A stretch of 64,000 bases of DNA from Parvibaculum sp. GTDB lineage: Bacteria; Pseudomonadota; Alphaproteobacteria; Parvibaculales; Parvibaculaceae. A program made the position numbers and the translations under genes. The stretch covers positions 186,001-250,000 of the forward strand of contig NZ_JAHBYN010000001.1 of assembly GCF_019635935.1 (NCBI RefSeq). Reading direction: 5' to 3'. Shown here piece after piece: positions 1 through 64,000 of this stretch (the stretch's first letter is position 1; every line of letters starts with the position of its first letter). A model generated the notes under the pieces. The model was not told where the DNA came from. It did no database searches and saw nothing but the letters and a program-made list of their open reading frames with translations.

Positions 1-21
1 AGGAGGTGCAAGCGTAACCCG

Positions 22-612
22 ATGAACAGTCGCGTACTGACCGAAGCCGGTCAAAAGCTGGGGAACTACTGGAAAGCGATCCGAACCGGCAACGAAGTCC
101 CGACCCGCGCCGCCTTCAAGCTCACCTCCGAAATCGCACCGCTGATGCCGCATATGGTGATCGCCGAACTCGCGGACGGCGATCTCGTTTTCCGCTACGC
201 CGGCACGGGCCTCGTCGAACGGCAAGGGATGAACATAACGGGCAAGCGCTATGGCGACTTCGCCGAACCGATGCAGGTGGCGCGCGCCGCCGCACGGGTT
301 AAGGCCTTCCACGCGACACCCTGCGGCTTCGTTTCCGTACATCGCGAGGAATACCAGCGCGGTTTCGCGGCGGAGGTGGAGGTGACCGGTTTTCCCCTGC
401 GCACCGACGACGGCGAAGGCCGGTTGATCGTGATGGTGGTGACACCGCTCGGCACGGTACCCTATACCAGGACCGGCGGGCGGCCGATCTTCATGGCGCC
501 GGCGACCCACTTCGAATTCATCGAGGTCGGACAGGGATTGCCGGACGGCGAGGCAATCGTTCAGTGGGCAGAGGGAACCGCGATGACCGAAGGAAGGCGG
601 GGCGACAGATGA
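22..612 (+). CDS. PAS-domain protein (PAS_5-like)
   Basis: This 196-residue soluble protein has no signal peptide or membrane segment. The central part (about residues 35-150, including VFRYAGTGLVERQG and the later VVTPLG strand) reads like the single PAS-type fold common in alphaproteobacteria. No kinase, GGDEF or DNA-binding output domain is attached, so it is probably a small sensory or structural PAS protein; its ligand is unknown. An AGGAGG ribosome-binding site sits at bases 1-6, 15 bases before the ATG. The stop codon overlaps the start of the exonuclease gene by 4 bases (ATGA), so the two are translationally coupled. Family assignment rests on pattern recognition only. Confidence 0.6.
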   Translation: MNSRVLTEAGQKLGNYWKAIRTGNEVPTRAAFKLTSEIAPLMPHMVIAELADGDLVFRYAGTGLVERQGMNITGKRYGDFAEPMQVARAAARVKAFHATPCGFVSVHREEYQRGFAAEVEVTGFPLRTDDGEGRLIVMVVTPLGTVPYTRTGGRPIFMAPATHFEFIEVGQGLPDGEAIVQWAEGTAMTEGRRGDR

Positions 613-1391
613 AGATCGCGACCTTCAACGTCAATTCGATCAAGGCGCGCATTGCGAACCTGACAGTATGGCTGAAAGAAGCCGAGCCCGACATCGTGTG
701 CCTGCAGGAGTTGAAATGCCTCGACGACGCCTTCCCGCGCGGCGAGATCGAGGAACTGGGCTACAACGTCGCGGTACACGGACAAAAAACCTATAACGGC
801 GTCGCGATTATCTCCAAGCTGCCGCTTGAGGACGTAACCCGCGGCCTGCCCGGCGGAAATGGCGACGAGCAGTCGCGCTACATCGAGGCGGTGGTATCGA
901 CCGCGGACGGCGCGTTGCGTGTCGCCTCGATCTATCTGCCGAACGGCAATCCGGTCGACAGCGAAAAATTCGAATACAAGCTGCACTGGATGGACCGGCT
1001 GATCGACCACGCGCACCGCCTGCTGGCCTTCGAAGAGCCGCTGGTGCTCGCCGGCGACTACAATGTGATACCGACCGCCGACGACGTTCACGACCCGCAA
1101 GCATGGGCGGAAGATGCGCTGTTCCGCCCGGAAACGCGGACGAAGTTCCGTGAGCTGATCAATCTCGGTTTCACCGACGCCTTCCGCGCCTGCCACACCG
1201 AAGCCCATCGTTACACCTTCTGGGACTATCAGGCCGGCGCCTGGGCGAAGGACAACGGCATCCGCATCGACCACCTGTTGCTGTCGCCGCAGGCCGCCGA
1301 CCGCCTGAAAGCCTGCGACATCGACCGCAATGTGAGGGGCCGCGAAAAGCCTTCCGACCATGTGCCGGTGTGGGTGGAACTCGACCTCTGA
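609..1391 (+). CDS. xth: Exodeoxyribonuclease III
   Basis: This 260-aa member of the endonuclease/exonuclease/phosphatase superfamily is expected to cut AP sites and degrade 3' ends during base excision repair in the cytoplasm. Visible family motifs are the N-terminal TFNVNSIKAR, the metal-binding LQELK (catalytic Glu), SIYLPNGN, AGDYNV and the C-terminal SDHVPV with the catalytic Asp-His. Length matches the family. An upstream in-frame Met exists at 564, but the ATG at 609 begins exactly at the canonical MKIATFNVNS start and overlaps the preceding stop by 4 bases. Confidence 0.93.
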   Translation: MKIATFNVNSIKARIANLTVWLKEAEPDIVCLQELKCLDDAFPRGEIEELGYNVAVHGQKTYNGVAIISKLPLEDVTRGLPGGNGDEQSRYIEAVVSTADGALRVASIYLPNGNPVDSEKFEYKLHWMDRLIDHAHRLLAFEEPLVLAGDYNVIPTADDVHDPQAWAEDALFRPETRTKFRELINLGFTDAFRACHTEAHRYTFWDYQAGAWAKDNGIRIDHLLLSPQAADRLKACDIDRNVRGREKPSDHVPVWVELDL

Positions 1392-1512
1392 GGGGCCCGA
1401 AAGGGCCGGCTGTCACCGTTCTGTCAAAAAACTGTCACGAGCCGTTCGGCCCGTTCGCCCGCGGACCGCGCACTGTGCAGGATTGAGCGGCCGAGACGAC
1501 TTATCCCCGGCC

Positions 1513-1543
1513 TTGACCTTCCCATCATGGGAAGCCCTATCTG
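1513..1543 (+). promoter_or_regulatory. CueR-type operator and promoter of the copper ATPase gene
   Basis: A -35 box TTGACC (1513-1518) and a -10-like TATCTG (1538-1543) are separated by 19 bp, the long spacer typical of MerR-family activated promoters. The spacer holds a perfect dyad CTTCCCAT-C-ATGGGAAG (1518-1534), which closely matches the known CueR box ACCTTCC-N7-GGAAGG. The cueR-like gene lies two genes along, so copper-responsive control is a strong inference. Confidence 0.85.
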
Positions 1544-1565
1544 TATCCGAGCAGAGGAGCTTTCC

Positions 1566-3761
<2,196 letters not shown>

Positions 3762-3782
3762 GCCAACGAACGGAACGAACCC

Positions 3783-4211
3783 ATGAACATCGGCGAAGCG
3801 GCGAAGGCCTCGGGCGTCTCGGCCAAGATGATCCGCTATTATGAGAGCGTCGGCCTGATCGACCCGGCGGCGCGCAGCGAGAGCGGCTATCGCGTCTACA
3901 GCGAAAACGACCTGCATGTGCTGCGCTTCGTCAAGCGCGCGCGGACGATGGGTTTCTCGATGGAGCGCATCGAAACGCTGCTCGGCCTCTGGCGCGACGA
4001 TGACCGCAACAGCGCCGAGGTGAAGAAGCTGGCGCTCGGCCATGTCGTCGAACTGGAAAGACAGATCGCCGAAATGCAAGCCGTCGCCGCCACGCTGCGC
4101 AAGCTCGCCGCGACCTGCCACGGCGACAACCGGCCCGATTGTCCGATCCTCGACGATCTTTCGGCGGAACACGATGCGCCGGCGCGGGCGCCGAAGCGGA
4201 GGCGCCCATGA
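3783..4211 (+). CDS. cueR: MerR-family Cu(I)-responsive regulator
   Basis: A 142-aa MerR regulator with an N-terminal winged helix-turn-helix (MNIGEAAKASGVSAKMIRYY), a dimerisation coiled coil (about 80-110) and a metal loop CHGDNRPDC that places two Cys eight residues apart, the spacing used by CueR/HmrR for linear Cu(I) coordination. The C-terminal RAPKRRRP tail is basic. It lies directly downstream of the copper ATPase on the same strand, and the operator upstream of that gene is a CueR box, so it probably activates its own operon when copper rises. Confidence 0.9.
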   Translation: MNIGEAAKASGVSAKMIRYYESVGLIDPAARSESGYRVYSENDLHVLRFVKRARTMGFSMERIETLLGLWRDDDRNSAEVKKLALGHVVELERQIAEMQAVAATLRKLAATCHGDNRPDCPILDDLSAEHDAPARAPKRRRP

Positions 4212-4466
4212 CGAACCGATCCAACAGCGTCAGACATCGACGCCGACCTCCGGCACTGCGCGAACGCGGAAAAAGCATTCGAAAAAGATATCCCCAATTG
4301 TCAGCGCAACGCTCAATCCCCATTTAGGGATCATATCGGGGAACCATACCGGCAGCGCAAATTTCCGACATACGGCACCATCGCCCGAGTTCGGCCCGAT
4401 GACAGCCCCACTGTCACCATAAAGCGCGGCGACTTTCCCTCCTGCCTGTCCTTTTCCGGAGCCCAT

Positions 4467-5270
4467 ATGCCCGTCCGATGGATACTCGCGATCCTTGCCG
4501 CTCTCCTCATGCTGCCGACGCTGGCGGGCGCGCAATCGTCCAACTTCGAGGAACGTCCTGACCTTGGACGGTTCTTCGATGCAGCCGGCATCACCGGCAC
4601 TTTCGCGATGCATGACGTGCAGGGCAATACGCTCACGCTCGTTCATCCGGCGCGCGCGCTGCGCCGCGACGTGCCGGCCTCGACCTTCAAGATCGCCAAC
4701 AGCCTGATCGCGCTCGAAACCGGCGCGGTGGCGGATGTCGACGAGGTGCTGCCCTATGGCGGCAAGCCGCAACCCTTTCCGCAATGGGAACGCGACATGA
4801 GCATGCGCGAGGCGATCCGCGCCTCGAACGTGCCGGTCTATCAGGAGGTCGCGCGGCGCATCGGCCTCGAACGCATGCGCGGCATGCTGGAACGGCTCGG
4901 CTATGGTAATGCCGACCCCGGCGATGTTGTCGATCGCTTCTGGCTCGACGGGCCGCTCGAAATCAGCGCGGTGGAGCAAGCCCGCTTCGTTGCCGCGCTG
5001 GCGACAAACGCCTTGCCGCTGACGGACCGCAGTCAGACACAGGTGCGGGAAATCCTGCTGATGGAAGAGATCGACGGCGCGAAACTCTACGGCAAGACCG
5101 GCTGGGCCTTTTACGAGGACAAGACCGATCTCGGCTGGTTCGTCGGCTGGGTGGAACGCGACGGCAGGATTTTCGCCTTCGCGCTCAACATGGATATGAC
5201 GGAGATCGAGCAGGCGGGCTTGCGCATCGCGCTTGCGAAGCGGTTTCTGGGAGAGTTGGGCGCGTTGTAA
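4467..5270 (+). CDS. Class D (OXA-type) beta-lactamase
   Basis: This 267-aa protein has a signal peptide (residues 1-22, AGA cleavage site) and is expected in the periplasm. All serine penicillin-recognising motifs of class D are present in order: STFK (72-75, with Ser72 as nucleophile and Lys75 as the carbamylated general base), SNV (120-122), YGN (146-148), a FWLDGPLEIS omega-region segment, and KTG (210-212) followed by W213. Length fits OXA enzymes. The gene stands alone between the copper operon and a convergent peptidase gene, with no visible mobile flanks, so it is probably intrinsic to the chromosome. Substrate range cannot be told from sequence. Confidence 0.85.
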   Translation: MPVRWILAILAALLMLPTLAGAQSSNFEERPDLGRFFDAAGITGTFAMHDVQGNTLTLVHPARALRRDVPASTFKIANSLIALETGAVADVDEVLPYGGKPQPFPQWERDMSMREAIRASNVPVYQEVARRIGLERMRGMLERLGYGNADPGDVVDRFWLDGPLEISAVEQARFVAALATNALPLTDRSQTQVREILLMEEIDGAKLYGKTGWAFYEDKTDLGWFVGWVERDGRIFAFALNMDMTEIEQAGLRIALAKRFLGELGAL

Positions 5271-5295
5271 AGACGGGCTCTACACCGAAGAGAAG

Positions 5296-6810
5296 TTACC
5301 CCCCGAACCCCTCACCCATCGGCATCACGCGGATGCCCTTGCGCAGGCGCTTGTAGGGCAGCTTCGAGAGGTCGGCGATATTGGGGCCGGGGCTTTCGAC
5401 GACCAGCACTTCGCGCGCCATCGGCCCGAAATCGGCGCGGAAATGGACCGAGCTCTTGACCGCGAGAATGGCGAGATTGGCCGGTTCGATGCCGGTGTGG
5501 CGCAGCATCTCGCGATCCGCACACTGAGCTTTGCGCGAGGCGACGACAACTTCGACGCCGCGGATGCGCAAGCGCACCGTGACCCCGAGCGACATGCGCG
5601 AGCCGCCATAAAAGGGGCCGGTCGCCAGAAACTCGCCATCGGTGACGCGCACCACTTCGAACTCAGCCTCGATGGGTTTCTCGTCCGGCGCGCCGCCGGT
5701 CTTCGCGCCGAGCGCGAGGCGCACCTGCGCGCCCTCGCCCGCCTGCGCCGCCGTGCCGGCACTTTCGGGATCGTAGAGGACGCCGAGCGCGGCGCGCGGC
5801 GCGCCTTGCGCGATCAGCTCGGTGAGAATGCCGATCGTGTCGCCATTGCCGCCAGCGCCCGGATTGTCCTGCGTGTCGGCCAGCACGATGGGGCCGTGGC
5901 CGCCATCGGCATTGGCGATCGCATAGGCAACCGCCTCGCGCGCGCTCCAGAGCTTTTCGCGGAAGCGCGGTTCGGCGGCGGCAATTTCGGCGGCGAGCGC
6001 GTCGGCGGCAGCCTCGGCGGCGGCTTCCGTGTCGGCATAGGCGATGACGGTGGGCCCGCAATCGGCGATATCGACGGGCGGGAAGCCGGTGGTGAAAGAG
6101 ACGGAGCCGACGCGGCCATTGCCGAGCATCTGTCCTTCGAGTTTCGCCAGATGCGCGTAGAGATGTTGCGCGGGCTCGATCAGCGTGCATTGCGCGGTCA
6201 GCGGGATCAGATAGTCGAGCTTGCGCATCGCCTTCGCCTGGCGCGGCAGACCTGCGAAGATGCTGTCGAGATGCGCGGCGGCGCGGGCGCCGGTCTCGGC
6301 CATGTCGACATGCGGATAGGTGCGGTAGCCGATCAGCGCATCGGCTTGCGCCACCATTCGCGGCGTCACATTGGCGTGCAGGTCGAGACTGGCGACGAGC
6401 GGCACATCAGGTCCGATGGCGGCGCGGACGCGCGCAAGGAGCTCGCCCTCGCCGTCGTCGAGATGCTCGGTCACCATCGCGCCGTGAAGATCGAGATAGA
6501 CGGCATCGAACGGCGCCGATCCTTCAAGCGCGTCGAGCATCATCGCGGCGATGCGCTCGAAGGCGTCCTCGGTCACATGCGCCGACGGCGTCGCCGAACA
6601 CCAGACGAGCGGCATGAGCGTGTGGCCGGCTTTCGTTGCCGCATCGATGAAGCCCGCAACGGGCACATTCATACCGGTGAAGGCGGTGAGGAGGCCCGCC
6701 CCGCTTTGCAGCGCCGGCCAGGAATCGGCCTGCGCGAAAGCGGCATAGTCGGCCTTCGACGGCGCGAAGGTGTTGGTCTCGTGCTGGAAGCCGCCGACCG
6801 CGATGCGCAT
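5296..6810 (-). CDS. M81-family metallopeptidase (MlrC-like)
   Basis: A 504-aa member of the M81/DUF1485 family, named after the microcystin-degradation protein MlrC. Recognisable features are the N-terminal GGFQHETNTF, the LDLHGAM segment, DLHANVT and YPHVDMAETG with probable zinc ligands, and the C-terminal domain beginning near residue 300 (ADTQDNPGAGGNGDT). No signal peptide, so cytoplasmic. Members are usually annotated by family only; the natural substrate here is unknown, and microcystin degradation should not be assumed because the other mlr genes are absent. Confidence 0.85.
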   Translation of the reverse strand: MRIAVGGFQHETNTFAPSKADYAAFAQADSWPALQSGAGLLTAFTGMNVPVAGFIDAATKAGHTLMPLVWCSATPSAHVTEDAFERIAAMMLDALEGSAPFDAVYLDLHGAMVTEHLDDGEGELLARVRAAIGPDVPLVASLDLHANVTPRMVAQADALIGYRTYPHVDMAETGARAAAHLDSIFAGLPRQAKAMRKLDYLIPLTAQCTLIEPAQHLYAHLAKLEGQMLGNGRVGSVSFTTGFPPVDIADCGPTVIAYADTEAAAEAAADALAAEIAAAEPRFREKLWSAREAVAYAIANADGGHGPIVLADTQDNPGAGGNGDTIGILTELIAQGAPRAALGVLYDPESAGTAAQAGEGAQVRLALGAKTGGAPDEKPIEAEFEVVRVTDGEFLATGPFYGGSRMSLGVTVRLRIRGVEVVVASRKAQCADREMLRHTGIEPANLAILAVKSSVHFRADFGPMAREVLVVESPGPNIADLSKLPYKRLRKGIRVMPMGEGFGG

Positions 6811-6915
6811 GATTTGTATGGTTCCTCTGCTTCGCCCGGTTTTAGTTGATTTTCCGCCCGGTATCCAACGCCTCGCCTATACTTGCATCAAATCAAACCG
6901 CCGAGGAACACGTCG

Positions 6916-7296
6916 ATGATCAAGCTCACCTTCTGCCTGACCCGGCTGCCGAACCTGACGCTGGCCGAATTCCAGGACTACTGGTGGAACAAGCATGCGC
7001 CGCTGGTGAAGAGCCACCGGGAGGCCCTGCGTATCAAGCGCTATGTGCAGATGCATTCCGCCGATCCAGCTTTCGCCGATGCACTCCGCGAAACGCGCGC
7101 CGGCGGGCTCGACAGGGCGCCGGCGATCTATGACGGCGTGGCGCAGCTCTGGTGGGAAAGCATAGAGGATATCGCGGCCGCCACGGCAACACCCGAGGGC
7201 ATGGAAGCCGGACGTCAGCTTCTGGAAGACGAAGCCAAGTTCATCGATTTTGTAAAATCGCCACTCTGGTTCGGCGAGGAGAAGGTGGTGTTCTAG
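6916..7296 (+). CDS. EthD-domain protein
   Basis: A 126-aa single-domain protein of the EthD/dimeric alpha-beta barrel type: MIKLTFCLTRLPNLTLAEFQDYWWNKHAPLV is the classical N-terminal half with the conserved YW..kHaplv motif, and LWWESIEDIAAA matches the second half. EthD itself is tied to ether degradation, but most homologues are uncharacterised small enzymes. The ATG at 6916 has GAGGAAC upstream; an earlier in-frame Met at 6883 adds residues unlike the family. The last four bases overlap the convergent Sel1 gene. Confidence 0.82.
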   Translation: MIKLTFCLTRLPNLTLAEFQDYWWNKHAPLVKSHREALRIKRYVQMHSADPAFADALRETRAGGLDRAPAIYDGVAQLWWESIEDIAAATATPEGMEAGRQLLEDEAKFIDFVKSPLWFGEEKVVF

Positions 7297-8048
7297 CTAC
7301 CGCTATTCGCCGCCGTCCATGCATCGGCCATTTCGAGAGCCCGCTCGCGCTCGCCGGTTTTCATGCGGTTTTCGTATTTCTCGAAGAGTTCATCGACGGC
7401 GCGGCGTTCTTCCGGCGTGCCGAAGCGGTTGGCCAGCATCAGATAGGACCAGCCCTCGACGCGGTCGGCGGCGACGCCCTCGCCTTCGAAATGGATGCGG
7501 CCGAGCTCGGCCAGCGCCGGCGCATAGCGCTTCTTCGACGACAGGATCAGCCAGCGCAGGCCTTCCGTGCGGTCGAGCGGCACGCCGAGACCGGCGCGGT
7601 GCATCATGCCGATGTGATATTGCGCATCGGCGCGCGGCGCGAGCGCGGCCATCTCGAATGATTTCATCGCTTCGAGATAGTTGCGCTTGAGGCCGATTGC
7701 CTCGTTGCCTTCGAGATAGATCAGGCCAAGCCGCACCGCCGCTTCCGGCTGTCCGCCGCGCGCGGCCTGGAGGTAATACTCATAGGCCTTGCCGGGATGG
7801 CGCACGACGCCGCCGACGCCCTTGTCGTAGAGATTGCCGAGCACCCATGCGGCGCCTGTATGTCCGCCCTCGGCCGCCGACGCCCATTCGGCGAGAGCGG
7901 CATCGACATCGCCCGCGCGATGCGCCGCAACGCCGCGATCGAAGGCGGCCTGCGCCTCCGGCAGCGGATCGGCCAGCACGCCGCCGGTCAGCGTGAAGGT
8001 CAGGCCGAGCATGGCAGCAAGCGAGGCGAGGCTTTTGCGGACGGTCAT
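7293..8048 (-). CDS. Secreted Sel1-repeat protein
   Basis: A 251-aa protein with an N-terminal signal peptide (MTVRKSLASLAAMLGLTF, cleavage near GVLA-D) and four to five Sel1/TPR-like repeats, seen as AAWVLGNLYDKGVG, AAVRLGLIYLEGN, AQYHIGMMHRAGLGVPLD and ALAELGRIHFEGEGVAAD. Such solenoids mediate protein-protein contacts in the periplasm; partner unknown. The start at 8048 is preceded by GGGAG; the open frame extends upstream, but that part lacks family character. It is a distant relative of the second Sel1 protein at 62,107-62,838. Confidence 0.78.
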   Translation of the reverse strand: MTVRKSLASLAAMLGLTFTLTGGVLADPLPEAQAAFDRGVAAHRAGDVDAALAEWASAAEGGHTGAAWVLGNLYDKGVGGVVRHPGKAYEYYLQAARGGQPEAAVRLGLIYLEGNEAIGLKRNYLEAMKSFEMAALAPRADAQYHIGMMHRAGLGVPLDRTEGLRWLILSSKKRYAPALAELGRIHFEGEGVAADRVEGWSYLMLANRFGTPEERRAVDELFEKYENRMKTGERERALEMADAWTAANSGS

Positions 8049-8142
8049 GGATACTCCCGGGCGGACAAGGGACTTCGGGACCATTCTGGCAGAACAGTCC
8101 CGAAACCCAAGCCTAAAGCCGGAATATGGTGAAGCTGTGACC

Positions 8143-9873
8143 TCAGATATCGGCGTAGACGTGCTTTTCGGCTGCGCCGCCCGGATGCGTGACGGCGCCC
8201 TTGCGGGCGGTGCCGACAAGCTGGGCGTATTTCCACAACGCGCCCGAGGCATAGATCGTCTCGCGCGGCTTCCAGGCCTTGCGGCGCTTTTCGAGAACCG
8301 CCGGGTCGACGTCGAGGTCGATGGTGCCCTTTTCGGCGTCGATCGAAATGATGTCGCCATCCTCGATCAGCGCGATCGGGCCGCCGACAGCCGCTTCCGG
8401 CCCGACATGGCCGATGCAGAAACCGCGCGTGCCGCCGGAGAAGCGGCCGTCGGTGATCAGCGCCACCTTGTCGCCCATGCCCTGGCCGTAAAGCGCCGCA
8501 GTGGTGGACAGCATTTCGCGCATGCCGGGACCGCCCTTCGGGCCCTCGTAACGGATGACCAGAACCTCGCCTTCCTTGTACTGACGATTTCCGACCGCCT
8601 CGAAGCATTCTTCCTCGCTGTCGAAGCAGCGCGCCGGGCCGGAGAACTTCAGATGGTCCTTCTCCATGCCGGCGACCTTGACGATGGCGCCGTCCGGCGC
8701 AAGCGAGCCTTGCAGCCCGACGACGCCGCCGGTCGGCGACAAGGGATTGGACAGCGGATAGACGACCTTCTGGTCCGGGTTGAACTTCACGTCCTTCAGA
8801 TTGTCGGCAAGCGACTGGCCGGTGACGGTCAGGCAATCGCCATGCAGGTAACCGCCGTCGAGCAGCACCTTGAGGACCATCGAAACGCCGCCCGCCTCGT
8901 GAAGATCCTTGGCGACGTAGTTGCCGCCGGGCTTGAGGTCGGTGATGTAGGGCGTCTTCTTGAAGATTTCGGCGACTTCCATCAGGTCGAAATCGATGCC
9001 GGCTTCATGCGCGATGGCCGGTAGATGCAACCCGCCATTGGTCGAGCCGCCGGTCGCGGCGACGATGACGGCGGCGTTTTCGAGCGACTTGCGGGTGACG
9101 ATATCGCGCGGGCGGATGTTGTTGGCGAGGAGATGCATGACCGCACGGCCGGAGGCTTCCGCATATTCGTCGCGGCTCTCGTAGGGCGCCGGCGCACCGC
9201 CGGAACCCGGCAGCGCAAGGCCCATCGCCTCGGCGACGCAGGCCATCGTGTTAGCCGTGAACTGACCGCCGCAGGAACCGGCGGAGGGACAGGCGACGCA
9301 TTCGAGCTCGTGCAGGTCTTCGTTCGCGAGATTGCCGGCCGAATGCTGGCCGACCGCCTCGAAAACGTCGACGACGGTGACGTCGCGCCCATGGAACCTG
9401 CCCGGCAGGATCGAGCCGCCATACATGAAGACGGAGGGCACGTTGAGACGGACCATCGACATCATCATGCCGGGCAGCGACTTGTCGCAGCCGGCAAGAC
9501 CGACCAGCGCATCGTAGCAATGGCCGCGCATCGTGAGCTCGACCGAATCCGCGATGACGTCGCGGCTCGCGAGCGACGACTTCATGCCCTGATGGCCCAT
9601 CGCGATGCCGTCGGTCACCGTGATGGTGCAGAACTCGCGCGGCGTGCCGGCCGACATCGTGACGCCGCGCTTGACCGACTGCGCCTGGCGCATCAGCGAG
9701 ATGTTGCAGGGCGCGGACTCGTTCCAGCAGGTCGCCACGCCGACGAAGGGCTGGTTGATCTCGTCTTCCGTCAGCCCCATCGCGTAGTAGTAGGAACGGT
9801 GCGGCGCGCGCTCCGGCCCGACTGTGACGTGGCGGCTCGGCAGCTTCGATTTGTCGAATTTACTGGCGGTCAT
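8143..9873 (-). CDS. ilvD: Dihydroxy-acid dehydratase
   Basis: This 576-aa enzyme converts 2,3-dihydroxy-3-methylvalerate or 2,3-dihydroxyisovalerate to the 2-keto acids in isoleucine and valine synthesis. The three iron-sulfur cluster Cys regions are visible: NESAPCN (Cys56), GCDKSLPG (Cys129) and [13 protein letters not shown] (Cys201). The C-terminal [15 protein letters not shown] and NVxHPGG-like [10 protein letters not shown] are family hallmarks. Full length, no signal peptide. It is transcribed alone, divergently from the alcohol dehydrogenase across a 192-bp intergenic region in which I see no leader peptide or T-box. Confidence 0.96.
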
Positions 9874-10065
9874 GTGATCGCGCCCGGTTGAAGGGGCGCC
9901 TCCGGCTTCTCGGGGATGAAAGTCGGGCGGATACTAGGGGGAAGGCAGCGAAGGATAAAGCCCTGAAATCCGCCGGTTGACCAACGGCTGACGGCGGGGG
10001 AACATCGTCTTAACCGGAACCCCAAAACCACAAAACCCCAATATCCGGGCACAGGGAGAAAACGC

Positions 10066-11151
10066 ATGAAGGCCGCAGTTCTGCGCGAGGTCGGCAAGCC
10101 GCTCGCCATCGAGGACGTGAAAATCAACAAGCCGGGCCCGCATGAGGTGCTGATCCGCACCGCCGCCGCCGGCGTCTGCCATTCGGACCTTCATTTCGTG
10201 GAAGGCTCCTACCCCTACCCGCTCCCGGCGGTGCTCGGCCATGAGAGCGCCGGCATCGTGGAGCAGGTCGGCTCCGAAGTGCGCACCGTCGCGCCGGGCG
10301 ACCATGTGATTACCTGCCTCTCGGCCTTTTGCGGCCATTGCGAGCACTGCCTGACCGGCCATATGTCGCGCTGCGTCAGCCCCGAGACGAAACGCGGCGG
10401 CGACGAGGAACCGCGCCTCGGCGCGGCGCCGGGGGCGATGAACCAGTTCCTCAATCTCTCGTCCTTCGCCGAGCAGATGCTGATTCACGAACATGCCTGC
10501 GTCAAAATCCGCAAGGACATGCCGCTCGACCTCGCGGCGCTGATCGGCTGTTCGGTGACGACGGGCGTCGGCGCGGTGATCCACACCTCGCAGGTGCGGC
10601 CCGGCGAAACCGTCGCCGTGATCGGCTGTGGCGGCGTCGGCCTCGCCTGCATCAACGGCGCGGCGATTGCCGGCGCAGGACGCATCATCGCCATCGACAC
10701 GCAAGGCTCGAAGCTGAACCTCGCCAAGCAGTTCGGCGCGACGGATGTCGTCAACGCCAAGGACGGCGACCCGGTGAAGCAGGTGATGGACCTCACCAAT
10801 GGCGGCGTGCACCACTCCTTCGAGGCCATCGGCCTGAAAGCGACCGCCGAGCAATCGTTCAAGATGCTGGCGCGTGGCGGCACGGCCAACATCATCGGCA
10901 TGATCCCGGTCGGCGTGAACATCGAATTGCACGGCGCCGAATTCCTCGGCGAGAAGCGCATCCAGGGCTCGGTGATGGGCTCGAACCGCTTCCCGGTCGA
11001 CATGCCGCGCTTCGTCGATTTCTATATGCAGGGCAAACTGAAGCTCGACGAAATGATCTCGCGCCGAATCAAACTCGAACAGGTCAATGAGGCCTTCGAC
11101 GAATTGAAGCGCGGCGAACTCGCCCGCTCGGTGATCGTGTTCGACACCTGA
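10066..11151 (+). CDS. Zinc-dependent alcohol dehydrogenase (class III-like)
   Basis: A 361-aa medium-chain dehydrogenase. Catalytic zinc ligands are Cys38, His59 and Glu60 (GHESAGIVEQVG); the structural zinc site is Cys89, Cys92, Cys95 and Cys103 (CGHCEHC...C). The Rossmann motif GCGGVG lies near residue 187. Closest in style to class III or mycothiol/NDMA-type alcohol dehydrogenases; the substrate is not determinable. Its Rho-independent terminator, starting 19 bases after the stop, has been cut by the insertion of the transposon at 11,192. Confidence 0.88.
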   Translation: MKAAVLREVGKPLAIEDVKINKPGPHEVLIRTAAAGVCHSDLHFVEGSYPYPLPAVLGHESAGIVEQVGSEVRTVAPGDHVITCLSAFCGHCEHCLTGHMSRCVSPETKRGGDEEPRLGAAPGAMNQFLNLSSFAEQMLIHEHACVKIRKDMPLDLAALIGCSVTTGVGAVIHTSQVRPGETVAVIGCGGVGLACINGAAIAGAGRIIAIDTQGSKLNLAKQFGATDVVNAKDGDPVKQVMDLTNGGVHHSFEAIGLKATAEQSFKMLARGGTANIIGMIPVGVNIELHGAEFLGEKRIQGSVMGSNRFPVDMPRFVDFYMQGKLKLDEMISRRIKLEQVNEAFDELKRGELARSVIVFDT

Positions 11152-11177
11152 GCCCGGCGGCACGAAAACGAAAAGGC

Positions 11178-11191
11178 GGCTCGAAAGGGCC
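11178..11191. repeat. Left copy of the direct repeat flanking the transposon
   Basis: GGCTCGAAAGGGCC here is identical to bases 30,735-30,748 at the other end of the element. Because the inverted repeats can also be drawn three bases further out (GCC/GGC), the true target duplication could be 14, 12, 10 or 8 bp (8 bp would be TCGAAAGG). The copy carries the loop of the alcohol dehydrogenase terminator; its left stem AAAAGGCGGC is at 11,171-11,180. Confidence 0.85.
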
Positions 11192-11212
11192 AGCCCCTAA
11201 GCTAAATGTTGA
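11192..11212 (+). repeat. Left terminal inverted repeat (IRL)
   Basis: Begins AGCCCCTAAGCTAAATGTTG. Nineteen of 21 positions match the reverse complement of the right end (30,714-30,734); the differences are at positions 9 and 11. The match continues three bases outward (GCC) into what is otherwise the direct repeat. Confidence 0.88.
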
Positions 11213-11222
11213 TTCGACGGAG

Positions 11223-11250
11223 CGCCGACAGTAACCTGTCGGCGTTTCCT
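11223..11250 (+). terminator. Terminator-like hairpin just inside the left end
   Basis: A 9-bp stem CGCCGACAG-TAAC-CTGTCGGCG (11,223-11,244) is followed by TTTCCTGTTTT. It sits between the inverted repeat and the transposase start, where it would stop transcripts entering from the alcohol dehydrogenase gene whose own terminator was broken by the insertion. Confidence 0.6.
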
Positions 11251-11269
11251 GTTTTGAATCGGGGGCTTA

Positions 11270-13054
11270 GTGTCCGAGGGCGAGTCGATACCGGCGGCAA
11301 ATGCCCCGAAGAAATCTTCGAGAGCGCAAACGCGCCGCCTCCCTCGCAATGTAGGGGTGTTTTCGGTCAATTTCTGCCGCAACGCGCAATGCCGGCTGTT
11401 CGGCATTCCGCCGGACCCGTATCGGCGCACCGGCCAAAGCCCGTCTCCCGGAAATCAGCCTCACGGGAAGATTACAGGCGCGGGCGATGACCGCTCGTTC
11501 TTCTGCCCGGCTTGCGGTCTTGCCCACGCGATCAAATCAAATCACGCGATAGCGGAAGAGTATTCCCGCCTCTCGGACCTGTATAGGAGAACAAAACGGG
11601 AAACCTGTCCGAATGCCGTCTGCGGCAATCATCGGCTCCCGATAGGCCTGATGCCGTCCGCCTACAGACTGTTCGGGAAGACCGCGAAGGGCGATGCCCG
11701 CTATCAATGCAAGGCCTGTCGCAAGACCTTTTCCATCGGGCTTCCCACCAGGCGGCACAAGAAGACGGACAAGACGGGCGCCATCATGCGCGGGCTGGTG
11801 AACAAGATGGCCATGAGCCGGCTATGCGAAACAGCGCAGGTCACCTTTCCGCACATCCATTCCAAGATAGATTTCCTCTTCAACCAATGCCTGGCCTTCG
11901 CCGGAGAGCGGGAAGCGCGGCTTCACCAGTGCTTCGACGGCAAGGAGCCCTTCTTCTCGACCGACGCCCAGACAATCCTTGTGAACTGGCCGATCAAGAA
12001 CCGGCGAGGAACAGTCCCGCTCCTTCACATGGCGACCGTTCACAAATCATCGCAGTTCGTGGTGGCGGCAACCATCGATTACGACCCGGATGTCGACCCG
12101 GACGAGCTGGAGAAGGCCATGGACGCCGCGGGCGACTTCGCCAGGCCCCGGTCGATGCGCCGGTTCGCGCGCCTCTGGCCAGCGAGCGAATACCGGGCAT
12201 CGGTCGTGAAACGCTTGCCGCACATCTTCACGAGGGAAGACCTGGCTGCTGGCGGCAAATACGAACTGCCCGGCCGGGGCTCGCGTGTGCGGGGCGACAT
12301 CTTCCACTACGCCCATATGATGCTCGTCAGGAAGCTGGTCGGACGCTCGTATCGCGTTGCGAATTTCTGCGTCGATGCGGAATCGGGACTTGCAAATGCA
12401 ATCGCGGCGCTTTTGGTCGATGAGGTGAAAGCCGGCAAGGTCAATATCGCGGAGATTTCATTCTCGAAAGGCCTGACCAACGATGAGCGGGCGGCACTGG
12501 CGGTTGAAGGCCGCAAGCGCTACCGCGAGGAGCTGAAGCGCTTCGCGGCCGAGATTGCGCAAATCCAGGTCGAGTATCCCGATATCGAAGACGAGGAAGC
12601 GCTTGCGGTCCACATCCTTCGCCTCACCTGCGGCCCGGGTCCGCAACCGGCGCGCGGCAAGATGCTGGCGACAATTGGCCTGGACTGGCCATATCATTCC
12701 AAGGCGGAGCCGGAAAAGACCATCCGGCTGAAAACGGATATCGGCCTGATGGACTGGGACGGACTCGCGAAGTTCATGACGCGCGCAAGCATCCATCCGG
12801 TCGACGCCTATTTCAACCTTGCCCGCCGCCGCATCGCGGGCTTCGAGCGCGGCCTTCCCACGGCCTCGAACAGGCAGCGCATCTGGCACGCCTACAGCTT
12901 CTACAATCCCGAGATGGTGCCCAAGCTTGCGACGATCCTGCGCTTCTATCACAACTACATGCTGCCGCGAGGCAAAGAGAAAGCGACGCCGGCGATGAAG
13001 CTCGGGTTGGCGAGAGGCATTGTCTATGAACGCGATCTGTTCGGTTTTGGATAA
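11270..13054 (+). CDS. DDE-type transposase with tandem zinc ribbons
   Basis: A 594-aa protein. The N-terminus has four Cys pairs forming two repeats of a C-x-N-A-x-C ... C-x2-C zinc ribbon (Cys36/41 with Cys79/82, and Cys113/118 with Cys147/150); the second ends YQCKACRKTFS, like IS1 InsA. The catalytic half offers Asp232 (FFSTDAQT), Asp369 (FCVDAESGL) and Glu548 (FYNPEMV) as a candidate DDE triad, followed by FYHNYM and the TPAMKLGLA motif that ends many DDE transposases. The start is a GTG with GGGGG upstream; the next in-frame Met (residue 128) would delete the first zinc ribbon. Catalytic assignments are by pattern only. Confidence 0.75.
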   Translation: MSEGESIPAANAPKKSSRAQTRRLPRNVGVFSVNFCRNAQCRLFGIPPDPYRRTGQSPSPGNQPHGKITGAGDDRSFFCPACGLAHAIKSNHAIAEEYSRLSDLYRRTKRETCPNAVCGNHRLPIGLMPSAYRLFGKTAKGDARYQCKACRKTFSIGLPTRRHKKTDKTGAIMRGLVNKMAMSRLCETAQVTFPHIHSKIDFLFNQCLAFAGEREARLHQCFDGKEPFFSTDAQTILVNWPIKNRRGTVPLLHMATVHKSSQFVVAATIDYDPDVDPDELEKAMDAAGDFARPRSMRRFARLWPASEYRASVVKRLPHIFTREDLAAGGKYELPGRGSRVRGDIFHYAHMMLVRKLVGRSYRVANFCVDAESGLANAIAALLVDEVKAGKVNIAEISFSKGLTNDERAALAVEGRKRYREELKRFAAEIAQIQVEYPDIEDEEALAVHILRLTCGPGPQPARGKMLATIGLDWPYHSKAEPEKTIRLKTDIGLMDWDGLAKFMTRASIHPVDAYFNLARRRIAGFERGLPTASNRQRIWHAYSFYNPEMVPKLATILRFYHNYMLPRGKEKATPAMKLGLARGIVYERDLFGFG

Positions 13055-13245
13055 CAGGTGCGATAAGCACTACCCGGTTGATCAGGGCTCGGGCACTATG
13101 CTGCCGCCGGTCTATCGCAGGTTTGAATCTTCCATTCTCCTCGCGGTGACAGGTGCTCGATTCACTGTGGGAGGGAATATATCGTGTCGGCGCTGTCGAG
13201 TGTTGGCTATGGGGTGCCTCGCAACCTGGTTTTTATAGGAGAGGA

Positions 13246-13611
13246 TTAGAGGAACTCAAAGACTGCGACGGCGAGAAATACGACACCAGCGCCTCCTTCG
13301 AGCGATCGCGTCGCCCGGTCAATAAGCACAGGCTGTTCCGCAATAAATGTCAGAAGGTCTTGCTGCGCAAAAATACTTGCCCATGCGACGAAGCACAGGG
13401 TCACGACCACGTCGATCATCATGATGGCGGCGAAGGCGAGCCCCGCTCCGGGCGTCTCGCAGGATACCGAATACGTCATGACGAAGAGAGTGAGCGAACA
13501 GGGAACGAGGCCGGCAATCGCTCCGACGGCGATCCTCCTGCCGCAGGGGCAACCGGGTCGAAGCGCAGGTCGCCCGCTACCAGTTCGTTTCAACTTTTTC
13601 CGGCTTCGCAC
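13246..13611 (-). pseudogene. Truncated NicO/RcnA-type nickel/cobalt exporter (C-terminal remnant)
   Basis: About 105 residues resemble the last two to three membrane segments of NicO/RcnA efflux proteins: GAIAGLVPCSLTLFVMTY, then a hydrophobic IMMIDVVVTLCFVAWASI, a loop, and SLEGGAGVVFLAVAVFEFL. The family normally has about 270-370 residues and six segments with a His-rich loop; all of that is missing. The frame opens exactly at the edge of the palindrome at 13,613, and the first 20 residues (RKKLKRTGSGRPALRPG) lack family character. Most likely a gene cut when the cassette beyond the palindrome was acquired. Confidence 0.6.
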
Positions 13612-13612
13612 T

Positions 13613-13657
13613 TAAATCTAAGGCTCCAGACGAAATATGTCCGGAACCGGAGATTTA
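13613..13657. repeat. Imperfect 45-bp palindrome 1 (left border of the metal cassette)
   Basis: Arms of 19 bases (13,613-13,631 and 13,639-13,657) with four mismatches surround a 7-base centre GAAATAT. The right arm GTCCGGAACCGGAGATTTA differs at only two positions from the corresponding part of palindrome 2 (28,258-28,304). Read from the loop, the two palindromes are in opposite orientation. Confidence 0.75.
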
Positions 13658-13936
13658 GCGCGGAACTGGAAGAAGGTAGTGGTGCGAAACGACAATCGGA
13701 AAACGGCCTTGCCTGTCGATATCGCCGGGGTCTTCCAGACCGTTCATCCGAATTCCATTGATGAAAGCGAAGAGCCCACAATGCCGGGGTAGTGGCTGCT
13801 TGAGAGACAGGACCCTCAGCCTGCTGCCAATCTTTCAATGAGCCAGAATAATCGGAGGCCCGCGCGAAGTTTGGCGATTCCGTCGGGCCAATTCCTTGTT
13901 TGCCCGCCTTGTAGGCGTTTTTCGGCACCGAGGGGA
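13658..13936. other. Non-coding stretch with possible gene debris
   Basis: Together with the palindrome this is a 325-base gap between the truncated exporter and the universal stress gene. Minus-strand frames give short fragments (one reads FINGIRMNGLEDPGDIDRQG before a stop at the palindrome) that look protein-like but that I cannot assign. No RNA gene or promoter is evident. Confidence 0.4.
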
Positions 13937-14731
13937 TTAACGGGCCATAAACCAGGACAGATCGGACGTCTTGAGCAATTCTCTGGTCACGCCGCCCAAA
14001 ACGCGCTGGGCAAGGGGACCGCGACTGTAAATTCCGGCGACAATCATGTCCGCGTTCTCCCGCTGTGCATGGCCGATGAGCTCGGCGCAGACGTCTTGCT
14101 CCGAATGCGAAAGGTGCAGGTGGCTTGCCGTCACATCATGCCGGCATAGATGTTCGGCAACCGCTTCGAGTTGTGCAACGGTTGTCTCGTTTCCAACCCC
14201 GACGACGGTCACCTTGTCAGCGCGCTTCAGGATAGGCAATGCGTCATGTAAAGCGCGACGTGCCTGCGGGCACCCTTTCCACGCCACAAGAACGCTGGAA
14301 AAGCGACCTGTCACTGAGGCGGAGCCTAGTCGTAAAACGGGCGCGCCAGATCCTAGCGCGAGATTTGCCGGCTCGGGCGCAACGTTACCATGGCCTTCGG
14401 CTGCGCTCGTGATCAGGAGATCGGCGGTCAAGAGATGCTCACCCAACACTGTGGTCGGATCACCGACTCCCGAACACCATTCAACGTTAATCGACGTATC
14501 CTCGAAAACGCGATCGAAGGCGGCGCGCGTGACGTATAGCGCCTCCTGCATCTGCCTCTCGGCGATGAGCCTGTTCCCGGCAAGCACATCTGCGGCAGTT
14601 GTGACCGGCCAAGCATAAGCGACGACGAACAGCCTTGCGTCAAATGCGATGGCCATTTCACGCGCCAGTTCAAGCGTCCGCGGAATGTCGTTTCTGGGGC
14701 AAGCATCAACGACAATGTCACGAAAACTCAT
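13937..14731 (-). CDS. Universal stress protein (two UspA domains)
   Basis: A 264-aa soluble protein. The N-terminal half (about 1-135) and C-terminal half (about 145-264) are each Usp-like; the second ends with ENADMIVAGIYSRGPLAQRVLGGVTRELL, carrying the G-x2-G-x9-G(S/T)-type nucleotide-binding pattern in a slightly altered form. Usp genes often ride with metal resistance clusters and are thought to help cells survive stress. Start 14,731 has CAGGAG upstream; the open frame extends further upstream without family similarity. Transcribed in the same direction as the P1B-4 ATPase, 147 bases downstream of it. Confidence 0.82.
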   Translation of the reverse strand: MSFRDIVVDACPRNDIPRTLELAREMAIAFDARLFVVAYAWPVTTAADVLAGNRLIAERQMQEALYVTRAAFDRVFEDTSINVEWCSGVGDPTTVLGEHLLTADLLITSAAEGHGNVAPEPANLALGSGAPVLRLGSASVTGRFSSVLVAWKGCPQARRALHDALPILKRADKVTVVGVGNETTVAQLEAVAEHLCRHDVTASHLHLSHSEQDVCAELIGHAQRENADMIVAGIYSRGPLAQRVLGGVTRELLKTSDLSWFMAR

Positions 14732-14878
14732 GGAATTGACTCCTGTGCCAAAGTTTTTCTTGCCCGAAGATTCCCATGTTCCGACACGCATCAGTATGGA
14801 AATCTGTGTAACGGTCCCGCATTCTCGCTTCAGGCTTGGCATGCGTGTGGCCTGTCTCTGATCAGTGGTCGCTCAGCC

Positions 14879-17308
14879 TCATACTTCTTTCCGGTATGCG
14901 AGCAGCCTCAGCGCATTGAACACAACGAGCAGCGTCGATCCCTCATGGACAGCGACAGCGGCACCGATGCCAAGGCCCATGATCGTCAACGGAACTAGCA
15001 GCGCAACCACGCCGAGGCTCACGATCACATTCTGCAGGACCACGGCCCGTGCGGTCCGGCTCAGCCCCACCGCAAAAGGAAGATGAGAGAGATCATCGGC
15101 CATGAGCGCCACGTCCGCTGTCTCCAGGGCAACGTCGGAGCCGGCCGCGCCCATGGCGATGCCGACCGTCGCTGTCGCCATGGCGGGCGCGTCATTGACG
15201 CCATCGCCAACCATGGCGACTTTGCCTTCGGATCGGAGCTTCTTGATCGCCTCGACCTTGTCCTGCGGCATCAGATCGCCCCATGCCTCGTCTATGCCAA
15301 CCTGACCGGCAATGGCCTCGGCAACCTTTTGATGGTCGCCAGATATCATGATCAGCCGCTTGATGCCGAGTTCGTGAAGGCGGGCGAGCGCGATCTTCGC
15401 GGCCTCGCGCGGCGTATCCATCAGCCCGATGGCGCCGATGTCGCGGTCGCCGCGCCGGACCACCATTGTCGTTCGGCCCCCCTCACGCAGCCTCGCGATA
15501 GTCTTCTGCATGGCATCCGACAGTGGCGCGATGCCCTCGGCCCCGAACATTTCCGCCTTGCCGATCAACACAGTTTCGCCACCGACGCGCGCCGACACAC
15601 CACGTCCGGTCAGGCTGTCGAGGCCGTCCGCCTCCGGCACCGGCTTGCCGCCCAGCCGCTCGCGTCCATCCCGCGCAATGGCGCGGGCGAGCGGATGGTC
15701 GCTGAGGCTTTCCACGGCAACCGCGACCGCCAGCAATTCATTTTCGGTCACGCCATGAGCCGGCACGATATCGGTGATCCGCGGGGTTCCGGACGTCAGC
15801 GTGCCGGTCTTGTCGAAGGCAATCGCGGTCAGGGATCCCAGATTTTCCAGCGGAGCGCCGCCCTTGACCAGCACACCGCCGCGCGCGGCCCGCGCGACGC
15901 CGGAGAGAACCGCGCTCGGGGTTGCGATCGCAAGCGCGCAGGGGCTGGCGGCGACCAGAACCGCCATGGCGCGATAAAAGGTGTCGCGGAACGGTTCGTC
16001 GATCACCAGTCCGGCGAACAGTAAAATGACCGCCAACGCCAGTACCACCGGCACGAAGATATGCTCGAATTTGTCGGTGAAGCGCTGCGTCGGCGATTTT
16101 TGGGTCTCGGCCTCGCTGACCATCTTCACGACCTTTGCGAGGGTCGTGTCGGAAGACTTGCGCGTAACTTCGATCTCGATAGCGCCATTGCCGTTGATGG
16201 TGCCCGCGAAGACGCGGTGGGCCGCATTGACCTTGTCGGGATTGGCCCGCGCCGCGTCCGCATCGCTCACCGGCCGCTTGTCCACGGGGATGCTTTCGCC
16301 GGTGACCGGCGCCTGATTGACGCTGCTGACGCCCTTGATCAGGAAACCGTCAGCGGGTAGCCGCAAATCCGGCTTGACGATCACGATGTCGCCGACGGCG
16401 AGATCCTCTACCGGTACCTCTCGCAATTCGCCGTCGCGCCGTACCAGTGCGGTCCTTGGCGCGAGCTTCGCCAGAGCCTCGATTGCCTGCTTCGCGCGTC
16501 CCATGGCGTAGTGCTCAAGGGCATGACCAAGGCTGAACAGGAACAACAGCAGAGCCCCCTCCGCCCAGGCACCAAGGACAGCGGCGCCGGCCGCCGCCAC
16601 CAGCATCAGGGTGTCGATCTCAAACTTCTTCAGGCGCAGGTTCTCTATCGCCTCACGCAAGGTGAAGAGACCGCCAAAGAAATAGGCACCGAGATAACAG
16701 GCGAAGGGTAGCCAGGCCGGGACCGTCAGAAGCTTCCCGATGAGATAGCCCCCGGCGAGCAGAGCACCACAAAGCAAGGAAAAGATCAGCTCGGTGTTCG
16801 CTCCGAATGCGCCGCCTTCGTGATCATGACCGGCATGCTCATCCGCCCGGGAATCCCTTTCCGGCCTTGCGCCGCCGGTTTGCAACTTGTCGAGTTTGCC
16901 CTTGAGTGTCGCCTCGGATGTGGCTGATCTATCGAACTCCACGCGCACGGTGCCGGTGGCGCTCGCTTCAGCCTCTATCACGCCGTCGAGCGTTCTCAGC
17001 CGTTCGGCAATGGACCGCGCTCGCCGCTGGTGCGGAATATCAAGCTGCCAGACCGCGTGCCCATACCGTTCCGAGATCCTGGCGCCCGCGGCGGCGATCA
17101 GGTCGCGGATACGCGGCAGCGGCAGGATGTCAGGATCGTAATGTATGCAAAGCCGCGCCGGTTCGCCGTCCACGCCCGCCACGACATGCGCGTCTTCCAC
17201 TCCTTCCTTCCCCGCAATCTGCTCAATCAGGATCTGGACGCAGGCGTCGGCGGCGGTGTTGACCTCCGGCAACAGGATCGGAATGTCCAGGCGAAGTTTC
17301 TCGGTCAT
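14879..17308 (-). CDS. P1B-4-type heavy-metal ATPase (Co/Zn exporter, SPC motif)
   Basis: An 809-aa inner-membrane pump. The ion-binding motif is SPC (455-457), not CPC, and the last membrane helix carries HEGST (from residue 788); both are signatures of the CoaT/CtpD P1B-4 group, usually Co(II), sometimes Zn(II) or Fe(II). DKTGT is at 499-503, followed by SDHPLA, ISGDH and GDGVNDAPA. The N-terminus has two HMA-like folds (about 7-75 and 85-150) that lack CxxC, then a His patch HAGHDHEGG. The start overlaps the stop of a 37-codon frame by ATGA. Likely detoxifies cobalt or zinc together with the Czc pump upstream. Confidence 0.87.
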   Translation of the reverse strand: MTEKLRLDIPILLPEVNTAADACVQILIEQIAGKEGVEDAHVVAGVDGEPARLCIHYDPDILPLPRIRDLIAAAGARISERYGHAVWQLDIPHQRRARSIAERLRTLDGVIEAEASATGTVRVEFDRSATSEATLKGKLDKLQTGGARPERDSRADEHAGHDHEGGAFGANTELIFSLLCGALLAGGYLIGKLLTVPAWLPFACYLGAYFFGGLFTLREAIENLRLKKFEIDTLMLVAAAGAAVLGAWAEGALLLFLFSLGHALEHYAMGRAKQAIEALAKLAPRTALVRRDGELREVPVEDLAVGDIVIVKPDLRLPADGFLIKGVSSVNQAPVTGESIPVDKRPVSDADAARANPDKVNAAHRVFAGTINGNGAIEIEVTRKSSDTTLAKVVKMVSEAETQKSPTQRFTDKFEHIFVPVVLALAVILLFAGLVIDEPFRDTFYRAMAVLVAASPCALAIATPSAVLSGVARAARGGVLVKGGAPLENLGSLTAIAFDKTGTLTSGTPRITDIVPAHGVTENELLAVAVAVESLSDHPLARAIARDGRERLGGKPVPEADGLDSLTGRGVSARVGGETVLIGKAEMFGAEGIAPLSDAMQKTIARLREGGRTTMVVRRGDRDIGAIGLMDTPREAAKIALARLHELGIKRLIMISGDHQKVAEAIAGQVGIDEAWGDLMPQDKVEAIKKLRSEGKVAMVGDGVNDAPAMATATVGIAMGAAGSDVALETADVALMADDLSHLPFAVGLSRTARAVVLQNVIVSLGVVALLVPLTIMGLGIGAAVAVHEGSTLLVVFNALRLLAYRKEV

Positions 17309-17418
17309 GCTTGCCTATCCTCTTGCCAGCGCGGGTTCGGGTTCTTAGAAGCAGGTCCAATGTGATTCAATCGACCATTGTTGATCCAGACGAGCCAGGC
17401 GATTGATTTTCTTTTCAT
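17305..17418 (-). pseudogene. 37-codon frame, possible IS3-family transposase remnant
   Basis: The frame reads MKRKSIAWLVWINNGRLNHIG then PASKNPNP; the W-NN-RL-IG-P pattern recalls the C-terminal end of IS3-family OrfB transposases (WFNNRRL..IG..P). Its TGA overlaps the ATG of the P1B-4 ATPase (ATGA), so if translated it could couple ribosomes into the pump gene. A GAGG lies 10 bases before its ATG. It may be a leader or only debris; the similarity is short. Confidence 0.35.
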
Positions 17419-17449
17419 TCCGGATCCTCGGAGAAGCGTCGAAAGATGC

Positions 17450-17482
17450 CCCCCGGCCGGGACACGGAAGCCCGGCCGGGGG
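17450..17482 (-). terminator. Strong GC hairpin after czcA
   Basis: A perfect 12-bp stem, CCCCCGGCCGGG (17,450-17,461) and CCCGGCCGGGGG (17,471-17,482), with a 9-base loop lies 28 bases past the czcA stop. A second hairpin GGGTCCG-CA-CGGACCC (17,493-17,508) precedes it. The T-run is weak, so termination of the czcICBA transcript is plausible but not certain. Confidence 0.45.
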
Positions 17483-17509
17483 TGCCGCCATCGGGTCCGC
17501 ACGGACCCG

Positions 17510-20500
17510 TCAGGCTGCTCGTTCTTCTTCGTCCCGCGCATGGGCGAGGCGGTAGATCGCGGGCAGCACGAGCAGCGTGAGGATGGTGGAGGACAGGATG
17601 CCGCCGATCACCACCGTGGCGAGCGGGCGCTGCACCTCCGCGCCCGCGCTTGTCGCCAGCGCCATAGGCACGAAGCCGAGCGAGGCAACGAGCGCCGTCA
17701 TCAGCACCGGGCGGAGCCGCGTCATGGCCCCCTGCCGGATCGCTTCATCGAGGGGAAGACCCCGCGCCCGCAGGTTCTTGATGAAGCTGATGATGACGAG
17801 GCCGTTCAGCACCGCGACGCCCGAGAGCGCGATGAAGCCGACGCCCGCCGAGATCGAGAGCGGCATGCCCCGAAGCGCCAGCGCCGCGAGCCCGCCCGTG
17901 AGCGCGAGCGGTACGCCCGAGAAAACGAGCAGCGCGTCCCTCGCCGTGCCGAGGCTCGCGAAGAGCAAAGCGAAGATCAGCACCAGCGCTGCGGGCACGA
18001 CGATGGAAAGCCGCTTCGCCGCCGAGACGAGCTGCTCGAACTGCCCGCCCCATTCGAACCAGTAGCCGGGCGGCAATTGCACCTGCGCCGCCACGGCAGC
18101 CCGCGCCTCGTCCACGAAGGAGCCGAGGTCGCGCTCGCGGATATTGGCCGTCACCGTGATCCGCCGCTTGCCGTTCTCGCGGCTGATCTGGTTCGGTCCG
18201 GGCGCGAGGGCGATCTCCGCCACCTCGCGGAGCGGTACGACGCGCGGCATGCCTTCGCCGAAGGGTGAATAGGAGGCAGGCGCGAAACGGTCCTCCGCTT
18301 CATGTGCCGGCGGTAGCGGAATCGGCAGTTCCCGCAGGCGGTCCATATCCTGCCGGAGTGTCTCAGGCAGGCGCACGAAAACGGGCGTACGCCAATCTCC
18401 TTCATAAAAGGTACCTGCCCGCGCGCCGCCTATCGCCGCCTGCACGACCGTCTGTATCTCCGCGACGGAGAGCCCGAAGCGGGCCGCCACATCGCGCTTC
18501 ACCTCGATGGAGAGGACGGGAAGCCCCTCCACCTGCTCCACCTGCACGTCGGTCGCGCCTTCGATCCGTTGAACGATAGCGGCCACCTCGTTCGCAGAGG
18601 CGAGGAGCTTGTCCATATCGTCGCCGAATATCTTGATGCCGACATCCGAACGGACGCCCGAGATGAGCTCGTTGAAGCGGAGCTCGATGGGCTGCGAGAC
18701 CTCGTAATTCGCTCCCGGTATGGCGGCGAGCTTCTCGTCTATCTCCTGCAGAAGCTCGGCTTTCCGCTTGCGCGGGTTCGGCCAGGAGGAGCGCGGTTCG
18801 ATCATCACATAGGCGTCCGAGATGCTGGGCGGCATAGGGTCGGTTGCAACTTCCGCCGTGCCCGTCCTTGCGAAGACCTCCCGCACTTCGGGAAGCTCGA
18901 TCAGTGCCCTTTCGACCTGTTTCTGCATCTCCACCGATTGCGTAAGGCTCGTGCCCGGCATGCGGAGCACCTGCACCGCAACGTCGCCCTCGTCGAGCCT
19001 CGGGATGAACTCGGTGCCGAAGCGCGTCGCGCCGAGCGCGGCCACGAGCACGAGCGCCGCCGCCGCGATGGCGATTGTCTTCTGACGGCCAAGCGCGAAG
19101 CGAAGTGCTGGCTGGTAACCCTTCTGCGCCCAGCGCATGATGAGGCTCTCCTTCTCCTCCACATCGCCGCGCACGAAAATGGCGATGGCCGCCGGAACGA
19201 AAGTGACCGCCAGCGCCATTGCCCCGAGAAGCGCGAGGACGACCGTGACCGCCATAGGCGTGAACATTTTTCCTTCCACGCCGGTCAATGTGAGGATCGG
19301 CAGATAGACGACCGTGATGATGAAGGAGCCGAACATGGCCGGCGTTATCACCTCGCGCGTCGCGTCCACCACCACAGCGAAGCGTTCGTCGAGGCCGAGT
19401 GTGCGCCCCAGATGCTTCCGTTCTTCGGAAAGACGTCTCAAGCAATTCTCTGTGATGATGACGGCGCCATCCACGATCAGGCCGAAGTCGATGGCGCCGA
19501 GGCTCATCAGGTTGGCGCTGATGCGGTACTCCACCATGCCCGTCACCGCGATCAGCATGGAAAGCGGAATGACAGCGGCGGTGATGAGCGCCGCCCGGAT
19601 ACTTCGCAACAGCATGAAAAGGACAACGATGACGAGCACCGCGCCTTCCACGAGATTGTTACGGACGGTGGCGATGGTCTTCTGGACGAGATCGGTGCGG
19701 TCGTAGAGCGTTTCGATTGTCACGCCGTCGGGCAGGTTTCGCTCGATCTGCTTCAGCTTGCCGCGAACGGCGCTTGCCACTTCGCGGCTGTTCTCGCCCA
19801 TCAGCATCACAGCGGTGCCGAGAACGGTTTCCTCGCCGTCATGCGTCGCCGCGCCGGTGCGGAGCTCCTTGCCGAAGGTCACTTCCGCGACATCGTGGAT
19901 ATAGATTGGCCTGCCATTATGCGTGCCGAGCAGCACCTCGCCGAACTCCGCCGCATCGCCAAGCTGGCCCGGCAGGCGGATCAGATATTGCTCTCCGTTC
20001 CGCTCGATATAGCCCGCGCCCTGATTGACGTTGTTGTCCTCGAGCGCCTTCGCGACATCGGCGAAGGAGAGATTGAAGGAGGTGAGCCGGTAAGGGTCGG
20101 GCACGACATGGATCTGCCGCTCATAACCGCCGATGGCATTTACCTCGACCACGCCCGGAACGGTGCGCAGTTGCGGACGCACCATCCAGTCATGGATCGC
20201 GCGCAGGTCCGAGAGCGTATAGGGCACGCCTTCAGCATTGCGCGCATCCGGAGCGGCCTCCATGCGGTACATGTAGATTTCGCCGAGGCCGGTCGAAACC
20301 GGGCCCATGGCCGTTTCGACGTCGGGCGGCAACTCGCCGGAAACGGCCTGAATACGTTCGCCAATCAACTGCCGCGCGCGGTAGATGTCCGTGCCGTCCA
20401 CGAAGACGACCGTGACCTGCGACAGGCCGTAGCGCGAAAGCGAGCGCGTGTAGTCGAGGCCGGGCAGGCCGCCCATCGCCGTTTCCAGCGGAAAGGTGAT

Positions 20501-20692
20501 GCGCTGCTCCACCTCGACGGGAGAATAGCCGGGCGCGGAGGTGTTGATCTGCACCTGGACATTGGTGATGTCCGGCACGGCGTCGATCGGCAGGCGCGTG
20601 AAATTATAGGCGCCGAAGCCCGCGACGAAGGCGACCGTCAGCAGCACCAGCCAGCGGTGCCTGACGCAGAAGGAGACGATTGCAGGTATCAT
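17510..20692 (-). CDS. czcA: CzcA-type RND heavy-metal efflux transporter
   Basis: A 1060-aa proton-driven RND pump of the heavy-metal efflux family: membrane segment near 14-30, large periplasmic loops, and the helix-IV motif DFGLIVDGAVIITEN with Asp402, Asp408 and Glu415, the proton-relay residues and spacing of the HME1 (Zn/Co/Cd) group rather than CusA. It forms the inner-membrane part of a tripartite system with the products of the two genes before it. Gap to czcB is 11 bases. Full length, intact. Confidence 0.94.
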   Translation of the reverse strand: MIPAIVSFCVRHRWLVLLTVAFVAGFGAYNFTRLPIDAVPDITNVQVQINTSAPGYSPVEVEQRITFPLETAMGGLPGLDYTRSLSRYGLSQVTVVFVDGTDIYRARQLIGERIQAVSGELPPDVETAMGPVSTGLGEIYMYRMEAAPDARNAEGVPYTLSDLRAIHDWMVRPQLRTVPGVVEVNAIGGYERQIHVVPDPYRLTSFNLSFADVAKALEDNNVNQGAGYIERNGEQYLIRLPGQLGDAAEFGEVLLGTHNGRPIYIHDVAEVTFGKELRTGAATHDGEETVLGTAVMLMGENSREVASAVRGKLKQIERNLPDGVTIETLYDRTDLVQKTIATVRNNLVEGAVLVIVVLFMLLRSIRAALITAAVIPLSMLIAVTGMVEYRISANLMSLGAIDFGLIVDGAVIITENCLRRLSEERKHLGRTLGLDERFAVVVDATREVITPAMFGSFIITVVYLPILTLTGVEGKMFTPMAVTVVLALLGAMALAVTFVPAAIAIFVRGDVEEKESLIMRWAQKGYQPALRFALGRQKTIAIAAAALVLVAALGATRFGTEFIPRLDEGDVAVQVLRMPGTSLTQSVEMQKQVERALIELPEVREVFARTGTAEVATDPMPPSISDAYVMIEPRSSWPNPRKRKAELLQEIDEKLAAIPGANYEVSQPIELRFNELISGVRSDVGIKIFGDDMDKLLASANEVAAIVQRIEGATDVQVEQVEGLPVLSIEVKRDVAARFGLSVAEIQTVVQAAIGGARAGTFYEGDWRTPVFVRLPETLRQDMDRLRELPIPLPPAHEAEDRFAPASYSPFGEGMPRVVPLREVAEIALAPGPNQISRENGKRRITVTANIRERDLGSFVDEARAAVAAQVQLPPGYWFEWGGQFEQLVSAAKRLSIVVPAALVLIFALLFASLGTARDALLVFSGVPLALTGGLAALALRGMPLSISAGVGFIALSGVAVLNGLVIISFIKNLRARGLPLDEAIRQGAMTRLRPVLMTALVASLGFVPMALATSAGAEVQRPLATVVIGGILSSTILTLLVLPAIYRLAHARDEEERAA

Positions 20693-20703
20693 GTTTCATC
20701 TCC

Positions 20704-21810
20704 TCAATGCGAATGCGCGGCGGCGTTCTTGCCCGCCTCGGCCTTGAGGAGGAAGGCATTGCCCGCGACATAGGATGCGCCTGCATCGAGCCCTTCGAGG
20801 ATTTCGATGCGGACGCCGTCGCTCCGGCCGGTCTTCACCGGCGCCCGCTCGAAGGAGCCTTCCTCGCCCGGCACATAGACGAATGCCGCCGCACCGTCAT
20901 GGAGGATCGCCTCGCGCTTCACCGTCACCGGCGCCGCTAAGGGTTCCTGCATCACCGAGGCCGTAACAAAAAGTCCGGGCTGAAGATGGCCCTCCGGGTT
21001 CGCGACCGTCGCGCGGGCGAGTACGCTCTGCGTGTCCTGCGCGGCGATAGGCGACACATAGGAAATCACCGCCTCGACCTCGCCGCCGCCATTCTCCGAT
21101 GGAAAAACGACACGCTGTCCCTCGCGGATGAGGCCGGCATCGTGGCGATGAACCTGAAGATCGAGCCAGACGGTCGAAAGATCGGCGACGACCATCAGCG
21201 GATCGTCCGTTCCCGCGAACTGGCCGGGCACGACATTTCCGAGGATGACGCGCCCGGAAACGGAAGCGATGAGCGGATAGGCGCGCAGGCTCTCGTTGCT
21301 TTCAATGGTCGCCAGAATGTCTCCCCGCTCCACGCGGTCGCCAAGGCGCTTGTTCACACCGATCACGATCCCCGGAAAGCGCGGCACGACATGGACAAGC
21401 CTGTCGAGATCGGGCCTGACGATACCGAAAAGATTGAGCGAGGGGCGGAGCATGCCCGGCCCCGCCTCGGCGATTTCCAGCCGTGCGTTGCCGATCTGCG
21501 CAGGCGTCAGCGTTACATGACCATCTTCATGCTCGTCATGCTCGTCGTCATGGCTGTGCCCGTGGCCGCTCTCGTCATGTCCATCCTCTTCGTCGTGGCC
21601 GTGACCGTCATGGGCGTCCTCGCCATGAGCGTCGTGCTCCTCTTCGCTTTCACTCCCATCACGATGGTCGTGATGTTCCTCCACGGCCTTGTCGCCGCCA
21701 TGGTCATGATCGCGGTCGCCCTGTGCCAGGGCGGGCGATATGGCGAGGGCGACAGCCAGGCCCGAAGCGAGCAACCGGCGCGCCAGGATTTCCGTCTTGA
21801 TCGTTTTCAT
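20704..21810 (-). CDS. czcB: CzcB-type periplasmic adaptor (membrane fusion protein)
   Basis: A 368-aa adaptor linking the RND pump to the outer membrane channel. It has a signal peptide (cleavage near ALAQ, residue 30), then a remarkable His/Asp/Glu-rich segment (about 31-98, with HDHGG, EEHHDHRDG, GHGHDEEDGHDE and GHGHSHDDEHDE) likely to bind Zn/Co/Cd, then the hairpin, lipoyl-like (FPGIVIGVNKRLGDRVERGD, SVSGRVILG) and barrel domains. Its start overlaps the stop of czcC by 4 bases. Confidence 0.92.
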   Translation of the reverse strand: MKTIKTEILARRLLASGLAVALAISPALAQGDRDHDHGGDKAVEEHHDHRDGSESEEEHDAHGEDAHDGHGHDEEDGHDESGHGHSHDDEHDEHEDGHVTLTPAQIGNARLEIAEAGPGMLRPSLNLFGIVRPDLDRLVHVVPRFPGIVIGVNKRLGDRVERGDILATIESNESLRAYPLIASVSGRVILGNVVPGQFAGTDDPLMVVADLSTVWLDLQVHRHDAGLIREGQRVVFPSENGGGEVEAVISYVSPIAAQDTQSVLARATVANPEGHLQPGLFVTASVMQEPLAAPVTVKREAILHDGAAAFVYVPGEEGSFERAPVKTGRSDGVRIEILEGLDAGASYVAGNAFLLKAEAGKNAAAHSH

Positions 21811-23096
21811 TGTGCATCTCCTTCGGCCGCTTCTTCCTTGCCGGAAAGGCCGGTCAGAATTTCGATGGAGGCCAGCGCATTACGGCAGGCGAGAAGGGCC
21901 TCCGTTTCCTGCATCCGGCTGTCGGCGCTGGTCTGCAGCGCATCGAGAAGATCGAGTACGCCAAAACGGCCCGCGAGATAGCCTTCGCGGATTGCGGCGG
22001 ATGTTTTTGCCGATGTGGGGACGACCGATCTGCCAAGCCGCTCCGCTTCACGGCAACGGCTGCTGTAGGTCTGATGCGACTGTTGCAATTCGCGGGCGAG
22101 TTCCACCCTCGTTCGCCGCGCATCGAGATCGGCTTGCACGACGCGGCTCGATGCGGCGTCGATATTGCCCTGATTGCGGTCGAAGACGGAGATAGGAATG
22201 GAGACGGAGAAGAGGAACGCGCTTTCGTCCGTTCCTGCGAAATGGCGGGCGCCTGCGCCCAGCGTCACATCCGGATAGGCATTCGACTTTTCCAGGTCGA
22301 AGGCCGCGCGGCGCACACTCACGGTCTGTTGTCCGCCCAGCACCGCCGGATGGCTGTCGAGCATGGCTTCGAGTTCGTCGAGGCCGGGAAGCGGCGTTGC
22401 CGGAACGGCGAAAGCGCCCTCGGCGCGTAACGGACGATAGGCGCTCTCCGACCAGAGGGCGAGCAGTGTTTGCTGTGCCGTGCGCAACTCGGCCTGTTTC
22501 GTCCCCGCCCTGATCTCGGCGAGATCGAGTGCGAGCAATCCGCGATTGAGATCGGCTTCTGAAGAAGCTCCCCGTTCGAAGCGCTGACGCAGCGCCGGCA
22601 CGAGGCCGCGGACCCGCTCCGCCGCGGCCGAAGTCGTTTCCGCTTCTTGCTGTGCGGCAAGCAATCCGTTGAAGGCATGCGTTACCGCCTCGCGCAGGCG
22701 GCGCTCCACAACATCTCTTTCTGCGGCGGCGACCGCTTCCGAAAGGCGGGAGAGACGCTTCCTGTTTTCGCGCTTGCCGCCCGTTTCGATACGCTGCGTG
22801 AGGCCGAGCGTGACATCCGCCTCCTCCGTGCCGCGATAGAGGCCGGAGCCGAGCACATTCTCGACTTCGAGGCCGAGTTCGGGATTGGGCGGAAGCCCCG
22901 CTTGCCGCGCTTCTGCGGTTCGTTCACCGATTGCCTCGAAAGCGATGCGCGCCTGCGTGTTCTGCGACAGCGCGATGGCGATGGCTTCGTCGAGCGTTAC
23001 CGATGCCGTGTCCGACGCGAACACCGGCATCGCGAGTCCCGCCGACAGAAAAATGCCGGACAGGGCTCTCCGCCAAGGGCGGAATGAACCTTTCAT
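21807..23096 (-). CDS. czcC: CzcC-type outer membrane factor
   Basis: A 429-aa TolC-superfamily protein with a signal peptide (MPVFA region, mature start near residue 28) and two outer-membrane efflux repeats rich in long amphipathic helices (LPPNPELGLEVENVLGSG, LAELRTAQQTLLAL, FRVGVLDLLDALQT-like segment near the end). It provides the exit duct for the CzcCBA pump. First of the three structural genes in transcription order and overlapping czcB. Confidence 0.92.
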   Translation of the reverse strand: MKGSFRPWRRALSGIFLSAGLAMPVFASDTASVTLDEAIAIALSQNTQARIAFEAIGERTAEARQAGLPPNPELGLEVENVLGSGLYRGTEEADVTLGLTQRIETGGKRENRKRLSRLSEAVAAAERDVVERRLREAVTHAFNGLLAAQQEAETTSAAAERVRGLVPALRQRFERGASSEADLNRGLLALDLAEIRAGTKQAELRTAQQTLLALWSESAYRPLRAEGAFAVPATPLPGLDELEAMLDSHPAVLGGQQTVSVRRAAFDLEKSNAYPDVTLGAGARHFAGTDESAFLFSVSIPISVFDRNQGNIDAASSRVVQADLDARRTRVELARELQQSHQTYSSRCREAERLGRSVVPTSAKTSAAIREGYLAGRFGVLDLLDALQTSADSRMQETEALLACRNALASIEILTGLSGKEEAAEGDAQ

Positions 23097-23151
23097 GGAT
23101 CACCTGTAGATAAAAGACATCGGGCGTCCCCGGACGGGAACGCGTTCAGGC

Positions 23152-23469
23152 TCAGGCGATCGCTATTTCTGGAGGGGGACCTTCGGGATAAAGCAGCCGG
23201 CTTGCAGCACTTTCGTCACCGGAAACGGGAACATGGCTCGTCGCGAGCGTCACCAGGAACTCGCTTCGGGGCACAAGCACGACATGCTGGAGAATGTGGC
23301 AGACATCGCAGATCGAGCCGGAAGTGGAATCCGCAGCGCGCTCCGTTCCTGTCGCATGAACGATGGCCTCGTTCGCCTCACCATAGAACGAGTCGGCGGA
23401 TGCGCCAGCGGACAGGCACCCCCACAAAAGGCTGACGACAATGAGCTGGGCGAGGAAACGGGACATCAT
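23152..23469 (-). CDS. Small periplasmic CxxCH protein upstream of czcC (CzcI-like by position)
   Basis: A 105-aa protein with a clear signal peptide (MMSRFLAQLIVVSLLWGCLSAGASA). The mature part holds CDVCH (Cys54, Cys57, His58) with a further His62, which could bind metal or, by motif alone, haem c. In Cupriavidus the czc operon begins with the small periplasmic CzcI, and this gene has the same place, 55 bases before czcC. Sequence similarity to CzcI is not something I can claim, and the function is inferred from context. Confidence 0.6.
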   Translation of the reverse strand: MMSRFLAQLIVVSLLWGCLSAGASADSFYGEANEAIVHATGTERAADSTSGSICDVCHILQHVVLVPRSEFLVTLATSHVPVSGDESAASRLLYPEGPPPEIAIA

Positions 23470-23591
23470 GCGATACTGACCAATTCTCGCGAAATTTCAA
23501 CCCGTTCAGCCGAACGTTGCGAAAAGCCACATATGGAACCCGGGAGCGCGTTATCAACCTGAATGCGTGAAGGACATACCGGTGTGGGAGA

Positions 23592-24002
23592 CTACGAGCC
23601 TGCTGTTGATAGCGACTCGATGATTCTGCAGTCGGCAACTATCCCGCATTCGCACCGATCTATAATCCTGTCGAGTTCACCCTTGAGCGCGATAAGGTCG
23701 CTTATCTTTCTCTCGACCTCGTTTCGACGTTCCCTGGCAACTGCATCGACGGCCGCACAGGACTGGCTGCGGTCGTCGGCGAGCATCAATAGCGTCCTGA
23801 CCTGGTCGAGCGAGAAGCCGAGGTCGCGGGCACGCCTGATGAAGCTCAACCGGTCGAGATGTTCCTGTTCATAGGCACGATAATTGCCGTCGGTGCGCGA
23901 AGGTTCCGGCAAGAGACCGTTCTTCTCATAGAAGCGGATCGTCTCGACTTTGGTGCCCGTCTGCCGCGCCAGATGGCCGATTGTCAGGATTTCCCGGTTC
24001 AT
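23592..24002 (-). CDS. cadR: MerR-family Cd/Zn/Pb-responsive regulator
   Basis: A 136-aa regulator with an N-terminal MerR HTH (LTIGHLARQTGTKVETIRFYEKNGLLPEP), a dimerisation helix, Cys residues at SQSCAAVD and a C-terminal CECGIVADCRIIESL metal loop, the pattern of CadR/ZntR/PbrR regulators. It is divergent from the P1B-2 ATPase gene, and a perfect MerR-type operator lies between them. It probably activates the ATPase gene and its own gene on Cd, Zn or Pb exposure; control of the czc genes is possible but not shown. Confidence 0.88.
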   Translation of the reverse strand: MNREILTIGHLARQTGTKVETIRFYEKNGLLPEPSRTDGNYRAYEQEHLDRLSFIRRARDLGFSLDQVRTLLMLADDRSQSCAAVDAVARERRNEVERKISDLIALKGELDRIIDRCECGIVADCRIIESLSTAGS

Positions 24003-24005
24003 CGC

Positions 24006-24036
24006 TTGACCCTGTAGTTACTACAGGGTCTATCTA
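24006..24036 (+). promoter_or_regulatory. CadR/ZntR-type operator-promoter
   Basis: TTGACC (24,006-24,011) and TATCTA (24,031-24,036) are 19 bp apart. The spacer region contains a perfect dyad ACCCTGTAG-TTA-CTACAGGGT (24,009-24,029), matching known CadR/PbrR/ZntR boxes. It is 32 bases before the ATPase start and begins 4 bases from the regulator start, so one site serves both genes. Confidence 0.9.
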
Positions 24037-24068
24037 GTGCGTCACATCGAGTTTGTCGAGGTGACATC

Positions 24069-26195
24069 ATGGCGGCGACACGCCCCTACAAGCTGTATAT
24101 CGACGGCATGGATTGCGCCGCCTGCGCATTGAAAATCGAAAAGGCGATGTACCACCTGCCCGGCGTGAGCGATGTCGATGTCAGCCATGCAAACGGAACG
24201 CTTGCGCTGCAACTGGATGAGGATCGTACCGCATCGTTCCTCATAGAGGAGAGAGTTCGATCGCTTGGCTACATCCCATTGGCCGGTCATGTGGAGCCGG
24301 AAGCGAGAATACCCCGAAAGCGCGCCAGGGAGCCTTTGTGGAAGGGGCGCAAGAGCCGACTCGTCCTTTTGACCGGCGCCCTCTTCGCACTTGCCTTCGC
24401 GATGGCGCAGATCTTTCCCGAACGGGAACAATGGCTTTATTCGGGCGCCGCGCTTTTAAGCGTCATTCCCTTTGCGAGGCGCGCTGTTGCCGGAGCAATG
24501 TCCGGCTCGCCTTTTACTATCGAGACGCTGATGACGATTGCGGTGCTCGGTGCGGTCGTCATCGGAGAGGCCGAGGAAGCTGCCGTCGTCATTTTCCTGT
24601 TCGCGGTCGGAGAGCTGCTCGAAACCGTCGCGGCCGGCCGGGCGCGAGCGGGCATCAAGGCGCTGATCGACCTCGTGCCGCGCGTGGCGTTTTGCGAGCG
24701 TAACGGCACGGTCGAAAAAGTCGCGGCGGAAGATCTGGTTGTTGGCGATGTCGTCGTAGTGCGGCCCGGCGACCGTGTTCCTTCCGACGGCACGGTGATC
24801 GACGGCATATCGGAGGTCGACGAAGCGCCAGTGACCGGCGAGTCCGTGCAGGCACTCAAGAAAGCAGGTTCGACGGTCTATGCCGGCAGCATCAACGCCA
24901 ATGGCGAGCTGCGTGTCTCGATCGACCGTGTCACGTCCGACAACACGATTACACGCATCATCCACATGGTTGAGAAAGCCCAGGAATCAAAGGCGCCGAC
25001 CGCGCGCCTGATCGACCGCTTCAGCCGGTGGTATACGCCGGGTGCAATGGTTGTGGCGGCTCTGATCGTCATGGTTCCACCACTCGCCTTTGACGGCGAC
25101 TGGATGACGTGGACCTATCGGGGACTTGCCACGCTGCTGATCGCCTGCCCCTGCGCACTCGTCATCTCGACGCCCGCGGCAATCGCCTCGGGCCTTGCCG
25201 CCGGAGCGCGGCGGGGATTGTTGATCAAGGGGGGTGCGGCGCTCGAAACGCTTGGCAAGGTCAGGACCGTTGCTTTCGACAAGACCGGAACGCTGACACG
25301 CGGCTGCCCGCAGGTAACGGATGTCGTGCCGGTCATGGGTAGTGAAGATTCGGTGTTGGCGGTAGCGGCAGCGGTCGAGCGCAACACCAGTCACCCGCTC
25401 GGTCGCGCGATCGTCGAGGTGGCGGTGATGCGCGGGCTGGACATGCCGGCTACCTTCGGCGGCGGCACCGCAACACCTGGCAAGGCAGTGACGGTGCGGC
25501 TAGAAACCGGCTTTGCTTCTGTCGGTTCACCCCGTTATGCTGCGGAGCAGACTGCCATCGCCGCCGAGGTCGCAGAGAAGATCGCGACGCTGGAAAGCGA
25601 GGGCAAGACGGTTGTCGTGCTCCTGTCGGAAAAAGCCGTCGAGGGATTGATTGCACTTCGCGACGAACCGCGTGAAGACGCGATGGAGGGCGTGAAGAGG
25701 CTGACGGAGCGTGGCATCCGTGCCTTGATGCTGACCGGCGACAACCTGCGCACGGCCAACGCCATTGCGGGTCACCTCGGCATGGAGGCGAGTGCCGAGC
25801 TTCTGCCGGACGCCAAGCTCGCCGAAATCAGCCGGCTTAAAGAGGATGGCCCTGTCGTCATGGTGGGAGACGGCATCAATGACGCGCCCGCGCTCGCTGC
25901 GGCCTCGGTCGGCGTTGCCATGGGTGTCGGCACCGATGTCGCGCTGGAGACGGCGGACGCCGCACTCCTGAAAAATCGGGTAACGGGCGTCGCCGATCTC
26001 ATCGACCTGTCGCAGGCGACCCTTGGCAACATCCGGCAGAACATCGCAATCGCGCTGGGATTGAAGGCCGTCTTCCTCGCAACGACTCTTCTCGGCGTCA
26101 CAACGTTGTGGATGGCGATCCTCGCGGATACGGGTGCTACTGTGCTTGTTACAGCCAACGCGCTGCGTCTTCTTGTTCGCGAGCCATCGAAATAG
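24069..26195 (+). CDS. cadA: P1B-2-type Zn/Cd/Pb-exporting ATPase
   Basis: A 708-aa inner-membrane pump. One N-terminal HMA domain carries GMDCAAC (13-19); the transport motif is CPC (360-362, IACPCALVIS), phosphorylation site DKTGT (404-408), then SHPLGRA, MLTGDN and GDGINDAPAL. The last helices contain the Zn-type Lys/Asp environment (ALGLKAVFLATTL, ILADTGATVLVTANALRL) found in ZntA/CadA. Directly controlled by the divergent MerR regulator. Confidence 0.92.
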   Translation: MAATRPYKLYIDGMDCAACALKIEKAMYHLPGVSDVDVSHANGTLALQLDEDRTASFLIEERVRSLGYIPLAGHVEPEARIPRKRAREPLWKGRKSRLVLLTGALFALAFAMAQIFPEREQWLYSGAALLSVIPFARRAVAGAMSGSPFTIETLMTIAVLGAVVIGEAEEAAVVIFLFAVGELLETVAAGRARAGIKALIDLVPRVAFCERNGTVEKVAAEDLVVGDVVVVRPGDRVPSDGTVIDGISEVDEAPVTGESVQALKKAGSTVYAGSINANGELRVSIDRVTSDNTITRIIHMVEKAQESKAPTARLIDRFSRWYTPGAMVVAALIVMVPPLAFDGDWMTWTYRGLATLLIACPCALVISTPAAIASGLAAGARRGLLIKGGAALETLGKVRTVAFDKTGTLTRGCPQVTDVVPVMGSEDSVLAVAAAVERNTSHPLGRAIVEVAVMRGLDMPATFGGGTATPGKAVTVRLETGFASVGSPRYAAEQTAIAAEVAEKIATLESEGKTVVVLLSEKAVEGLIALRDEPREDAMEGVKRLTERGIRALMLTGDNLRTANAIAGHLGMEASAELLPDAKLAEISRLKEDGPVVMVGDGINDAPALAAASVGVAMGVGTDVALETADAALLKNRVTGVADLIDLSQATLGNIRQNIAIALGLKAVFLATTLLGVTTLWMAILADTGATVLVTANALRLLVREPSK

Positions 26196-26264
26196 GTGAG
26201 TTAGGAGCTGTGGAAGCCCAGGCGTCCTGCAAGAGACGACGTGCAACAACAGGAAGACATGAGG

Positions 26265-27404
26265 ATGATACCGGAGGTTGTGCATCCCGATGATGGCCGA
26301 ACGGCGGAGCTTTGGGCGAAGACGTTCGATGTGCTGGTCATCGGTGCCGGGCAGGCGGGCCTCGCCGCGGGGTATCGTCTTGCCGGAACGGGATGCTCCT
26401 TTCTGATTGTAGATCGCCAAGCCCGTATCGGAGACAGCTGGCGCGGACGCTACGATTCACTCACCCTGTTTACGCCACGGGCTTTCAGTATGCTCCCGGG
26501 GCTCTCTCTCGATGGTGCGCCGGATGGCTATCCAACACGCGATGAGTTCGCCGACTATCTTGAGACCTATGCAGATTATTTTGATCTGCCCGTCCTTTCC
26601 GGCAACGGGGTGAAACAACTCCGGTTACGGGCCGGGCGCTTCGAGGCAACGCTCGACGATGGACGGAAAATCGCAGCCAGAGCCGTGATTGTCGCTACGG
26701 GTGCCTTCCAGAAGTCCCGGATTCCGCCGGTTGCCGCCGATTTCGACAACACCGTCAAGCAACTGACACCGGACACCTATCGCAATCCCGGTGATGTTCC
26801 GCGAGGCGCTGTCCTGGTGGCTGGAGACGGAGCGTCGGGGCGCGATATTGCCGCCGAGCTATCGGTGACCCACAATGTCGCGCTTGCAACGGGCCGGAGA
26901 CGCCGGCTGTTTCCCGAACGCATCCTCGGCAAAAGCACATGGTGGTGGTTGAGGATTCTCGGATTGATGAAAGCGAAACCGGGCTCGCTTGCGGGCCGCC
27001 TGATGCGCCGCACCGACCCCTTCCCCGACCGGGGGCGTAGTCTCGACGATTTACGGGTCCTGGGTGTCGCGGTTGTCCCCCGCCTCGTCGGTGCCGATGG
27101 CCGGACCGCATTCTTTGCCGATGGATCGACGCGGGAGTTGAACTGTGTCATCTGGTGTGCCGGCTATCATGGCGACAACGCATGGCTTGATATCCCCGGC
27201 ACGAAGGATCCACACGGCCGCTTCCAGCACGAAGGCGGACGAACCTCCGTCCCCGGTCTTTTTCATCTTGGCTTGCCCTGGCAACGCAACCGTGCCTCTG
27301 CGCTCGTGATGGGAATAGAAGAAGACGCGGCGGAAATCGTCGCATTCGTTCGAGACTATCTGAATGTACCTATGACCCAAACTCAGGTTATTCGACCGGG
27401 TTGA
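26265..27404 (+). CDS. czcO: CzcO-like FAD/NAD(P)-dependent oxidoreductase
   Basis: A 379-aa flavin monooxygenase-like protein. FAD-binding VIGAGQAGLAAGYRL lies near the start, an ATG-like VATGAFQ segment in the middle, and the NAD(P) Rossmann motif VAGDGASGRDIAAEL further on, where GxGxSG appears as GDGASG. Proteins of this family (CzcO) often accompany Czc and arsenic resistance genes; their reaction is unclear. ATG 26,265 has AGGAAG eight bases upstream; GTG 26,241 is an alternative start. It lies 69 bases after cadA and is probably co-transcribed. Confidence 0.78.
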   Translation: MIPEVVHPDDGRTAELWAKTFDVLVIGAGQAGLAAGYRLAGTGCSFLIVDRQARIGDSWRGRYDSLTLFTPRAFSMLPGLSLDGAPDGYPTRDEFADYLETYADYFDLPVLSGNGVKQLRLRAGRFEATLDDGRKIAARAVIVATGAFQKSRIPPVAADFDNTVKQLTPDTYRNPGDVPRGAVLVAGDGASGRDIAAELSVTHNVALATGRRRRLFPERILGKSTWWWLRILGLMKAKPGSLAGRLMRRTDPFPDRGRSLDDLRVLGVAVVPRLVGADGRTAFFADGSTRELNCVIWCAGYHGDNAWLDIPGTKDPHGRFQHEGGRTSVPGLFHLGLPWQRNRASALVMGIEEDAAEIVAFVRDYLNVPMTQTQVIRPG

Positions 27405-27510
27405 GGTGACCTGTTTCTATGTCTTGTGGGTCTTGGGGTGTGGCTTTCCCATAGCAATTGCACGAGCACTCCGAGTCTCTGCGTAAACTTCGGCATCGAT
27501 ACCCGCGCCA

Positions 27511-28119
27511 TCAAATCCCCCTGGCGAGACTGGCGACGGCCTGAGGATCCCGTCCCTCGATCAGCCACTGCCTCGGCGTCATGGGTTCTTCGGATTCGTC
27601 GACGAGATCGGGTTGTTCGCTCTCGAAGAAACCGGCGATCTCGATCGGCAGGGCCGTTTCCCGGATTGCCTTCAGAACGATGGCAAGCCCGGGCAACTCG
27701 CTTTCCCCGGCAAACTGGAATGACGGAATGAGCCACGCGTTCGCTCTTTTGACACCGATCAGCGTCCGCTCAGAGAGGTGCTGGCGCAGCCGGCGGCCGG
27801 AAATACCTAGAACCCTCGCCGCCTGCGCCGGCGACAGCGCTGTTGCGAGGAGAGTGCCCTCGAGAATGGCCGTCCGCACGATCGGACGATAGAACGTCCC
27901 GGAGCGATCGACCGATACACCGACGGATTCGAGAGCTTTCCGTTCGGCATCGGTCAGAGGCTTGTTTTGCTCGCGCCCCGGATCGTATCGCTCCGCTATC
28001 GCCTCTGCGGCATCGGCAAAAGACTCCATCAGAACCCTCCGGATATCCGCGGGAAGCCTGTCCAGCTGCTCAGCCAGTCTGGCAGCGGCCTTTTGTTCGG
28101 TGCTGGATGCCTTTGACAT
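27511..28119 (-). CDS. HTH protein with MbcA/ParS-like C-terminus (possible solitary antitoxin or regulator)
   Basis: A 202-aa protein. Residues about 94-135 (LSPAQAARVLGISGRRLRQHLSERTLIGVK) form an excisionase/MerR-like HTH. The C-terminal end (MTPRQWLIEGRDPQAVASLARG) resembles the toxin-binding tail of Xre/MbcA/ParS antitoxins (tP..WL..G..p..V..LA). No RES-type toxin is next to it. ATG 28,119 has AGGAG eight bases upstream, favouring it over a Met at 28,176. Convergent with the CzcO gene across 106 bases. The role remains uncertain. Confidence 0.5.
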   Translation of the reverse strand: MSKASSTEQKAAARLAEQLDRLPADIRRVLMESFADAAEAIAERYDPGREQNKPLTDAERKALESVGVSVDRSGTFYRPIVRTAILEGTLLATALSPAQAARVLGISGRRLRQHLSERTLIGVKRANAWLIPSFQFAGESELPGLAIVLKAIRETALPIEIAGFFESEQPDLVDESEEPMTPRQWLIEGRDPQAVASLARGI

Positions 28120-28257
28120 GGAAGCGCTCCTGCGGCGCTGGGGAATGACATTGCCGGGTTCTTCATGGCCTGCCATTCGGGTGACGGGATAGCGGCGGCT
28201 TCTGCGCGCTTGCCGTGCCGATTGCTGTTTTACCGGCGTTCTCCGCCTGCTCTGCGC

Positions 28258-28304
28258 TTTAATCTGCGGTTCCGGACATATTTTGTCCGGAACCGCAGAT
28301 TAAA
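28258..28304. repeat. Perfect 47-bp palindrome 2 (right border of the metal cassette)
   Basis: Two perfect 21-base arms (28,258-28,278 and 28,284-28,304) surround TATTT; the right arm begins TGTCCGGAACCGCAGATTAA. It is the intact version of the imperfect palindrome at 13,613-13,657. It lies 12 bases beyond the stop of the minus-strand gene at 28,317, so it could also act as that gene's terminator, though no T-run follows. Confidence 0.85.
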
Positions 28305-28316
28305 TCCCGCCCGGCA

Positions 28317-28664
28317 TCAGGCCTGTATCCATTTCGCCATTGCCGGAGATGGCGATCCGAGCCTGTAGAAGCGGGAGAGAGTTCGGGCCCATCCGAGGTC
28401 GGGGGCGAACACACAGAGGTCCGACGTCATGGCTGTCGTCGCTCCGAGAAGGGGATGACCCGTGACCTTTCCCTGCAGCGCGACCACGCCACGCTGGACG
28501 AATGAATAATCGTCGATGAAGGGAGCGTCCTCGAGGTCTTCGAATGACGGCAGGACGCCGGCTCTCAGCCATTCGAGATCGACGCAGAGCTCTTTCAGCC
28601 GCGCCAGTTCCTCATTCAGGTGGTTCGTTCGCAGAACACCTTCCCGTCCTACATAGATGACCAT
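28317..28664 (-). CDS. Hypothetical protein under a LexA-type box
   Basis: A 115-aa soluble protein that I do not recognise. It begins MVIYVGREGVLRTNHLNEEL, continues with a Leu/acid-rich helix (LARLKELCVDLEWLRAGVLPSFEDLEDAPFIDDY) and ends with a hydrophobic half (ALQGKVTGHPLLGATTAMTSDLCV...). A strong AAGGAGG stands 6 bases before ATG 28,664. A GAAC-N7-GAAC LexA box lies 45 bases upstream, so SOS induction is likely. Confidence 0.6.
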   Translation of the reverse strand: MVIYVGREGVLRTNHLNEELARLKELCVDLEWLRAGVLPSFEDLEDAPFIDDYSFVQRGVVALQGKVTGHPLLGATTAMTSDLCVFAPDLGWARTLSRFYRLGSPSPAMAKWIQA

Positions 28665-29012
28665 GTCCGTCCTCCTTGTTGATCGGAGGCAGGCTAAGGG
28701 CACCATTAGAACATAACAAGAACAAAAACATGTGCGATATCCCGAGTCAAGAAGCTTCTTCGATGGAAACTCTAAGGATCGCGCCGCTTCCCCAGATGGC
28801 GAGGCAGGGAATTTCTTGTCGAGCGCGAGGCTCGGGAGCATCTCTCCGGCAACCAACCCGTCACGGAAACCCGGCCCGCACTGCAACGAAGTGCGGGCCA
28901 AGGAGAGAAGTCTCCCCCAGCGTGAGCATGAACGAGTGGGCGTCCCGTCTTTCTGGGGAAACCTTGATGGTCTAAGCGACGATGACGGATTCTCTATCCG
29001 ATCCGGTGCTGC
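28665..29012. other. Intergenic stretch with promoter, LexA box and two hairpins
   Basis: This 348-base gap holds the promoter of the gene at 28,317. Further right, two adjacent hairpins occur: GGCCCGCAC-9 bases-GTGCGGGCC (28,873-28,899) and GGAGA-GAAG-TCTCC (28,902-28,915). They lie about 100-140 bases past the toxin stop (29,013) in its direction of transcription and could form its terminator or a small structured RNA. No convincing coding frame is seen. Confidence 0.4.
28709..28723 (-). promoter_or_regulatory. Alphaproteobacterial LexA (SOS) box
   Basis: On the minus strand the site reads GTTCTTGTTATGTTC, an exact GTTC-N7-GTTC, the established LexA operator of alphaproteobacteria. It overlaps the likely promoter of the hypothetical gene starting at 28,664. 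Confidence 0.7.
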
Positions 29013-29429
29013 TCAATCCTTGGGCAAGGCGTAGCGCAGCACCCGAAGCTCAATCCCGTCCTCCAGAAAGATTTCAAGAACCTGGTTGATGAGATCATCG
29101 TCGGCACTGAGTTCGACCAGCGCCTGCTCGAACAGCTCGATGTGCATGTCGAGATTCATGCTGGGTGGGCCGTTGAGACAGATCAACCCGGCATGGATGG
29201 CGACGTCGGCATACTGGCCCTTGGTGCCTGGCTTATCTTTCGGACCCCGGAAATCCACCGAATTCCTGGTGACGAACGTCCAGTCTCCGCCGAGAATGAT
29301 CGGCTTCAGCTCCCAGTCTTTCAGGCCGGCGAGCTTCATCCAGACAACGTGGCTGGTCTCGTTATATCCTTTTTTCAATGCCAGCTTCGCCAGTTCGGGA
29401 CTTAGGCACTCGTCGATCAGAAACTTCAT
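29013..29429 (-). CDS. DUF5615-type PIN-like toxin
   Basis: A 138-aa protein starting MKFLIDECLSPELAKLALKKGYNETSHVVW, the classical DUF5615/Mut7-C-like PIN fold opening with the acidic FLIDECL. A second acidic site is VTRNSVDFRG. Such proteins are the toxin, probably an RNase, of toxin-antitoxin pairs whose antitoxin has a DUF433 domain, which is exactly the preceding gene. The start overlaps the antitoxin stop by ATGA. The C-terminal extension (about 95-138, ELFEQALVELSADDDLINQVLEI) is acidic. Confidence 0.75.
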   Translation of the reverse strand: MKFLIDECLSPELAKLALKKGYNETSHVVWMKLAGLKDWELKPIILGGDWTFVTRNSVDFRGPKDKPGTKGQYADVAIHAGLICLNGPPSMNLDMHIELFEQALVELSADDDLINQVLEIFLEDGIELRVLRYALPKD

Positions 29430-30079
29430 CCCGCCTTCCTGGCTCGAGGAATGCGGCGATCCGTGATAATGACCGAGCCTTCGCAAAGATCGGCGGGAGC
29501 GCGTGGGCGACCGCGCAGCGGGTTTGCCTCCGCGTAGATTGTGGCAAGCCTGACTTTTTCGGTATCTAGGCTGGGCCAGGTCGCGAGGATGCGCTCCGTC
29601 GAATGGCCGGCGGCTACGGATGCCGCGACATCATAGACCGGAACACGGGTGCCCCGAATGACGGGTGTGCCGCCGAGAATGTCGGGTGAGGTCGTGACCA
29701 TCTCCCGCGCGGTGGCGAGATCGTCCAGCCGCTCGCTCGCGCCCTTCATGAAGGGCAGCAGGTCGATGGTCAGGAAATCGTCGCGGACGGTCCAATCCTC
29801 ACGCAACAGCGCAGCCCAAGGCAGGGCGCGGGACCGCGCAAGCCGAGGCTCTGCGGTCCTGATGGCCGACAGGCGCTCTTCCGAGGTCAGGCGCCGGGCG
29901 CTCGCGAAATAGAAGGTGATGAGCGAACAGGCGCCGGCCAGGACGTAACGGCCATTGTCGAACGAGACGAAGGCGTCCGGCAGGATGTGTTCGTCGAGAG
30001 CACGATTGACGTCGCGCAGGCTCACGCGCGAGACAACGGCGACCTCGCTGACCTTCAGCATTTCCGCGACTGCGGGCAT
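29426..30079 (-). CDS. DUF433-domain antitoxin
   Basis: A 217-aa protein, longer than a minimal DUF433 antitoxin. The N-terminal 80 residues (VSRVSLRDVNRALDEHILPDAFV) resemble a DNA-binding or dimerisation module. The C-terminal DUF433 domain is clear: SPDILGGTPVIRGTRVPVYDVAASVAAGHSTERILATWPSL, abridged here to its conserved parts. A strong AGGAGG precedes the ATG, and a dyad overlaps the -10 box, suggesting autorepression. Likely stabilises the transposon in its host. Confidence 0.77.
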   Translation of the reverse strand: MPAVAEMLKVSEVAVVSRVSLRDVNRALDEHILPDAFVSFDNGRYVLAGACSLITFYFASARRLTSEERLSAIRTAEPRLARSRALPWAALLREDWTVRDDFLTIDLLPFMKGASERLDDLATAREMVTTSPDILGGTPVIRGTRVPVYDVAASVAAGHSTERILATWPSLDTEKVRLATIYAEANPLRGRPRAPADLCEGSVIITDRRIPRARKAG

Positions 30080-30098
30080 GGGAACCTCCTGATTAAAT

Positions 30099-30142
30099 AT
30101 TCCGACGCATCGGAATGTATATCAGAGAGTCCGAAATTTCAA
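30099..30142 (-). promoter_or_regulatory. Promoter and probable autoregulatory operator of the toxin-antitoxin pair
   Basis: On the minus strand TTGAAA (30,137-30,142) and TACATT (30,114-30,119) are 17 bp apart. A dyad ATTCCGA-CGCA-TCGGAAT (30,099-30,116) overlaps the -10 box, the usual place for a repressing antitoxin. Binding by the DUF433 protein is inferred. Confidence 0.6.
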
Positions 30143-30713
30143 TCCCTAATCCGGGCATTGTGAGACGAGATGACGAGCTGGCCCGACATCACGTCGGCGA
30201 GCATGCGGGCGAACGCCGCCGGTCTCCCCGGCAAGGGTATCACCGCCTTAACCGGGACAGGTATATACGTGGGAGCAAGACGATCCTGATTATCAAGAAA
30301 AACATGTAATATATTATATAATTGTCGTTTTGTGGCGGGGGTTGCAAATACTACGCTGCGGCACGAAACAATCCGCTACAGCTCTCTTGGGCAAGCTGGT
30401 CGAGTACTGGCCGGCAGGTTAAGAGGAGCCACAAGTTGAGACGGTTGCCTCCACCGTAACCAGATCACACAACAAAAACCCCGCAAAACCAATCGGTTAT
30501 CGGGGTTTTGTTTTGCATGCACTGTCCCACTTCAACAAAATCAACCGCCTTGCAAGCGGAGGTTCAAATCGGATTTCTGAAATCCCGCAACCAGTTGTGA
30601 AACGTAGCGGTGTGCAGATAAGCACCCTGCAGAGGGCAGAAAGGGGACGCTGGCGTTAGAAGGCTACGACAATTCGGGGACCAAAGGGGCTGGGGAACCG
30701 GCCTCACAGCCTT
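30143..30713. other. Non-coding right end of the transposon
   Basis: No convincing gene is present in the 776 bases between the antitoxin (ends 30,079) and the DUF2852 gene (starts 30,856). The part inside the element contains an AT-rich patch (TGTAATATATTATATAATTG near 30,305-30,325), a terminator-like hairpin (30,475-30,514), a short stretch recalling tRNA (CCGCCTTGCAAGCGG then GGTTCAAATC, 30,549-30,580) that does not fold into a full tRNA, and an AGGGGCTGG (30,685-30,693) repeating the terminal sequence at 30,728-30,736. Confidence 0.45.
30475..30514. terminator. Bidirectional terminator near the right end
   Basis: Stem AAAACCCCG / CGGGGTTTT (30,475-30,483 and 30,501-30,509) encloses a smaller hairpin AACC-AATC-GGTT. 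TTTTGTTTT follows on the plus strand and TTTTTGTTG on the minus strand. It would shield the cargo from outside transcription, like the hairpin inside the left end. Confidence 0.65.
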
Positions 30714-30734
30714 TCAACATTTATCATAGGGGCT
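30714..30734 (-). repeat. Right terminal inverted repeat (IRR)
   Basis: On the minus strand it begins AGCCCCTATGATAAATGTTG and matches the left end at 19 of 21 positions. It abuts the direct repeat directly. Confidence 0.88.
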
Positions 30735-30748
30735 GGCTCGAAAGGGCC
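30735..30748. repeat. Right copy of the direct repeat flanking the transposon
   Basis: GGCTCGAAAGGGCC, identical to 11,178-11,191. It is followed by GCCTTTTCTTTTT, the right arm and T-tract of the original alcohol dehydrogenase terminator. With the element end (GGGGCTGGC) this copy can still form a weaker stem with one bulged base. Confidence 0.85.
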
Positions 30749-30855
30749 GCCTTTTCTTTTTGCCGGAAATCGGCCTGCGGCGCCTTGACGCAGGCCCCCT
30801 CAATATCCACCTACCCTTTGTGTTCAATGCGAACCCCACCGGGAGGACCCCCTCA

Positions 30856-31209
30856 ATGCCTACGGCTGAAATGCTGGACGACCTGCCGAAAGGCGCCTGG
30901 ATCGCGATGATGGTGATCGGTTTCATCCTCTTCTGGCCGATCGGGCTCGGTATCCTCTTCTACATGCTCTGGAGCGGAAAAATGCAGGGATGGAATCGAA
31001 GTGGTATGCGCGGCTGCGGCGCGCAGTTTCGCCGCCACCGGTCGAGCGGCAACACCGCCTTCGACAGCTATCGCGACGAGGCGCTGAAGCGCCTTGAGGA
31101 AGAACAGAAGGCCTTCGGCGAATTCATGGAACGCCTGCGCCGCGCCAAGGACCAGACCGAATTCGACCAGTTCATGTCGGAGCGACGCGGCAGCGCGACC
31201 GCCAACTGA
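30856..31209 (+). CDS. DUF2852 membrane protein
   Basis: A 117-aa protein of a family frequent in alphaproteobacteria. One hydrophobic segment (AWIAMMVIGFILFWPIGLGILFYMLW, about residues 13-38) is followed by a cytoplasmic tail and a conserved amphipathic helix (FDSYRDEALKRLEEEQKAFGEFMERLRRAKDQTEFDQFM). GGGAGG lies 9 bases before ATG 30,856. Before the transposon arrived it was the next gene after the alcohol dehydrogenase. Function unknown. Confidence 0.8.
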   Translation: MPTAEMLDDLPKGAWIAMMVIGFILFWPIGLGILFYMLWSGKMQGWNRSGMRGCGAQFRRHRSSGNTAFDSYRDEALKRLEEEQKAFGEFMERLRRAKDQTEFDQFMSERRGSATAN

Positions 31210-31231
31210 ACCGGCGCGCATGCGAAAGACG

Positions 31232-31260
31232 AAAGGCGGCTCTCGCGAGCCGCCTTTTTT
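31232..31260 (+). terminator. Rho-independent terminator after the DUF2852 gene
   Basis: Stem AAAGGCGGCTC-TCGC-GAGCCGCCTTT followed by TTT, 22 bases after the stop codon. It is nearly the same hairpin as the one split by the transposon upstream of this gene. Confidence 0.88.
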
Positions 31261-31282
31261 GTTGCGCCGCTGGAACGCTGGA

Positions 31283-31735
31283 TTAATTCGTCAGCGCGGC
31301 CCCGACATCCTGTCTGATGTTCGGATCAGGTTCGACAACCGGCGCCGGCGGCGCGTCGTCGGGGACGAGCGTCAGGCTGACCGTCGCCTGATACTTGTTG
31401 TCGGACCCGGTTGCGGAATCGATTGCCCAACCGATACCGCCGCCAATCAGAATGTTACCGAAAGTGGCCGAGTTGACGTCCGACTTGTTGATGAACGTCG
31501 CCTTCTGATAGCCCTCTTTCGTGCACTCCACGATGATGTCGTGCTTGGTCTTGTCGATTTTCACAGTGCCGGGCGTCGGATCGATCTTGGCGATCTGCTG
31601 GCCGTTGCGATTGAAGACGCAACTCGCGTCGGCTGGACTGGTGTTGACACCCAGCGTCTGCGACGTGCCATCGACCACCGTCGAGCAACCGGCAAGCGCC
31701 AGTGCAGCGCCTGCCAGCAATATAATACGTGACAT
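31283..31735 (-). CDS. Outer-membrane-type lipoprotein
   Basis: A 150-aa protein with a lipoprotein signal (MSRIILLAGAALALAGCS, lipobox LAGC with Cys17). The mature part has a PEGA-like beta domain (TLGVNTSPADASCVFNRNGQQIAKIDPTPGTVKIDKTKHDIIVECTKEGY, given here as landmarks) and a glycine-rich hydrophobic stretch (FGNILIGGGIGWAIDSATG). Such proteins are sometimes mislabelled translation initiation factor 2. GGGGGG stands 6 bases before ATG 31,735. Function unknown. Confidence 0.75.
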   Translation of the reverse strand: MSRIILLAGAALALAGCSTVVDGTSQTLGVNTSPADASCVFNRNGQQIAKIDPTPGTVKIDKTKHDIIVECTKEGYQKATFINKSDVNSATFGNILIGGGIGWAIDSATGSDNKYQATVSLTLVPDDAPPAPVVEPDPNIRQDVGAALTN

Positions 31736-31858
31736 GAAATCCCCCCGATAAGAAACGGGCACCCCGCCCGCTATCGGCATTTTGGCGGCGCAATGGTCCG
31801 GGCAGAAGTGCTTTTTTATCCGGGGACGGATATTTACCGCTTGACCTGTGCTCAAAAA

Positions 31859-34576
31859 CTAAGCCGCGCCCTCAAGCCTCTTCAACGCATCGGCGAATTT
31901 CGCCATCGCGGCCTCGGCCTCGGCCTTGCGCTCGCGCTGTTCCTCGACCACGTGGTCCGGCGCGCCGGCGAGGAACTTGGCGTTGCCGAGTTTGGCGTCG
32001 ATCTTTTTCACTTCGTCCTGAAGCTTGCCGACTTCCTTTTTCAGCCGCGCCGTTTCGGCGGCGAGGTCGATGACGCCCTTGAGCGGCAGGATCAACGTTG
32101 CTTCGTCGAGCACAAGTTGCAGCGCGCCGTCCGGGATCGCGCTTGCGATCGCCGTGCTTTCGAGGCGCGCCAGACGCTGGATCAGATCGCGGTGGCGATC
32201 GAGACGCGCCAGGCTTTCAGCGCTGGCGTCCTTGATGAGCAGCGCCAGTTTCGCGCCCGCCGGCACGTTCATTTCGGCGCGCACCGAACGCACTTCGGAA
32301 ATGAAGCGGATAACCCAATCCATTTCGGCATCGGCCGCCGCGTCGCCGAGACCGGAAAGGTTCGGCCATGCGGCCTTGACCAGCATCGTCGCGCGCTTCG
32401 GCCCCGTCTCGGCAGTGCGCTGCCAGAGCTCTTCGGTGATGAAGGGCATGAAGGGATGCAGCATCAGCAGAATCTGGTCGAGCACCCAGGCGGCGGTGGC
32501 GCGCGTTTCGGATTTCGCGGCTTCGTCCGAACCCATGAGCAGCGGCTTGGCGAATTCGAGATACCAGTCGCAGAAGACATTCCATACGAACCTGTAGGCC
32601 GCACCCGCCGCGTCGTTGAAGCGATAGGTTTCGAGCGCCTCGGTGATTTCGGCGGCGGCGCGCGCGGCCTCGCCGGCGATCCATTTGTTGACGGTCTGGG
32701 TGAGCGCGGCGGGATCGAAGCCCTCGACGCGCACGCATTCGTTCATTTCGCAGAAACGCGCCGCGTTCCAGAGCTTGGTGCCGAAATTGCGGTAACCCTC
32801 GACGCGCGACGTGGCGATCTTGATGTCGCGGCCCTGCGCGGCGAGCGCCGCCATGGTGAAGCGTAACGCGTCGGCACCGTAAGCGTCGATGAGTTCGAGG
32901 GGATCGACGACGTTGCCCTTCGTCTTCGACATCTTCTGGCCCTTCTCGTCACGGACCAGCGCATGGATGTAGACAGTGTGGAACGGCGCTTCCTGCATGA
33001 AGTGCAGGCCCATCATCATCATCCGGGCGACCCAGAAGAAGATGATGTCGTGCGCGGTGGAGAGCACATCGGTCTTGTAGTAGCGCTTCAGCTCCGGCGT
33101 CTCGTCGGGCCAGCCCAGCGTCGAGAACGGCCAGAGCGCGGAAGAGAACCATGTGTCGAGGACGTCTTCGTCGCGCGTCAGTTCGACCGGCTTGCCGTAA
33201 TGCTTTTGCGCTTCGGCGGCGGCTTCTTCATCGCTATGGGCAACAAAAATATGCCCGTCCGGCCCGAACCATGCCGGAATACGATGGCCCCACCAGAGCT
33301 GGCGCGAGATGCACCAGGGCTGGATGTTGCGCATCCATTCGAAATAGGTCTTCTCCCAGTTCTTCGGCACGAAAGTGGTGGCGCCGCGCTCGACCGCCTC
33401 GATGGCGGGCTTCGCGAGCGTCGCGGCATCGACATACCACTGGTCGGTCAGATAAGGCTCGATGACGACCATCTTGGATTTCTCGTCATGCGGCACCATG
33501 ACGATCTTGTCCTCGATGCGGTCGAGCAGCCCGAGCGCCTCGATGTCCATGACGACATGCTTGCGCGCCTCGAAACGGTCGAGGCCGCGATAAGGTTCCG
33601 GCACTTCGTCGTTCAGCGAACCGTCGGGATTGAGAATGTTGATCTGTTCGAGCCCCTGCCGCTTGCCGACCTCGAAATCGTTGAAGTCATGCGCGGGTGT
33701 GATCTTGACCGCGCCGGAGCCTTGCGCCGGGTCGGCGTGCTCATCGGCGACGATCAGAATGCGGCGGCCGACCAGCGGCAGGTCGACGAACTTGCCGATC
33801 AGCGGCTTGTAGCGCTCGTCCTCGGGGTTCACGGCGACGCCGGTGTCGCCCAGCATCGTTTCGGGGCGCGTGGTGGCGACGACGATGTAGTTGCGCGTCT
33901 CGCTGCCCGCCGGATTGCCCTCCTCGTCGGTCAACGGCCACTCATAGGTGACGCCGTCGGCGAGCGGATAGCGGAAATGCCAGAAGTGGCCCTTGATCTC
34001 GATGTTTTCGACTTCGAGATCGGAAACGGCGGTCTGGAGCTTCGGATCCCAGTTGACGAGCCGCTTGTCGCGATAGATGAGCCCCTGCCGGTAAAGCTCG
34101 ACAAAGACTTTCAAAACGGCTTTCGACAGCCCGTCGTCCAGCGTGAAGCGTTCACGGCTCCAGTCGCAGGAAGCGCCGAGGCGGCGAAGCTGGCCGACAA
34201 TGGTGCCGCCCGACTCGCCCTTCCATTTCCAGATGCGCTCGATGAAGGCCTCGCGGCCCATCTCGCGGCGGCCGATATTGCCTTCCGCCGCAAGCTGGCG
34301 CTCGACGATCATCTGCGTCGCGATGCCGGCATGGTCGAGGCCGGGCTGCCAGAGCACGTCCTTGCCGCGCATCCGCTCGAAGCGGATCAGCGCATCCTGC
34401 AACGTGTTGTTGAGCGCATGGCCCATATGCAGGCTGCCCGTGACGTTGGGCGGCGGAATGACGATGCAATAGGGCTTCGCGCCCTCCGGTCCCCCGGCCT
34501 TGAAGGCGCCGCTCTCTTCCCAGAGGCGGTAAAGCCGTTCCTCGGCCTCTTGCGGGCTGAATGTCTTGTCGAGCAT
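31859..34576 (-). CDS. valS: Valyl-tRNA synthetase
   Basis: A 905-aa class I synthetase charging tRNA-Val. HIGH appears as HMGH (50-53) within [22 protein letters not shown] follows in the second half of the Rossmann domain. The editing domain ([19 protein letters not shown]) and the C-terminal coiled-coil arm ([29 protein letters not shown]) are present. ATG 34,576 gives the canonical [12 protein letters not shown] start; the frame is open 36 bases further upstream. It follows popZ on the same strand, a conserved alphaproteobacterial order. Confidence 0.97.
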
Positions 34577-34693
34577 GGGGATCGGTATCCGTGAAACGCC
34601 GGCGCAAATCAAGCCGCGCCGGGGCCCGTGTTACAGCACAGGCACCCCGGACCGATCAAGCATCGGGGCAGATTTCGACCGGAAAAGCCGGGC

Positions 34694-35380
34694 TTAGCCG
34701 CGGCGGCGGGCGATTCGCTCGATTTCCTCGGCGACCAGACGCTCGACCAGCGGCGGCAGGTTGCCGTCCAGCCATTCCTTCAGCATCGGCCGCAGCATGT
34801 CGGACACGATCTCTTCCAGCGTCCGGCCTTCGCCGCCGCTCGCCAGCGAACTGGCCAGCGCACCGAAAGCGGCCGAGGCGGCCTTTTCGGCATCGCCCGA
34901 TACGATCGGTTGGCTCTGGGCACTCATGGCAGGCTCCTCAATAACGGGTTCCGCTTGCACCGGAGCGGCGGGCGCAGGCGCGGGAGGCTCCGGCTGCGGC
35001 GCGGCGGCCACGACCGGCTCGGGTGCGGGCGCCGGTTCCGGCACGGGGTCCGGTTCGGGCGCAAATTCGATATCGTCCTCGATCATCTCCTCGGCCGGCT
35101 CCGGCACATAGGCAGGCTCCGGTTCCGGGGCCGGTTCGGCCATCAGAGGCTCTTCGGGCAGAGGTTCGGTCAGTTCGAGAATGTCGGCCTCGTCCTCGGC
35201 GGAGAGGGTCGCGGGCTCCTCCTGCACGGGCTCGGGCTCAGGCTCCGGGACTTCCTCGGGCTCGGGCGCGGCGGCGGGCGCGGCCGATTCCTCGGGCCCG
35301 CTATCCTCCGAAATGATCCGGCGGATGGAGGCCAGAATCTCCTCCATCGTCGGTTCCTGCGCCGTGCCCTGATTGCTCAT
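34694..35380 (-). CDS. popZ: Polar organizing protein PopZ (DUF2497)
   Basis: A 228-aa protein with the three-part PopZ layout: an N-terminal helix (EPTMEEILASIRRIISED, about 9-26), a long Pro/Glu-rich disordered linker (about 30-150, with repeated PEPEP-type units), and a C-terminal helical oligomerisation region (EGRTLEEIVSDMLRPMLKEWLDGNLPPLVERLVAEEI). In Caulobacter and relatives PopZ forms polar condensates that tether the centromere through ParB. The linker is of usual length. Precedes valS by 117 bases. Confidence 0.9.
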   Translation of the reverse strand: MSNQGTAQEPTMEEILASIRRIISEDSGPEESAAPAAAPEPEEVPEPEPEPVQEEPATLSAEDEADILELTEPLPEEPLMAEPAPEPEPAYVPEPAEEMIEDDIEFAPEPDPVPEPAPAPEPVVAAAPQPEPPAPAPAAPVQAEPVIEEPAMSAQSQPIVSGDAEKAASAAFGALASSLASGGEGRTLEEIVSDMLRPMLKEWLDGNLPPLVERLVAEEIERIARRRG

Positions 35381-35499
35381 GCCTTGATCCTGCCCTTCCG
35401 GATTCCGCCCTTCCGGCCTCCTACGGATATCAAAAGAACCTTAGGAGAAGTTGAACGATATTGCCAACTTCCCCTAAAGACTTCGCTAACCGGATGAAA

Positions 35500-36900
35500 C
35501 TACTCGTCGCCCGCGGTGCCGAAGCCGATCCACTTGTTGCGGACTTCGCCATAATTCACTTCCGGGTCGTAATACTCGACCGGAAGCTGCAACTGGCGCG
35601 CCGTAAGCTGGCCGGTGGCGGCAAGGAGATTGTACTCCGAGACCGCCAGGTCCCGCTCGGCGCCGACAAGCGCCACACGGGCGTTGAGAAGTTCCTGCTC
35701 GGCATCGAGCACGTCGAGCGTGGTCCGCGCGCCGACCTCGGATTCCTGCCGGACGCCCTCAAGCGCGATCTCGCTGGCATTGACCTGTTCGCCGGTCGAG
35801 ACGATGCGGGCCTGCGAGGTCCGCAACTGCTCCCAGGCGATGCGAACCGCCTCATCCACATCGCGCATGGCCGCCGCCACTTCGAGGCGGCTGCGATTGT
35901 TGATCTCCTTGGCCTCGCGGACGCGGGAATATTCGACGCCGCTCTGGTAGAGCGGGATCGTCAATATGCCGAGGATCGAGCTTTCCTCGGCGTCGCGAAT
36001 GGTCGAGGACGGGTCGCGCGCATATTGGTAGCCCGCCTGCACGTCGAATCTCGGCAGCAGCGCGCCCTTGGCGACCGAAATTGCCTCCCGGCTCGCCGAT
36101 TCGGTGTGACGCGCGGCCAGCAGCGCCGGGTTGTTCCGCGCCGCCAGTTCCCGCGCCTCGTCTTCGCCGGCCGGCAGCCCCGCCAGCGGCACGGGCTTTT
36201 CGAGCGTGCCCGGCGCCTGGCCGACCACACGCGCATAGAAGGATCGGCTCGCGGTCAACTGCGCCTCGGCGCTTGTGAGGTTCGAGCGGGCGAGGCTCAG
36301 CCGCGCTTCCGACTGCGCGACGTCGGTGCGCGTCAACTCGCCGACGCGGAACCGGTCCTGCGTCGCCTCAAGCTGACGGCGAAGCACCGCGACGTTGTTC
36401 TCGTTGAGCCGCACGACGCTCTCGTCGCGGATCACGTTCATATAGGCCTGCACCGCACCGAGCAGTGTCTGCTGTTCGACGCTGGCAAGACCCTGGCGGC
36501 CGGCCTGCACCGAATATTCGGCCTGGTCGGTCGCGCTGACCGTGCGGCCGCCGGCGAAGACGTTCTGGTTGAGCGTGACCGAACCTGTGTAGGGGCGGCG
36601 GTTGTCGCCAAGCGTAACGCCGCCGACCGGCGTCGTGTCGGTGTTGACCGCACCATAGGTGCCTTGCGCCTGCACCGTCGGCCGCCAGCCGGATAGTGCC
36701 TGCGGCACCTGTTCGTCGATGGCGCGCAACTGGGCGCGCTGCGCCTGCAGGACCGGGTTGGTCTGATAGGCGGCGGTGAGCGCGTCGATCAGCGTGTCGG
36801 CGGATGCCGACGATGACATCGCGAGCACACCCGTCAGCGCCGTGGTGCCGAGCGCCAGCGCCATTATTCGTTTCAGGGACGTTTCCAGGGATCGTTTCAT
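35500..36900 (-). CDS. tolC: TolC-family outer membrane efflux protein
   Basis: A 466-aa protein with a signal peptide (cleavage near SSSASA-D, about residue 34) and two outer membrane efflux repeats. Family marks are DALTAAYQTNPVLQAQRAQLRAIDEQVPQALSGWRPTV (landmarks only), NQNVFAGGRT, and in the second repeat IPLYQSGVEYSRVREAKE and GARTTLDVLDAEQELLNARV. It should be the shared exit duct for type I secretion and drug efflux. No pump genes adjoin it. It lies 158 bases downstream of the pcm-like gene on the same strand. Confidence 0.9.
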   Translation of the reverse strand: MKRSLETSLKRIMALALGTTALTGVLAMSSSASADTLIDALTAAYQTNPVLQAQRAQLRAIDEQVPQALSGWRPTVQAQGTYGAVNTDTTPVGGVTLGDNRRPYTGSVTLNQNVFAGGRTVSATDQAEYSVQAGRQGLASVEQQTLLGAVQAYMNVIRDESVVRLNENNVAVLRRQLEATQDRFRVGELTRTDVAQSEARLSLARSNLTSAEAQLTASRSFYARVVGQAPGTLEKPVPLAGLPAGEDEARELAARNNPALLAARHTESASREAISVAKGALLPRFDVQAGYQYARDPSSTIRDAEESSILGILTIPLYQSGVEYSRVREAKEINNRSRLEVAAAMRDVDEAVRIAWEQLRTSQARIVSTGEQVNASEIALEGVRQESEVGARTTLDVLDAEQELLNARVALVGAERDLAVSEYNLLAATGQLTARQLQLPVEYYDPEVNYGEVRNKWIGFGTAGDE

Positions 36901-37058
36901 CTTCTTACTTCTCCGCGAAAGAGGCGGCTCCGTCCCTCAACGCATCCGCGAATGAACCTCGTCTCAAGCAGGCTAGATGTAGTGAGCCTCAATTACTATT
37001 CCCAGTAGGACACGACAATGCCCGGAAAATCAGGAATAGATGCAATCTGCCATCAATT

Positions 37059-37721
37059 TCAGAAAACAAAGCTCTCTTCGGCCTGAAAACCGGGCAAGGG
37101 CTTGATGTTGGCATCGAAGGCATCGCGGCTGCTCAACGAGTCGCCGGAACGGACGAAGAGACGCGCCCGGCCCGAAATTCCGTCTCCGACCACCGCGACG
37201 AGCCGTCCGCCATCCTTCAACTGCGACTTGAAAGCCTCGGGGATGACGCCGACCGAACCGTTGAGAAAGATCGCATCATAGGGCGCCTGCTTGGCATAGC
37301 CTTCGTTCAGCGGACCGGCGACAACCACCGCGTTGTCGACACCGAGATCGGAAAGCGTGGCGCCAGCGCGCGCCGCGAGATCGCCGTCGCTCTCAAGCGC
37401 AACGACCGTTCCGGCGAGACGCGACAACACGGCCGTCGAATAGCCCGTGCCGCAACCGACATCGAGCACCAGATCGTCGGGCCCGACCGCGGCAAGCTGC
37501 GCAAGCTTGGCAAAGACCCGAGGCTCCATCAGAAACCGCGGCGCACCGCCCTCGCCGACCGGAACGTCCTCGTCCATATAGGCAAGGCTCTGACGGGACA
37601 TCGGCACGAAGCGCTCGCGCGGCACCGACGACATGGCGTCGATCACGCGGCTGTCCGTGACCGCGTTGACCCGTACCTGGCTCTCGACCATGTTGTGGCG
37701 GGCGGCGGCGAAGTCGGTCAT
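37059..37721 (-). CDS. pcm: Protein-L-isoaspartate O-methyltransferase family protein
   Basis: A 220-aa SAM-dependent methyltransferase. It has NMVESQVRVNAVTDSRVIDAMSSVPRERFVP (landmarks), the SAM-binding LVLDVGCGTGYSTAVLSRLAG and a D/E at ALESD. The C-terminal half is divergent from classical Pcm (NGSVGVIPEAFKSQLKDGGRLVAVVG), as in the alphaproteobacterial homologues that precede tolC. It may repair isoaspartyl residues or have another role; the tolC neighbourhood is conserved in the class. Confidence 0.82.
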   Translation of the reverse strand: MTDFAAARHNMVESQVRVNAVTDSRVIDAMSSVPRERFVPMSRQSLAYMDEDVPVGEGGAPRFLMEPRVFAKLAQLAAVGPDDLVLDVGCGTGYSTAVLSRLAGTVVALESDGDLAARAGATLSDLGVDNAVVVAGPLNEGYAKQAPYDAIFLNGSVGVIPEAFKSQLKDGGRLVAVVGDGISGRARLFVRSGDSLSSRDAFDANIKPLPGFQAEESFVF

Positions 37722-37932
37722 CGGGAAGTCCTGGCCATGAATTGAGAACGGGCAAAGCGGCGGGCGCCCGCCGCGTTTATACTGGTCCTGCCCGGCAAAC
37801 TCAATTCACCCCGCCATCGAAATCGACCTGAAAGAAAGACAAAGCCGCCATTAAGACGCCGGCAATCCCATTGGTCTAATGGTCGTTGTACCCGGGCCGG
37901 GGAATTGCTATACCCCGCCCGCCCTCGGAAAT

Positions 37933-38006
37933 GGCCACGTGGCGGAGTGGTGACGCAGCGGACTGCAAATCCGTATACCCCGGTTCGATTCCGGGCGTGG
38001 CCTCCA
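37933..38006 (+). tRNA. tRNA-Cys (GCA)
   Basis: A 74-base cloverleaf: acceptor GGCCACG pairs with CGTGGCC, the anticodon stem-loop CGGA-CTGCAAA-TCCG gives anticodon GCA, the T-loop is GGTTCGATTCC, and CCA is encoded. It lies between pcm and the exopolysaccharide locus. Confidence 0.95.
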
Positions 38007-38046
38007 GGGACCCTCGCATTTGTGGAATATGACGTTCCGGCCCGGC

Positions 38047-39339
38047 CTAGCGCCAGACCGTCGGCGCGGGCTCGGCCGCCATGCTGCCGGGCTTTCGGGC
38101 CTCGACCGCCAGCATCGCGCCCCAAAGCATGCCCAGCAGCAGATAGAGATGGCGCCAGCTGTCGATGTCGATAATGACGCCCTCGGCGAAATGGCCGACG
38201 AGCGCCGCATAGGCGACGATCAGCATGCCTTGTTGCGGTCCGGGCACCGACGCGGCCCGCGCGCCCCTGACCAGCGTCACCCCGATGAAGCCGAGAAAGG
38301 CCAGACCGGACAGGAAGCCGCCCGCCACCAGCACATGCAGATAGACGTTGTGGGTGTCGAGATCGTTGATGATCGCCCATTGCGCCTGCCCGATGCCCCA
38401 CGGATTTTGCAGCACCATCGAAAACGCCCGCGCCTGGCTCTCGAAACGCCCGCGCTCGGGATCGACGTCATAATCCTGGGTCAGGGAAGCACGCTCGGTG
38501 AACAGTTCCGACACGCGCGGGTTTGAAAGCGCCACGCCGATCAGGATCGTCAGCGCAAAGCCCATCAGCGCCGCAAAGCCGATCAACCGGAAAGTCTGTT
38601 GCGACGAGCGCGAGGTCGCCAGCGTCAGGACGAGGAACACGACGGCCGACAGGAACAGGTTGCCCCAGCCGCCGCGCGAAAAGCTGAGCAGCATCGCCAT
38701 GACCAGAAGGCCGAGCGGGGCCAGCATCCAGAGCGAACGAAGGCGCTGCGCCGTACTGAGCTTCATCGCCAGAAAAAGGATCGGCGCGACGAGAAAGGGC
38801 GCGAACACGTTGGGATCGTTGAACGTTCCGGTCGCGCGGCCGAAAACCAGAAACGATTCCGAACCCGGAAAAAGATGGAAGTAGCCGCCGACGCCAAGCG
38901 CTGCGACGAAGCAGGCCGCCACGGTGTAGGCCCAGAACATCAAGCCGAGACGCCGCGCCGCATCGGCATAGACGAAAGACGCAAAGAAGAGAAAGGAGCC
39001 AACCAGATAGATCGTCACGATCAGCGCGGGACGAACTTTCTCGAGATAAAGCGCGTCCATCGCGCCGATGCCGTAGCCGATGACGACGAGACCCCAAAGC
39101 GCCGCCGGCCATCCGAGACCGCGCGGAAACTTGAGACCGAACAGAAACAGCGTGCCGACGGTCAGCACCATCAACAGGTCGTAGGGCGTCGGATCGTCGG
39201 CGCCCTGCTCGGAGCGAACATAGAAACTTGTCAGCAAAACCAGCACGACGAGACACTCGCCGAGACCGGGCATTGAGCGAAGGCCGGACGCGCCGGTGCG
39301 TCGCGGGGCGGTGTCGATCTGCCAGCCCTCGACGCTCAT
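38047..39339 (-). CDS. O-antigen ligase/polymerase-family membrane protein
   Basis: A 430-aa polytopic protein with about eleven hydrophobic segments. The Wzy_C (O-antigen ligase) signature region includes GRATGTFNDPNVFAPFL, SFSRGGWGNL and a large loop carrying NPWGIGQAQW and DTHNVYLHVLVAGGFLSGLAFL. Such proteins polymerise or ligate polysaccharide repeats at the outer face of the inner membrane. ATG 39,339 overlaps the glycosyltransferase stop by 4 bases (ATGA); the frame is open further upstream only because that region encodes another protein in a different frame. Confidence 0.82.
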   Translation of the reverse strand: MSVEGWQIDTAPRRTGASGLRSMPGLGECLVVLVLLTSFYVRSEQGADDPTPYDLLMVLTVGTLFLFGLKFPRGLGWPAALWGLVVIGYGIGAMDALYLEKVRPALIVTIYLVGSFLFFASFVYADAARRLGLMFWAYTVAACFVAALGVGGYFHLFPGSESFLVFGRATGTFNDPNVFAPFLVAPILFLAMKLSTAQRLRSLWMLAPLGLLVMAMLLSFSRGGWGNLFLSAVVFLVLTLATSRSSQQTFRLIGFAALMGFALTILIGVALSNPRVSELFTERASLTQDYDVDPERGRFESQARAFSMVLQNPWGIGQAQWAIINDLDTHNVYLHVLVAGGFLSGLAFLGFIGVTLVRGARAASVPGPQQGMLIVAYAALVGHFAEGVIIDIDSWRHLYLLLGMLWGAMLAVEARKPGSMAAEPAPTVWR

Positions 39340-40526
39340 CGTCCGGCGCCTTCGAGAACCGGTACGGCCGGCACCGAAGCGCGGCGCGACTTCCGGCCAT
39401 CGAGAATGCGGGCATAGAAGCTGTTGACCGACGCCACCATTTCCGTCACCGAAAACATCTGCGCCACGCGCGCCTGCAGCCGTATGGCCGAAGCCGCGAT
39501 CTCGCCCGGTTCTGCAAGCGCAGCGCCAAGCGCCTGCGACAAGACGGCGGCATCGCCCGGCGCGACCAGACGATGCGCCTCGCCGCCAAAAATCTCCGGC
39601 AGCCCGCCAACCCGCGTCGCAATGAGCGGAATGCCGGCCGCGGCGGCTTCGAGCGCCACATAGGGCAACGACTCGTGCCATGACGGCATGACGACAATGC
39701 GCGCCAGACGGAACGCCGCGCGCGCGGGCATCGCACCGAGAAACTCGACATGGGCGTTCGACGGCAGCGAACGCGCGAGCGCCTCGAAATGCGCACGGTC
39801 CGCGCCGTCGCCGACAATCCGCAAACGCACCGGCCGGTTCAACTGCCGCAGCGCTTCGATGAGCGTCGAGACACCCTTCAGCATGCGCAGCTCGCCAATG
39901 AACAGAAAATCGGCCGCTGCATCGGCATGACCGACGGGCAAAAACTCATTCCGGGCGAGACCGTTGTGAATGACTGCCGTGGGCGCACGCGGTTGGCCGA
40001 TCTTGGCGATGAACGCCGACCGGCTGAACTCCGACTCGAAAATGAATCCGTCGGTCCAGCCGCGCATCAGCCTTTCGGCGGCAAGAAACGCCAGGCCGTG
40101 CGGCGTCATGCCGCTGTAGTGAAGCGTGCCGCCATGCGGCGTGTAGACACGGATCGCCTCGTGATGCGCCGAGGCCAGACGCGCCAGCAATCCACCCTTG
40201 GCGCCGTGACCGTGAACCACATCCGGCCGGAGGCGGTCGATCAGCGCACCGATTTCGCGCATGTTGGAAATGTCGCCGAAACCGGGCAGCCGCCGCATCG
40301 GCACGATATGAAGGCCAAGTCCGCATTGCGCTTCGAGCGCCGCAAGCTGCGCGGCGCAAGCGCTGGTGCCCGGCGCCTCGCCGCAGACGACCCCTGCCGC
40401 GATGCCCGCCGCCTGCTGGCCGGCCACAAGATCCTGCACATGACGAAAAAGACCGCCCACCGGCGACCTCATGACATGCAGAACCCTTGCCGGAGAAGCT
40501 GCGCGGCCATGCGCGGACGGGGGCAT
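39336..40526 (-). CDS. Family 4 glycosyltransferase
   Basis: A 396-aa GT-B fold enzyme. The N-terminal domain begins VLHVMRSPVGGLFRHV and carries HGHGAKGGLLARL; the C-terminal donor domain carries FIGELRMLKGVSTLIEAL, LRIVGDGADR, MPSWHESLPYVALEAAAAGIPLIAT (landmarks), including the EX7E-like motif. It should transfer a nucleotide-activated sugar onto the growing exopolysaccharide lipid carrier; the sugar is unknown. Start overlaps the export lipoprotein stop by one base. Confidence 0.88.
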   Translation of the reverse strand: MPPSAHGRAASPARVLHVMRSPVGGLFRHVQDLVAGQQAAGIAAGVVCGEAPGTSACAAQLAALEAQCGLGLHIVPMRRLPGFGDISNMREIGALIDRLRPDVVHGHGAKGGLLARLASAHHEAIRVYTPHGGTLHYSGMTPHGLAFLAAERLMRGWTDGFIFESEFSRSAFIAKIGQPRAPTAVIHNGLARNEFLPVGHADAAADFLFIGELRMLKGVSTLIEALRQLNRPVRLRIVGDGADRAHFEALARSLPSNAHVEFLGAMPARAAFRLARIVVMPSWHESLPYVALEAAAAGIPLIATRVGGLPEIFGGEAHRLVAPGDAAVLSQALGAALAEPGEIAASAIRLQARVAQMFSVTEMVASVNSFYARILDGRKSRRASVPAVPVLEGAGR

Positions 40527-41086
40527 CAGAAATACCGTTCCCGCACCAGGATCGTATCGCCCGGCATGACGACGGATTTGCTGTTGACGCCGAGCTCTAC
40601 AATCCGGTCGCCCATATTGCGCGTGATGCGGACCCGATCTTCATTGGCGCGATAGGTGTAACCACCGGCAATCGCGACCGCGCTCTGAACCGTCATGCCG
40701 CTGACATAAGGGTATTGGCCGGCGCGCTGGACCTCGCCGAGGATGAAGAACGGCCGGAACTCCATCACCTGAACACTGACATTGGGGTTGCGAAGCAGGC
40801 GGCGGCCAAGCTCGGCCGCAACGGACGCCTCGAATTCGTCGGTCGTCAGGCCGCGCGCCACGATCGGCGGCAAGAGCGGCATCGAAACCGAACCCGCACC
40901 GTCGACCGCGAAATCGCCGCTGAGATCGGCCTGCCCGAAGACGGTGATCCTGAGCTTGTCGCCGGTGTCGAGCAAATAGACGTCGTTCTCGCCGGCAATT
41001 TCGCGCTGCTCGAGGACGCCGTATTGCGCACAAGCCGCGAGGCTCATGCAAACGGCCACCAAAATGCCTGTAAACCCAGCCTTCAT
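40526..41086 (-). CDS. Wza-like polysaccharide export lipoprotein
   Basis: A 186-aa lipoprotein (signal MKAGFTGILVAVCMSLAACAQ, lipobox LAAC). The mature part has the polysaccharide export domain (YLLDTGDKLRITVFGQADLSGDFAVDGAGSVSMPLL, landmarks) and a SLBB-like repeat (FILGEVQRAGQYPYVSGMTVQSAVAIAGG). It likely forms the outer-membrane gate for the exopolysaccharide. A start at 41,116 is possible but lacks a ribosome-binding site. First gene of a three-gene operon, divergent from the Wzc-like gene. Confidence 0.85.
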   Translation of the reverse strand: MKAGFTGILVAVCMSLAACAQYGVLEQREIAGENDVYLLDTGDKLRITVFGQADLSGDFAVDGAGSVSMPLLPPIVARGLTTDEFEASVAAELGRRLLRNPNVSVQVMEFRPFFILGEVQRAGQYPYVSGMTVQSAVAIAGGYTYRANEDRVRITRNMGDRIVELGVNSKSVVMPGDTILVRERYF

Positions 41087-41337
41087 CCGCGCCACTTTCC
41101 ATGCCGACTTGTCCATCCGGACGGTAGCGCCGGATCGGTTAATTTTTTGGAATCATCGAGGCGGGCAGAGTGTTGAAAAGCTGCGGCTAACTCAGGCATC
41201 CCGGCGTTTCCATGGTTTCCCGTTAAGCCTTCCGTTACCCAAAAGCCGTCTACTGCAGGCTGCATTGGACGGGGTATTTGCGAGGCTCCGCGCGCCACCG
41301 GCAGGCGCGGTCTTGCACATACCGGCGGGCGGAATTG

Positions 41338-43554
41338 ATGACCGATACCCAGATGAATCAGGCTGTGACCTTCGGCGACAGGCGCCGCGCCGCGCCCGGC
41401 GACGGCGCGATCGGCGATATTTCGCCGTGGGACATCCTGCGCGGCATATGGGCGCGCAAGGAAATCGTCGTTCTGGTGTTTGCCGGCTTCATGACGCTGG
41501 TGCTCCTCTGGCTCGCGACCGCGACACCGATCTACACCGTCGAAACACGTATCATGCTCTCGCCACGCGCCGGCGAAATCTCGACATTCGACACCGACCT
41601 GCAGGGCCCGCTGCCCGACAGCGAAACGGTGCAGAGCGAAATTCAGGTGATGACCTCGCGCCTGCTGGCCGCGCGGCTGATCGAGGATATGGGGCTTGCC
41701 GCAAATCCGGAATTCAACCCGGCGCTGCGCAGCCCCGATTTCTTCGGGCGTCTCGCCATTGCCTTCGGCCTGCGCGACCGCGACCCCGTCACCGACATCG
41801 ACGAAATCGTCGATCAGGTGCTCGGCCGCCTCAAAGTCTTCCAGAAATCGGGCTCGCGCGTCATCGCACTGGTATTCACCTCGGTCGATCCGCGCATGGC
41901 CGCCGCGATCCCCAACCGGCTGGCCGAGCTATACATCGCCCAGCAGATCGAGCAACGGACCGGCGTCAACAACGAGGCGACACGCTGGCTCGCCCAGCAG
42001 ATCGACGAGTTGCGGGTCAAGGTTCAGGAATCGGAAGCAGCCGTCGAAACCTATCGAACCGAGTCGGGCCTCTTCCTGACCAATGGCTCCACGGTGCCGC
42101 AACAGCAGCTGACCGAACTGAACAGCCAGCTTTCGGTCGCCGAAGCCGACCGCGCCGCTGCGCAGGCAAAACTCTCCAACGCCAGAAACCTGATCGCCAA
42201 CGGAAACGCGGTCAACTCGGCCGCCGAAGTGCTGCAATCGCCATTGATCCAGAACCTTCGCCAGCAGGAAGTGGCGCTGCGCGCGCAGATTGCACAAATG
42301 GCCGAGACGCTGTTGCCGACGCATCCGCGCATGATGGAATCGCTCGCAAACCTCGAAGATCTCGAAACGCAGATCGAGAAGGAAGTCTACAAGGTCATCG
42401 ACGCGCTCGAGAATGAAGCGCGGGTTGCCAATGCGCGCGTTACCGCGCTGCGCGGCAATCTCGACCGCGCCCAGCGCCGCACTGCGCAGCTCAACCAGGA
42501 CGAGGTGAAGCTCCGGGCGCTGCAGCGCGACGCCGAAACAAATCGCGGGCTGCTTGAGTCGTTCCTGCGCCGCTACGAGGAAGCCAAGGCCCGCGCCGAG
42601 GCCGACGCACAGGCCGCGAACGCGCGCATCGTCTCCCGTGCGCAACAGCCTACTACGCCAACATCGCCGCGCGCCGGCGCCGCCCTGACGCTTGGCGCCG
42701 CCGCCGGACTGACCCTCGCCTTCCTCGTCGTGTTTCTGATCGAAGTTTTCGCGCGCGGATTCCGGATCGGCGAACAGATCGAGCGCGCTACAGGCATGCC
42801 CTTCCTCGGACTGACACCGGAACTTGAACGGCGCGCCGGCACCCACCTGCCGGCCGCGGACGTCCTGCGCGATCCACACGGCCTCTACGCCGAGGCAATC
42901 CGCGCCTTGCAGGGAAATGTGCTGATGGCGCGCATCGGCGAGCGCCGCGCCCGCACCGTGCTCGTGACGTCATCGGTCGCCGGCGAGGGCAAGACCTCGA
43001 CGGCCGCCAGCCTTGCCCGCGTCTTCGCACTCGGCGGACACAGCACGATCGTCGTCGATGCCGATATGCGCGCGCCCGCGCTTCACACCGCGCTCGGCGC
43101 CGCGCCGCAGCCCGGATTGTCGGAACTGCTGACCGGCCGTGCCGCCTTCCAGCATGTTCTCCGCAAGGAGCCCGGAAGCCCGGCGCATGTGCTGCAGGCC
43201 GGCGCCCCGCTCGCCAATCCGACGGCAGCGCTCGCCTCGCCGCAAATGCTCTGGGTGCTGTCGGCGCTTCAACAGACCTATGACTACGTCATCATCGACT
43301 CGCCCGCCGCCATGGCCGCCGCCGACGCGCAGGTCCTGACCCGGCTCGCCGACGTCACCGTCCTCGTCGTGCGCTGGTCCTCGACCGGCCGTCATGTGGT
43401 GGCGCGCGTTCTGAAAATGCTGTCAGCGGCCAGCAGCCGCCGCGTCGGCATCCTGCTCACGCGTGTCGATGTCCGGCGCTATCGCCGCTACACCGACACG
43501 GTGATCGAGGAATATCCGGTACGCGCGCCGCGCCGCCGTTTCGCGATGCGATGA
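41338..43554 (+). CDS. Wzc/GumC-like chain-length regulator with tyrosine-kinase domain
   Basis: A 738-aa inner-membrane protein. A Wzz domain sits between two membrane segments (about 45-65 and 450-470) with a long periplasmic coiled coil between them. The C-terminal BY-kinase-like domain has a Walker A AGEGKTS (548-554), Walker A' VVDADMRAP and Walker B VIIDSPA. The C-terminus (RRYRRYTDTVIEEYPV) has only a few tyrosines instead of a long Tyr cluster. It controls polymer length and export together with the Wza-like protein. The start used reads MTDTQMNQ. Confidence 0.88.
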   Translation: MTDTQMNQAVTFGDRRRAAPGDGAIGDISPWDILRGIWARKEIVVLVFAGFMTLVLLWLATATPIYTVETRIMLSPRAGEISTFDTDLQGPLPDSETVQSEIQVMTSRLLAARLIEDMGLAANPEFNPALRSPDFFGRLAIAFGLRDRDPVTDIDEIVDQVLGRLKVFQKSGSRVIALVFTSVDPRMAAAIPNRLAELYIAQQIEQRTGVNNEATRWLAQQIDELRVKVQESEAAVETYRTESGLFLTNGSTVPQQQLTELNSQLSVAEADRAAAQAKLSNARNLIANGNAVNSAAEVLQSPLIQNLRQQEVALRAQIAQMAETLLPTHPRMMESLANLEDLETQIEKEVYKVIDALENEARVANARVTALRGNLDRAQRRTAQLNQDEVKLRALQRDAETNRGLLESFLRRYEEAKARAEADAQAANARIVSRAQQPTTPTSPRAGAALTLGAAAGLTLAFLVVFLIEVFARGFRIGEQIERATGMPFLGLTPELERRAGTHLPAADVLRDPHGLYAEAIRALQGNVLMARIGERRARTVLVTSSVAGEGKTSTAASLARVFALGGHSTIVVDADMRAPALHTALGAAPQPGLSELLTGRAAFQHVLRKEPGSPAHVLQAGAPLANPTAALASPQMLWVLSALQQTYDYVIIDSPAAMAAADAQVLTRLADVTVLVVRWSSTGRHVVARVLKMLSAASSRRVGILLTRVDVRRYRRYTDTVIEEYPVRAPRRRFAMR

Positions 43555-43557
43555 GCT

Positions 43558-44466
43558 TCAGACGGCGGCTTCGGTTGCCTTGCGCCCGAGAAAGATCGCA
43601 AGCGCCTTGCGCCGGTCGCCGACCAGCTTCTTGACCGCATCGTAGACCGGACGCAGCGCCCTGTAGGCGGCAATCTTCACCCAGTCCCATGTCTCGTTGG
43701 CACCGGCCGCCTTTTGCGGCCAGCCGAACCGGCGTAACACCGCATTGACGTAGGAAAGCTGCACCAGCCGCCGCGTTTCCTCCGTCTGCCAGGTGATCGA
43801 AAACGAAATCGAGACCGCGTCGCCATTCTTCACCCAATGCGGGTCGAAGATCGGCACGAAGATGCCTTCGCCGGGTTCGATATGCTGATGCGTCGCCTTG
43901 GCCTCGAATGCGTCGCTGTATGGCAGATTGCGGTGCTTGCCGGGAAAGAGTTCGGAATCCTCGGCGCTGACGATCTCGCGATCGCGGTGATCGAAAAGCG
44001 ACATGCATTTGGCGCCCCGGATCTGCAACAGGAAATTCTGCTCCGGGTCCGAATGGAACGGCGTCACATTGCCCGGCGACGTCACGAAGATGAACGCCTG
44101 CCGATCGAGCGCGGCACCCATCAAGCCGCCGGTCTGTTCGGCCGCCTGATCGAGACAGGCGTCAAGCAGCGCCTTGTATTCGGGATCGGCTTCGACGTTC
44201 TTGAGGACCATCCACGATTTCGCCTGTTCGATGCGGCGCACGGTCTCTTCCGGCGTCATGCCGTTCGACGGCGTCAGGTTCGGGTCCTGGTTCGGCTCGA
44301 CGGGACCGTTGAATTCGATCCGGTCGGCGGGCAGCGACGCGGCGAGACGCGCCAGACGGTCGAGCTGGAACAGCGGATGGTCGGCCAGACGATGGCTGAC
44401 GCGAAACGACGCCTCCGGCAACGACGAGGAAACGGAACCCGGTTCGATTTCAATCAGCCTGGTCAT
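43558..44466 (-). CDS. Cupin/JmjC-like protein in the exopolysaccharide locus
   Basis: A 302-aa protein with a cupin-type core: TPFHSDPEQNFLLQIRGAKCMSLFDH contains an H-x-D that could bind Fe(II), and FDPHWVKNGDAVSISFSITW offers the distal His. This is the pattern of Fe(II)/2-oxoglutarate oxygenases of the JmjC/cupin-8 type, so a hydroxylase acting on a glycan or protein is plausible. ATG 44,466 has AAGGAG upstream and overlaps the preceding acyltransferase gene by 17 bases, indicating co-transcription. Confidence 0.7.
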   Translation of the reverse strand: MTRLIEIEPGSVSSSLPEASFRVSHRLADHPLFQLDRLARLAASLPADRIEFNGPVEPNQDPNLTPSNGMTPEETVRRIEQAKSWMVLKNVEADPEYKALLDACLDQAAEQTGGLMGAALDRQAFIFVTSPGNVTPFHSDPEQNFLLQIRGAKCMSLFDHRDREIVSAEDSELFPGKHRNLPYSDAFEAKATHQHIEPGEGIFVPIFDPHWVKNGDAVSISFSITWQTEETRRLVQLSYVNAVLRRFGWPQKAAGANETWDWVKIAAYRALRPVYDAVKKLVGDRRKALAIFLGRKATEAAV

Positions 44467-45733
44467 TCTCGATCTCCTTGCGAAATCTGTAATAGAGAAC
44501 ACGCAACCTTGCCCGCGCGTTCTCGGCGAGACGCGTCGCGGCGACACTCCACGAAAGGAAAAGTGGGCCGGCGCGATGCCGCGTCGCGACCGTGACGCTG
44601 CGCATCGTGCGGCGCTGCGCCCAGATGTGGTCGATCATCGGATGGCCGGGGATGGCGCAGGAATCGACCCATTCGGTCCGGCCATCGCGCAGGAATGCGC
44701 CGATGCCCTTCAGCATCAGCAGCGTGCCCGGCGAATACTTCGCATAGGCCTCGTCGAAGGCGATCTTGAACGTGTAGAGGCCGGCGCCGGCGCGGAAGCT
44801 TGCCAGCATCGCCACCGGTTTGCCGTCGAGCGTCAGTTCGGTGCGGACAAGCTTGTCCTGCGCCGCGGCACCCGCGCAAATCGCTTCGAACCAGGCGCGC
44901 TCATGCGGACGGACTTTCAGCGCCGTGCCCCGCTTGCCCTTCCAGCCGGCCGCTTCGAGCGTCAGGAACCGCTGCACCCAGGCGGCCGTGCCCTCGCCGC
45001 CTTCATGCACGACGAATTTCAGATCGCCCTGTTCGGCCAGCCGGTTCCACAGCCGCGAAAACTCTTTCCGCTTCTTTTTGCGGATATGGGTCGCCAGATA
45101 GGCGTCCTCGTCGAGATCGGATTGCAGAAAGGCGCGTTCGTGCCTGTCGGTCTCGCGCCATGCACGTCCATGCAAAACTTCGTCGAGCGCCGCATCGAAT
45201 GCACCGAGCGCCTCGAACACCGGAAAGCGAACGAGCGCCGCACCCGATTGATCGGCGAAATCGAGGAACCGCCGGATCGCATGGCGCTCATGCCCGGCGC
45301 GGACCAGCGGCGTGATGGTGTAGCTGTGAATGTGCTCCCAGAGCGACCAGACCGGCGCCGGTATCCCGAAATGTCCCCGAACGCTCTTGTAGGGAAAAAC
45401 GCCGAGCAATTGGCGTTTCCCACCACTGTCCGGCGCACTCCAGACCAGCGCGACGCGTGCGGCCGCCCCGCCCTGCAAATGCTCCATCGAGGCCGCCAGC
45501 GTCACGCTTTCAAATTGCGGATTGGTGTCAGTGGAAGCGCGCGTAAGTTCGTCGATGCAATCGAGATAGGGTGTCATCGCATCGGCACTTTCCAGCACGA
45601 CGATGTCGGCGGATGGCGGCCTGTCATAGGCATAGCGCGCCGCATGGCTCAGCGTTTCGACGGAGAGAAGCGCTGCGCGCTCGTCGCGCGCACCAAAGCC
45701 GGGCAAAAGCGGATATCGGCGAATATCGGTCAT
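44450..45733 (-). CDS. CelD/BcsL-type GNAT acyltransferase (first copy)
   Basis: A 427-aa soluble protein of the acetyltransferase-6 (CelD/BcsL, FemAB-like) group. Landmarks are KKKRKEFSRLWNRLAEQGDLKFVV, then ERAWFEAICAGAAAQDKLVRTELTLDGKPVAMLASF and FKIAFDEAYAKYSPGTLLMLKGI, the family's GNAT core. These enzymes are typical of exopolysaccharide loci and probably acylate sugars. It follows the flippase by 20 bases and overlaps the cupin gene. Confidence 0.8.
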   Translation of the reverse strand: MTDIRRYPLLPGFGARDERAALLSVETLSHAARYAYDRPPSADIVVLESADAMTPYLDCIDELTRASTDTNPQFESVTLAASMEHLQGGAAARVALVWSAPDSGGKRQLLGVFPYKSVRGHFGIPAPVWSLWEHIHSYTITPLVRAGHERHAIRRFLDFADQSGAALVRFPVFEALGAFDAALDEVLHGRAWRETDRHERAFLQSDLDEDAYLATHIRKKKRKEFSRLWNRLAEQGDLKFVVHEGGEGTAAWVQRFLTLEAAGWKGKRGTALKVRPHERAWFEAICAGAAAQDKLVRTELTLDGKPVAMLASFRAGAGLYTFKIAFDEAYAKYSPGTLLMLKGIGAFLRDGRTEWVDSCAIPGHPMIDHIWAQRRTMRSVTVATRHRAGPLFLSWSVAATRLAENARARLRVLYYRFRKEIENDQAD

Positions 45734-45753
45734 ACGAATTCCTTGCGCCGTTT

Positions 45754-47133
45754 TCAGGCGGTTGCGAACAGGCGATGCCGGAAGCCGGCAAAGACAAAGG
45801 CGGTGATGCCGAGGCGCCGGCGGACAATGACGGCAAGCCAGGCCGTGGCGAAAATGATCGAAATGGCGGTCGACGCGGCGGCGCCTTCGAGACCGAAGCG
45901 CGGCACCAGCACAAGATTGAGCGCGACGTTCAGCACCGCGGCGCAGCTGTAGGCGATGGCGGTCGCATTCTGATTGCCGGTCATGTTGAGCAGATATTCG
46001 ATCGGGCCAGTGGCGGCGCGTGCGAGGAAACCCAGCATCAGCAACCACAACACCGGATAGCCGACGGCAAAGCCTTCGCCGAAAAGACCGAGTGCGAACT
46101 CGCCGATTGCCAGCAGGAACAATCCCGCCGCGAGCGTCGGCCAGAAAATCCACTGGATGACGCCATGCATGAAGTTCTGCAACTCGTCGCGTTTGCCGGC
46201 AGCATGGAGCTCGGCGAATTTCGGCACCGCGAGCGCCGACAATGCAAAGCAGATGAACGCCATCAGATTGGCAATGCGCGTTACGGCGAAGTAGACGCCG
46301 ATTTCGTCCGGGTCGACAAAATAGCCGAGCAGCACGATGTCGGTGTTAATCAGGACAAGAAACAGGCCTTCGACCAGAACCAGCGGCGCCGATACGACAA
46401 CCCAGTGCCGGACGTGAAAGACTGGCTTTGCCGGCGGCACCGTTCGCGCAACGCGGCGCATCAGCAAGACGCGCTGGCCGACCAGCGTCAGCACCGTGGC
46501 GGCAAGCGCCGCAAACATTACCTGCAACCCGGTCGGCGTGCCCGAGAACAGAAGAATGGCGCCGGCGAACGCGACGATGGCGAGCGGCCGCACGATATAG
46601 GACGGGATATAGGCGAGGTTGACCCAGCCGAAAGCCCGCGCCGCGCCCTCCTGCCAGTCCGTCAACGCGAAGGCCGGCACGCAGAGCAGCGCCACGGCCA
46701 GTGGCAGGATGTAATAGCTTTCGATGTGCCCGCGCGCCGCCCAGAGAATAGCGACGCCGACAAACGCCGTCGCAATGCCGAGCGCCAGGACAATATAGAA
46801 AGAGGCCGTCAGCATGCCGGCCATGCGGCGCCACTTCGCCTTGGCGCGGTATTCGGGAACGAAGCGGAGGATGGACGTGCCGAAACCCATCGGCACGACA
46901 ATCCCGAGCACGATCACCCAGACCCAGACATAGGCGAAAATTCCGTATTCGTAGGCGCCCATCCAGCGCGCCAACAGGACCTGGCTGAGCAGCGCAATGG
47001 CGGCGCCGGCAATCCGAATTCCCATCACGAACGCGGCCCCGCGCACGACGCCGGCCAGATGCCCGTCGTCGAGCCTCGCGGCAACAGCCTCGCCGATCCG
47101 CCGCAGCGGTTGCGGGAGTGCATTAACGTCCAT
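45754..47133 (-). CDS. Polysaccharide flippase (Wzx/MOP family)
   Basis: A 459-aa membrane protein with about twelve to fourteen hydrophobic segments. The N-terminal GAAFVMGIRIAGAAIALLSQVLLARWMGAYEYGIFAY (landmarks) is the classical start of the oligosaccharidyl-lipid flippase family, and YPVLWLLMLGFLARAATGPIEYLLNMTG lies in the second half. It would move lipid-linked repeat units across the inner membrane. ATG 47,133 is 11 bases after the previous stop; the upstream extension overlaps that gene and is unlikely. Confidence 0.87.
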   Translation of the reverse strand: MDVNALPQPLRRIGEAVAARLDDGHLAGVVRGAAFVMGIRIAGAAIALLSQVLLARWMGAYEYGIFAYVWVWVIVLGIVVPMGFGTSILRFVPEYRAKAKWRRMAGMLTASFYIVLALGIATAFVGVAILWAARGHIESYYILPLAVALLCVPAFALTDWQEGAARAFGWVNLAYIPSYIVRPLAIVAFAGAILLFSGTPTGLQVMFAALAATVLTLVGQRVLLMRRVARTVPPAKPVFHVRHWVVVSAPLVLVEGLFLVLINTDIVLLGYFVDPDEIGVYFAVTRIANLMAFICFALSALAVPKFAELHAAGKRDELQNFMHGVIQWIFWPTLAAGLFLLAIGEFALGLFGEGFAVGYPVLWLLMLGFLARAATGPIEYLLNMTGNQNATAIAYSCAAVLNVALNLVLVPRFGLEGAAASTAISIIFATAWLAVIVRRRLGITAFVFAGFRHRLFATA

Positions 47134-47144
47134 GTCGAAAGCCC

Positions 47145-48419
47145 TCAGGCGCCGGTCGCCCGCAGCGAACCGGCGGCGGCGCGTAACCGGGTAAACCAGT
47201 GCCAAAGTACCGGGCTATGCTTGATGAAACGTTTAACCTGGAAATAGGCGATTTCGGGTCCGAGACCGATCCAGCCCATCAGACTGTTGGGCTCCATATG
47301 GTCGTGAAGCGGAACCTCGACCTCGCACCACTGCTCCTTGTAGGCCTCGTCGCCGATCGTGAAATCGAACTCGCTATGGCCGGTCGCGGTGGCATGGGCC
47401 ATCAGCTCCATGAGCTGGATGACGCCCGGCCCGTATTTGGCCGTTTCGGCCGTCTCGTCGTAGCTCGCCAACACATAAGAGTAGCGACCACCGAAGCTGA
47501 CGCCCCAGTTCGCTGCCGCAGCCGCGCCGCCGACATCGAGATAGCAGATATGAATCATGTCGCCCGCATCGTCATTCGTCGCCAGATCGCGGTAGAAATC
47601 GCGATACCCCGGCTTGTCGAAGAGATTGGCGACACCCATGCGGGCAAAGGCCGCCGACTTCTGAGCCATCAGCGTATCAAGCGCGCGCAGACGTTCCTCA
47701 GCCGTCACCGGGGTGACAAGCGACACTTGTCCGAGTTCCTCGGTCTTGCGGCGCTTCTGCTTGTCGCGCTTCTTGCTCGCCGACGAACGCTTCTCGCCGT
47801 AGTAACTCTCCCAATCGGACTTCAGCACCGTCTTGTGTGCAAAACAGGGGTGATGGCGGTTGCCGTCCAGCGCCATGAACGGATTGGCCTGCGCGCCCAC
47901 GCGCTCCGGCATCCGGTCGAGCGAGACGATCTGGTGGGACGGCAGCAGATTGCGAATCTGGGCCCAAAGTGCCGGGAAGCCGGCAACGCCGATCCGGCGC
48001 GAAAAATCCTTCGACAGAAGCGGCGCCTGATAGTCGCAAAGATCGCCACCCAGCCAGACGAGACGGGGGCACAGCCAGTTCCGCTCGATCGCCAGCGGAA
48101 GGATGAACAGCGCGCCGCCGGCACTGTCCCATCCTACGACAATCGCGGGCCGAACGCCCTGCTTTGTCCCAATGTGACGCTGCCAGGCCGTGAGCCAGGC
48201 ATAGGTCTGAAACGCCGTGCAGTCACCCGCACGCTCCAGTTCCTGCCAAACGGCCTTCAGCGGCTCGAAGTCCTCATGGACCGAAAGCAGCACATCCGGG
48301 CCTGCGAGGGGGTTATCGTCCCAGGGGCCGGTCAAAATTTTCGCGGAATCATGCGGTTCGCCGTCCGGAAGGACAGGAACGGCACGCATATCGGCATTCG
48401 TCTTCGTCAGCGGCGTCAT
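47145..48419 (-). CDS. CelD/BcsL-type GNAT acyltransferase (second copy)
   Basis: A 424-aa soluble protein related in fold to the one at 44,450: DVLLSVHEDFEPLKAVWQELERAGDCTAFQTYAWLTAWQRH (landmarks) is the standard CelD start, SASKKRDKQKRRKTEELG a basic patch, and SEFDFTIGDEAYKEQWCEVEVPL the family's C-terminal core. First gene of the minus-strand operon (acyltransferase, flippase, acyltransferase, cupin), divergent from the deacetylase gene across 176 bases. Confidence 0.8.
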   Translation of the reverse strand: MTPLTKTNADMRAVPVLPDGEPHDSAKILTGPWDDNPLAGPDVLLSVHEDFEPLKAVWQELERAGDCTAFQTYAWLTAWQRHIGTKQGVRPAIVVGWDSAGGALFILPLAIERNWLCPRLVWLGGDLCDYQAPLLSKDFSRRIGVAGFPALWAQIRNLLPSHQIVSLDRMPERVGAQANPFMALDGNRHHPCFAHKTVLKSDWESYYGEKRSSASKKRDKQKRRKTEELGQVSLVTPVTAEERLRALDTLMAQKSAAFARMGVANLFDKPGYRDFYRDLATNDDAGDMIHICYLDVGGAAAAANWGVSFGGRYSYVLASYDETAETAKYGPGVIQLMELMAHATATGHSEFDFTIGDEAYKEQWCEVEVPLHDHMEPNSLMGWIGLGPEIAYFQVKRFIKHSPVLWHWFTRLRAAAGSLRATGA

Positions 48420-48595
48420 CGGGGGGCCTCGCCACGCTGGTTTGTCGTTTGTCGCTCAACGGGCGGCGTCATTTTTCTCGATTTCGGACGCTCTTTCCCG
48501 CTTGCCACTGCCGCTGCAAGGCCCGTGCAAGGTGGAATCGCATTAACCTTTCCACGCCAGAATGCAGCCCACCGGCCCCCTCACAGGTTTCAGGA

Positions 48596-49669
48596 ATGAC
48601 GACCCCGCTAACGAACCCCTATCGAAAACCGACCGCCATGGGCCGGGTGCTGCTTGCGCTCCATGCCAGCGGGGCGGTCCGGCTGGCGCCAGCATCGCTT
48701 GCCGGCGTCGGCGTCATCTTCATGTTGCATCGCGTTCGCGAGCCGGATGACACCGACTTCGCCCCCAACCGCCTTCTCGAAATCACGCCCGGTTTTCTGG
48801 AGGAAACGATCGGCCTCGTTCGCGAGCTCGGCTATGCCTGTCTCAGTCTCGACGAAGCGGTAACGCGACTGATCGAGGGCGACCTCTCGGAACGCTTCGC
48901 CGTTTTCACGCTCGACGACGGCTATCGCGACAACCTGACCGATGCCCTGCCCGTTTTCGAACGTCACAATGTTCCGTTCACGGTGTATCTGACGACCGGC
49001 CTGCCGGACGGAACGGCGGAAATATGGTGGGTCGCGCTTGAGCGCATCATCGCATCGTCCGTTGCGATCCGCGTGATGCTGCCGGACGGCGAGATCGCGA
49101 TGTTCACGCGCGACGGCATTGAGAAGCATGCAGCCTGGAACAAGATCTACTGGGCTTTGCGCGCCTTGCCCGAAGACGTTCTGCGCGCCGAAGTGCGGCG
49201 CCTCGCCGCCGAACAGGGGCTCGACATGCAAGCGCTGACACGCGAACTGGCGATGAGCTGGGACGAGGTGCGGGTGCTCGCCGGACACCCGCTGGCGAGC
49301 ATCGAGGCGCATACGGCCGAACATTTCGCGCAAGCCGGGCTTCCGGATATGCGCGCCCGCGCCGATATCGAACAGGGCATGACGCGCATCGAGACCGAAC
49401 TCGGCTATCGCCCGCGTCATTTCTCCTATCCCTATGGCGACCCGTCATCGGCCGGCGACGCCGACTTCGCGCGCGCCGAAGCGCTCGGCTTCCGCTCGGC
49501 CACAACGACGCGCAAGGGGCTTGTCAGACCCGAACACGCATGCCGGCCATGCCGCCTGCCGCGCCTCTCGCTCAACGGGGAATATCAGGACCGGCGCATG
49601 CTGGAAGCCTTGCTGAGCGGATTGCCCTTCGCCCTCGCCCGGCCGATCCGTTCATTGGGGATCGACTGA
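48596..49669 (+). CDS. Polysaccharide deacetylase (NodB homology)
   Basis: A 357-aa protein. The NodB motif 1 appears as FTLDDGYRDN (catalytic Asp and metal-binding Asp), motif 2 is altered to SIEAHTAEH where SxxxH..H is usual, and FSYPYGDPS matches motif 3. No clear signal peptide, so it may act in the cytoplasm on lipid-linked sugar, as in other exopolysaccharide loci. Its 3' end overlaps a convergent small gene by 18 bases. Confidence 0.85.
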   Translation: MTTPLTNPYRKPTAMGRVLLALHASGAVRLAPASLAGVGVIFMLHRVREPDDTDFAPNRLLEITPGFLEETIGLVRELGYACLSLDEAVTRLIEGDLSERFAVFTLDDGYRDNLTDALPVFERHNVPFTVYLTTGLPDGTAEIWWVALERIIASSVAIRVMLPDGEIAMFTRDGIEKHAAWNKIYWALRALPEDVLRAEVRRLAAEQGLDMQALTRELAMSWDEVRVLAGHPLASIEAHTAEHFAQAGLPDMRARADIEQGMTRIETELGYRPRHFSYPYGDPSSAGDADFARAEALGFRSATTTRKGLVRPEHACRPCRLPRLSLNGEYQDRRMLEALLSGLPFALARPIRSLGID

Positions 49670-49939
49670 CGACGGCAATTGACGCTGCCGCGCCGCGCGC
49701 CGTTCGGCCCGTTTGCGCAGCCGGCGACGGCCCCACCAGACCTCGAAGCGGCGCCGGAACCGGCGAACCGGGTGCAAATCGACCGACAGCACGACGACGC
49801 CGAGCGGCAACATCCAGAAGCCGAAGAACGGCAGGAAGCCCAACATTCCGAAGATGATCAGAAGTACACCGATCACAATCCGGACGATCGGCGTTCCGGG
49901 AACGTTGATTCTCCGCTTGCCCAGCCGCACGGCCGCCAT
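49652..49939 (-). CDS. Small PGPGW-like membrane protein
   Basis: A 95-aa protein with one long or two close membrane segments (IVRIVIGVLLIIFGMLGFLPFFGFWMLPLGVVVLSVDL, about 17-53) and a very basic tail (RRFRRRFEVWWGRRRLRKRAERRAARQRQ). It resembles small PGPGW-type transmembrane proteins. ATG 49,939 is the first Met with MAAVRLGKRRINVPGTP. Tail-to-tail overlap with the deacetylase. Function unknown. Confidence 0.62.
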   Translation of the reverse strand: MAAVRLGKRRINVPGTPIVRIVIGVLLIIFGMLGFLPFFGFWMLPLGVVVLSVDLHPVRRFRRRFEVWWGRRRLRKRAERRAARQRQLPSSVDPQ

Positions 49940-50111
49940 GACAGATCGCTCTCCGCGTGAGGTTTGAGTAGGCGCCCTCACGAGCGGCCCGCCGCCAAGG
50001 CAGATAAGGGGAAAAGGTGGCGGGAACAAGACATTTGGCTGGCATGGGGCAAATGTCTTTGCTATACGCAGCCTTCGTCGGCGGTCGCCATATGGCGCAT
50101 CGCCGGTCTGC

Positions 50112-50186
50112 TCCCCGGTAGCTCAGTGGTAGAGCAACCGGCTGTTAACCGGTTGGTCGCTGGTTCGAATCCGGCCCGGGGAGCCA
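50112..50186 (+). tRNA. tRNA-Asn (GTT)
   Basis: A 75-base cloverleaf: acceptor TCCCCGG pairs with CCGGGGA, D-arm GCTCAGTGGTAGAGC, anticodon stem-loop CCGG-CTGTTAA-CCGG giving GTT, T-loop GGTTCGAATCC, encoded CCA. Confidence 0.96.
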
Positions 50187-50400
50187 TTTTCGTCTTCACC
50201 CTCATTTTTGGCGTCACACGATTTAAGGCCGCGCGCGCTTCGCACGGCCGATTTTTCGTCCGCACCGCGGAAAACCTCCTTTCCGATTGAACCGCCCCGC
50301 CCTCCGCCCCGTAGCCATCAGGACCGGGAAGCGTTGGGCCTGCGCGGCTAATGGCCTATACTCTTTGCAACGGCTGATTGGAGGAGGAGGTCTCGCAGCG

Positions 50401-51687
50401 ATGCAGGACACGCCACTTGCCGCCGAGCGCGGCGCTCACGACAAGCCCGAGGAACCGGCTGTGCATCCGGCGCCGGTCGATGTCACGGCCGAAAATCTCG
50501 CCACGCTGGACGGCATTCCACGCCTCGTCCGCCTCGCCTTCCGGCTGTTGCTGCGCGTCAGGCACGGCTCGCTGACGGTCATCCTGCCAGACGGACGCAG
50601 CTTGCGTTTCAAGGGCACCGAACCCGGCAGCGACGCCACAATGATCATTCGCGACTTCGGCCTCGCCCGGCGCTTCTTTGCCAGCGGCGACCTCGGCGCG
50701 GCCGAAGCCTTTCTCGACGGCATGTGGGACAGCCCCAATGTGACGGCATTTCTGGAGTTCTTTCTCGGCAACGCCGACGCCTTGCAGGAAAAGCTGACGG
50801 GCAACCCGGTCTTCCGCTTCGTCGCGCGGCTGGGGCACATGCTGCGCCGCAACTCGAAAACCGGATCGAAGCGCAACATCGAATATCACTACGATCTCGG
50901 CAACGGCTTCTATCGCCGCTGGCTCGATCCGACCATGACCTATTCCTCGGCGCGCTTTGCGCACAAGGAACAGGATCTGTCGTCCGCCCAGATCAACAAG
51001 TATCGCTCGCTTGCCGAACGTATCGACCTCCGGCCCGAGCACCATTTGCTCGAAATCGGCAGCGGCTGGGGCGGCTTCGCCGAGTATGCGGCAAGCGAGA
51101 TCGGCTGCCGCGTGACGGGCATCACGATCAGCAAGGAACAGCTCGCCTTCGCCCGCGAGCGGATGGAGAAGAGGCAGCTCTCTCACAAGGTCGATATCCG
51201 CTACCAGGATTACCGGGATGTTGAGGAGAAGTTCGACCGTGTCGCCTCCATCGAGATGTTCGAAGCGGTGGGCGAGGAATACTGGCCGGCCTATTTCGAC
51301 AAGGTTCGCGATTGTCTGAAACCCGGCGGCAAGGCCGGTTTGCAGATCATCACCATCGCCGACCGCTCCTTCGCCGCGTATCGCAAGCGCGCCGACTTCA
51401 TCCAGCGCTACATCTTTCCCGGCGGCATGCTGCCCTCGCCGTCGATCCTGAAACAGCAGGTGCAGCGCGCCGGCCTGACTTGGGCCGGAAATCTGGAATT
51501 CGGCCTCGACTATGCCGAAACGCTGCGCCAGTGGCGCGAACGCTTCCGCGCCGCTTGGCCCGACATTCAGCGCCAGGGCTTCGACGAACGTTTCCGCCGC
51601 ATGTGGGAATACTATCTCGCCTACTGCGAAGCAGGCTTCCGCGCCGGCAATATCGACGTCACGCAGGTGACACTCGCGCGTCCTTGA
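50401..51687 (+). CDS. cfa: Cyclopropane-fatty-acyl-phospholipid synthase
   Basis: A 428-aa SAM-dependent enzyme that adds a methylene bridge to unsaturated acyl chains in membrane phospholipids. Landmarks are EYHYDLGNGFYRRWLDPTMTYSSA, the SAM site LEIGSGWGGFAEYAA, ITISKEQLAFAR, and RADFIQRYIFPGGMLPS near the end. GGAGGAGG lies 10 bases before ATG 50,401; an in-frame earlier Met at 50,287 adds residues without family character. Confidence 0.93.
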   Translation: MQDTPLAAERGAHDKPEEPAVHPAPVDVTAENLATLDGIPRLVRLAFRLLLRVRHGSLTVILPDGRSLRFKGTEPGSDATMIIRDFGLARRFFASGDLGAAEAFLDGMWDSPNVTAFLEFFLGNADALQEKLTGNPVFRFVARLGHMLRRNSKTGSKRNIEYHYDLGNGFYRRWLDPTMTYSSARFAHKEQDLSSAQINKYRSLAERIDLRPEHHLLEIGSGWGGFAEYAASEIGCRVTGITISKEQLAFARERMEKRQLSHKVDIRYQDYRDVEEKFDRVASIEMFEAVGEEYWPAYFDKVRDCLKPGGKAGLQIITIADRSFAAYRKRADFIQRYIFPGGMLPSPSILKQQVQRAGLTWAGNLEFGLDYAETLRQWRERFRAAWPDIQRQGFDERFRRMWEYYLAYCEAGFRAGNIDVTQVTLARP

Positions 51688-51732
51688 ACCGGACTGCTAG
51701 ACTGCGCTTTCCCGCCAGTCTGGAGTCCGTTC

Positions 51733-52347
51733 ATGGAAAATCGCCTGATTCCGACGCCGCGCAGCCTTGCCGACGTCGATCTCCGCTCGCGCGACATCAT
51801 CGGCCGCGGCTGGGGCAAGCTCGAACGCCTCGTCTTCCGCCACCGCCGCTTCGATGGCGGCTGGTCCGACGAGGTGACGCGCGACATGTACACCATCGGC
51901 GAGGTCGCGATGGTGCTGCCCTACGATCCCCGGCTCGATGCGGTGTTGCTGATCGAACAGTTCCGCGCCTGCGGGCTTGTCTGGGGCGAGGCGACTTGGC
52001 TTTTCGAGGCGGTTGCCGGCATTGTCGATGACGGCGAGACGCCGGCCGGGGTTGCTGCGCGCGAGGCACGGGAAGAGGCCGGCTGCGAGATCGGAACGCC
52101 GCATCCGATTTCGACCGTCTGGTCGTCGCCCGGCGGATACGGCGAACGCACCTATCTCTATGCCGCGCCGACCGACCTTGCCGGCGTCGGCGGCATTCAC
52201 GGGCTCGCACATGAGCATGAGGATATTCGCGCCGTCGTCGTGCCGCTCGCCGACGCCTATGCCGCCACCCAGGACGGACGCATCGTCGACGCAAAAACAA
52301 CCCTTATGATTCAATGGCTTATATTGAACAAGTCGCAAATGGCATGA
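51733..52347 (+). CDS. Nudix hydrolase (ADP-ribose pyrophosphatase-like)
   Basis: A 204-aa protein with the Nudix box AGIVDDGETPAGVAAREAREEAG (G-x5-E-x7-RE-x2-EE-x-G pattern, about residues 95-118), preceded by VLLIEQFR and followed by SPGGYGERTYLY, the layout of NudF/ADP-ribose pyrophosphatases. It probably hydrolyses ADP-ribose or related nucleotide sugars. It lies 45 bases after cfa. Confidence 0.86.
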   Translation: MENRLIPTPRSLADVDLRSRDIIGRGWGKLERLVFRHRRFDGGWSDEVTRDMYTIGEVAMVLPYDPRLDAVLLIEQFRACGLVWGEATWLFEAVAGIVDDGETPAGVAAREAREEAGCEIGTPHPISTVWSSPGGYGERTYLYAAPTDLAGVGGIHGLAHEHEDIRAVVVPLADAYAATQDGRIVDAKTTLMIQWLILNKSQMA

Positions 52348-52440
52348 ACCTGAAATCCACCCGTTTCGTCTTGAATGCAAGGGGCCTCGTCCGTATGTTC
52401 CAGTTCCCCCGCCACCGACAAAGCAAAGCGCCCGGATCTC

Positions 52441-53439
52441 ATGGATATTAAGAACGGACTGGTCGATTCGATCGGCAACACGCCCCTGCTGCGCCTGCGG
52501 CGCGCGTCGGAAGAAACCGGCTGCGAGATACTCGGCAAGGCGGAGTTCCTCAATCCCGGCCAGTCGGTCAAGGACCGCGCGGCGCTCTACATCATTCAGG
52601 ACGCCGTGAAACGCGGCACGCTGAAGCCCGGCGGCGTCATCGTCGAAGGCACGGCCGGCAATACCGGTATCGGCCTCGCCCTTGTCGGCAATGCACTCGG
52701 CTTTCGGAGCGTCATCGTCATTCCCGACACGCAGTCGCAGGAAAAGAAGGACATGCTGCGGCTTTGCGGCGCCGAGCTGATCGAAGTGCCGGCGGTTCCC
52801 TACAAGGACCCCAACAACTACGTGAAATATTCCGGCCGCCTCGCCGAGGAACTGGCGGCAAAGGAGCCGAACGGCGCAATCTGGGCGAACCAGTTCGACA
52901 ATGTGGCGAACCGCCTCGCCCACATTGAAACCACCGGCCCCGAAATCTGGAAGCAGACCGACGGCAAGGTCGATGGCTTCATTTGCGCCGTCGGCACCGG
53001 CGGCACGCTGGCCGGCGTCGGCATGGCGCTTAAGGAACGCAACCGGAATGTCCGGATCGGCATTGCCGACCCGATGGGCGCGGCGCTCTATCATTTCTAC
53101 AAGCATGGCGAGCTGAAGGCCGAGGGCACCTCGATCACCGAAGGCATCGGCCAGGGCCGCATCACGGCCAACCTTGTGGATGCACCCATCGACGACGCCT
53201 TTCAGGTTCCCGACGAAGAAGCCTTGCCCATCGTCTTCAATCTGCTGAAAGAGGAAGGGCTCTGCCTCGGTGGCTCGAGCGGCATCAACGTCGCCGGCGC
53301 CATCCGCCTCGCCCGGGAGATGGGACCCGGTCACACAATCGTCACGGTCCTTTGCGATTACGGAACGCGCTACCAGAGCAAGATGTTCAACCCGGCCTTC
53401 CTGAAAGAAAAGGGATTGCCCGCACCGGACTGGCTCTGA
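52441..53439 (+). CDS. cysK: Cysteine synthase (O-acetylserine sulfhydrylase)
   Basis: A 332-aa PLP enzyme making cysteine from O-acetylserine and sulfide. PLP lysine is Lys44 in GQSVKDRA; the phosphate loop is GTAGNTGIG, and GGSSGIN lies in the C-terminal half. The ATG at 52,441 starts MDIKNGLVDSIGNTPLLRL, the family norm; a Met at 52,375 is in frame. The eukaryote-like C-terminal extension (PAFLKEKGLPAPDWL) is often seen in alphaproteobacteria. Followed by sseA after 24 bases. Confidence 0.93.
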   Translation: MDIKNGLVDSIGNTPLLRLRRASEETGCEILGKAEFLNPGQSVKDRAALYIIQDAVKRGTLKPGGVIVEGTAGNTGIGLALVGNALGFRSVIVIPDTQSQEKKDMLRLCGAELIEVPAVPYKDPNNYVKYSGRLAEELAAKEPNGAIWANQFDNVANRLAHIETTGPEIWKQTDGKVDGFICAVGTGGTLAGVGMALKERNRNVRIGIADPMGAALYHFYKHGELKAEGTSITEGIGQGRITANLVDAPIDDAFQVPDEEALPIVFNLLKEEGLCLGGSSGINVAGAIRLAREMGPGHTIVTVLCDYGTRYQSKMFNPAFLKEKGLPAPDWL

Positions 53440-53463
53440 GCGTCAACCGCAAGGAGCCCAAGG

Positions 53464-54309
53464 ATGCCCGCCCCCGTCTCAACGCTGGTGACGACCGAAT
53501 GGCTGGCCGCGCATCTCGACGCGCCGGATGTGCGGGTTGTCGATGCTTCATGGTACCTGCCGCAAGCGCAGCGCGATCCGCGCGCCGAATATGAACGCGC
53601 GCATATCCCCGGCGCGGTCTTCTTCGACATCGACGAGATCTGCGACCTCGACAGCCCCTATCCCCACATGCTGCCGTCGCCGGAGAAATTCTCCTCGCGC
53701 GTCCGCGCCCTCGGCCTCGGCGACGGCGCCCGCATCGTCGTCTATGACGGTGCCGGGCTTTTCAGCGCCGCCCGCATCTGGTGGATGTTTCGCGTCATGG
53801 GCCACAACGATGTCGCGGTGCTGGATGGCGGCCTACGGAAGTGGAAAGACGAAGGCCGGCCGCTTGACGACATGAAACCCCGCCACAGCGCCCGCCACTT
53901 CACGGCGCGACGCAATTCCGGGTTGATCCGCGACCGGACGCAAATGATGGCCAATCTCGACACGCGCGCCGAACAGGTGCTCGACGCCCGCAGCGCCGGC
54001 CGCTTCAACGGCACCGAGCCCGAGCCGCGCTCCGGCCTGCGCGGCGGACACATTCCGGGCAGCCTCAACCTTCCGGCCTCGGAACTGATCGCCGCCGACG
54101 GCACACTCCGGAAACCCGACGAGCTCCGCGCCCTGTTCGAGCGTGCCGGCCTCGACCTTTCGACGCCCGTGGTGACGACATGCGGCTCTGGCGTCACCGC
54201 CTCCATCCTCGCGCTCGGCCTTGCCGTACTCGGCAAGCCGCAAGTCCCCGTCTATGATGGCTCATGGGCCGAATGGGGCGCCGTCATGGAGATGCCCGTC
54301 GAGGCCTGA
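53464..54309 (+). CDS. sseA: 3-mercaptopyruvate sulfurtransferase
   Basis: A 281-aa two-domain rhodanese. The catalytic Cys240 sits in CGSGVTA, the six-residue loop form (CGSGVT) of mercaptopyruvate sulfurtransferases rather than thiosulfate sulfurtransferases. The inactive N-terminal domain (about 8-140) and GRFNGTEPEPRSGLRGGHIPGSLNLP are clear. It transfers sulfur from 3-mercaptopyruvate to cyanide or thiols. Probably an operon with cysK. Confidence 0.92.
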   Translation: MPAPVSTLVTTEWLAAHLDAPDVRVVDASWYLPQAQRDPRAEYERAHIPGAVFFDIDEICDLDSPYPHMLPSPEKFSSRVRALGLGDGARIVVYDGAGLFSAARIWWMFRVMGHNDVAVLDGGLRKWKDEGRPLDDMKPRHSARHFTARRNSGLIRDRTQMMANLDTRAEQVLDARSAGRFNGTEPEPRSGLRGGHIPGSLNLPASELIAADGTLRKPDELRALFERAGLDLSTPVVTTCGSGVTASILALGLAVLGKPQVPVYDGSWAEWGAVMEMPVEA

Positions 54310-54332
54310 TCCGGGCAGCCGGGACGGAGCGC

Positions 54333-54851
54333 ATGGGGAAGAAACACAAGACGATCGTCACGCATCTCGAAATGCTGGCCGAACCGCGGCTACCGCCGGC
54401 GCCGCGCCCGCTCGGAAAATATGCGCTGATGCGCGCCGAAAAGCCGCCTGTCCATTTCTATCGCTACCTCTATCACGAGATCGGCAGCCACTATGTCTGG
54501 GTCAACCGCAAACGGCTCTCGGATGAAGCCCTCGCCAGCATCGTCCAGAACGACGAGGTCGAGATTTACATTCTCTATAGCGGCGGCGTTCCGGCGGGTT
54601 ATTTCGAACTCGATTTCCGCAATCCCGAACGCGCGGAACTTTCATTCCTCGGCGTGATGCCCGAGCATGTCGGAAAGGGCTTCGGGCGTTTCCTGCTCTG
54701 CGAAGCCATCGCGCTCGCCTGGGCGCGCGGCCCGAAGCGCCTGATCGTGCAAACCTGCACGCTGGACCATCCCCGCGCCCTCCCCCTCTACCAGCGGCAC
54801 GGCTTCACGCCCTACGCGCAGGAGGAGACCGAGCTGGAGGAGATCGACTGA
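54333..54851 (+). CDS. GNAT-family N-acetyltransferase
   Basis: A 172-aa protein with a single GNAT domain in its second half: SGGVPAGYFELDF, ELSFLGVMPEHVGKGFGRFLL (acetyl-CoA-binding V-x-P-x2-x-G-x-G-x-G loop), and DHPRALPLYQRHGFTPY. Substrate unknown. It lies 23 bases after sseA in the same direction and ends 9 bases from the convergent aapP. Confidence 0.83.
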   Translation: MGKKHKTIVTHLEMLAEPRLPPAPRPLGKYALMRAEKPPVHFYRYLYHEIGSHYVWVNRKRLSDEALASIVQNDEVEIYILYSGGVPAGYFELDFRNPERAELSFLGVMPEHVGKGFGRFLLCEAIALAWARGPKRLIVQTCTLDHPRALPLYQRHGFTPYAQEETELEEID

Positions 54852-54860
54852 CGCCAGCTC

Positions 54861-55634
54861 CTAGTGCGCCAGTATCTGCGCCAGAAACGACTTGGTGCGC
54901 TCGTTCTTCGGGGCGCTGAAAAACTCTTCCGGTGAGGCCTGCTCGATGATCTCGCCTTCGTCCATGAAGACGACCCGGTTGGCGACCTCGCGCGCAAAGC
55001 CCATTTCATGCGTCACGCAAAGCATCGTCATGCCCTCGCGCGCCAGCTCCACCATCACATCGAGAACTTCCTTGATCATTTCCGGGTCGAGCGCCGAGGT
55101 CGGTTCGTCGAACAGCATGATCTTCGGGTTCATGCAGAGCGCCCGCGCGATTGCCACGCGCTGCTGCTGTCCGCCCGACAGCTGACCGGGATATTTGTCA
55201 GCCTGTTCGGGAATGCGCACGCGCTCCAGAAACTTCATCGCAAGGTCGCGCGCCTCGGCCTCGGGCATCTTGCGCACCCAGAGCGGCGCCAGCGTGCAGT
55301 TTTCGAGGACCGTCATATGCGGGAAGAGGTTGAACTGCTGGAACACCATGCCAACCTCGCGCCGGACCTCGTCGATGCGTTTCAGGTCTTCGGTCAGCTC
55401 GATGCCGTCGATGACAATTTTCCCCGCATCATGCGTTTCGAGATGGTTGATGCAGCGGATCAGCGTCGATTTGCCCGAGCCTGACGGCCCAGCAATGACG
55501 ATCCGCTCGCCCTCCTTGATCGTCAGGTCGATATTCTTCAACACATGAAAATCGCCGAACCATTTATGCACGCCCGACATCTCGATCATCACCTTGTCCG
55601 AAACGCGCATCGCTTTTGCGGTATCCGCCGCCAT
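54861..55634 (-). CDS. aapP: General L-amino acid ABC transporter, ATPase
   Basis: A 257-aa ABC ATPase. Walker [10 protein letters not shown] (49-57), signature LSGGQQQR (152-159), Walker B MLFDEPT with Asp175-Glu176 region, and the H-loop VTHEMGFA. It powers uptake by the AapQM permeases; last gene of the operon in transcription order. A strong GGAGG precedes the ATG. Confidence 0.95.
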
Positions 55635-55643
55635 CCTGACCTC

Positions 55644-56744
55644 CTAGCGGCCGCGCCCGGCATTGAGCCGGCGCTCCATGAAACTTGAATATTGCGACAT
55701 GCCGAAACAGAAGATCCAGAAGACGATCCCGGCAAAGAGATAGCCGGTCAGCGCGCCCTGCGGCACGGTCCAGTTCGGATCGGAAAGCTGCGCTCTGACC
55801 TGTCCCAACACGTCGAAAATGCCGACAATCAGCACCAGCGTCGTATCCTTGAAGAGACCGATGAAGGTGTTGACAATGCCCGGAATGACATGGCGCAGCG
55901 CCTGCGGCAGCACGACGAGCCCCATCGTCTGCCAATAACTGAGGCCGGCGGCCCGCGCCGCCTCGTATTGCCCCGCCGGTATCGCCTGCAGCCCGCCGCG
56001 CACCACTTCCGCCATATAGGCCGATGAGAAAAGCGCGACACCGACGAGACAGCGCAACAGATTATCGGGGCTGAGACCTTCCGGCAGAAACAGCGGCAAC
56101 ATGACGCTCGCCATGAACAGCACCGTCACCAGCGGCACACCGCGCCAGAACTCGATGAAAATGATCGACAACATGCGGATCGCCGGCATCGACGAACGCC
56201 GCCCGAGCGCCAGCACAATGCCGAGCGGCAGCGAAACGACGATGCCGGTAACGGCGACGACCAGCGTGACCAGCAACCCGCCCCACTCGCTGGTCGGCAC
56301 CGGCGGCAGACCGGGCCGGTCGCCGGCAAGCAACACCAGCGCGATCAGCGGATAGACGACCAGCAGGAAAATCACGTTGAAGCGTTTGGCAGGCGCCGAC
56401 GGAATGAGCATCGGCACCAGTGCGATGAAGCCCAGCGCAAACACGATATTGACCCGCCAGATTTCCGATTCCGGATAGCGGCCATAGATGAACTGGCCGA
56501 AATTCGCCCAGACCAGCGGCCAGCACGCGCCCTTGCCTTCACCGAGACAAGCCTCGCGTGTTTCGCCCGTCCACACGGCGTCGAAGATCGCGAAGTTGAG
56601 CAGCGGCGGCACGGTGAGCCACAGCAGATAGGCGGCAACAAGTGTCAGCACCGTGTTGCCGATGCTCGAAAAGAGATTGCGCCGCAGCCAGCCGAGAACG
56701 CTTCCGGATTTTTGCGGCGGTCCCATCGTGTCGATCACGCTCAT
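55644..56744 (-). CDS. aapM: General L-amino acid ABC transporter, permease
   Basis: A 366-aa permease with an N-terminal extension holding two to three membrane segments and a C-terminal HisM-type core containing the EAA loop (RGGLQAIPAGQYEAARAAGLSYWQTMGLVVLPQALRHVIPG, landmarks). Pairs with AapQ to form the channel. It starts 3 bases after aapQ ends. Confidence 0.94.
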   Translation of the reverse strand: MSVIDTMGPPQKSGSVLGWLRRNLFSSIGNTVLTLVAAYLLWLTVPPLLNFAIFDAVWTGETREACLGEGKGACWPLVWANFGQFIYGRYPESEIWRVNIVFALGFIALVPMLIPSAPAKRFNVIFLLVVYPLIALVLLAGDRPGLPPVPTSEWGGLLVTLVVAVTGIVVSLPLGIVLALGRRSSMPAIRMLSIIFIEFWRGVPLVTVLFMASVMLPLFLPEGLSPDNLLRCLVGVALFSSAYMAEVVRGGLQAIPAGQYEAARAAGLSYWQTMGLVVLPQALRHVIPGIVNTFIGLFKDTTLVLIVGIFDVLGQVRAQLSDPNWTVPQGALTGYLFAGIVFWIFCFGMSQYSSFMERRLNAGRGR

Positions 56745-56747
56745 GGC

Positions 56748-57932
56748 CTACCGCTCCCTGAGCGCGATGCGCGCATTGTACCAGTTCATCGCCAGTGACG
56801 TCGCGAGACTGAGCGTCAGATAGACCGCCATGGTGATGGCGATAACCTCGATGGCCTGCCCCGTCTGGTTGAGCACCGTGCCGGCAAACACCGCCACGAG
56901 ATCGGGATAGGCGATGGCAACCGCCAGCGAGGAGTTCTTCGTGAGATTGAGTATCTGGCTGGTCAGCGGCGGCACGATGAGGCGCAGTGCTTGCGGCACC
57001 ACCACAAGCCGCAGCGTCGTGCTGTCCTTGAGGCCGAGCGCCGCCGCCGCCTCGCCCTGGCCCCGGTCGACCGACTGAATACCGGCGCGGACGATTTCGC
57101 CGATGAAAGCCGCCGTGTAGAGCGTGAGCCCCAGAACCAGCGCCACAAACTCCGGCAACAGGCGTACACCGCCGCTGAAATCGAAGTCGCCGCGCGTCGC
57201 ATATTCCAGATGGAAGGGTGTGCCGCCGATGGCCCATGCGAGAAGCGGCAGAACGACGATCAGCGTCGCGGCGACGCGCAGCGCCGGAAACAATTGACCC
57301 GTCGCGCGCTGCCGCGCTCGCGCCCACCGGACCAGCACAAAGCCGGCCACGACCGCCGCCGCAAGCGCGCCGAAAAACAACCCGGCGCCCGCATCCAGCA
57401 CCGGATCGGGAAGGATCAATCCGCGATTGCTGAGAAAGACCCCCGGCAGCGCCTCGATGCTTTCGGCCGGGCCGGGCAGCGGCCGCAGCACCGCGAAGTA
57501 CCAGAAGAAGAGTTGCAGCAGCAGCGGAATGTTCCGCATTACCTCCACATAGGCCGCCGCGATCTTTGACAACAGCCAGTTCGGCGACAGCCGCGCCACG
57601 CCAACGACAAAGCCGAGCATTGTCGAAAGCACGATACCGATCACCGCGACCGAGAGCGTGTTGAGCAGCCCGACGAGAAACGCCCGGCCGTAGCTCGATT
57701 GCTCGGTATAGGGGATCAGGGTCTGGATGATGCCGAAACCGGCCGTCGTGTCGAGAAAGCCGAAACCGGTCGAAATGTTGAGACGCTCGAGATTTTCCTG
57801 CGCCGTCGCCGTGAAAAACCAGACGACGGCGATGACGGCAGCCAATACGCCTGCCTGGTAGACGATTGAACGGACGCGGGGGTTATACCAACTGATCCCC
57901 ATGCCCGATCCGCGTTTAACGGGTTTCTGCAT
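56748..57932 (-). CDS. aapQ: General L-amino acid ABC transporter, permease
   Basis: A 394-aa permease of the same family as AapM. The EAA-type loop reads RAGIQSVDRGQGEAAAALGLKDSTTLRLVVVPQALRLIVPP (landmarks), and the long insertion between membrane segments (about 150-240) is typical of AapQ. It starts 30 bases after aapJ ends. Confidence 0.94.
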   Translation of the reverse strand: MQKPVKRGSGMGISWYNPRVRSIVYQAGVLAAVIAVVWFFTATAQENLERLNISTGFGFLDTTAGFGIIQTLIPYTEQSSYGRAFLVGLLNTLSVAVIGIVLSTMLGFVVGVARLSPNWLLSKIAAAYVEVMRNIPLLLQLFFWYFAVLRPLPGPAESIEALPGVFLSNRGLILPDPVLDAGAGLFFGALAAAVVAGFVLVRWARARQRATGQLFPALRVAATLIVVLPLLAWAIGGTPFHLEYATRGDFDFSGGVRLLPEFVALVLGLTLYTAAFIGEIVRAGIQSVDRGQGEAAAALGLKDSTTLRLVVVPQALRLIVPPLTSQILNLTKNSSLAVAIAYPDLVAVFAGTVLNQTGQAIEVIAITMAVYLTLSLATSLAMNWYNARIALRER

Positions 57933-57962
57933 ACCTTCCCCGGCCCCCTCGCCTGCGATCCG

Positions 57963-59072
57963 TCAGCGGATCGGCGGCGCGTACATCACGCCCCCGTCGG
58001 TCCACAACGCATTCAGGCCGCGCTCAATGCCAAGTGGTGTGTCGACACCGACATTGCGTTCGAAAATCTCGCCGTAATTGCCGACGGCGCGCACAATATC
58101 GATCACCCAGTCGGGCCCAAGTCCGACCGATGCACCATACGAGCCTTCCGCGCCCAGCAGACGGCGAACCAACGGATTCTCGCTCTCACGCATCTCTTCG
58201 ATATTTTCGGATGTGATGCCAAGCTCCTCGGCATTCAGCAACGCCGAAAGCGTCCAGCGCGCGATATCGGCCCATTGCGGATCGCCCTGCCGTATCACGG
58301 GCCCGAGCGGCTCCTTGGATATGATCTCGGGCAGAACGATATTGTCCTCCGGACGCTGCATCTTCAGCCGTTCGGCATAGAGGCCCGAAGCGTCCGTCGT
58401 ATAACCGTCGCACCGTCCCTGATCGTAGGCGCTGATCGCCTCGTCGTTCTTCTCGAAGGAGAGCACCCGGTAGTCGAGCCCACGGCCGCGGAAATAATCG
58501 GCGAGATTGAGTTCGGTCGTGGTCCCGGTCTGTGTGCAGATCGTCGCGCCGGCCAGCTGTTCGGCCTTGGTGATGCCGGAGCTCTTCCGCACCATGAACG
58601 CCTGCCCGTCATAATAGATGACGCCGGCGAAATCGAAGCCGAGCTGCGTGTCGCGCGACATTGTCCATGTGGTGTTGCGCGACAGAATGTCGACCTCGCC
58701 CGATTGCAGCGCCGTGAAGCGGTCCTTTGCCGAAAGCGGCCGGAACCGAACCTTCTCGCCGTCGCCGAAAATCGCCGCGGCGATCGCCCGGCAATAATCG
58801 ACATCGATGCCGGACCACCGGCCGCGCTCGTCGGGACTGGAAAAGCCGGCAAGCCCCTGGCTGACACCGCATTGCAGGAAGCCGCGCCGCATTACGCGCC
58901 TCAACGTCTCGCCCGCGCCCGTCCGCTCGGCGCCCGGTTCCGTCTCCACCGTTGTCGCAGGTGCTGTCCCTCGTCCGGCCAGCACGGCCGCCGCATCGTA
59001 GGGCAGCACGAAATAGAGCCCGCCCACGCCGATCAGGATGCCCAGAAGAAGGGCGGCCACGGGATTCCTCAT
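57963..59072 (-). CDS. aapJ: General L-amino acid ABC transporter, binding protein
   Basis: A 369-aa periplasmic binding protein. The N-terminus is hydrophobic (VAALLLGILIGVGGLYFVL) and may be a signal anchor or signal peptide. The body matches AapJ: LQCGVSQGLAGFSSPDERGRWSGIDVDYCRAIAAAIF (landmarks), NTTWTMSRDTQLGFDF, CTQTGTTTELNLADYFR and GPVIRQGDPQWADI. First gene of aapJQMP, divergent from metC over 191 bases. Confidence 0.93.
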   Translation of the reverse strand: MRNPVAALLLGILIGVGGLYFVLPYDAAAVLAGRGTAPATTVETEPGAERTGAGETLRRVMRRGFLQCGVSQGLAGFSSPDERGRWSGIDVDYCRAIAAAIFGDGEKVRFRPLSAKDRFTALQSGEVDILSRNTTWTMSRDTQLGFDFAGVIYYDGQAFMVRKSSGITKAEQLAGATICTQTGTTTELNLADYFRGRGLDYRVLSFEKNDEAISAYDQGRCDGYTTDASGLYAERLKMQRPEDNIVLPEIISKEPLGPVIRQGDPQWADIARWTLSALLNAEELGITSENIEEMRESENPLVRRLLGAEGSYGASVGLGPDWVIDIVRAVGNYGEIFERNVGVDTPLGIERGLNALWTDGGVMYAPPIR

Positions 59073-59263
59073 TCAGCGTCCTTTGTCAGCCTGTTCGATG
59101 AAAATGCTATGCTGGATTCGTTGAGACTAACCGCAGGCGGCCCACACGCAAACCCTGTAGTCCATTCCAACCCGCCTCCATTTCGCCAATTGGCGTTTTG
59201 GCCTTGAAGGGCGCAAAGGGCCGCGGGCATGATCGGCCGACGCCAATTGACGGACGATGCCGG

Positions 59264-60427
59264 ATGAAGAAGAAGCAGGACACGCTGATCGTCACCGCCG
59301 GACGCGACCCGGAGGCTAATTTCGGCATCCTCAATCCACCCGTTTATCACGCATCGACCATTCTCTACCCAACCCTCGATGCAGTCCGGACGCGCAAGCA
59401 GCCCTTCACCTATGGCCGGCGCGGCACGCCGACAACCGCCGCCCTGCAGGAGGCGATTGCCGAGCTTGAGGGCGGCTATCGCACGCTGCTGACCCCCTCG
59501 GGCCTCTCCGCCGTCACCGCGGCCCTCCTCGCGCATCTCAAGACCGGCGACCACCTGCTGATGACCGACAGCGCCTACGAGCCGTCGCGTCATTTCTGCG
59601 AGCGCGTTCTCAAACGCTATGGAGTCGACGTCGAATATTACAACCCATGTCTGGGAAGCGATATTGCGGCGCTGATCAAACCGAACACCGCCGTCGTCTT
59701 CACCGAAAGCCCCGGCTCGGTGACTTTCGAGGTGCAGGACATCCCGGCCATCTCCAAAGCCGCACACAAGGCCGGCGCAATCGTGATGATCGACAACACC
59801 TGGGCCTCACCGCTCTATTTCAAGCCGTTCGAACACGGCGTCGACGTTTCGATCCAGGCCGTGACCAAATATCTATGCGGCCATTCCGACGTAATGATGG
59901 GCGCGATCACGACGACGGAAGCCGCATGGCGCGACACGGTCGCAAGCCACGGCGCAAACGGACTCTGCGCCGGGCCGGACGACGTCTATCTGGTGTTGCG
60001 CGGTATCCGCACATTGTCCGTCCGCCTCGCGCGGCATATGGAGACCGGGTTGAAGTTGGCGCGCTGGCTCGCCGCGCGGCCCGAAGTCGCCCGCGTCATT
60101 CATCCGGCATTGCCGAGCCATCCCGGCCATGCGCTCTGGAAGCGCGACTTTACCGGCGCGAGCGGGCTTTTCAGCATCGAACTCAAGCCGGCATCCGAAG
60201 CCGCGCTCGCCGCCATGCTCGACGGTCTGGAACTTTTCGGCATGGGTTATTCATGGGGCGGCTTCGAAAGCCTGATCATCCCGCAAGACCCGGCCAAAAT
60301 CCGAACGGCCACAAAATGGGAGGCACAAGGTCCGATGCTGCGCCTTCATGCCGGCCTTGAAGACCCGGACGACCTGATTGCCGATCTCGATGCGGGCTTC
60401 GAGCGGCTCCGCGCCTGCAACGAATAA
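59264..60427 (+). CDS. metC: Cystathionine beta-lyase
   Basis: A 387-aa PLP enzyme of the Cys/Met metabolism family, converting cystathionine to homocysteine, pyruvate and ammonia. The PLP lysine is Lys202 in AVTKYLCGHSDVMMG; other landmarks are YGRRGTPTTAALQEAIAELEGG, MTDSAYEP and SWGGFESL, where the last favours a beta-lyase over a gamma-synthase. ATG 59,264 starts MKKKQDTLIVTAGRD; the frame is open to 59,198. Confidence 0.91.
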   Translation: MKKKQDTLIVTAGRDPEANFGILNPPVYHASTILYPTLDAVRTRKQPFTYGRRGTPTTAALQEAIAELEGGYRTLLTPSGLSAVTAALLAHLKTGDHLLMTDSAYEPSRHFCERVLKRYGVDVEYYNPCLGSDIAALIKPNTAVVFTESPGSVTFEVQDIPAISKAAHKAGAIVMIDNTWASPLYFKPFEHGVDVSIQAVTKYLCGHSDVMMGAITTTEAAWRDTVASHGANGLCAGPDDVYLVLRGIRTLSVRLARHMETGLKLARWLAARPEVARVIHPALPSHPGHALWKRDFTGASGLFSIELKPASEAALAAMLDGLELFGMGYSWGGFESLIIPQDPAKIRTATKWEAQGPMLRLHAGLEDPDDLIADLDAGFERLRACNE

Positions 60428-60440
60428 CGGAAGACGCAAC

Positions 60441-60665
60441 GTGACCAGAATTGAAGTCAAAAGCGAAATCGCGGGCAAGGTCTGGAAGATCGAGACGAAA
60501 GCAGGCGACCGGCTGGCGGAGGACGACGCAATCCTGATCCTCGAATCGATGAAGATGGAAATTCCCGTGGCGGCGCCCGCCGACTGCACGCTGGTCGAAA
60601 TTCTTGTCGCCGAAGAAGATATGGTCGAAGAAGGCCAGCCAGTCGCCATCGTCGAACAGGGCTAA
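60441..60665 (+). CDS. Single-domain biotin carrier protein
   Basis: A 74-aa biotinyl/lipoyl domain with ESMKMEIPV (Lys38 as biotin site) and flanking half-barrels (VKSEIAGKVWKIETKAGDRL; MVEEGQPVAIVEQG). GTG start with GGAAG 11 bases upstream. No carboxylase or carboxyltransferase gene adjoins it, so its enzyme partner must be encoded elsewhere. It follows metC after 13 bases and may share its transcript. Confidence 0.82.
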   Translation: MTRIEVKSEIAGKVWKIETKAGDRLAEDDAILILESMKMEIPVAAPADCTLVEILVAEEDMVEEGQPVAIVEQG

Positions 60666-60668
60666 CGC

Positions 60669-61994
60669 TCACGCATCTCCGAATATCTGCTTCAGATGCG
60701 CGTTGAGAAACTTTCCCGCCGGGTCGAGCTGTCGTCGCACCTCCCGGAAAGCATCCCACTTCGGATAGAGCGCCTCGAAATCCTTTGCGCCGCGCGTGTG
60801 CAGCTTGCCCCAGTGTGGCCGTCCGTCATAACGGCGAAAAATATCCTCGACGCCCGCAAATAATTCCTTGTAGGGCTGACGATGATACTGATGGACCGAA
60901 ATCGTCACGCTGTCGCGGCGATAAAATGGCGACAGCCACGCATCGTCGGCCGCGACATAGCGAAACTCCAGCGGAAACAGAAAGTTGGTTCCGCATTTGC
61001 GCATATGCTCGGCAACCTCGCGAATGCAATCGGGGCCTTTTTCTGCCGGCACCGCATACTCCATTTCGTTGAAGCGCACATTTCGGTCGCTCGGAAATGC
61101 ATCGTGCGACCAGCGCACCTTGGTCGCCTGCCCTTCGACGCCGTTGATCGACCCGCTCGAATAGCGCGACCCGCTCGCTGAAGTCAGGAACTTCTGCAGC
61201 GGCCCCCGCAAGAACGGCAACGTCCTTGAAAATTCGCAGGTCAGTTTCATGATCTTGTCGTCGCGCGACATTTCGCCGTCCGGCCGCCTTCGCCGCGGAC
61301 GCGCTTCCTTGTCCGTTTCTCTCAGGAACTTGACGAGCGCCTGATCTGCAAACGGAAACCAGAAAAACTCAAAATGCCGTGCTTCGTCCCGCATTGCCTC
61401 TGCCTTGTCGAGCGCTTCCGCAATCGGCATTCGCCCGCCGGTTTCCTCCAATGCATAGATTTTCGTGCATTGCATTGTGATCTCGGTCATCGCGCCGAGG
61501 CTACCGAAGCTGACACGGCCTGCATCGAAAACGTCTGAATTTTCGGTGCGGCTGCAGGAGAGAACCTCGCCACTGGCTGTCGCGAGCCGGAACGCCTTGA
61601 CGCCCGCGGAAAGCGAGCCGAGCCCGCCACCCGTGCCGTGCGTACCCGTCCCGACGGCGCCGGCCAGCGTCTGTCTGTCGATGTCTCCCTGATTGAGCAA
61701 CGCGAGCCCGCGTTCGAAGAGCAGCGGCCCGAGATCGCGTATCGTCGTGCCGGCCTTGATGCGCGCCGTCATCTCTGTCGGGTCATGGTCGACGACACCG
61801 GACAAACCGAACAACGTCAGAATCGTCCCATCGCTTTCGACCAATGGCGTGAAAGAGTGTCCCCGCCCGGCGGTACGAATGGGTGCCGGCGCATCGCGAA
61901 CGATCGAAGCCACTTCCTCCTCGGTCGTCGGCGCCGCAATGCCTTGCGGCCACGCCTTTACCCACCCCGACCAGTTCGACCAGACATCCGTCAT
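60669..61994 (-). CDS. Aldonolactone oxidase-family FAD oxidoreductase
   Basis: A 441-aa flavoprotein of the L-gulono/D-arabinono-1,4-lactone oxidase group: FAD-binding-4 domain with IRTAGRGHSFTPLVESDGTIL and GAVGTGTHGTGGGLGSLS (landmarks), and a C-terminal ALO domain ending HWGKLHTRGAKDFEALYPKWDAFREVRRQLDPAGKFLN (landmarks), including the conserved HWGK. No signal peptide. Oxidises a sugar lactone or alditol; the exact substrate is not visible. Ends 3 bases from the convergent biotin carrier. Confidence 0.87.
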   Translation of the reverse strand: MTDVWSNWSGWVKAWPQGIAAPTTEEEVASIVRDAPAPIRTAGRGHSFTPLVESDGTILTLFGLSGVVDHDPTEMTARIKAGTTIRDLGPLLFERGLALLNQGDIDRQTLAGAVGTGTHGTGGGLGSLSAGVKAFRLATASGEVLSCSRTENSDVFDAGRVSFGSLGAMTEITMQCTKIYALEETGGRMPIAEALDKAEAMRDEARHFEFFWFPFADQALVKFLRETDKEARPRRRRPDGEMSRDDKIMKLTCEFSRTLPFLRGPLQKFLTSASGSRYSSGSINGVEGQATKVRWSHDAFPSDRNVRFNEMEYAVPAEKGPDCIREVAEHMRKCGTNFLFPLEFRYVAADDAWLSPFYRRDSVTISVHQYHRQPYKELFAGVEDIFRRYDGRPHWGKLHTRGAKDFEALYPKWDAFREVRRQLDPAGKFLNAHLKQIFGDA

Positions 61995-62055
61995 TCCGCA
62001 TCTCCATTTTCAGCTGCACGGATGATAGCGTTTCGCCCGCCCGGTCAAAAGAAAT

Positions 62056-62082
62056 AAGCCCCGGAGTACAGCTCCGGGGCTT
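62056..62082 (-). terminator. Rho-independent terminator after the Sel1 gene
   Basis: An 11-bp perfect stem AAGCCCCGGAG / CTCCGGGGCTT with loop TACAG; on the minus strand it is followed by ATTTCTTTT. It lies 25 bases past the stop of the gene at 62,107. Confidence 0.85.
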
Positions 62083-62106
62083 CGATTTTCGGCATACGTT
62101 GCGTTG

Positions 62107-62838
62107 TCAATTCGCGTCCGCGGCCGCCATTTCCGCCGCGCTTTCCTCGCGCGTCAACGGCTTGAAGTCACGCGCCATGATCGATGCCTGCTTGATTTCG
62201 GCCGGCGTCATCGATTCCGACAACCGCTCGATCGCCTCCGCCGCAAAGCGCGGGAAGCCGCCCTCGATCGCCAACTGGTAGTACATATACGCCTTGACCT
62301 TGTCCGCTTCGACGCCAACGCCGTCCTCATACATGGTGGCGATGTTGTACTGGGAGCTTTCAAGGCCCTGCCGTGCCGCCGCTTCGAACCATCGTGCGGA
62401 TTCTTTCATGTCCTGCGGCACACCCCATCCCTTGTCGTACATCGAGCCAAGGTCCATTTGCGCGCGCCTGTCGCCGCCGTTCGCACCGATGAAATAGTAT
62501 TTGAGCGCCGTCTCCACGTCGCGCTCGACAACCTTCGCATCGAAGTGCTCCTCGCCGAGACGGAAGGCCGCGCCGGGATCCTTGTTGACCTCGACCGCCC
62601 TCTTCCACTCGGCCAGCGCTTCCGGATAAAAGCCGCGCACATAGAGATCCTGCCCGGACGCCTCGTTCGGTTGGCCCTCGATCGACGGATCAGGCTTTGT
62701 CGGGTCGGCCAACGTGGCGGCCACCGCCGATCCGGCGGCAAACATCAGGGCGGCGAGCAGAATCAAAAAGGCGGTGGCGGCATAAAACAGCCGTCCCTCG
62801 CTCGTCGCGGCGGACACACTGGGGGTCTGTCGGCGCAT
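62107..62838 (-). CDS. Membrane-anchored Sel1-repeat protein
   Basis: A 243-aa protein with an N-terminal hydrophobic segment (FYAATAFLILLAALMFAAGSAVA, about 18-40), followed by a TPR-like unit (YPEALAEWKRAVEVNKDPGAAFRLG) and three Sel1 units (AQMDLGSMYDKGWGVPQD, SQYNIATMYEDGVGVEAD, and the last near AYMYYQLA). Predicted periplasmic solenoid, anchored or secreted. ATG 62,838 has GGGAGAG upstream. Partner unknown. Confidence 0.78.
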   Translation of the reverse strand: MRRQTPSVSAATSEGRLFYAATAFLILLAALMFAAGSAVAATLADPTKPDPSIEGQPNEASGQDLYVRGFYPEALAEWKRAVEVNKDPGAAFRLGEEHFDAKVVERDVETALKYYFIGANGGDRRAQMDLGSMYDKGWGVPQDMKESARWFEAAARQGLESSQYNIATMYEDGVGVEADKVKAYMYYQLAIEGGFPRFAAEAIERLSESMTPAEIKQASIMARDFKPLTREESAAEMAAADAN

Positions 62839-62974
62839 TTTTCTCTCCCTCTCGGGCACCTGCAGGGATTTTTTCCCTCTTGGCCCATATTTCCCGGAAA
62901 CCATGATCCGGAGCGGTTCCAAACACGCAAGTTAAAGGTTGGTCACAAACCCCGCCCCAGCAAGCCGGACCCGC

Positions 62975-64000
62975 TCAAAGCTTATGGGAAGTGCCGAAAC
63001 CCTCGAGAAAGCTGGTCAGATTGGGGCCGAGACCGTCGCAGAGATAGCCACCTTCCTGGACCAGCACAGTGGGCAGACCAATCCGGCCGATCGTTTCGCC
63101 GATCCGCCCGAATCCGCCGGTCGTGATCGACAATCCCCCTTGCGGGTCGTCCTTGTAGGCATCGAGCCCCAGTGCAACCACAAGCGCCCCCGGCGCGAAG
63201 GCCTCAATACGGCGCAGCGCAGCCGTCAGTGCCGGCATATAGGCGTCATCGCCGGTGCCACGCGGCAGCGGCAGATTGTAATTGTATCCAAGGCCAACGC
63301 CGGCGCCGCGCTCATCGGCATGTCCCCAGAAGAACGGATAGAAGCGGACGGGATCGGCATGGATCGACACCGTGAGGATGTCGGACCGGCCATAGAACAT
63401 TCCTTGCGTACCGTTGCCGTGATGAACGTCGACATCGAGAATCGCCACGCGGTCGTGGTGGCCGCGAAGCACCTGTGCCGCCACCCCCGAATTATTGACG
63501 TAGCAAAAGCCGCCGGCCATATCGGCAAACGCGTGATGACCCGGCGGCCGGCTCAGCGCATAGACCCAGGACGCGCCGTCGCGAACCATGCCGGCGGCAT
63601 CCGCCGCGGCATCGGCGCTGCGTTTGATGCCTTCCCAGCTTCCCGCCGCAATCGGGCAGGCGCCGTCCGCCATGTGGTAGCCGGCTTGCGCCACTGCCGA
63701 GAGCGGGTAGGCCCCATCGCGCCGGTCCGGATGGATACCCGGCACCACTTCATCGGAGCCGCCTTCGATCCGCAGCCAGCGCTCATGGATGGTCGAAAGA
63801 AAGGCGACGTATTCAGGCGTGTGAACCGCCGAGATCGGTCCAAGACCATGATCCTTCGGCGTGACATGCTCAAGACCCGCCTGCCGCGCCGCGGCCAGCA
63901 GCCGGTCCGCCCGCTCTGGAACTTCCGGATTGGACTCGACAACGCCGTTGACGAGAAAATGACGGGGATAGTGACGCTTCTGCGCCGGGTCGAAGACAAC
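62975..64000 (-). CDS. Histone deacetylase-like amidohydrolase (5' end beyond window)
   Basis: The frame is open from the right window edge; 341 residues are visible and only a short N-terminal part is missing. It belongs to the HDAC/acetylpolyamine amidohydrolase/AcuC superfamily: RPPGHHAF (catalytic His pair), DVDVHHGNGTQ (zinc Asp and His), ALGLDAYKDDPQGG (second zinc Asp) and QEGGYLCDGLG. It probably removes acetyl groups from polyamines or another small acetylamide. Cytoplasmic. Confidence 0.9.
   Translation of the reverse strand, partial: VVFDPAQKRHYPRHFLVNGVVESNPEVPERADRLLAAARQAGLEHVTPKDHGLGPISAVHTPEYVAFLSTIHERWLRIEGGSDEVVPGIHPDRRDGAYPLSAVAQAGYHMADGACPIAAGSWEGIKRSADAAADAAGMVRDGASWVYALSRPPGHHAFADMAGGFCYVNNSGVAAQVLRGHHDRVAILDVDVHHGNGTQGMFYGRSDILTVSIHADPVRFYPFFWGHADERGAGVGLGYNYNLPLPRGTGDDAYMPALTAALRRIEAFAPGALVVALGLDAYKDDPQGGLSITTGGFGRIGETIGRIGLPTVLVQEGGYLCDGLGPNLTSFLEGFGTSHKL

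Follow-up and report, generated by a model that had tools for sequence, protein, structure and literature searches.

The open reading frame at positions 11270-13054 of the 64,000-nucleotide stretch of Parvibaculum DNA analysed here (the window) encodes a 594-residue protein which is, by sequence comparison, the sole recognised transposase of a 19.5-kb element. The whole transposon spans 11190-30736 (19,547 bp), and this open reading frame is one gene within it. The best explanation of our observations, and one that we consider very probable, is that this is a metal-efflux transposon belonging to an unnamed family whose members insert symmetrically about terminator hairpins. Proteins of this family, labelled "hypothetical protein" or "insertion element protein" by NCBI, here gain both an identity and a target rule. 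The analysis also joins the family to Tn7491, by which trimethoprim resistance is spread in enterococci, staphylococci and Listeria.

Ends and target duplication of the element

An earlier sequence-only reading had taken the 594-residue protein for a transposase, which is borne out by terminal repeats, a target duplication and the location of homologues at the ends of similar elements. The terminal inverted repeats match at 21 of 23 positions (Table 1). The same reading had linked the double zinc ribbon of the protein to recognition of long ends, but a repeat of 23 bp is of ordinary length. Homology to four other Parvibaculum genomes begins within a few bases of 11190, although in one of these (G002) it starts approximately 20 bp earlier.

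Ends and duplications of 8-11 bp were located de novo for 17 proteobacterial relatives, by searching for inverted repeats together with direct repeats of 8-11 bp around the homologues; secondary structure was ignored in this search. These relatives measure 1.3-5.2 kb, their target duplications are mostly 9-10 bp in length and the element ends start with CCAGCC or CAAGCC in most cases. A single open reading frame of 577-650 residues is found in elements of 1.9-19.5 kb. For example, a Rhizobium phaseoli plasmid carries a single-gene element of 1,886 bp, Roseovarius and Histidinibacterium possess elements of 1.9 kb, and elements of 3 kb and 3-5 kb are present in Parvibaculum and outside the class, respectively. 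The family ranges over the alpha- and gammaproteobacteria and extends more distantly to the Firmicutes, where it is represented by Tn7491. In viral contigs no relative was found apart from one copy of Tn7491.

Table 1. Features of the transposon, its flanks and its cargo genes (positions in the window)
Feature	Position	Strand	Basis or remark
Left target duplication, 10 bp, CTCGAAAGGG (GAAA loop plus 3 bp of stem per side)	11180..11189		Identical to 30737-30746
Left terminal inverted repeat, CCAGCCCCTAAGCTAAATGTTGA	11190..11212	+	21/23 match to right end
Predicted inward-facing intrinsic terminator inside left end, core CGCCGACAG-TAAC-CTGTCGGCG	11217..11250	+	Terminator scan
Transposase	11270..13054	+	Homologues sit at ends of elements bounded by inverted repeats and 9-10-bp duplications
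Zinc ribbon 1 (C36/C41/C79/C82)	11375..11515	+	Invariant in 20 relatives
Zinc ribbon 2, InsA/IS1595-like (C113/C118/C147/C150)	11606..11719	+	NCBIfam NF050000, E 2.7e-5; conservation
Putative helix-turn-helix after ribbon 2	11765..11875	+	NCBIfam transpos_IS1 match, residues 136-200; profile alignment
Codon of D232, candidate catalytic acid 1	11963..11965	+	Invariant
Codon of D369, candidate catalytic acid 2	12374..12376	+	Invariant
Codon of D512, candidate catalytic acid 3	12803..12805	+	D in 19/20; weak IS1-like alignment
Universal stress protein	13937..14842	-	Pfam Usp
P-type metal ATPase	14879..17308	-	Pfam E1-E2_ATPase
RND efflux pump (CzcA/CusA type)	17510..20692	-	Pfam ACR_tran
CusB/HlyD adaptor	20704..21810	-	Pfam HlyD_D23
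Outer membrane efflux protein	21807..23096	-	Pfam OEP
MerR-type regulator	23592..24002	-	Pfam MerR_1
HMA-domain P-type metal ATPase	24069..26195	+	Pfam HMA, E1-E2_ATPase
FAD/NAD oxidoreductase	26241..27404	+	Pfam Pyr_redox_3
DUF433 protein	29426..30079	-	Pfam DUF433
Right terminal inverted repeat (reverse complement CCAGCCCCTATGATAAATGTTGA)	30714..30736	-	Also the end of the G015 copy
Right target duplication, 10 bp	30737..30746		Matches left copy

Insertion into intrinsic terminators

When the window flanks are spliced they read GAAAAGGCGGCTCGAAAGGGCCGCCTTTTC, a textbook intrinsic terminator by prediction, located just past an adh gene (10066-11151). The centre of the left duplication coincides with the centre of the terminator loop (offset 0.0). 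The adh terminator is unbroken at the empty site in relatives without the element, one of which (G022) carries it intact at the same place as AAAGGCGGCTCGAATGAGCCGCCTTTTC.

Terminators were called from sequence, using one definition for all reconstructed empty sites, and 17 of 21 such sites lie inside predicted terminators compared with 0.83 expected. Together with 11 further distinct Tn7491 sites (from Enterococcus, Listeria and Lactococcus plasmids) these make up a set of 32 distinct insertion sites, of which 25 fall in predicted intrinsic-terminator hairpins against an expectation of 2.67 from intergenic DNA, i.e. DNA outside long open reading frames (P 2e-23). The midpoint of the duplication lies no more than 0.5 bp from the loop centre in 19 of these 25 terminator sites (P 2e-17). 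For Tn7491 alone, terminator loops account for 10 of 13 distinct sites. A test that is free of the terminator definition compared the complementarity of the eight bases on each side of the duplication with a control in which one flank was slid away; this gave values of 0.55 versus 0.27 for the Proteobacteria and 0.61 versus 0.25 for Tn7491.

The preference of the family for predicted terminators is strong, but not absolute. No terminator is called at seven of the 32 sites (those in G015, R. phaseoli, G002b and G740, and three Tn7491 sites), and at four of the called sites the loop centre is missed by 2.5-9 bp, the most distant of these (G426b, 9 bp) probably being a chance call. Two of the Tn7491 sites (L120 and L121) represent homologous places in related enterococcal plasmids and share ancestry; in each plasmid Tn7491 occupies the homologous terminator with its own matching duplication (CTATGAAAG and CTATAAAAG, respectively). 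It is possible that this terminator is a hot spot for independent insertions.

The open-access literature searched contained no previous description of insertion at terminators by members of this family, and as far as the searchable literature shows, the target rule that we propose for Tn7491 has not been noted before. The publication on this transposon makes no mention of terminators or hairpins, but describes a new copy located between the convergent genes csbB and saeS (PMC10763498). The presence of a terminator in the interval between these two genes is to be expected.

Terminators carried by the elements and a model for insertion

Inward-facing terminators are predicted just inside the transposase end of 17 of 20 elements and at the other end of 12 of 20, whereas element interiors lead to an expectation of 1.8 terminators per end. 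The terminator of the window element (11217-11250) precedes the GTG codon of the transposase, and a DNA fold z score of -3.2 was obtained for the region 11180-11285.

In the mechanism that we propose, the zinc-ribbon and helix-turn-helix region probably binds the 23-bp ends, a role that we infer for the ribbons, and a triad consisting of D232, D369 and probably D512 would join these ends to the target DNA. The two cuts, 9-10 bp apart on opposite strands, would be placed symmetrically around the dyad in the hairpin of an intrinsic terminator, as expected of a symmetric pair of active sites acting on a palindromic target. The duplicated bases would then correspond to the hairpin loop together with the end of the stem next to it, leaving the host terminator split in two. 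One terminator may therefore be swapped for another on insertion: the benefit of the carried terminators, as we infer it, would be that the element's own inward-facing terminator, often present at both ends, can replace the destroyed one and restore termination of the split host gene, and also shields the element from incoming host transcription that would drive the transposase.

The target may be read as a duplex dyad, as an extruded hairpin or as a site marked by transcription. We regard it as roughly an even chance that these proteins constitute a separate transposase superfamily, in which the strand-transfer complex recognises the terminator dyad, cuts around the loop and replaces the host terminator, the dyad possibly being met as an extruded hairpin or during transcription. 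Slightly less than even weight is given to the alternative that a plain dyad-symmetric duplex or stem is read, with no role for hairpin extrusion or termination, and that terminators are simply the commonest sequences of this type. A transposase pair holding two ends acts with two-fold symmetry, for which a symmetric target is natural, and partial dyads remain at some of the non-terminator sites; however, Tn7491 sites include AT-rich stems without a common sequence, and both loops and stems vary from site to site. The target rule predicts the landing places of such elements, and the idea of a transposase that finds structure instead of sequence becomes directly testable.

Conserved features of the transposase

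The transposase gene has an open frame with a GTG start. Its eight cysteines had been read as two C-x4-C...C-x2-C ribbons, and these are real: C36-x4-C41...C79-x2-C82 forms the first and C113-x4-C118...C147-x2-C150 the second. Conservation was assessed across 20 members of the family, which share 21-85% identity with the window transposase. Seven of the eight cysteines (C36, C41, C79, C82, C118, C147 and C150) are invariant in this set and therefore the ribbon pattern is conserved and not due to chance; C113 is absent solely from the Tn7491 protein. The description of both ribbons as InsA-type stands for the second, which is matched by NCBIfam models, while the pair as such is present as tandem Cys4 motifs. 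The IS1_IS1595_Zn model is matched by 20/20 members and transpos_IS1 by 19/20, below its cut-off in the latter case, and profile alignment (hhalign) of the helix-turn-helix region with IS1-like proteins gives an E value of 2.5e-5. In the window transposase the NCBIfam matches for the ribbon and helix-turn-helix lie at residues 135-200. No Pfam match above cut-off was obtained for the transposase. A search of solved structures returned eukaryotic C2H2 fingers alone, matching ribbon 2, which we judged to be chance hits. The double ribbon, previously considered uncommon, is the norm in this transposase family and is retained even in an apparently catalytically broken chromosomal homologue. The TPAMKLGLA tail is likewise kept across the family.

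The proposal that D232 and D369 form the candidate aspartate pair is well supported, as both are invariant in the 20 members, and the spacing of 136 residues between them was confirmed. Glu548 had been put forward as the third acidic residue, but column 548 varies freely across the family (E, S, I, A, Y, K, D and V) and it is therefore very unlikely to be catalytic. Position 512 is D in 19/20 members and N in Tn7491, lies within a conserved VDxYFxxxRR motif, and falls opposite the catalytic Glu of IS1-like proteins in a weak profile alignment (probability 51%, a lead only). D512 is thus probably a better third acid than Glu548, and we suggest that the acidic triad of D232, D369 and probably D512 catalyses joining. 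AlphaFold models of the full protein and then of the catalytic half, each built with seven input sequences, had pLDDT values of 39.4 and 38.6, which are too low for use. The order of strands and helices in the second model would fit an RNase H fold, with D232 just before the first strand, D369 just after the fourth and a late helix beginning at D512, but a model with a pLDDT of about 39 provides no evidence at such confidence. Conservation and the weak profile alignment are instead the basis on which an RNase H fold is suggested for the transposase.

Relationship to known elements

Tn7491 is the dfrG transposon first seen inside Tn6198, and its intragenomic movement has been reported (PMC10763498). 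On the basis of homology it is a distant member of the family: the Gram-positive relative beside dfrG shows 22% identity over 94% of the length of the window transposase (tblastn E 9e-20), and like the other members Tn7491 has terminator-loop targets and its own predicted terminator at the left end. The ends and 9-bp duplication that we found independently agree with the published transposon, whose repeat begins TAAGTAGTTCAGTTTTGGAG (PMC10763498). In contrast to the window element, Tn7491 has a different terminal repeat and carries dfrG rather than metal-efflux genes, and its transposase lacks one ribbon cysteine and has N in place of D512.

The family shares with IS1 the second zinc ribbon, the helix-turn-helix and a similar length of duplication (8-10 bp). 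It is unlikely, however, that the window transposase is a strict member of the IS1 family with a duplicated ribbon. Matches to IS1_IS1595_Zn and transpos_IS1 cover ribbon 2 and the helix-turn-helix, the 9-10-bp duplications would be compatible with such membership, and there is a weak C-terminal profile match. Nevertheless the window transposase scores 22.6 bits against a transpos_IS1 cut-off of 100, the matches fall outside the catalytic half, which the IS1 model does not recognise, and the terminal sequence is different. Among the family members listed, matches are likewise confined to the surroundings of ribbon 2 and the helix-turn-helix. IS1 possesses one ribbon, an element of ~0.8 kb and a transposase of ~230 residues, whereas the proteins of this family are encoded by a single reading frame of ~600 residues and are 2-3 times longer. 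Four true IS1 copies (G418), which represent a small control, have 8-bp duplications at sites without hairpins or such extended pairing, so that no hairpin targeting is seen in the few copies tested. The sequence relationship of the family to IS1 is only via the second ribbon and the helix-turn-helix.

Hairpin insertion is shared with IS1272/TnSha1 (IS1182 family), for which several of the targets are transcription terminators (PMC4923244). The cuts made by IS1272 are blunt, and part of the stem is lost on insertion without any target duplication being generated (PMC4923244), whereas the window family duplicates 9-10 bp around the centre of the loop. Profile scans of the family yielded no IS1182-type match.

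Retention and mobility of the elements

Near-random insertion, followed by selection that retains harmless landings such as terminators after genes, is a very unlikely origin of the observed target sites. Landings downstream of genes are often neutral, and just 22 of the 32 sites are intergenic by a crude call based on open reading frames. However, the null was already drawn from intergenic DNA and P was still 2e-23, and selection for safe regions cannot account for 19 of 25 sites in which the duplication midpoint is no more than 0.5 bp away from the centre of the loop. Because of this exact centring we reject safe-place selection as the whole explanation. Insertion directed to terminators suggests how an insertion of 19.5 kb could be harmless, since a terminator is entered, the gene is spared and a terminator is supplied. 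If the separate-superfamily reading set out above is true, terminators would offer cargo transposons of Proteobacteria and Firmicutes alike a general safe harbour, the clinical dfrG element included.

It is extremely unlikely that the window element is a degenerate or domesticated remnant with a transposase that no longer works. This might be imagined from its single copy in the window genome and from the related, seemingly domesticated protein of a Vibrio-like genus, from which D232 and D369 have disappeared, but the frame is open, every invariant residue is present, the ends are intact, the target duplications are identical and near-identical copies occupy other places in G002 and G015. These two Parvibaculum genomes have left flanks unlike those of the window, and in all three genomes the near-identical transposases (100% amino acid identity) are found beside different left flanks. 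The G015 copy comprises the full 19,547-bp element, with similarity ending at 30736 and its own 10-bp duplication (ACCCAGGAGG) on both sides. At window position 17410 the G002 copy (G002:C1, L034-L035) contains an extra segment of ~1.1 kb; it diverges past 24308, indicating that its right part differs or was exchanged. A second, truncated relative in G015 (L046, G015:C1:58000-75000) encodes a transposase whose C-terminal part is 88% identical; its right end is intact, and over 6 kb its metal-efflux cargo resembles that of the window element, with 89% DNA identity.

The homologue from the Vibrio-like genus is found in eight genomes of this one genus (L079-L086, e.g. L083:8248-9795) and is 487-515 residues long. 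It occurs in conserved synteny adjoining purine nucleoside phosphorylase (deoD-like) and GGDEF-type genes. Both ribbons are retained. Conservation does not extend to D232, however, and Pro replaces D369 in 8/8 cases; apparently this protein is a domesticated, catalytically dead relative.

Cargo genes

The cargo of the window element, identified by Pfam throughout (Table 1), is mainly concerned with metal efflux and includes two P-type metal ATPases and one CusABC-like efflux system among others. The DUF433 gene and a neighbouring open reading frame (29013-29486) could represent a toxin-antitoxin pair. Elsewhere in the family, contig 42 of G023 (L040:1-4444) corresponds almost exactly to one 4.44-kb element from end to end, whose cargo consists of one gene resembling those for DNA cytosine methyltransferases and another open reading frame of 275 residues. 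That this contig stops at the element ends suggests either the presence of several copies or a circular form.

Follow-up and report, generated by a model that had tools for sequence, protein, structure and literature searches.

A putative LexA-controlled DUF6634 gene carried by mobile elements of Parvibaculum

The DUF6634 gene and its carrier transposon

The window, i.e. the whole 64-kb stretch of DNA analysed here, belongs to a Parvibaculum genome, as judged from a near-identical named relative. It contains a 19.5-kb transposon with inverted ends and a 10-bp target duplication, and inside the transposon a gene for a 115-residue protein, preceded by a ribosome-binding site and a GTTC-N7-GTTC box (Table 1). 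Gene, ribosome-binding site, box and location in a transposon had all been noted in the preliminary description and were found again. Only the spacing had to be corrected: the box, placed there 45 bases before the ribosome-binding site, in fact leaves about 31 nt to that site and 44 nt to the ATG, which the site itself precedes by about 7 nt.

Table 1. Coordinates of the transposon, the DUF6634 gene and its promoter elements in the window
Feature	Position	Strand	Remarks
Transposon carrying DUF6634	11189..30737		ends CCAGCCCCTA...TAGGGGCTGG; 10-bp duplication CTCGAAAGGG
Probable transposase, 594 aa	11270..13054	plus	IS1/IS1595-type zinc ribbon only
DUF6634 (PF20339) gene	28317..28664	minus	ATG at 28664, stop 28319-28317; 115 aa + stop
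Ribosome-binding site AAGGAGG	28671..28677	minus	from the sequence; A/GAGGAGG kept in homologues
Putative -10, TAGCCT	28691..28696	minus	TAGYCT in homologues; 5/6 columns invariant in 7 distinct loci
LexA operator (predicted) GTTCTTGTTATGTTC	28709..28723	minus	GTTC-N7-GTTC; identical in 8/8 intact genus copies
Putative -35, TTGTTA	28714..28719	minus	within the LexA box; invariant; upstream of TAGYCT by 17 nt in every distinct locus
Second conserved cis element GACTCGGGATATCG	28735..28748	minus	14/14 columns invariant; about position -60

The cargo of the transposon includes Cd/Zn P-type ATPases, CzcCBA, a MerR-type regulator and a toxin-antitoxin pair (DUF433/DUF5615). The probable transposase matched NCBIfam NF050000 with an E value of 2.7e-05, under the cut-off of that family, and had no match in Pfam. 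Genome G026 has the same transposon (99.8-99.97% identity) at another site, flanked by the duplication ACCCAGGAGG, and G013 has a copy truncated on the left. Because the G026 copy is near-identical with a different duplication, and a truncated copy exists in G013, the sequences indicate that the transposon has moved recently. In the window it is inserted into a terminator hairpin (AAAAGGCGG-CTCGAAAGGG-CCGCCTTTT), and the site in G026 is likewise a small hairpin (L045, L054); the transposon may target terminators.

An inverted 44-nt pair (13612-13655 / 28261-28304) was considered for the ends of the transposon and rejected, as the homology with G026 and G013 passes 28304 to about 30737 and reaches left to 11188. 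A perfect long palindrome (TTTAATCTGCGGTTCCGGACA...) lies at 28258-28304, upstream of an HTH gene (27514-28176), and an imperfect copy of it at 13612-13658 adjoins a fragment of a homologue of the same gene. This arrangement makes the palindrome look like an autoregulatory operator.

The preliminary description had called the product of the small gene a protein of unknown function. This still holds for the function, but the family exists: Pfam assigns the protein to DUF6634 (PF20339) with an E value of 4.4e-13 and 49.8 bits against a cut-off of 27. The C-terminal RTxSRxYRLG-type signature is present, with R94, T95, R101, L102 and G103 invariant in 15 aligned members. Compared with six distinct homologues, the window gene gave dN/dS values of 0.08-0.21, with dS frequently above 1, and is therefore an old protein-coding gene under purifying selection. 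The best AlphaFold2 model, computed on a 13-row alignment, had a mean pLDDT of 91.6 and showed a helix leading into a compact beta-rich domain; since the four remaining models were much lower in confidence (pLDDT 58-74), this predicted fold is probable, not certain.

No match to the protein was found in NCBIfam, PADLOC or PHROGs, no solved relative by sequence in the PDB, no record in an annotated phage collection, and no paper naming DUF6634 in a literature search. A fold search of the PDB with the model returned nothing significant (best E 0.07, the RFTS domain of DNMT1). In BFVD the best matches were small unnamed or uncharacterised phage proteins (top E 1e-4), which, as far as a model can tell, suggests a common small domain and gives no indication of function. 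Six relatives were detected in viral contigs.

Operator and promoter across the genus

Taken alone, the box of the window gene is not beyond chance. GTTC-N7-GTTC occurs four times in the window against 2.07 expected, a number reached by 18% of shuffles; in the whole genome it occurs 106 times, the reversed pattern 64 times. Comparison within the genus, however, lifts the box far beyond chance. The exact 15-mer GTTCTTGTTATGTTC was searched in 27 Parvibaculum genomes, with the reversed sequence as control; it was found 27 times, the control not once. Sixteen of the sites belong to PA0069-type radical SAM (splB-like) genes, eight to DUF6634, one each to imuA and ssb, and one is unassigned. All eight intact DUF6634 genes carry the 15-mer, including a second one in the window genome, whereas both degenerate copies with stop codons (G025 and G034) lack it. 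Thus, an absence of the box from all homologous loci, an outcome considered in the preliminary description, did not occur. Synonymous sites between the DUF6634 copies are nearly saturated, yet the box and the upstream 14-mer GACTCGGGATATCG are identical.

GTTC-N7-GTTC is the LexA motif of the class Alphaproteobacteria (PMC8565304), and among the LexA targets predicted for this class is splB (PMC3323433). The PA0069-type proteins fall in the splB-like group, and from this family resemblance we infer that the PA0069 gene is the splB of that study. The window genome encodes LexA (equivalog TIGR00498, E 3.6e-49) with GTTCTAGTTTGGTTC upstream of lexA, and GTTC-N7-GTTC precedes its lexA, ssb, imuA and PA0069 genes. 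In genome G030, one exact GTTCTTGTTATGTTC around L165 1501-1515 lies beside no tested SOS gene and is possibly another LexA target.

In the alignment of seven distinct DUF6634 promoters conservation is concentrated in three blocks: the box (15/15 columns invariant), the -10 (5/6) and GACTCGGGATATCG (14/14). Only three columns are kept in the spacer of exactly 11 nt between GACTCGGGATATCG and the downstream box, one in the 12 nt from box to -10, and one in the 53 bases upstream of GACTCGGGATATCG. Because the putative -35, which lies inside the box, is exactly 17 nt from TAGYCT, LexA is predicted to occlude the -35. A divergent frame (MCDIPSQ...) running across the promoter was dropped, as conservation is confined to the motif.

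The 14-mer GACTCGGGATATCG occurs eight times in the 27 genomes, always before DUF6634 and never elsewhere in the genus. With GACTC it includes a CcrM-type GANTC site; an action of CcrM or GcrA at this site is only an idea. Since the homology between loci ends at this 14-mer, it could also be a recombination border instead of a regulatory site. When the two-part promoter (14-mer and box) was searched in a sample of the class, the only exact matches were the two of the window genome, all others having two mismatches, as the control had; it was absent from the viral contigs.

DUF6634 neighbourhoods and the readings they favour

On alphaproteobacterial plasmids and chromosomes outside Parvibaculum, DUF6634 usually stands with AAA+ ATPases (FtsH-, Lon- or IetA-like) and calcineurin-like phosphoesterases, one or both of which lie near most of these loci. 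The alternative that survives best reads DUF6634 as a repair or defence co-factor of such operons, LexA-controlled in some lineages, with the solo Parvibaculum gene as a derived form using an AAA+ protein of the host. It is favoured by fusions of DUF6634 to a calcineurin-like phosphoesterase (Cereibacter; L037 4528-6345) and a ParA-like ATPase domain (G422; L084 8457-9497), by a nearby Y-family polymerase on a Rhizobium plasmid, and by a UvrD-like helicase that in G375 and G428 is separated from the divergent DUF6634-AAA genes by the LexA box region. A tblastn scan, on the other hand, found no AAA+ or phosphoesterase genes beside the Parvibaculum copies, and no family of PADLOC-DB matched the protein at E 0.001, which argues against membership in known anti-phage defence. 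We regard this alternative as a real possibility with somewhat less than even prospects. The helicase / DUF6634-AAA ATPase intergenic region (boxes at L053 10535-10631, where G375 has two in tandem, and at L082 10516-10530) belongs to an alphaproteobacterial family and marks what may be an uncharacterised SOS locus for repair or defence.

Outside the genus the exact box was found within 300 bp upstream of 5 of 43 DUF6634 genes, against about 0.6 expected, and in an independent set of 2 of 15 genes, both doubtful with GC-rich cores near -290. The independent set rules out a general rule that DUF6634 is an SOS gene. SOS control of the homologues is therefore predicted for all intact Parvibaculum copies but does not extend to the family: the counts indicate a trait of some DUF6634 lineages that became fixed in Parvibaculum. 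Since most DUF6634 genes outside the genus have no box, SOS control does not appear intrinsic to the family.

Within the genus homologues were found with mobile elements, among them the 19.5-kb transposon and TnsABC-TniQ modules. In three Parvibaculum loci (L042, L046, L047) DUF6634 adjoins, in convergent orientation, the tniQ gene of a TnsA-TnsB-TnsC-TniQ module, and the same holds for contig L073. Four genomes have a close TniQ homologue, and every one of them carries intact DUF6634, against 2 of the 23 other genomes of the genus; in G013, TniQ is about 21 kb from a second DUF6634. On a Bosea plasmid, too, DUF6634 lies near TnsA/TnsB. These associations speak for a second alternative, in which release of LexA on damage would let DUF6634 modulate TnsC or TniQ, so that the element moves or is held back, the window copy being a captured orphan. 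Adjacency to tns or tniQ is absent, however, for the window element, the transposon copy in G013, G026 and G028, and the family at large occurs without tns genes. Furthermore, Tn7 and I-F3 CAST were reported not to respond to SOS (PMC12452197). The tns genes of the Parvibaculum loci have no such LexA box of their own. Because the window copy is not beside tns genes, Tn7-like transposition cannot be the only role of DUF6634, and we consider this alternative rather unlikely.

A SIR2-pAgo-type (pAgo-associated) protein (L046 4447-6345) and Mza-like defence genes accompanied by a cytosine methylase (L047 198-9094) adjoin TnsABC-TniQ modules. Contig L073, which holds a Parvibaculum-type TnsABC-TniQ-DUF6634 module, is binned as Nitrospira, probably by a binning error. 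A protein of about 800 residues recurs in DUF6634-bearing Parvibaculum islands (L048 10798-13242, L047 16569-18965, L044 6942-9386); it had no Pfam, NCBIfam or significant PHROGs match, and by eye it looks like a tyrosine recombinase (R...HxxR...Y).

Caulobacter has SOS-induced checkpoint proteins, which provide a model for a third alternative, an SOS-induced inhibitor of growth or division. By this analogy the small size of DUF6634, its presumed SOS control and its position beside toxin-antitoxin genes in several loci would fit, whereas the predicted compact soluble beta-rich fold, the lack of an evident hydrophobic, membrane-helix-like segment in the sequence, and the usual location elsewhere in operons with ATPases, atypical of a lone toxin, make it improbable. 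That the box is a fortuitous match and DUF6634 not SOS-regulated is very hard to maintain: GTTC-N7-GTTC is frequent by chance, but the exact 15-mer recurs in all eight copies in spite of their divergence and is common to the splB-like, imuA and ssb promoters, with nothing in the reversed control.

Interpretation and comparison with known systems

Taking these observations together, we favour, with a probability of about 0.72, a reading in which DUF6634 is an accessory gene of mobile elements that LexA represses and DNA damage induces. The proposal that a mobile element carries a small gene under LexA control thus finds comparative support. Its parts differ in strength. Comparison between genomes establishes, on the level of DNA and protein sequence, the DUF6634 gene, a predicted operator over its own -35, the promoter shared by the intact genus copies and the residence in transposons. 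LexA control of the Parvibaculum genes is, by the same evidence, almost certain, and DUF6634 is very probably a normal part of mobile-element modules in this genus. The activity of the protein we infer; that it is an adaptor for AAA+ machinery is a tentative guess from neighbours outside the genus and the least certain part.

In the favoured reading, host LexA would keep DUF6634 off until, upon DNA damage, RecA* triggers the self-cleavage of LexA. The promoter TTGTTA-N17-TAGYCT would then open, with a second regulator at GACTCGGGATATCG perhaps assisting, and the soluble protein of 13 kDa would be produced. With an AAA+ machine as partner (Lon/FtsH/IetA-like elsewhere, conceivably TnsC in Tn7-like elements), it may serve as a small adaptor or targeting subunit and could thereby adjust repair, defence or the mobility of the element once the host genome is broken.

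Parvibaculum mobile elements probably sense DNA damage of their host. A bolder version, which we think doubtful at best, is that they share a dedicated damage-sensing unit, in which the LexA operator and GACTCGGGATATCG drive DUF6634 acting on AAA+ machinery (TnsC, or Lon/FtsH/IetA-like elsewhere). If true, Tn7-like transposons would have an SOS input, which would contradict the present picture of a group reported until now as blind to SOS. The favoured reading would place an unstudied Pfam family in a regulatory context with a testable role, and would link host DNA damage to transposons with metal-resistance and phage-defence genes; the invariance of the 14-mer points to a second regulator.

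Compared with other members of PF20339, the window protein scores above the curated cut-off and carries the GWARTxSRxYRLG signature. The other members examined are mostly in AAA+/phosphoesterase operons, whereas the Parvibaculum branch is solo and predicted to be LexA-controlled. Three Parvibaculum loci resemble Tn7-like/TniQ transposons in having TnsA, TnsB-like, TniB/TnsC-like and TniQ genes, here beside DUF6634; Tn7 and I-F3 CAST differ in having no DUF6634 gene in their known core and in the reported lack of an SOS response (PMC12452197). With SOS-controlled mobility genes such as the integron integrase and SXT, as cited in PMC12452197, DUF6634 would share the control of a mobile-element gene by host LexA. 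Those genes encode a recombinase or its activator, whereas DUF6634 is a small non-recombinase, and the transposase genes of the Parvibaculum elements have no box. Another parallel is the alphaproteobacterial LexA regulon (lexA, ssb, imuA, splB); the DUF6634 operator is identical to the PA0069/splB-like one of the same genus. DUF6634 differs from these targets in its unknown function, its location on a mobile element and the additional invariant 14-mer upstream.
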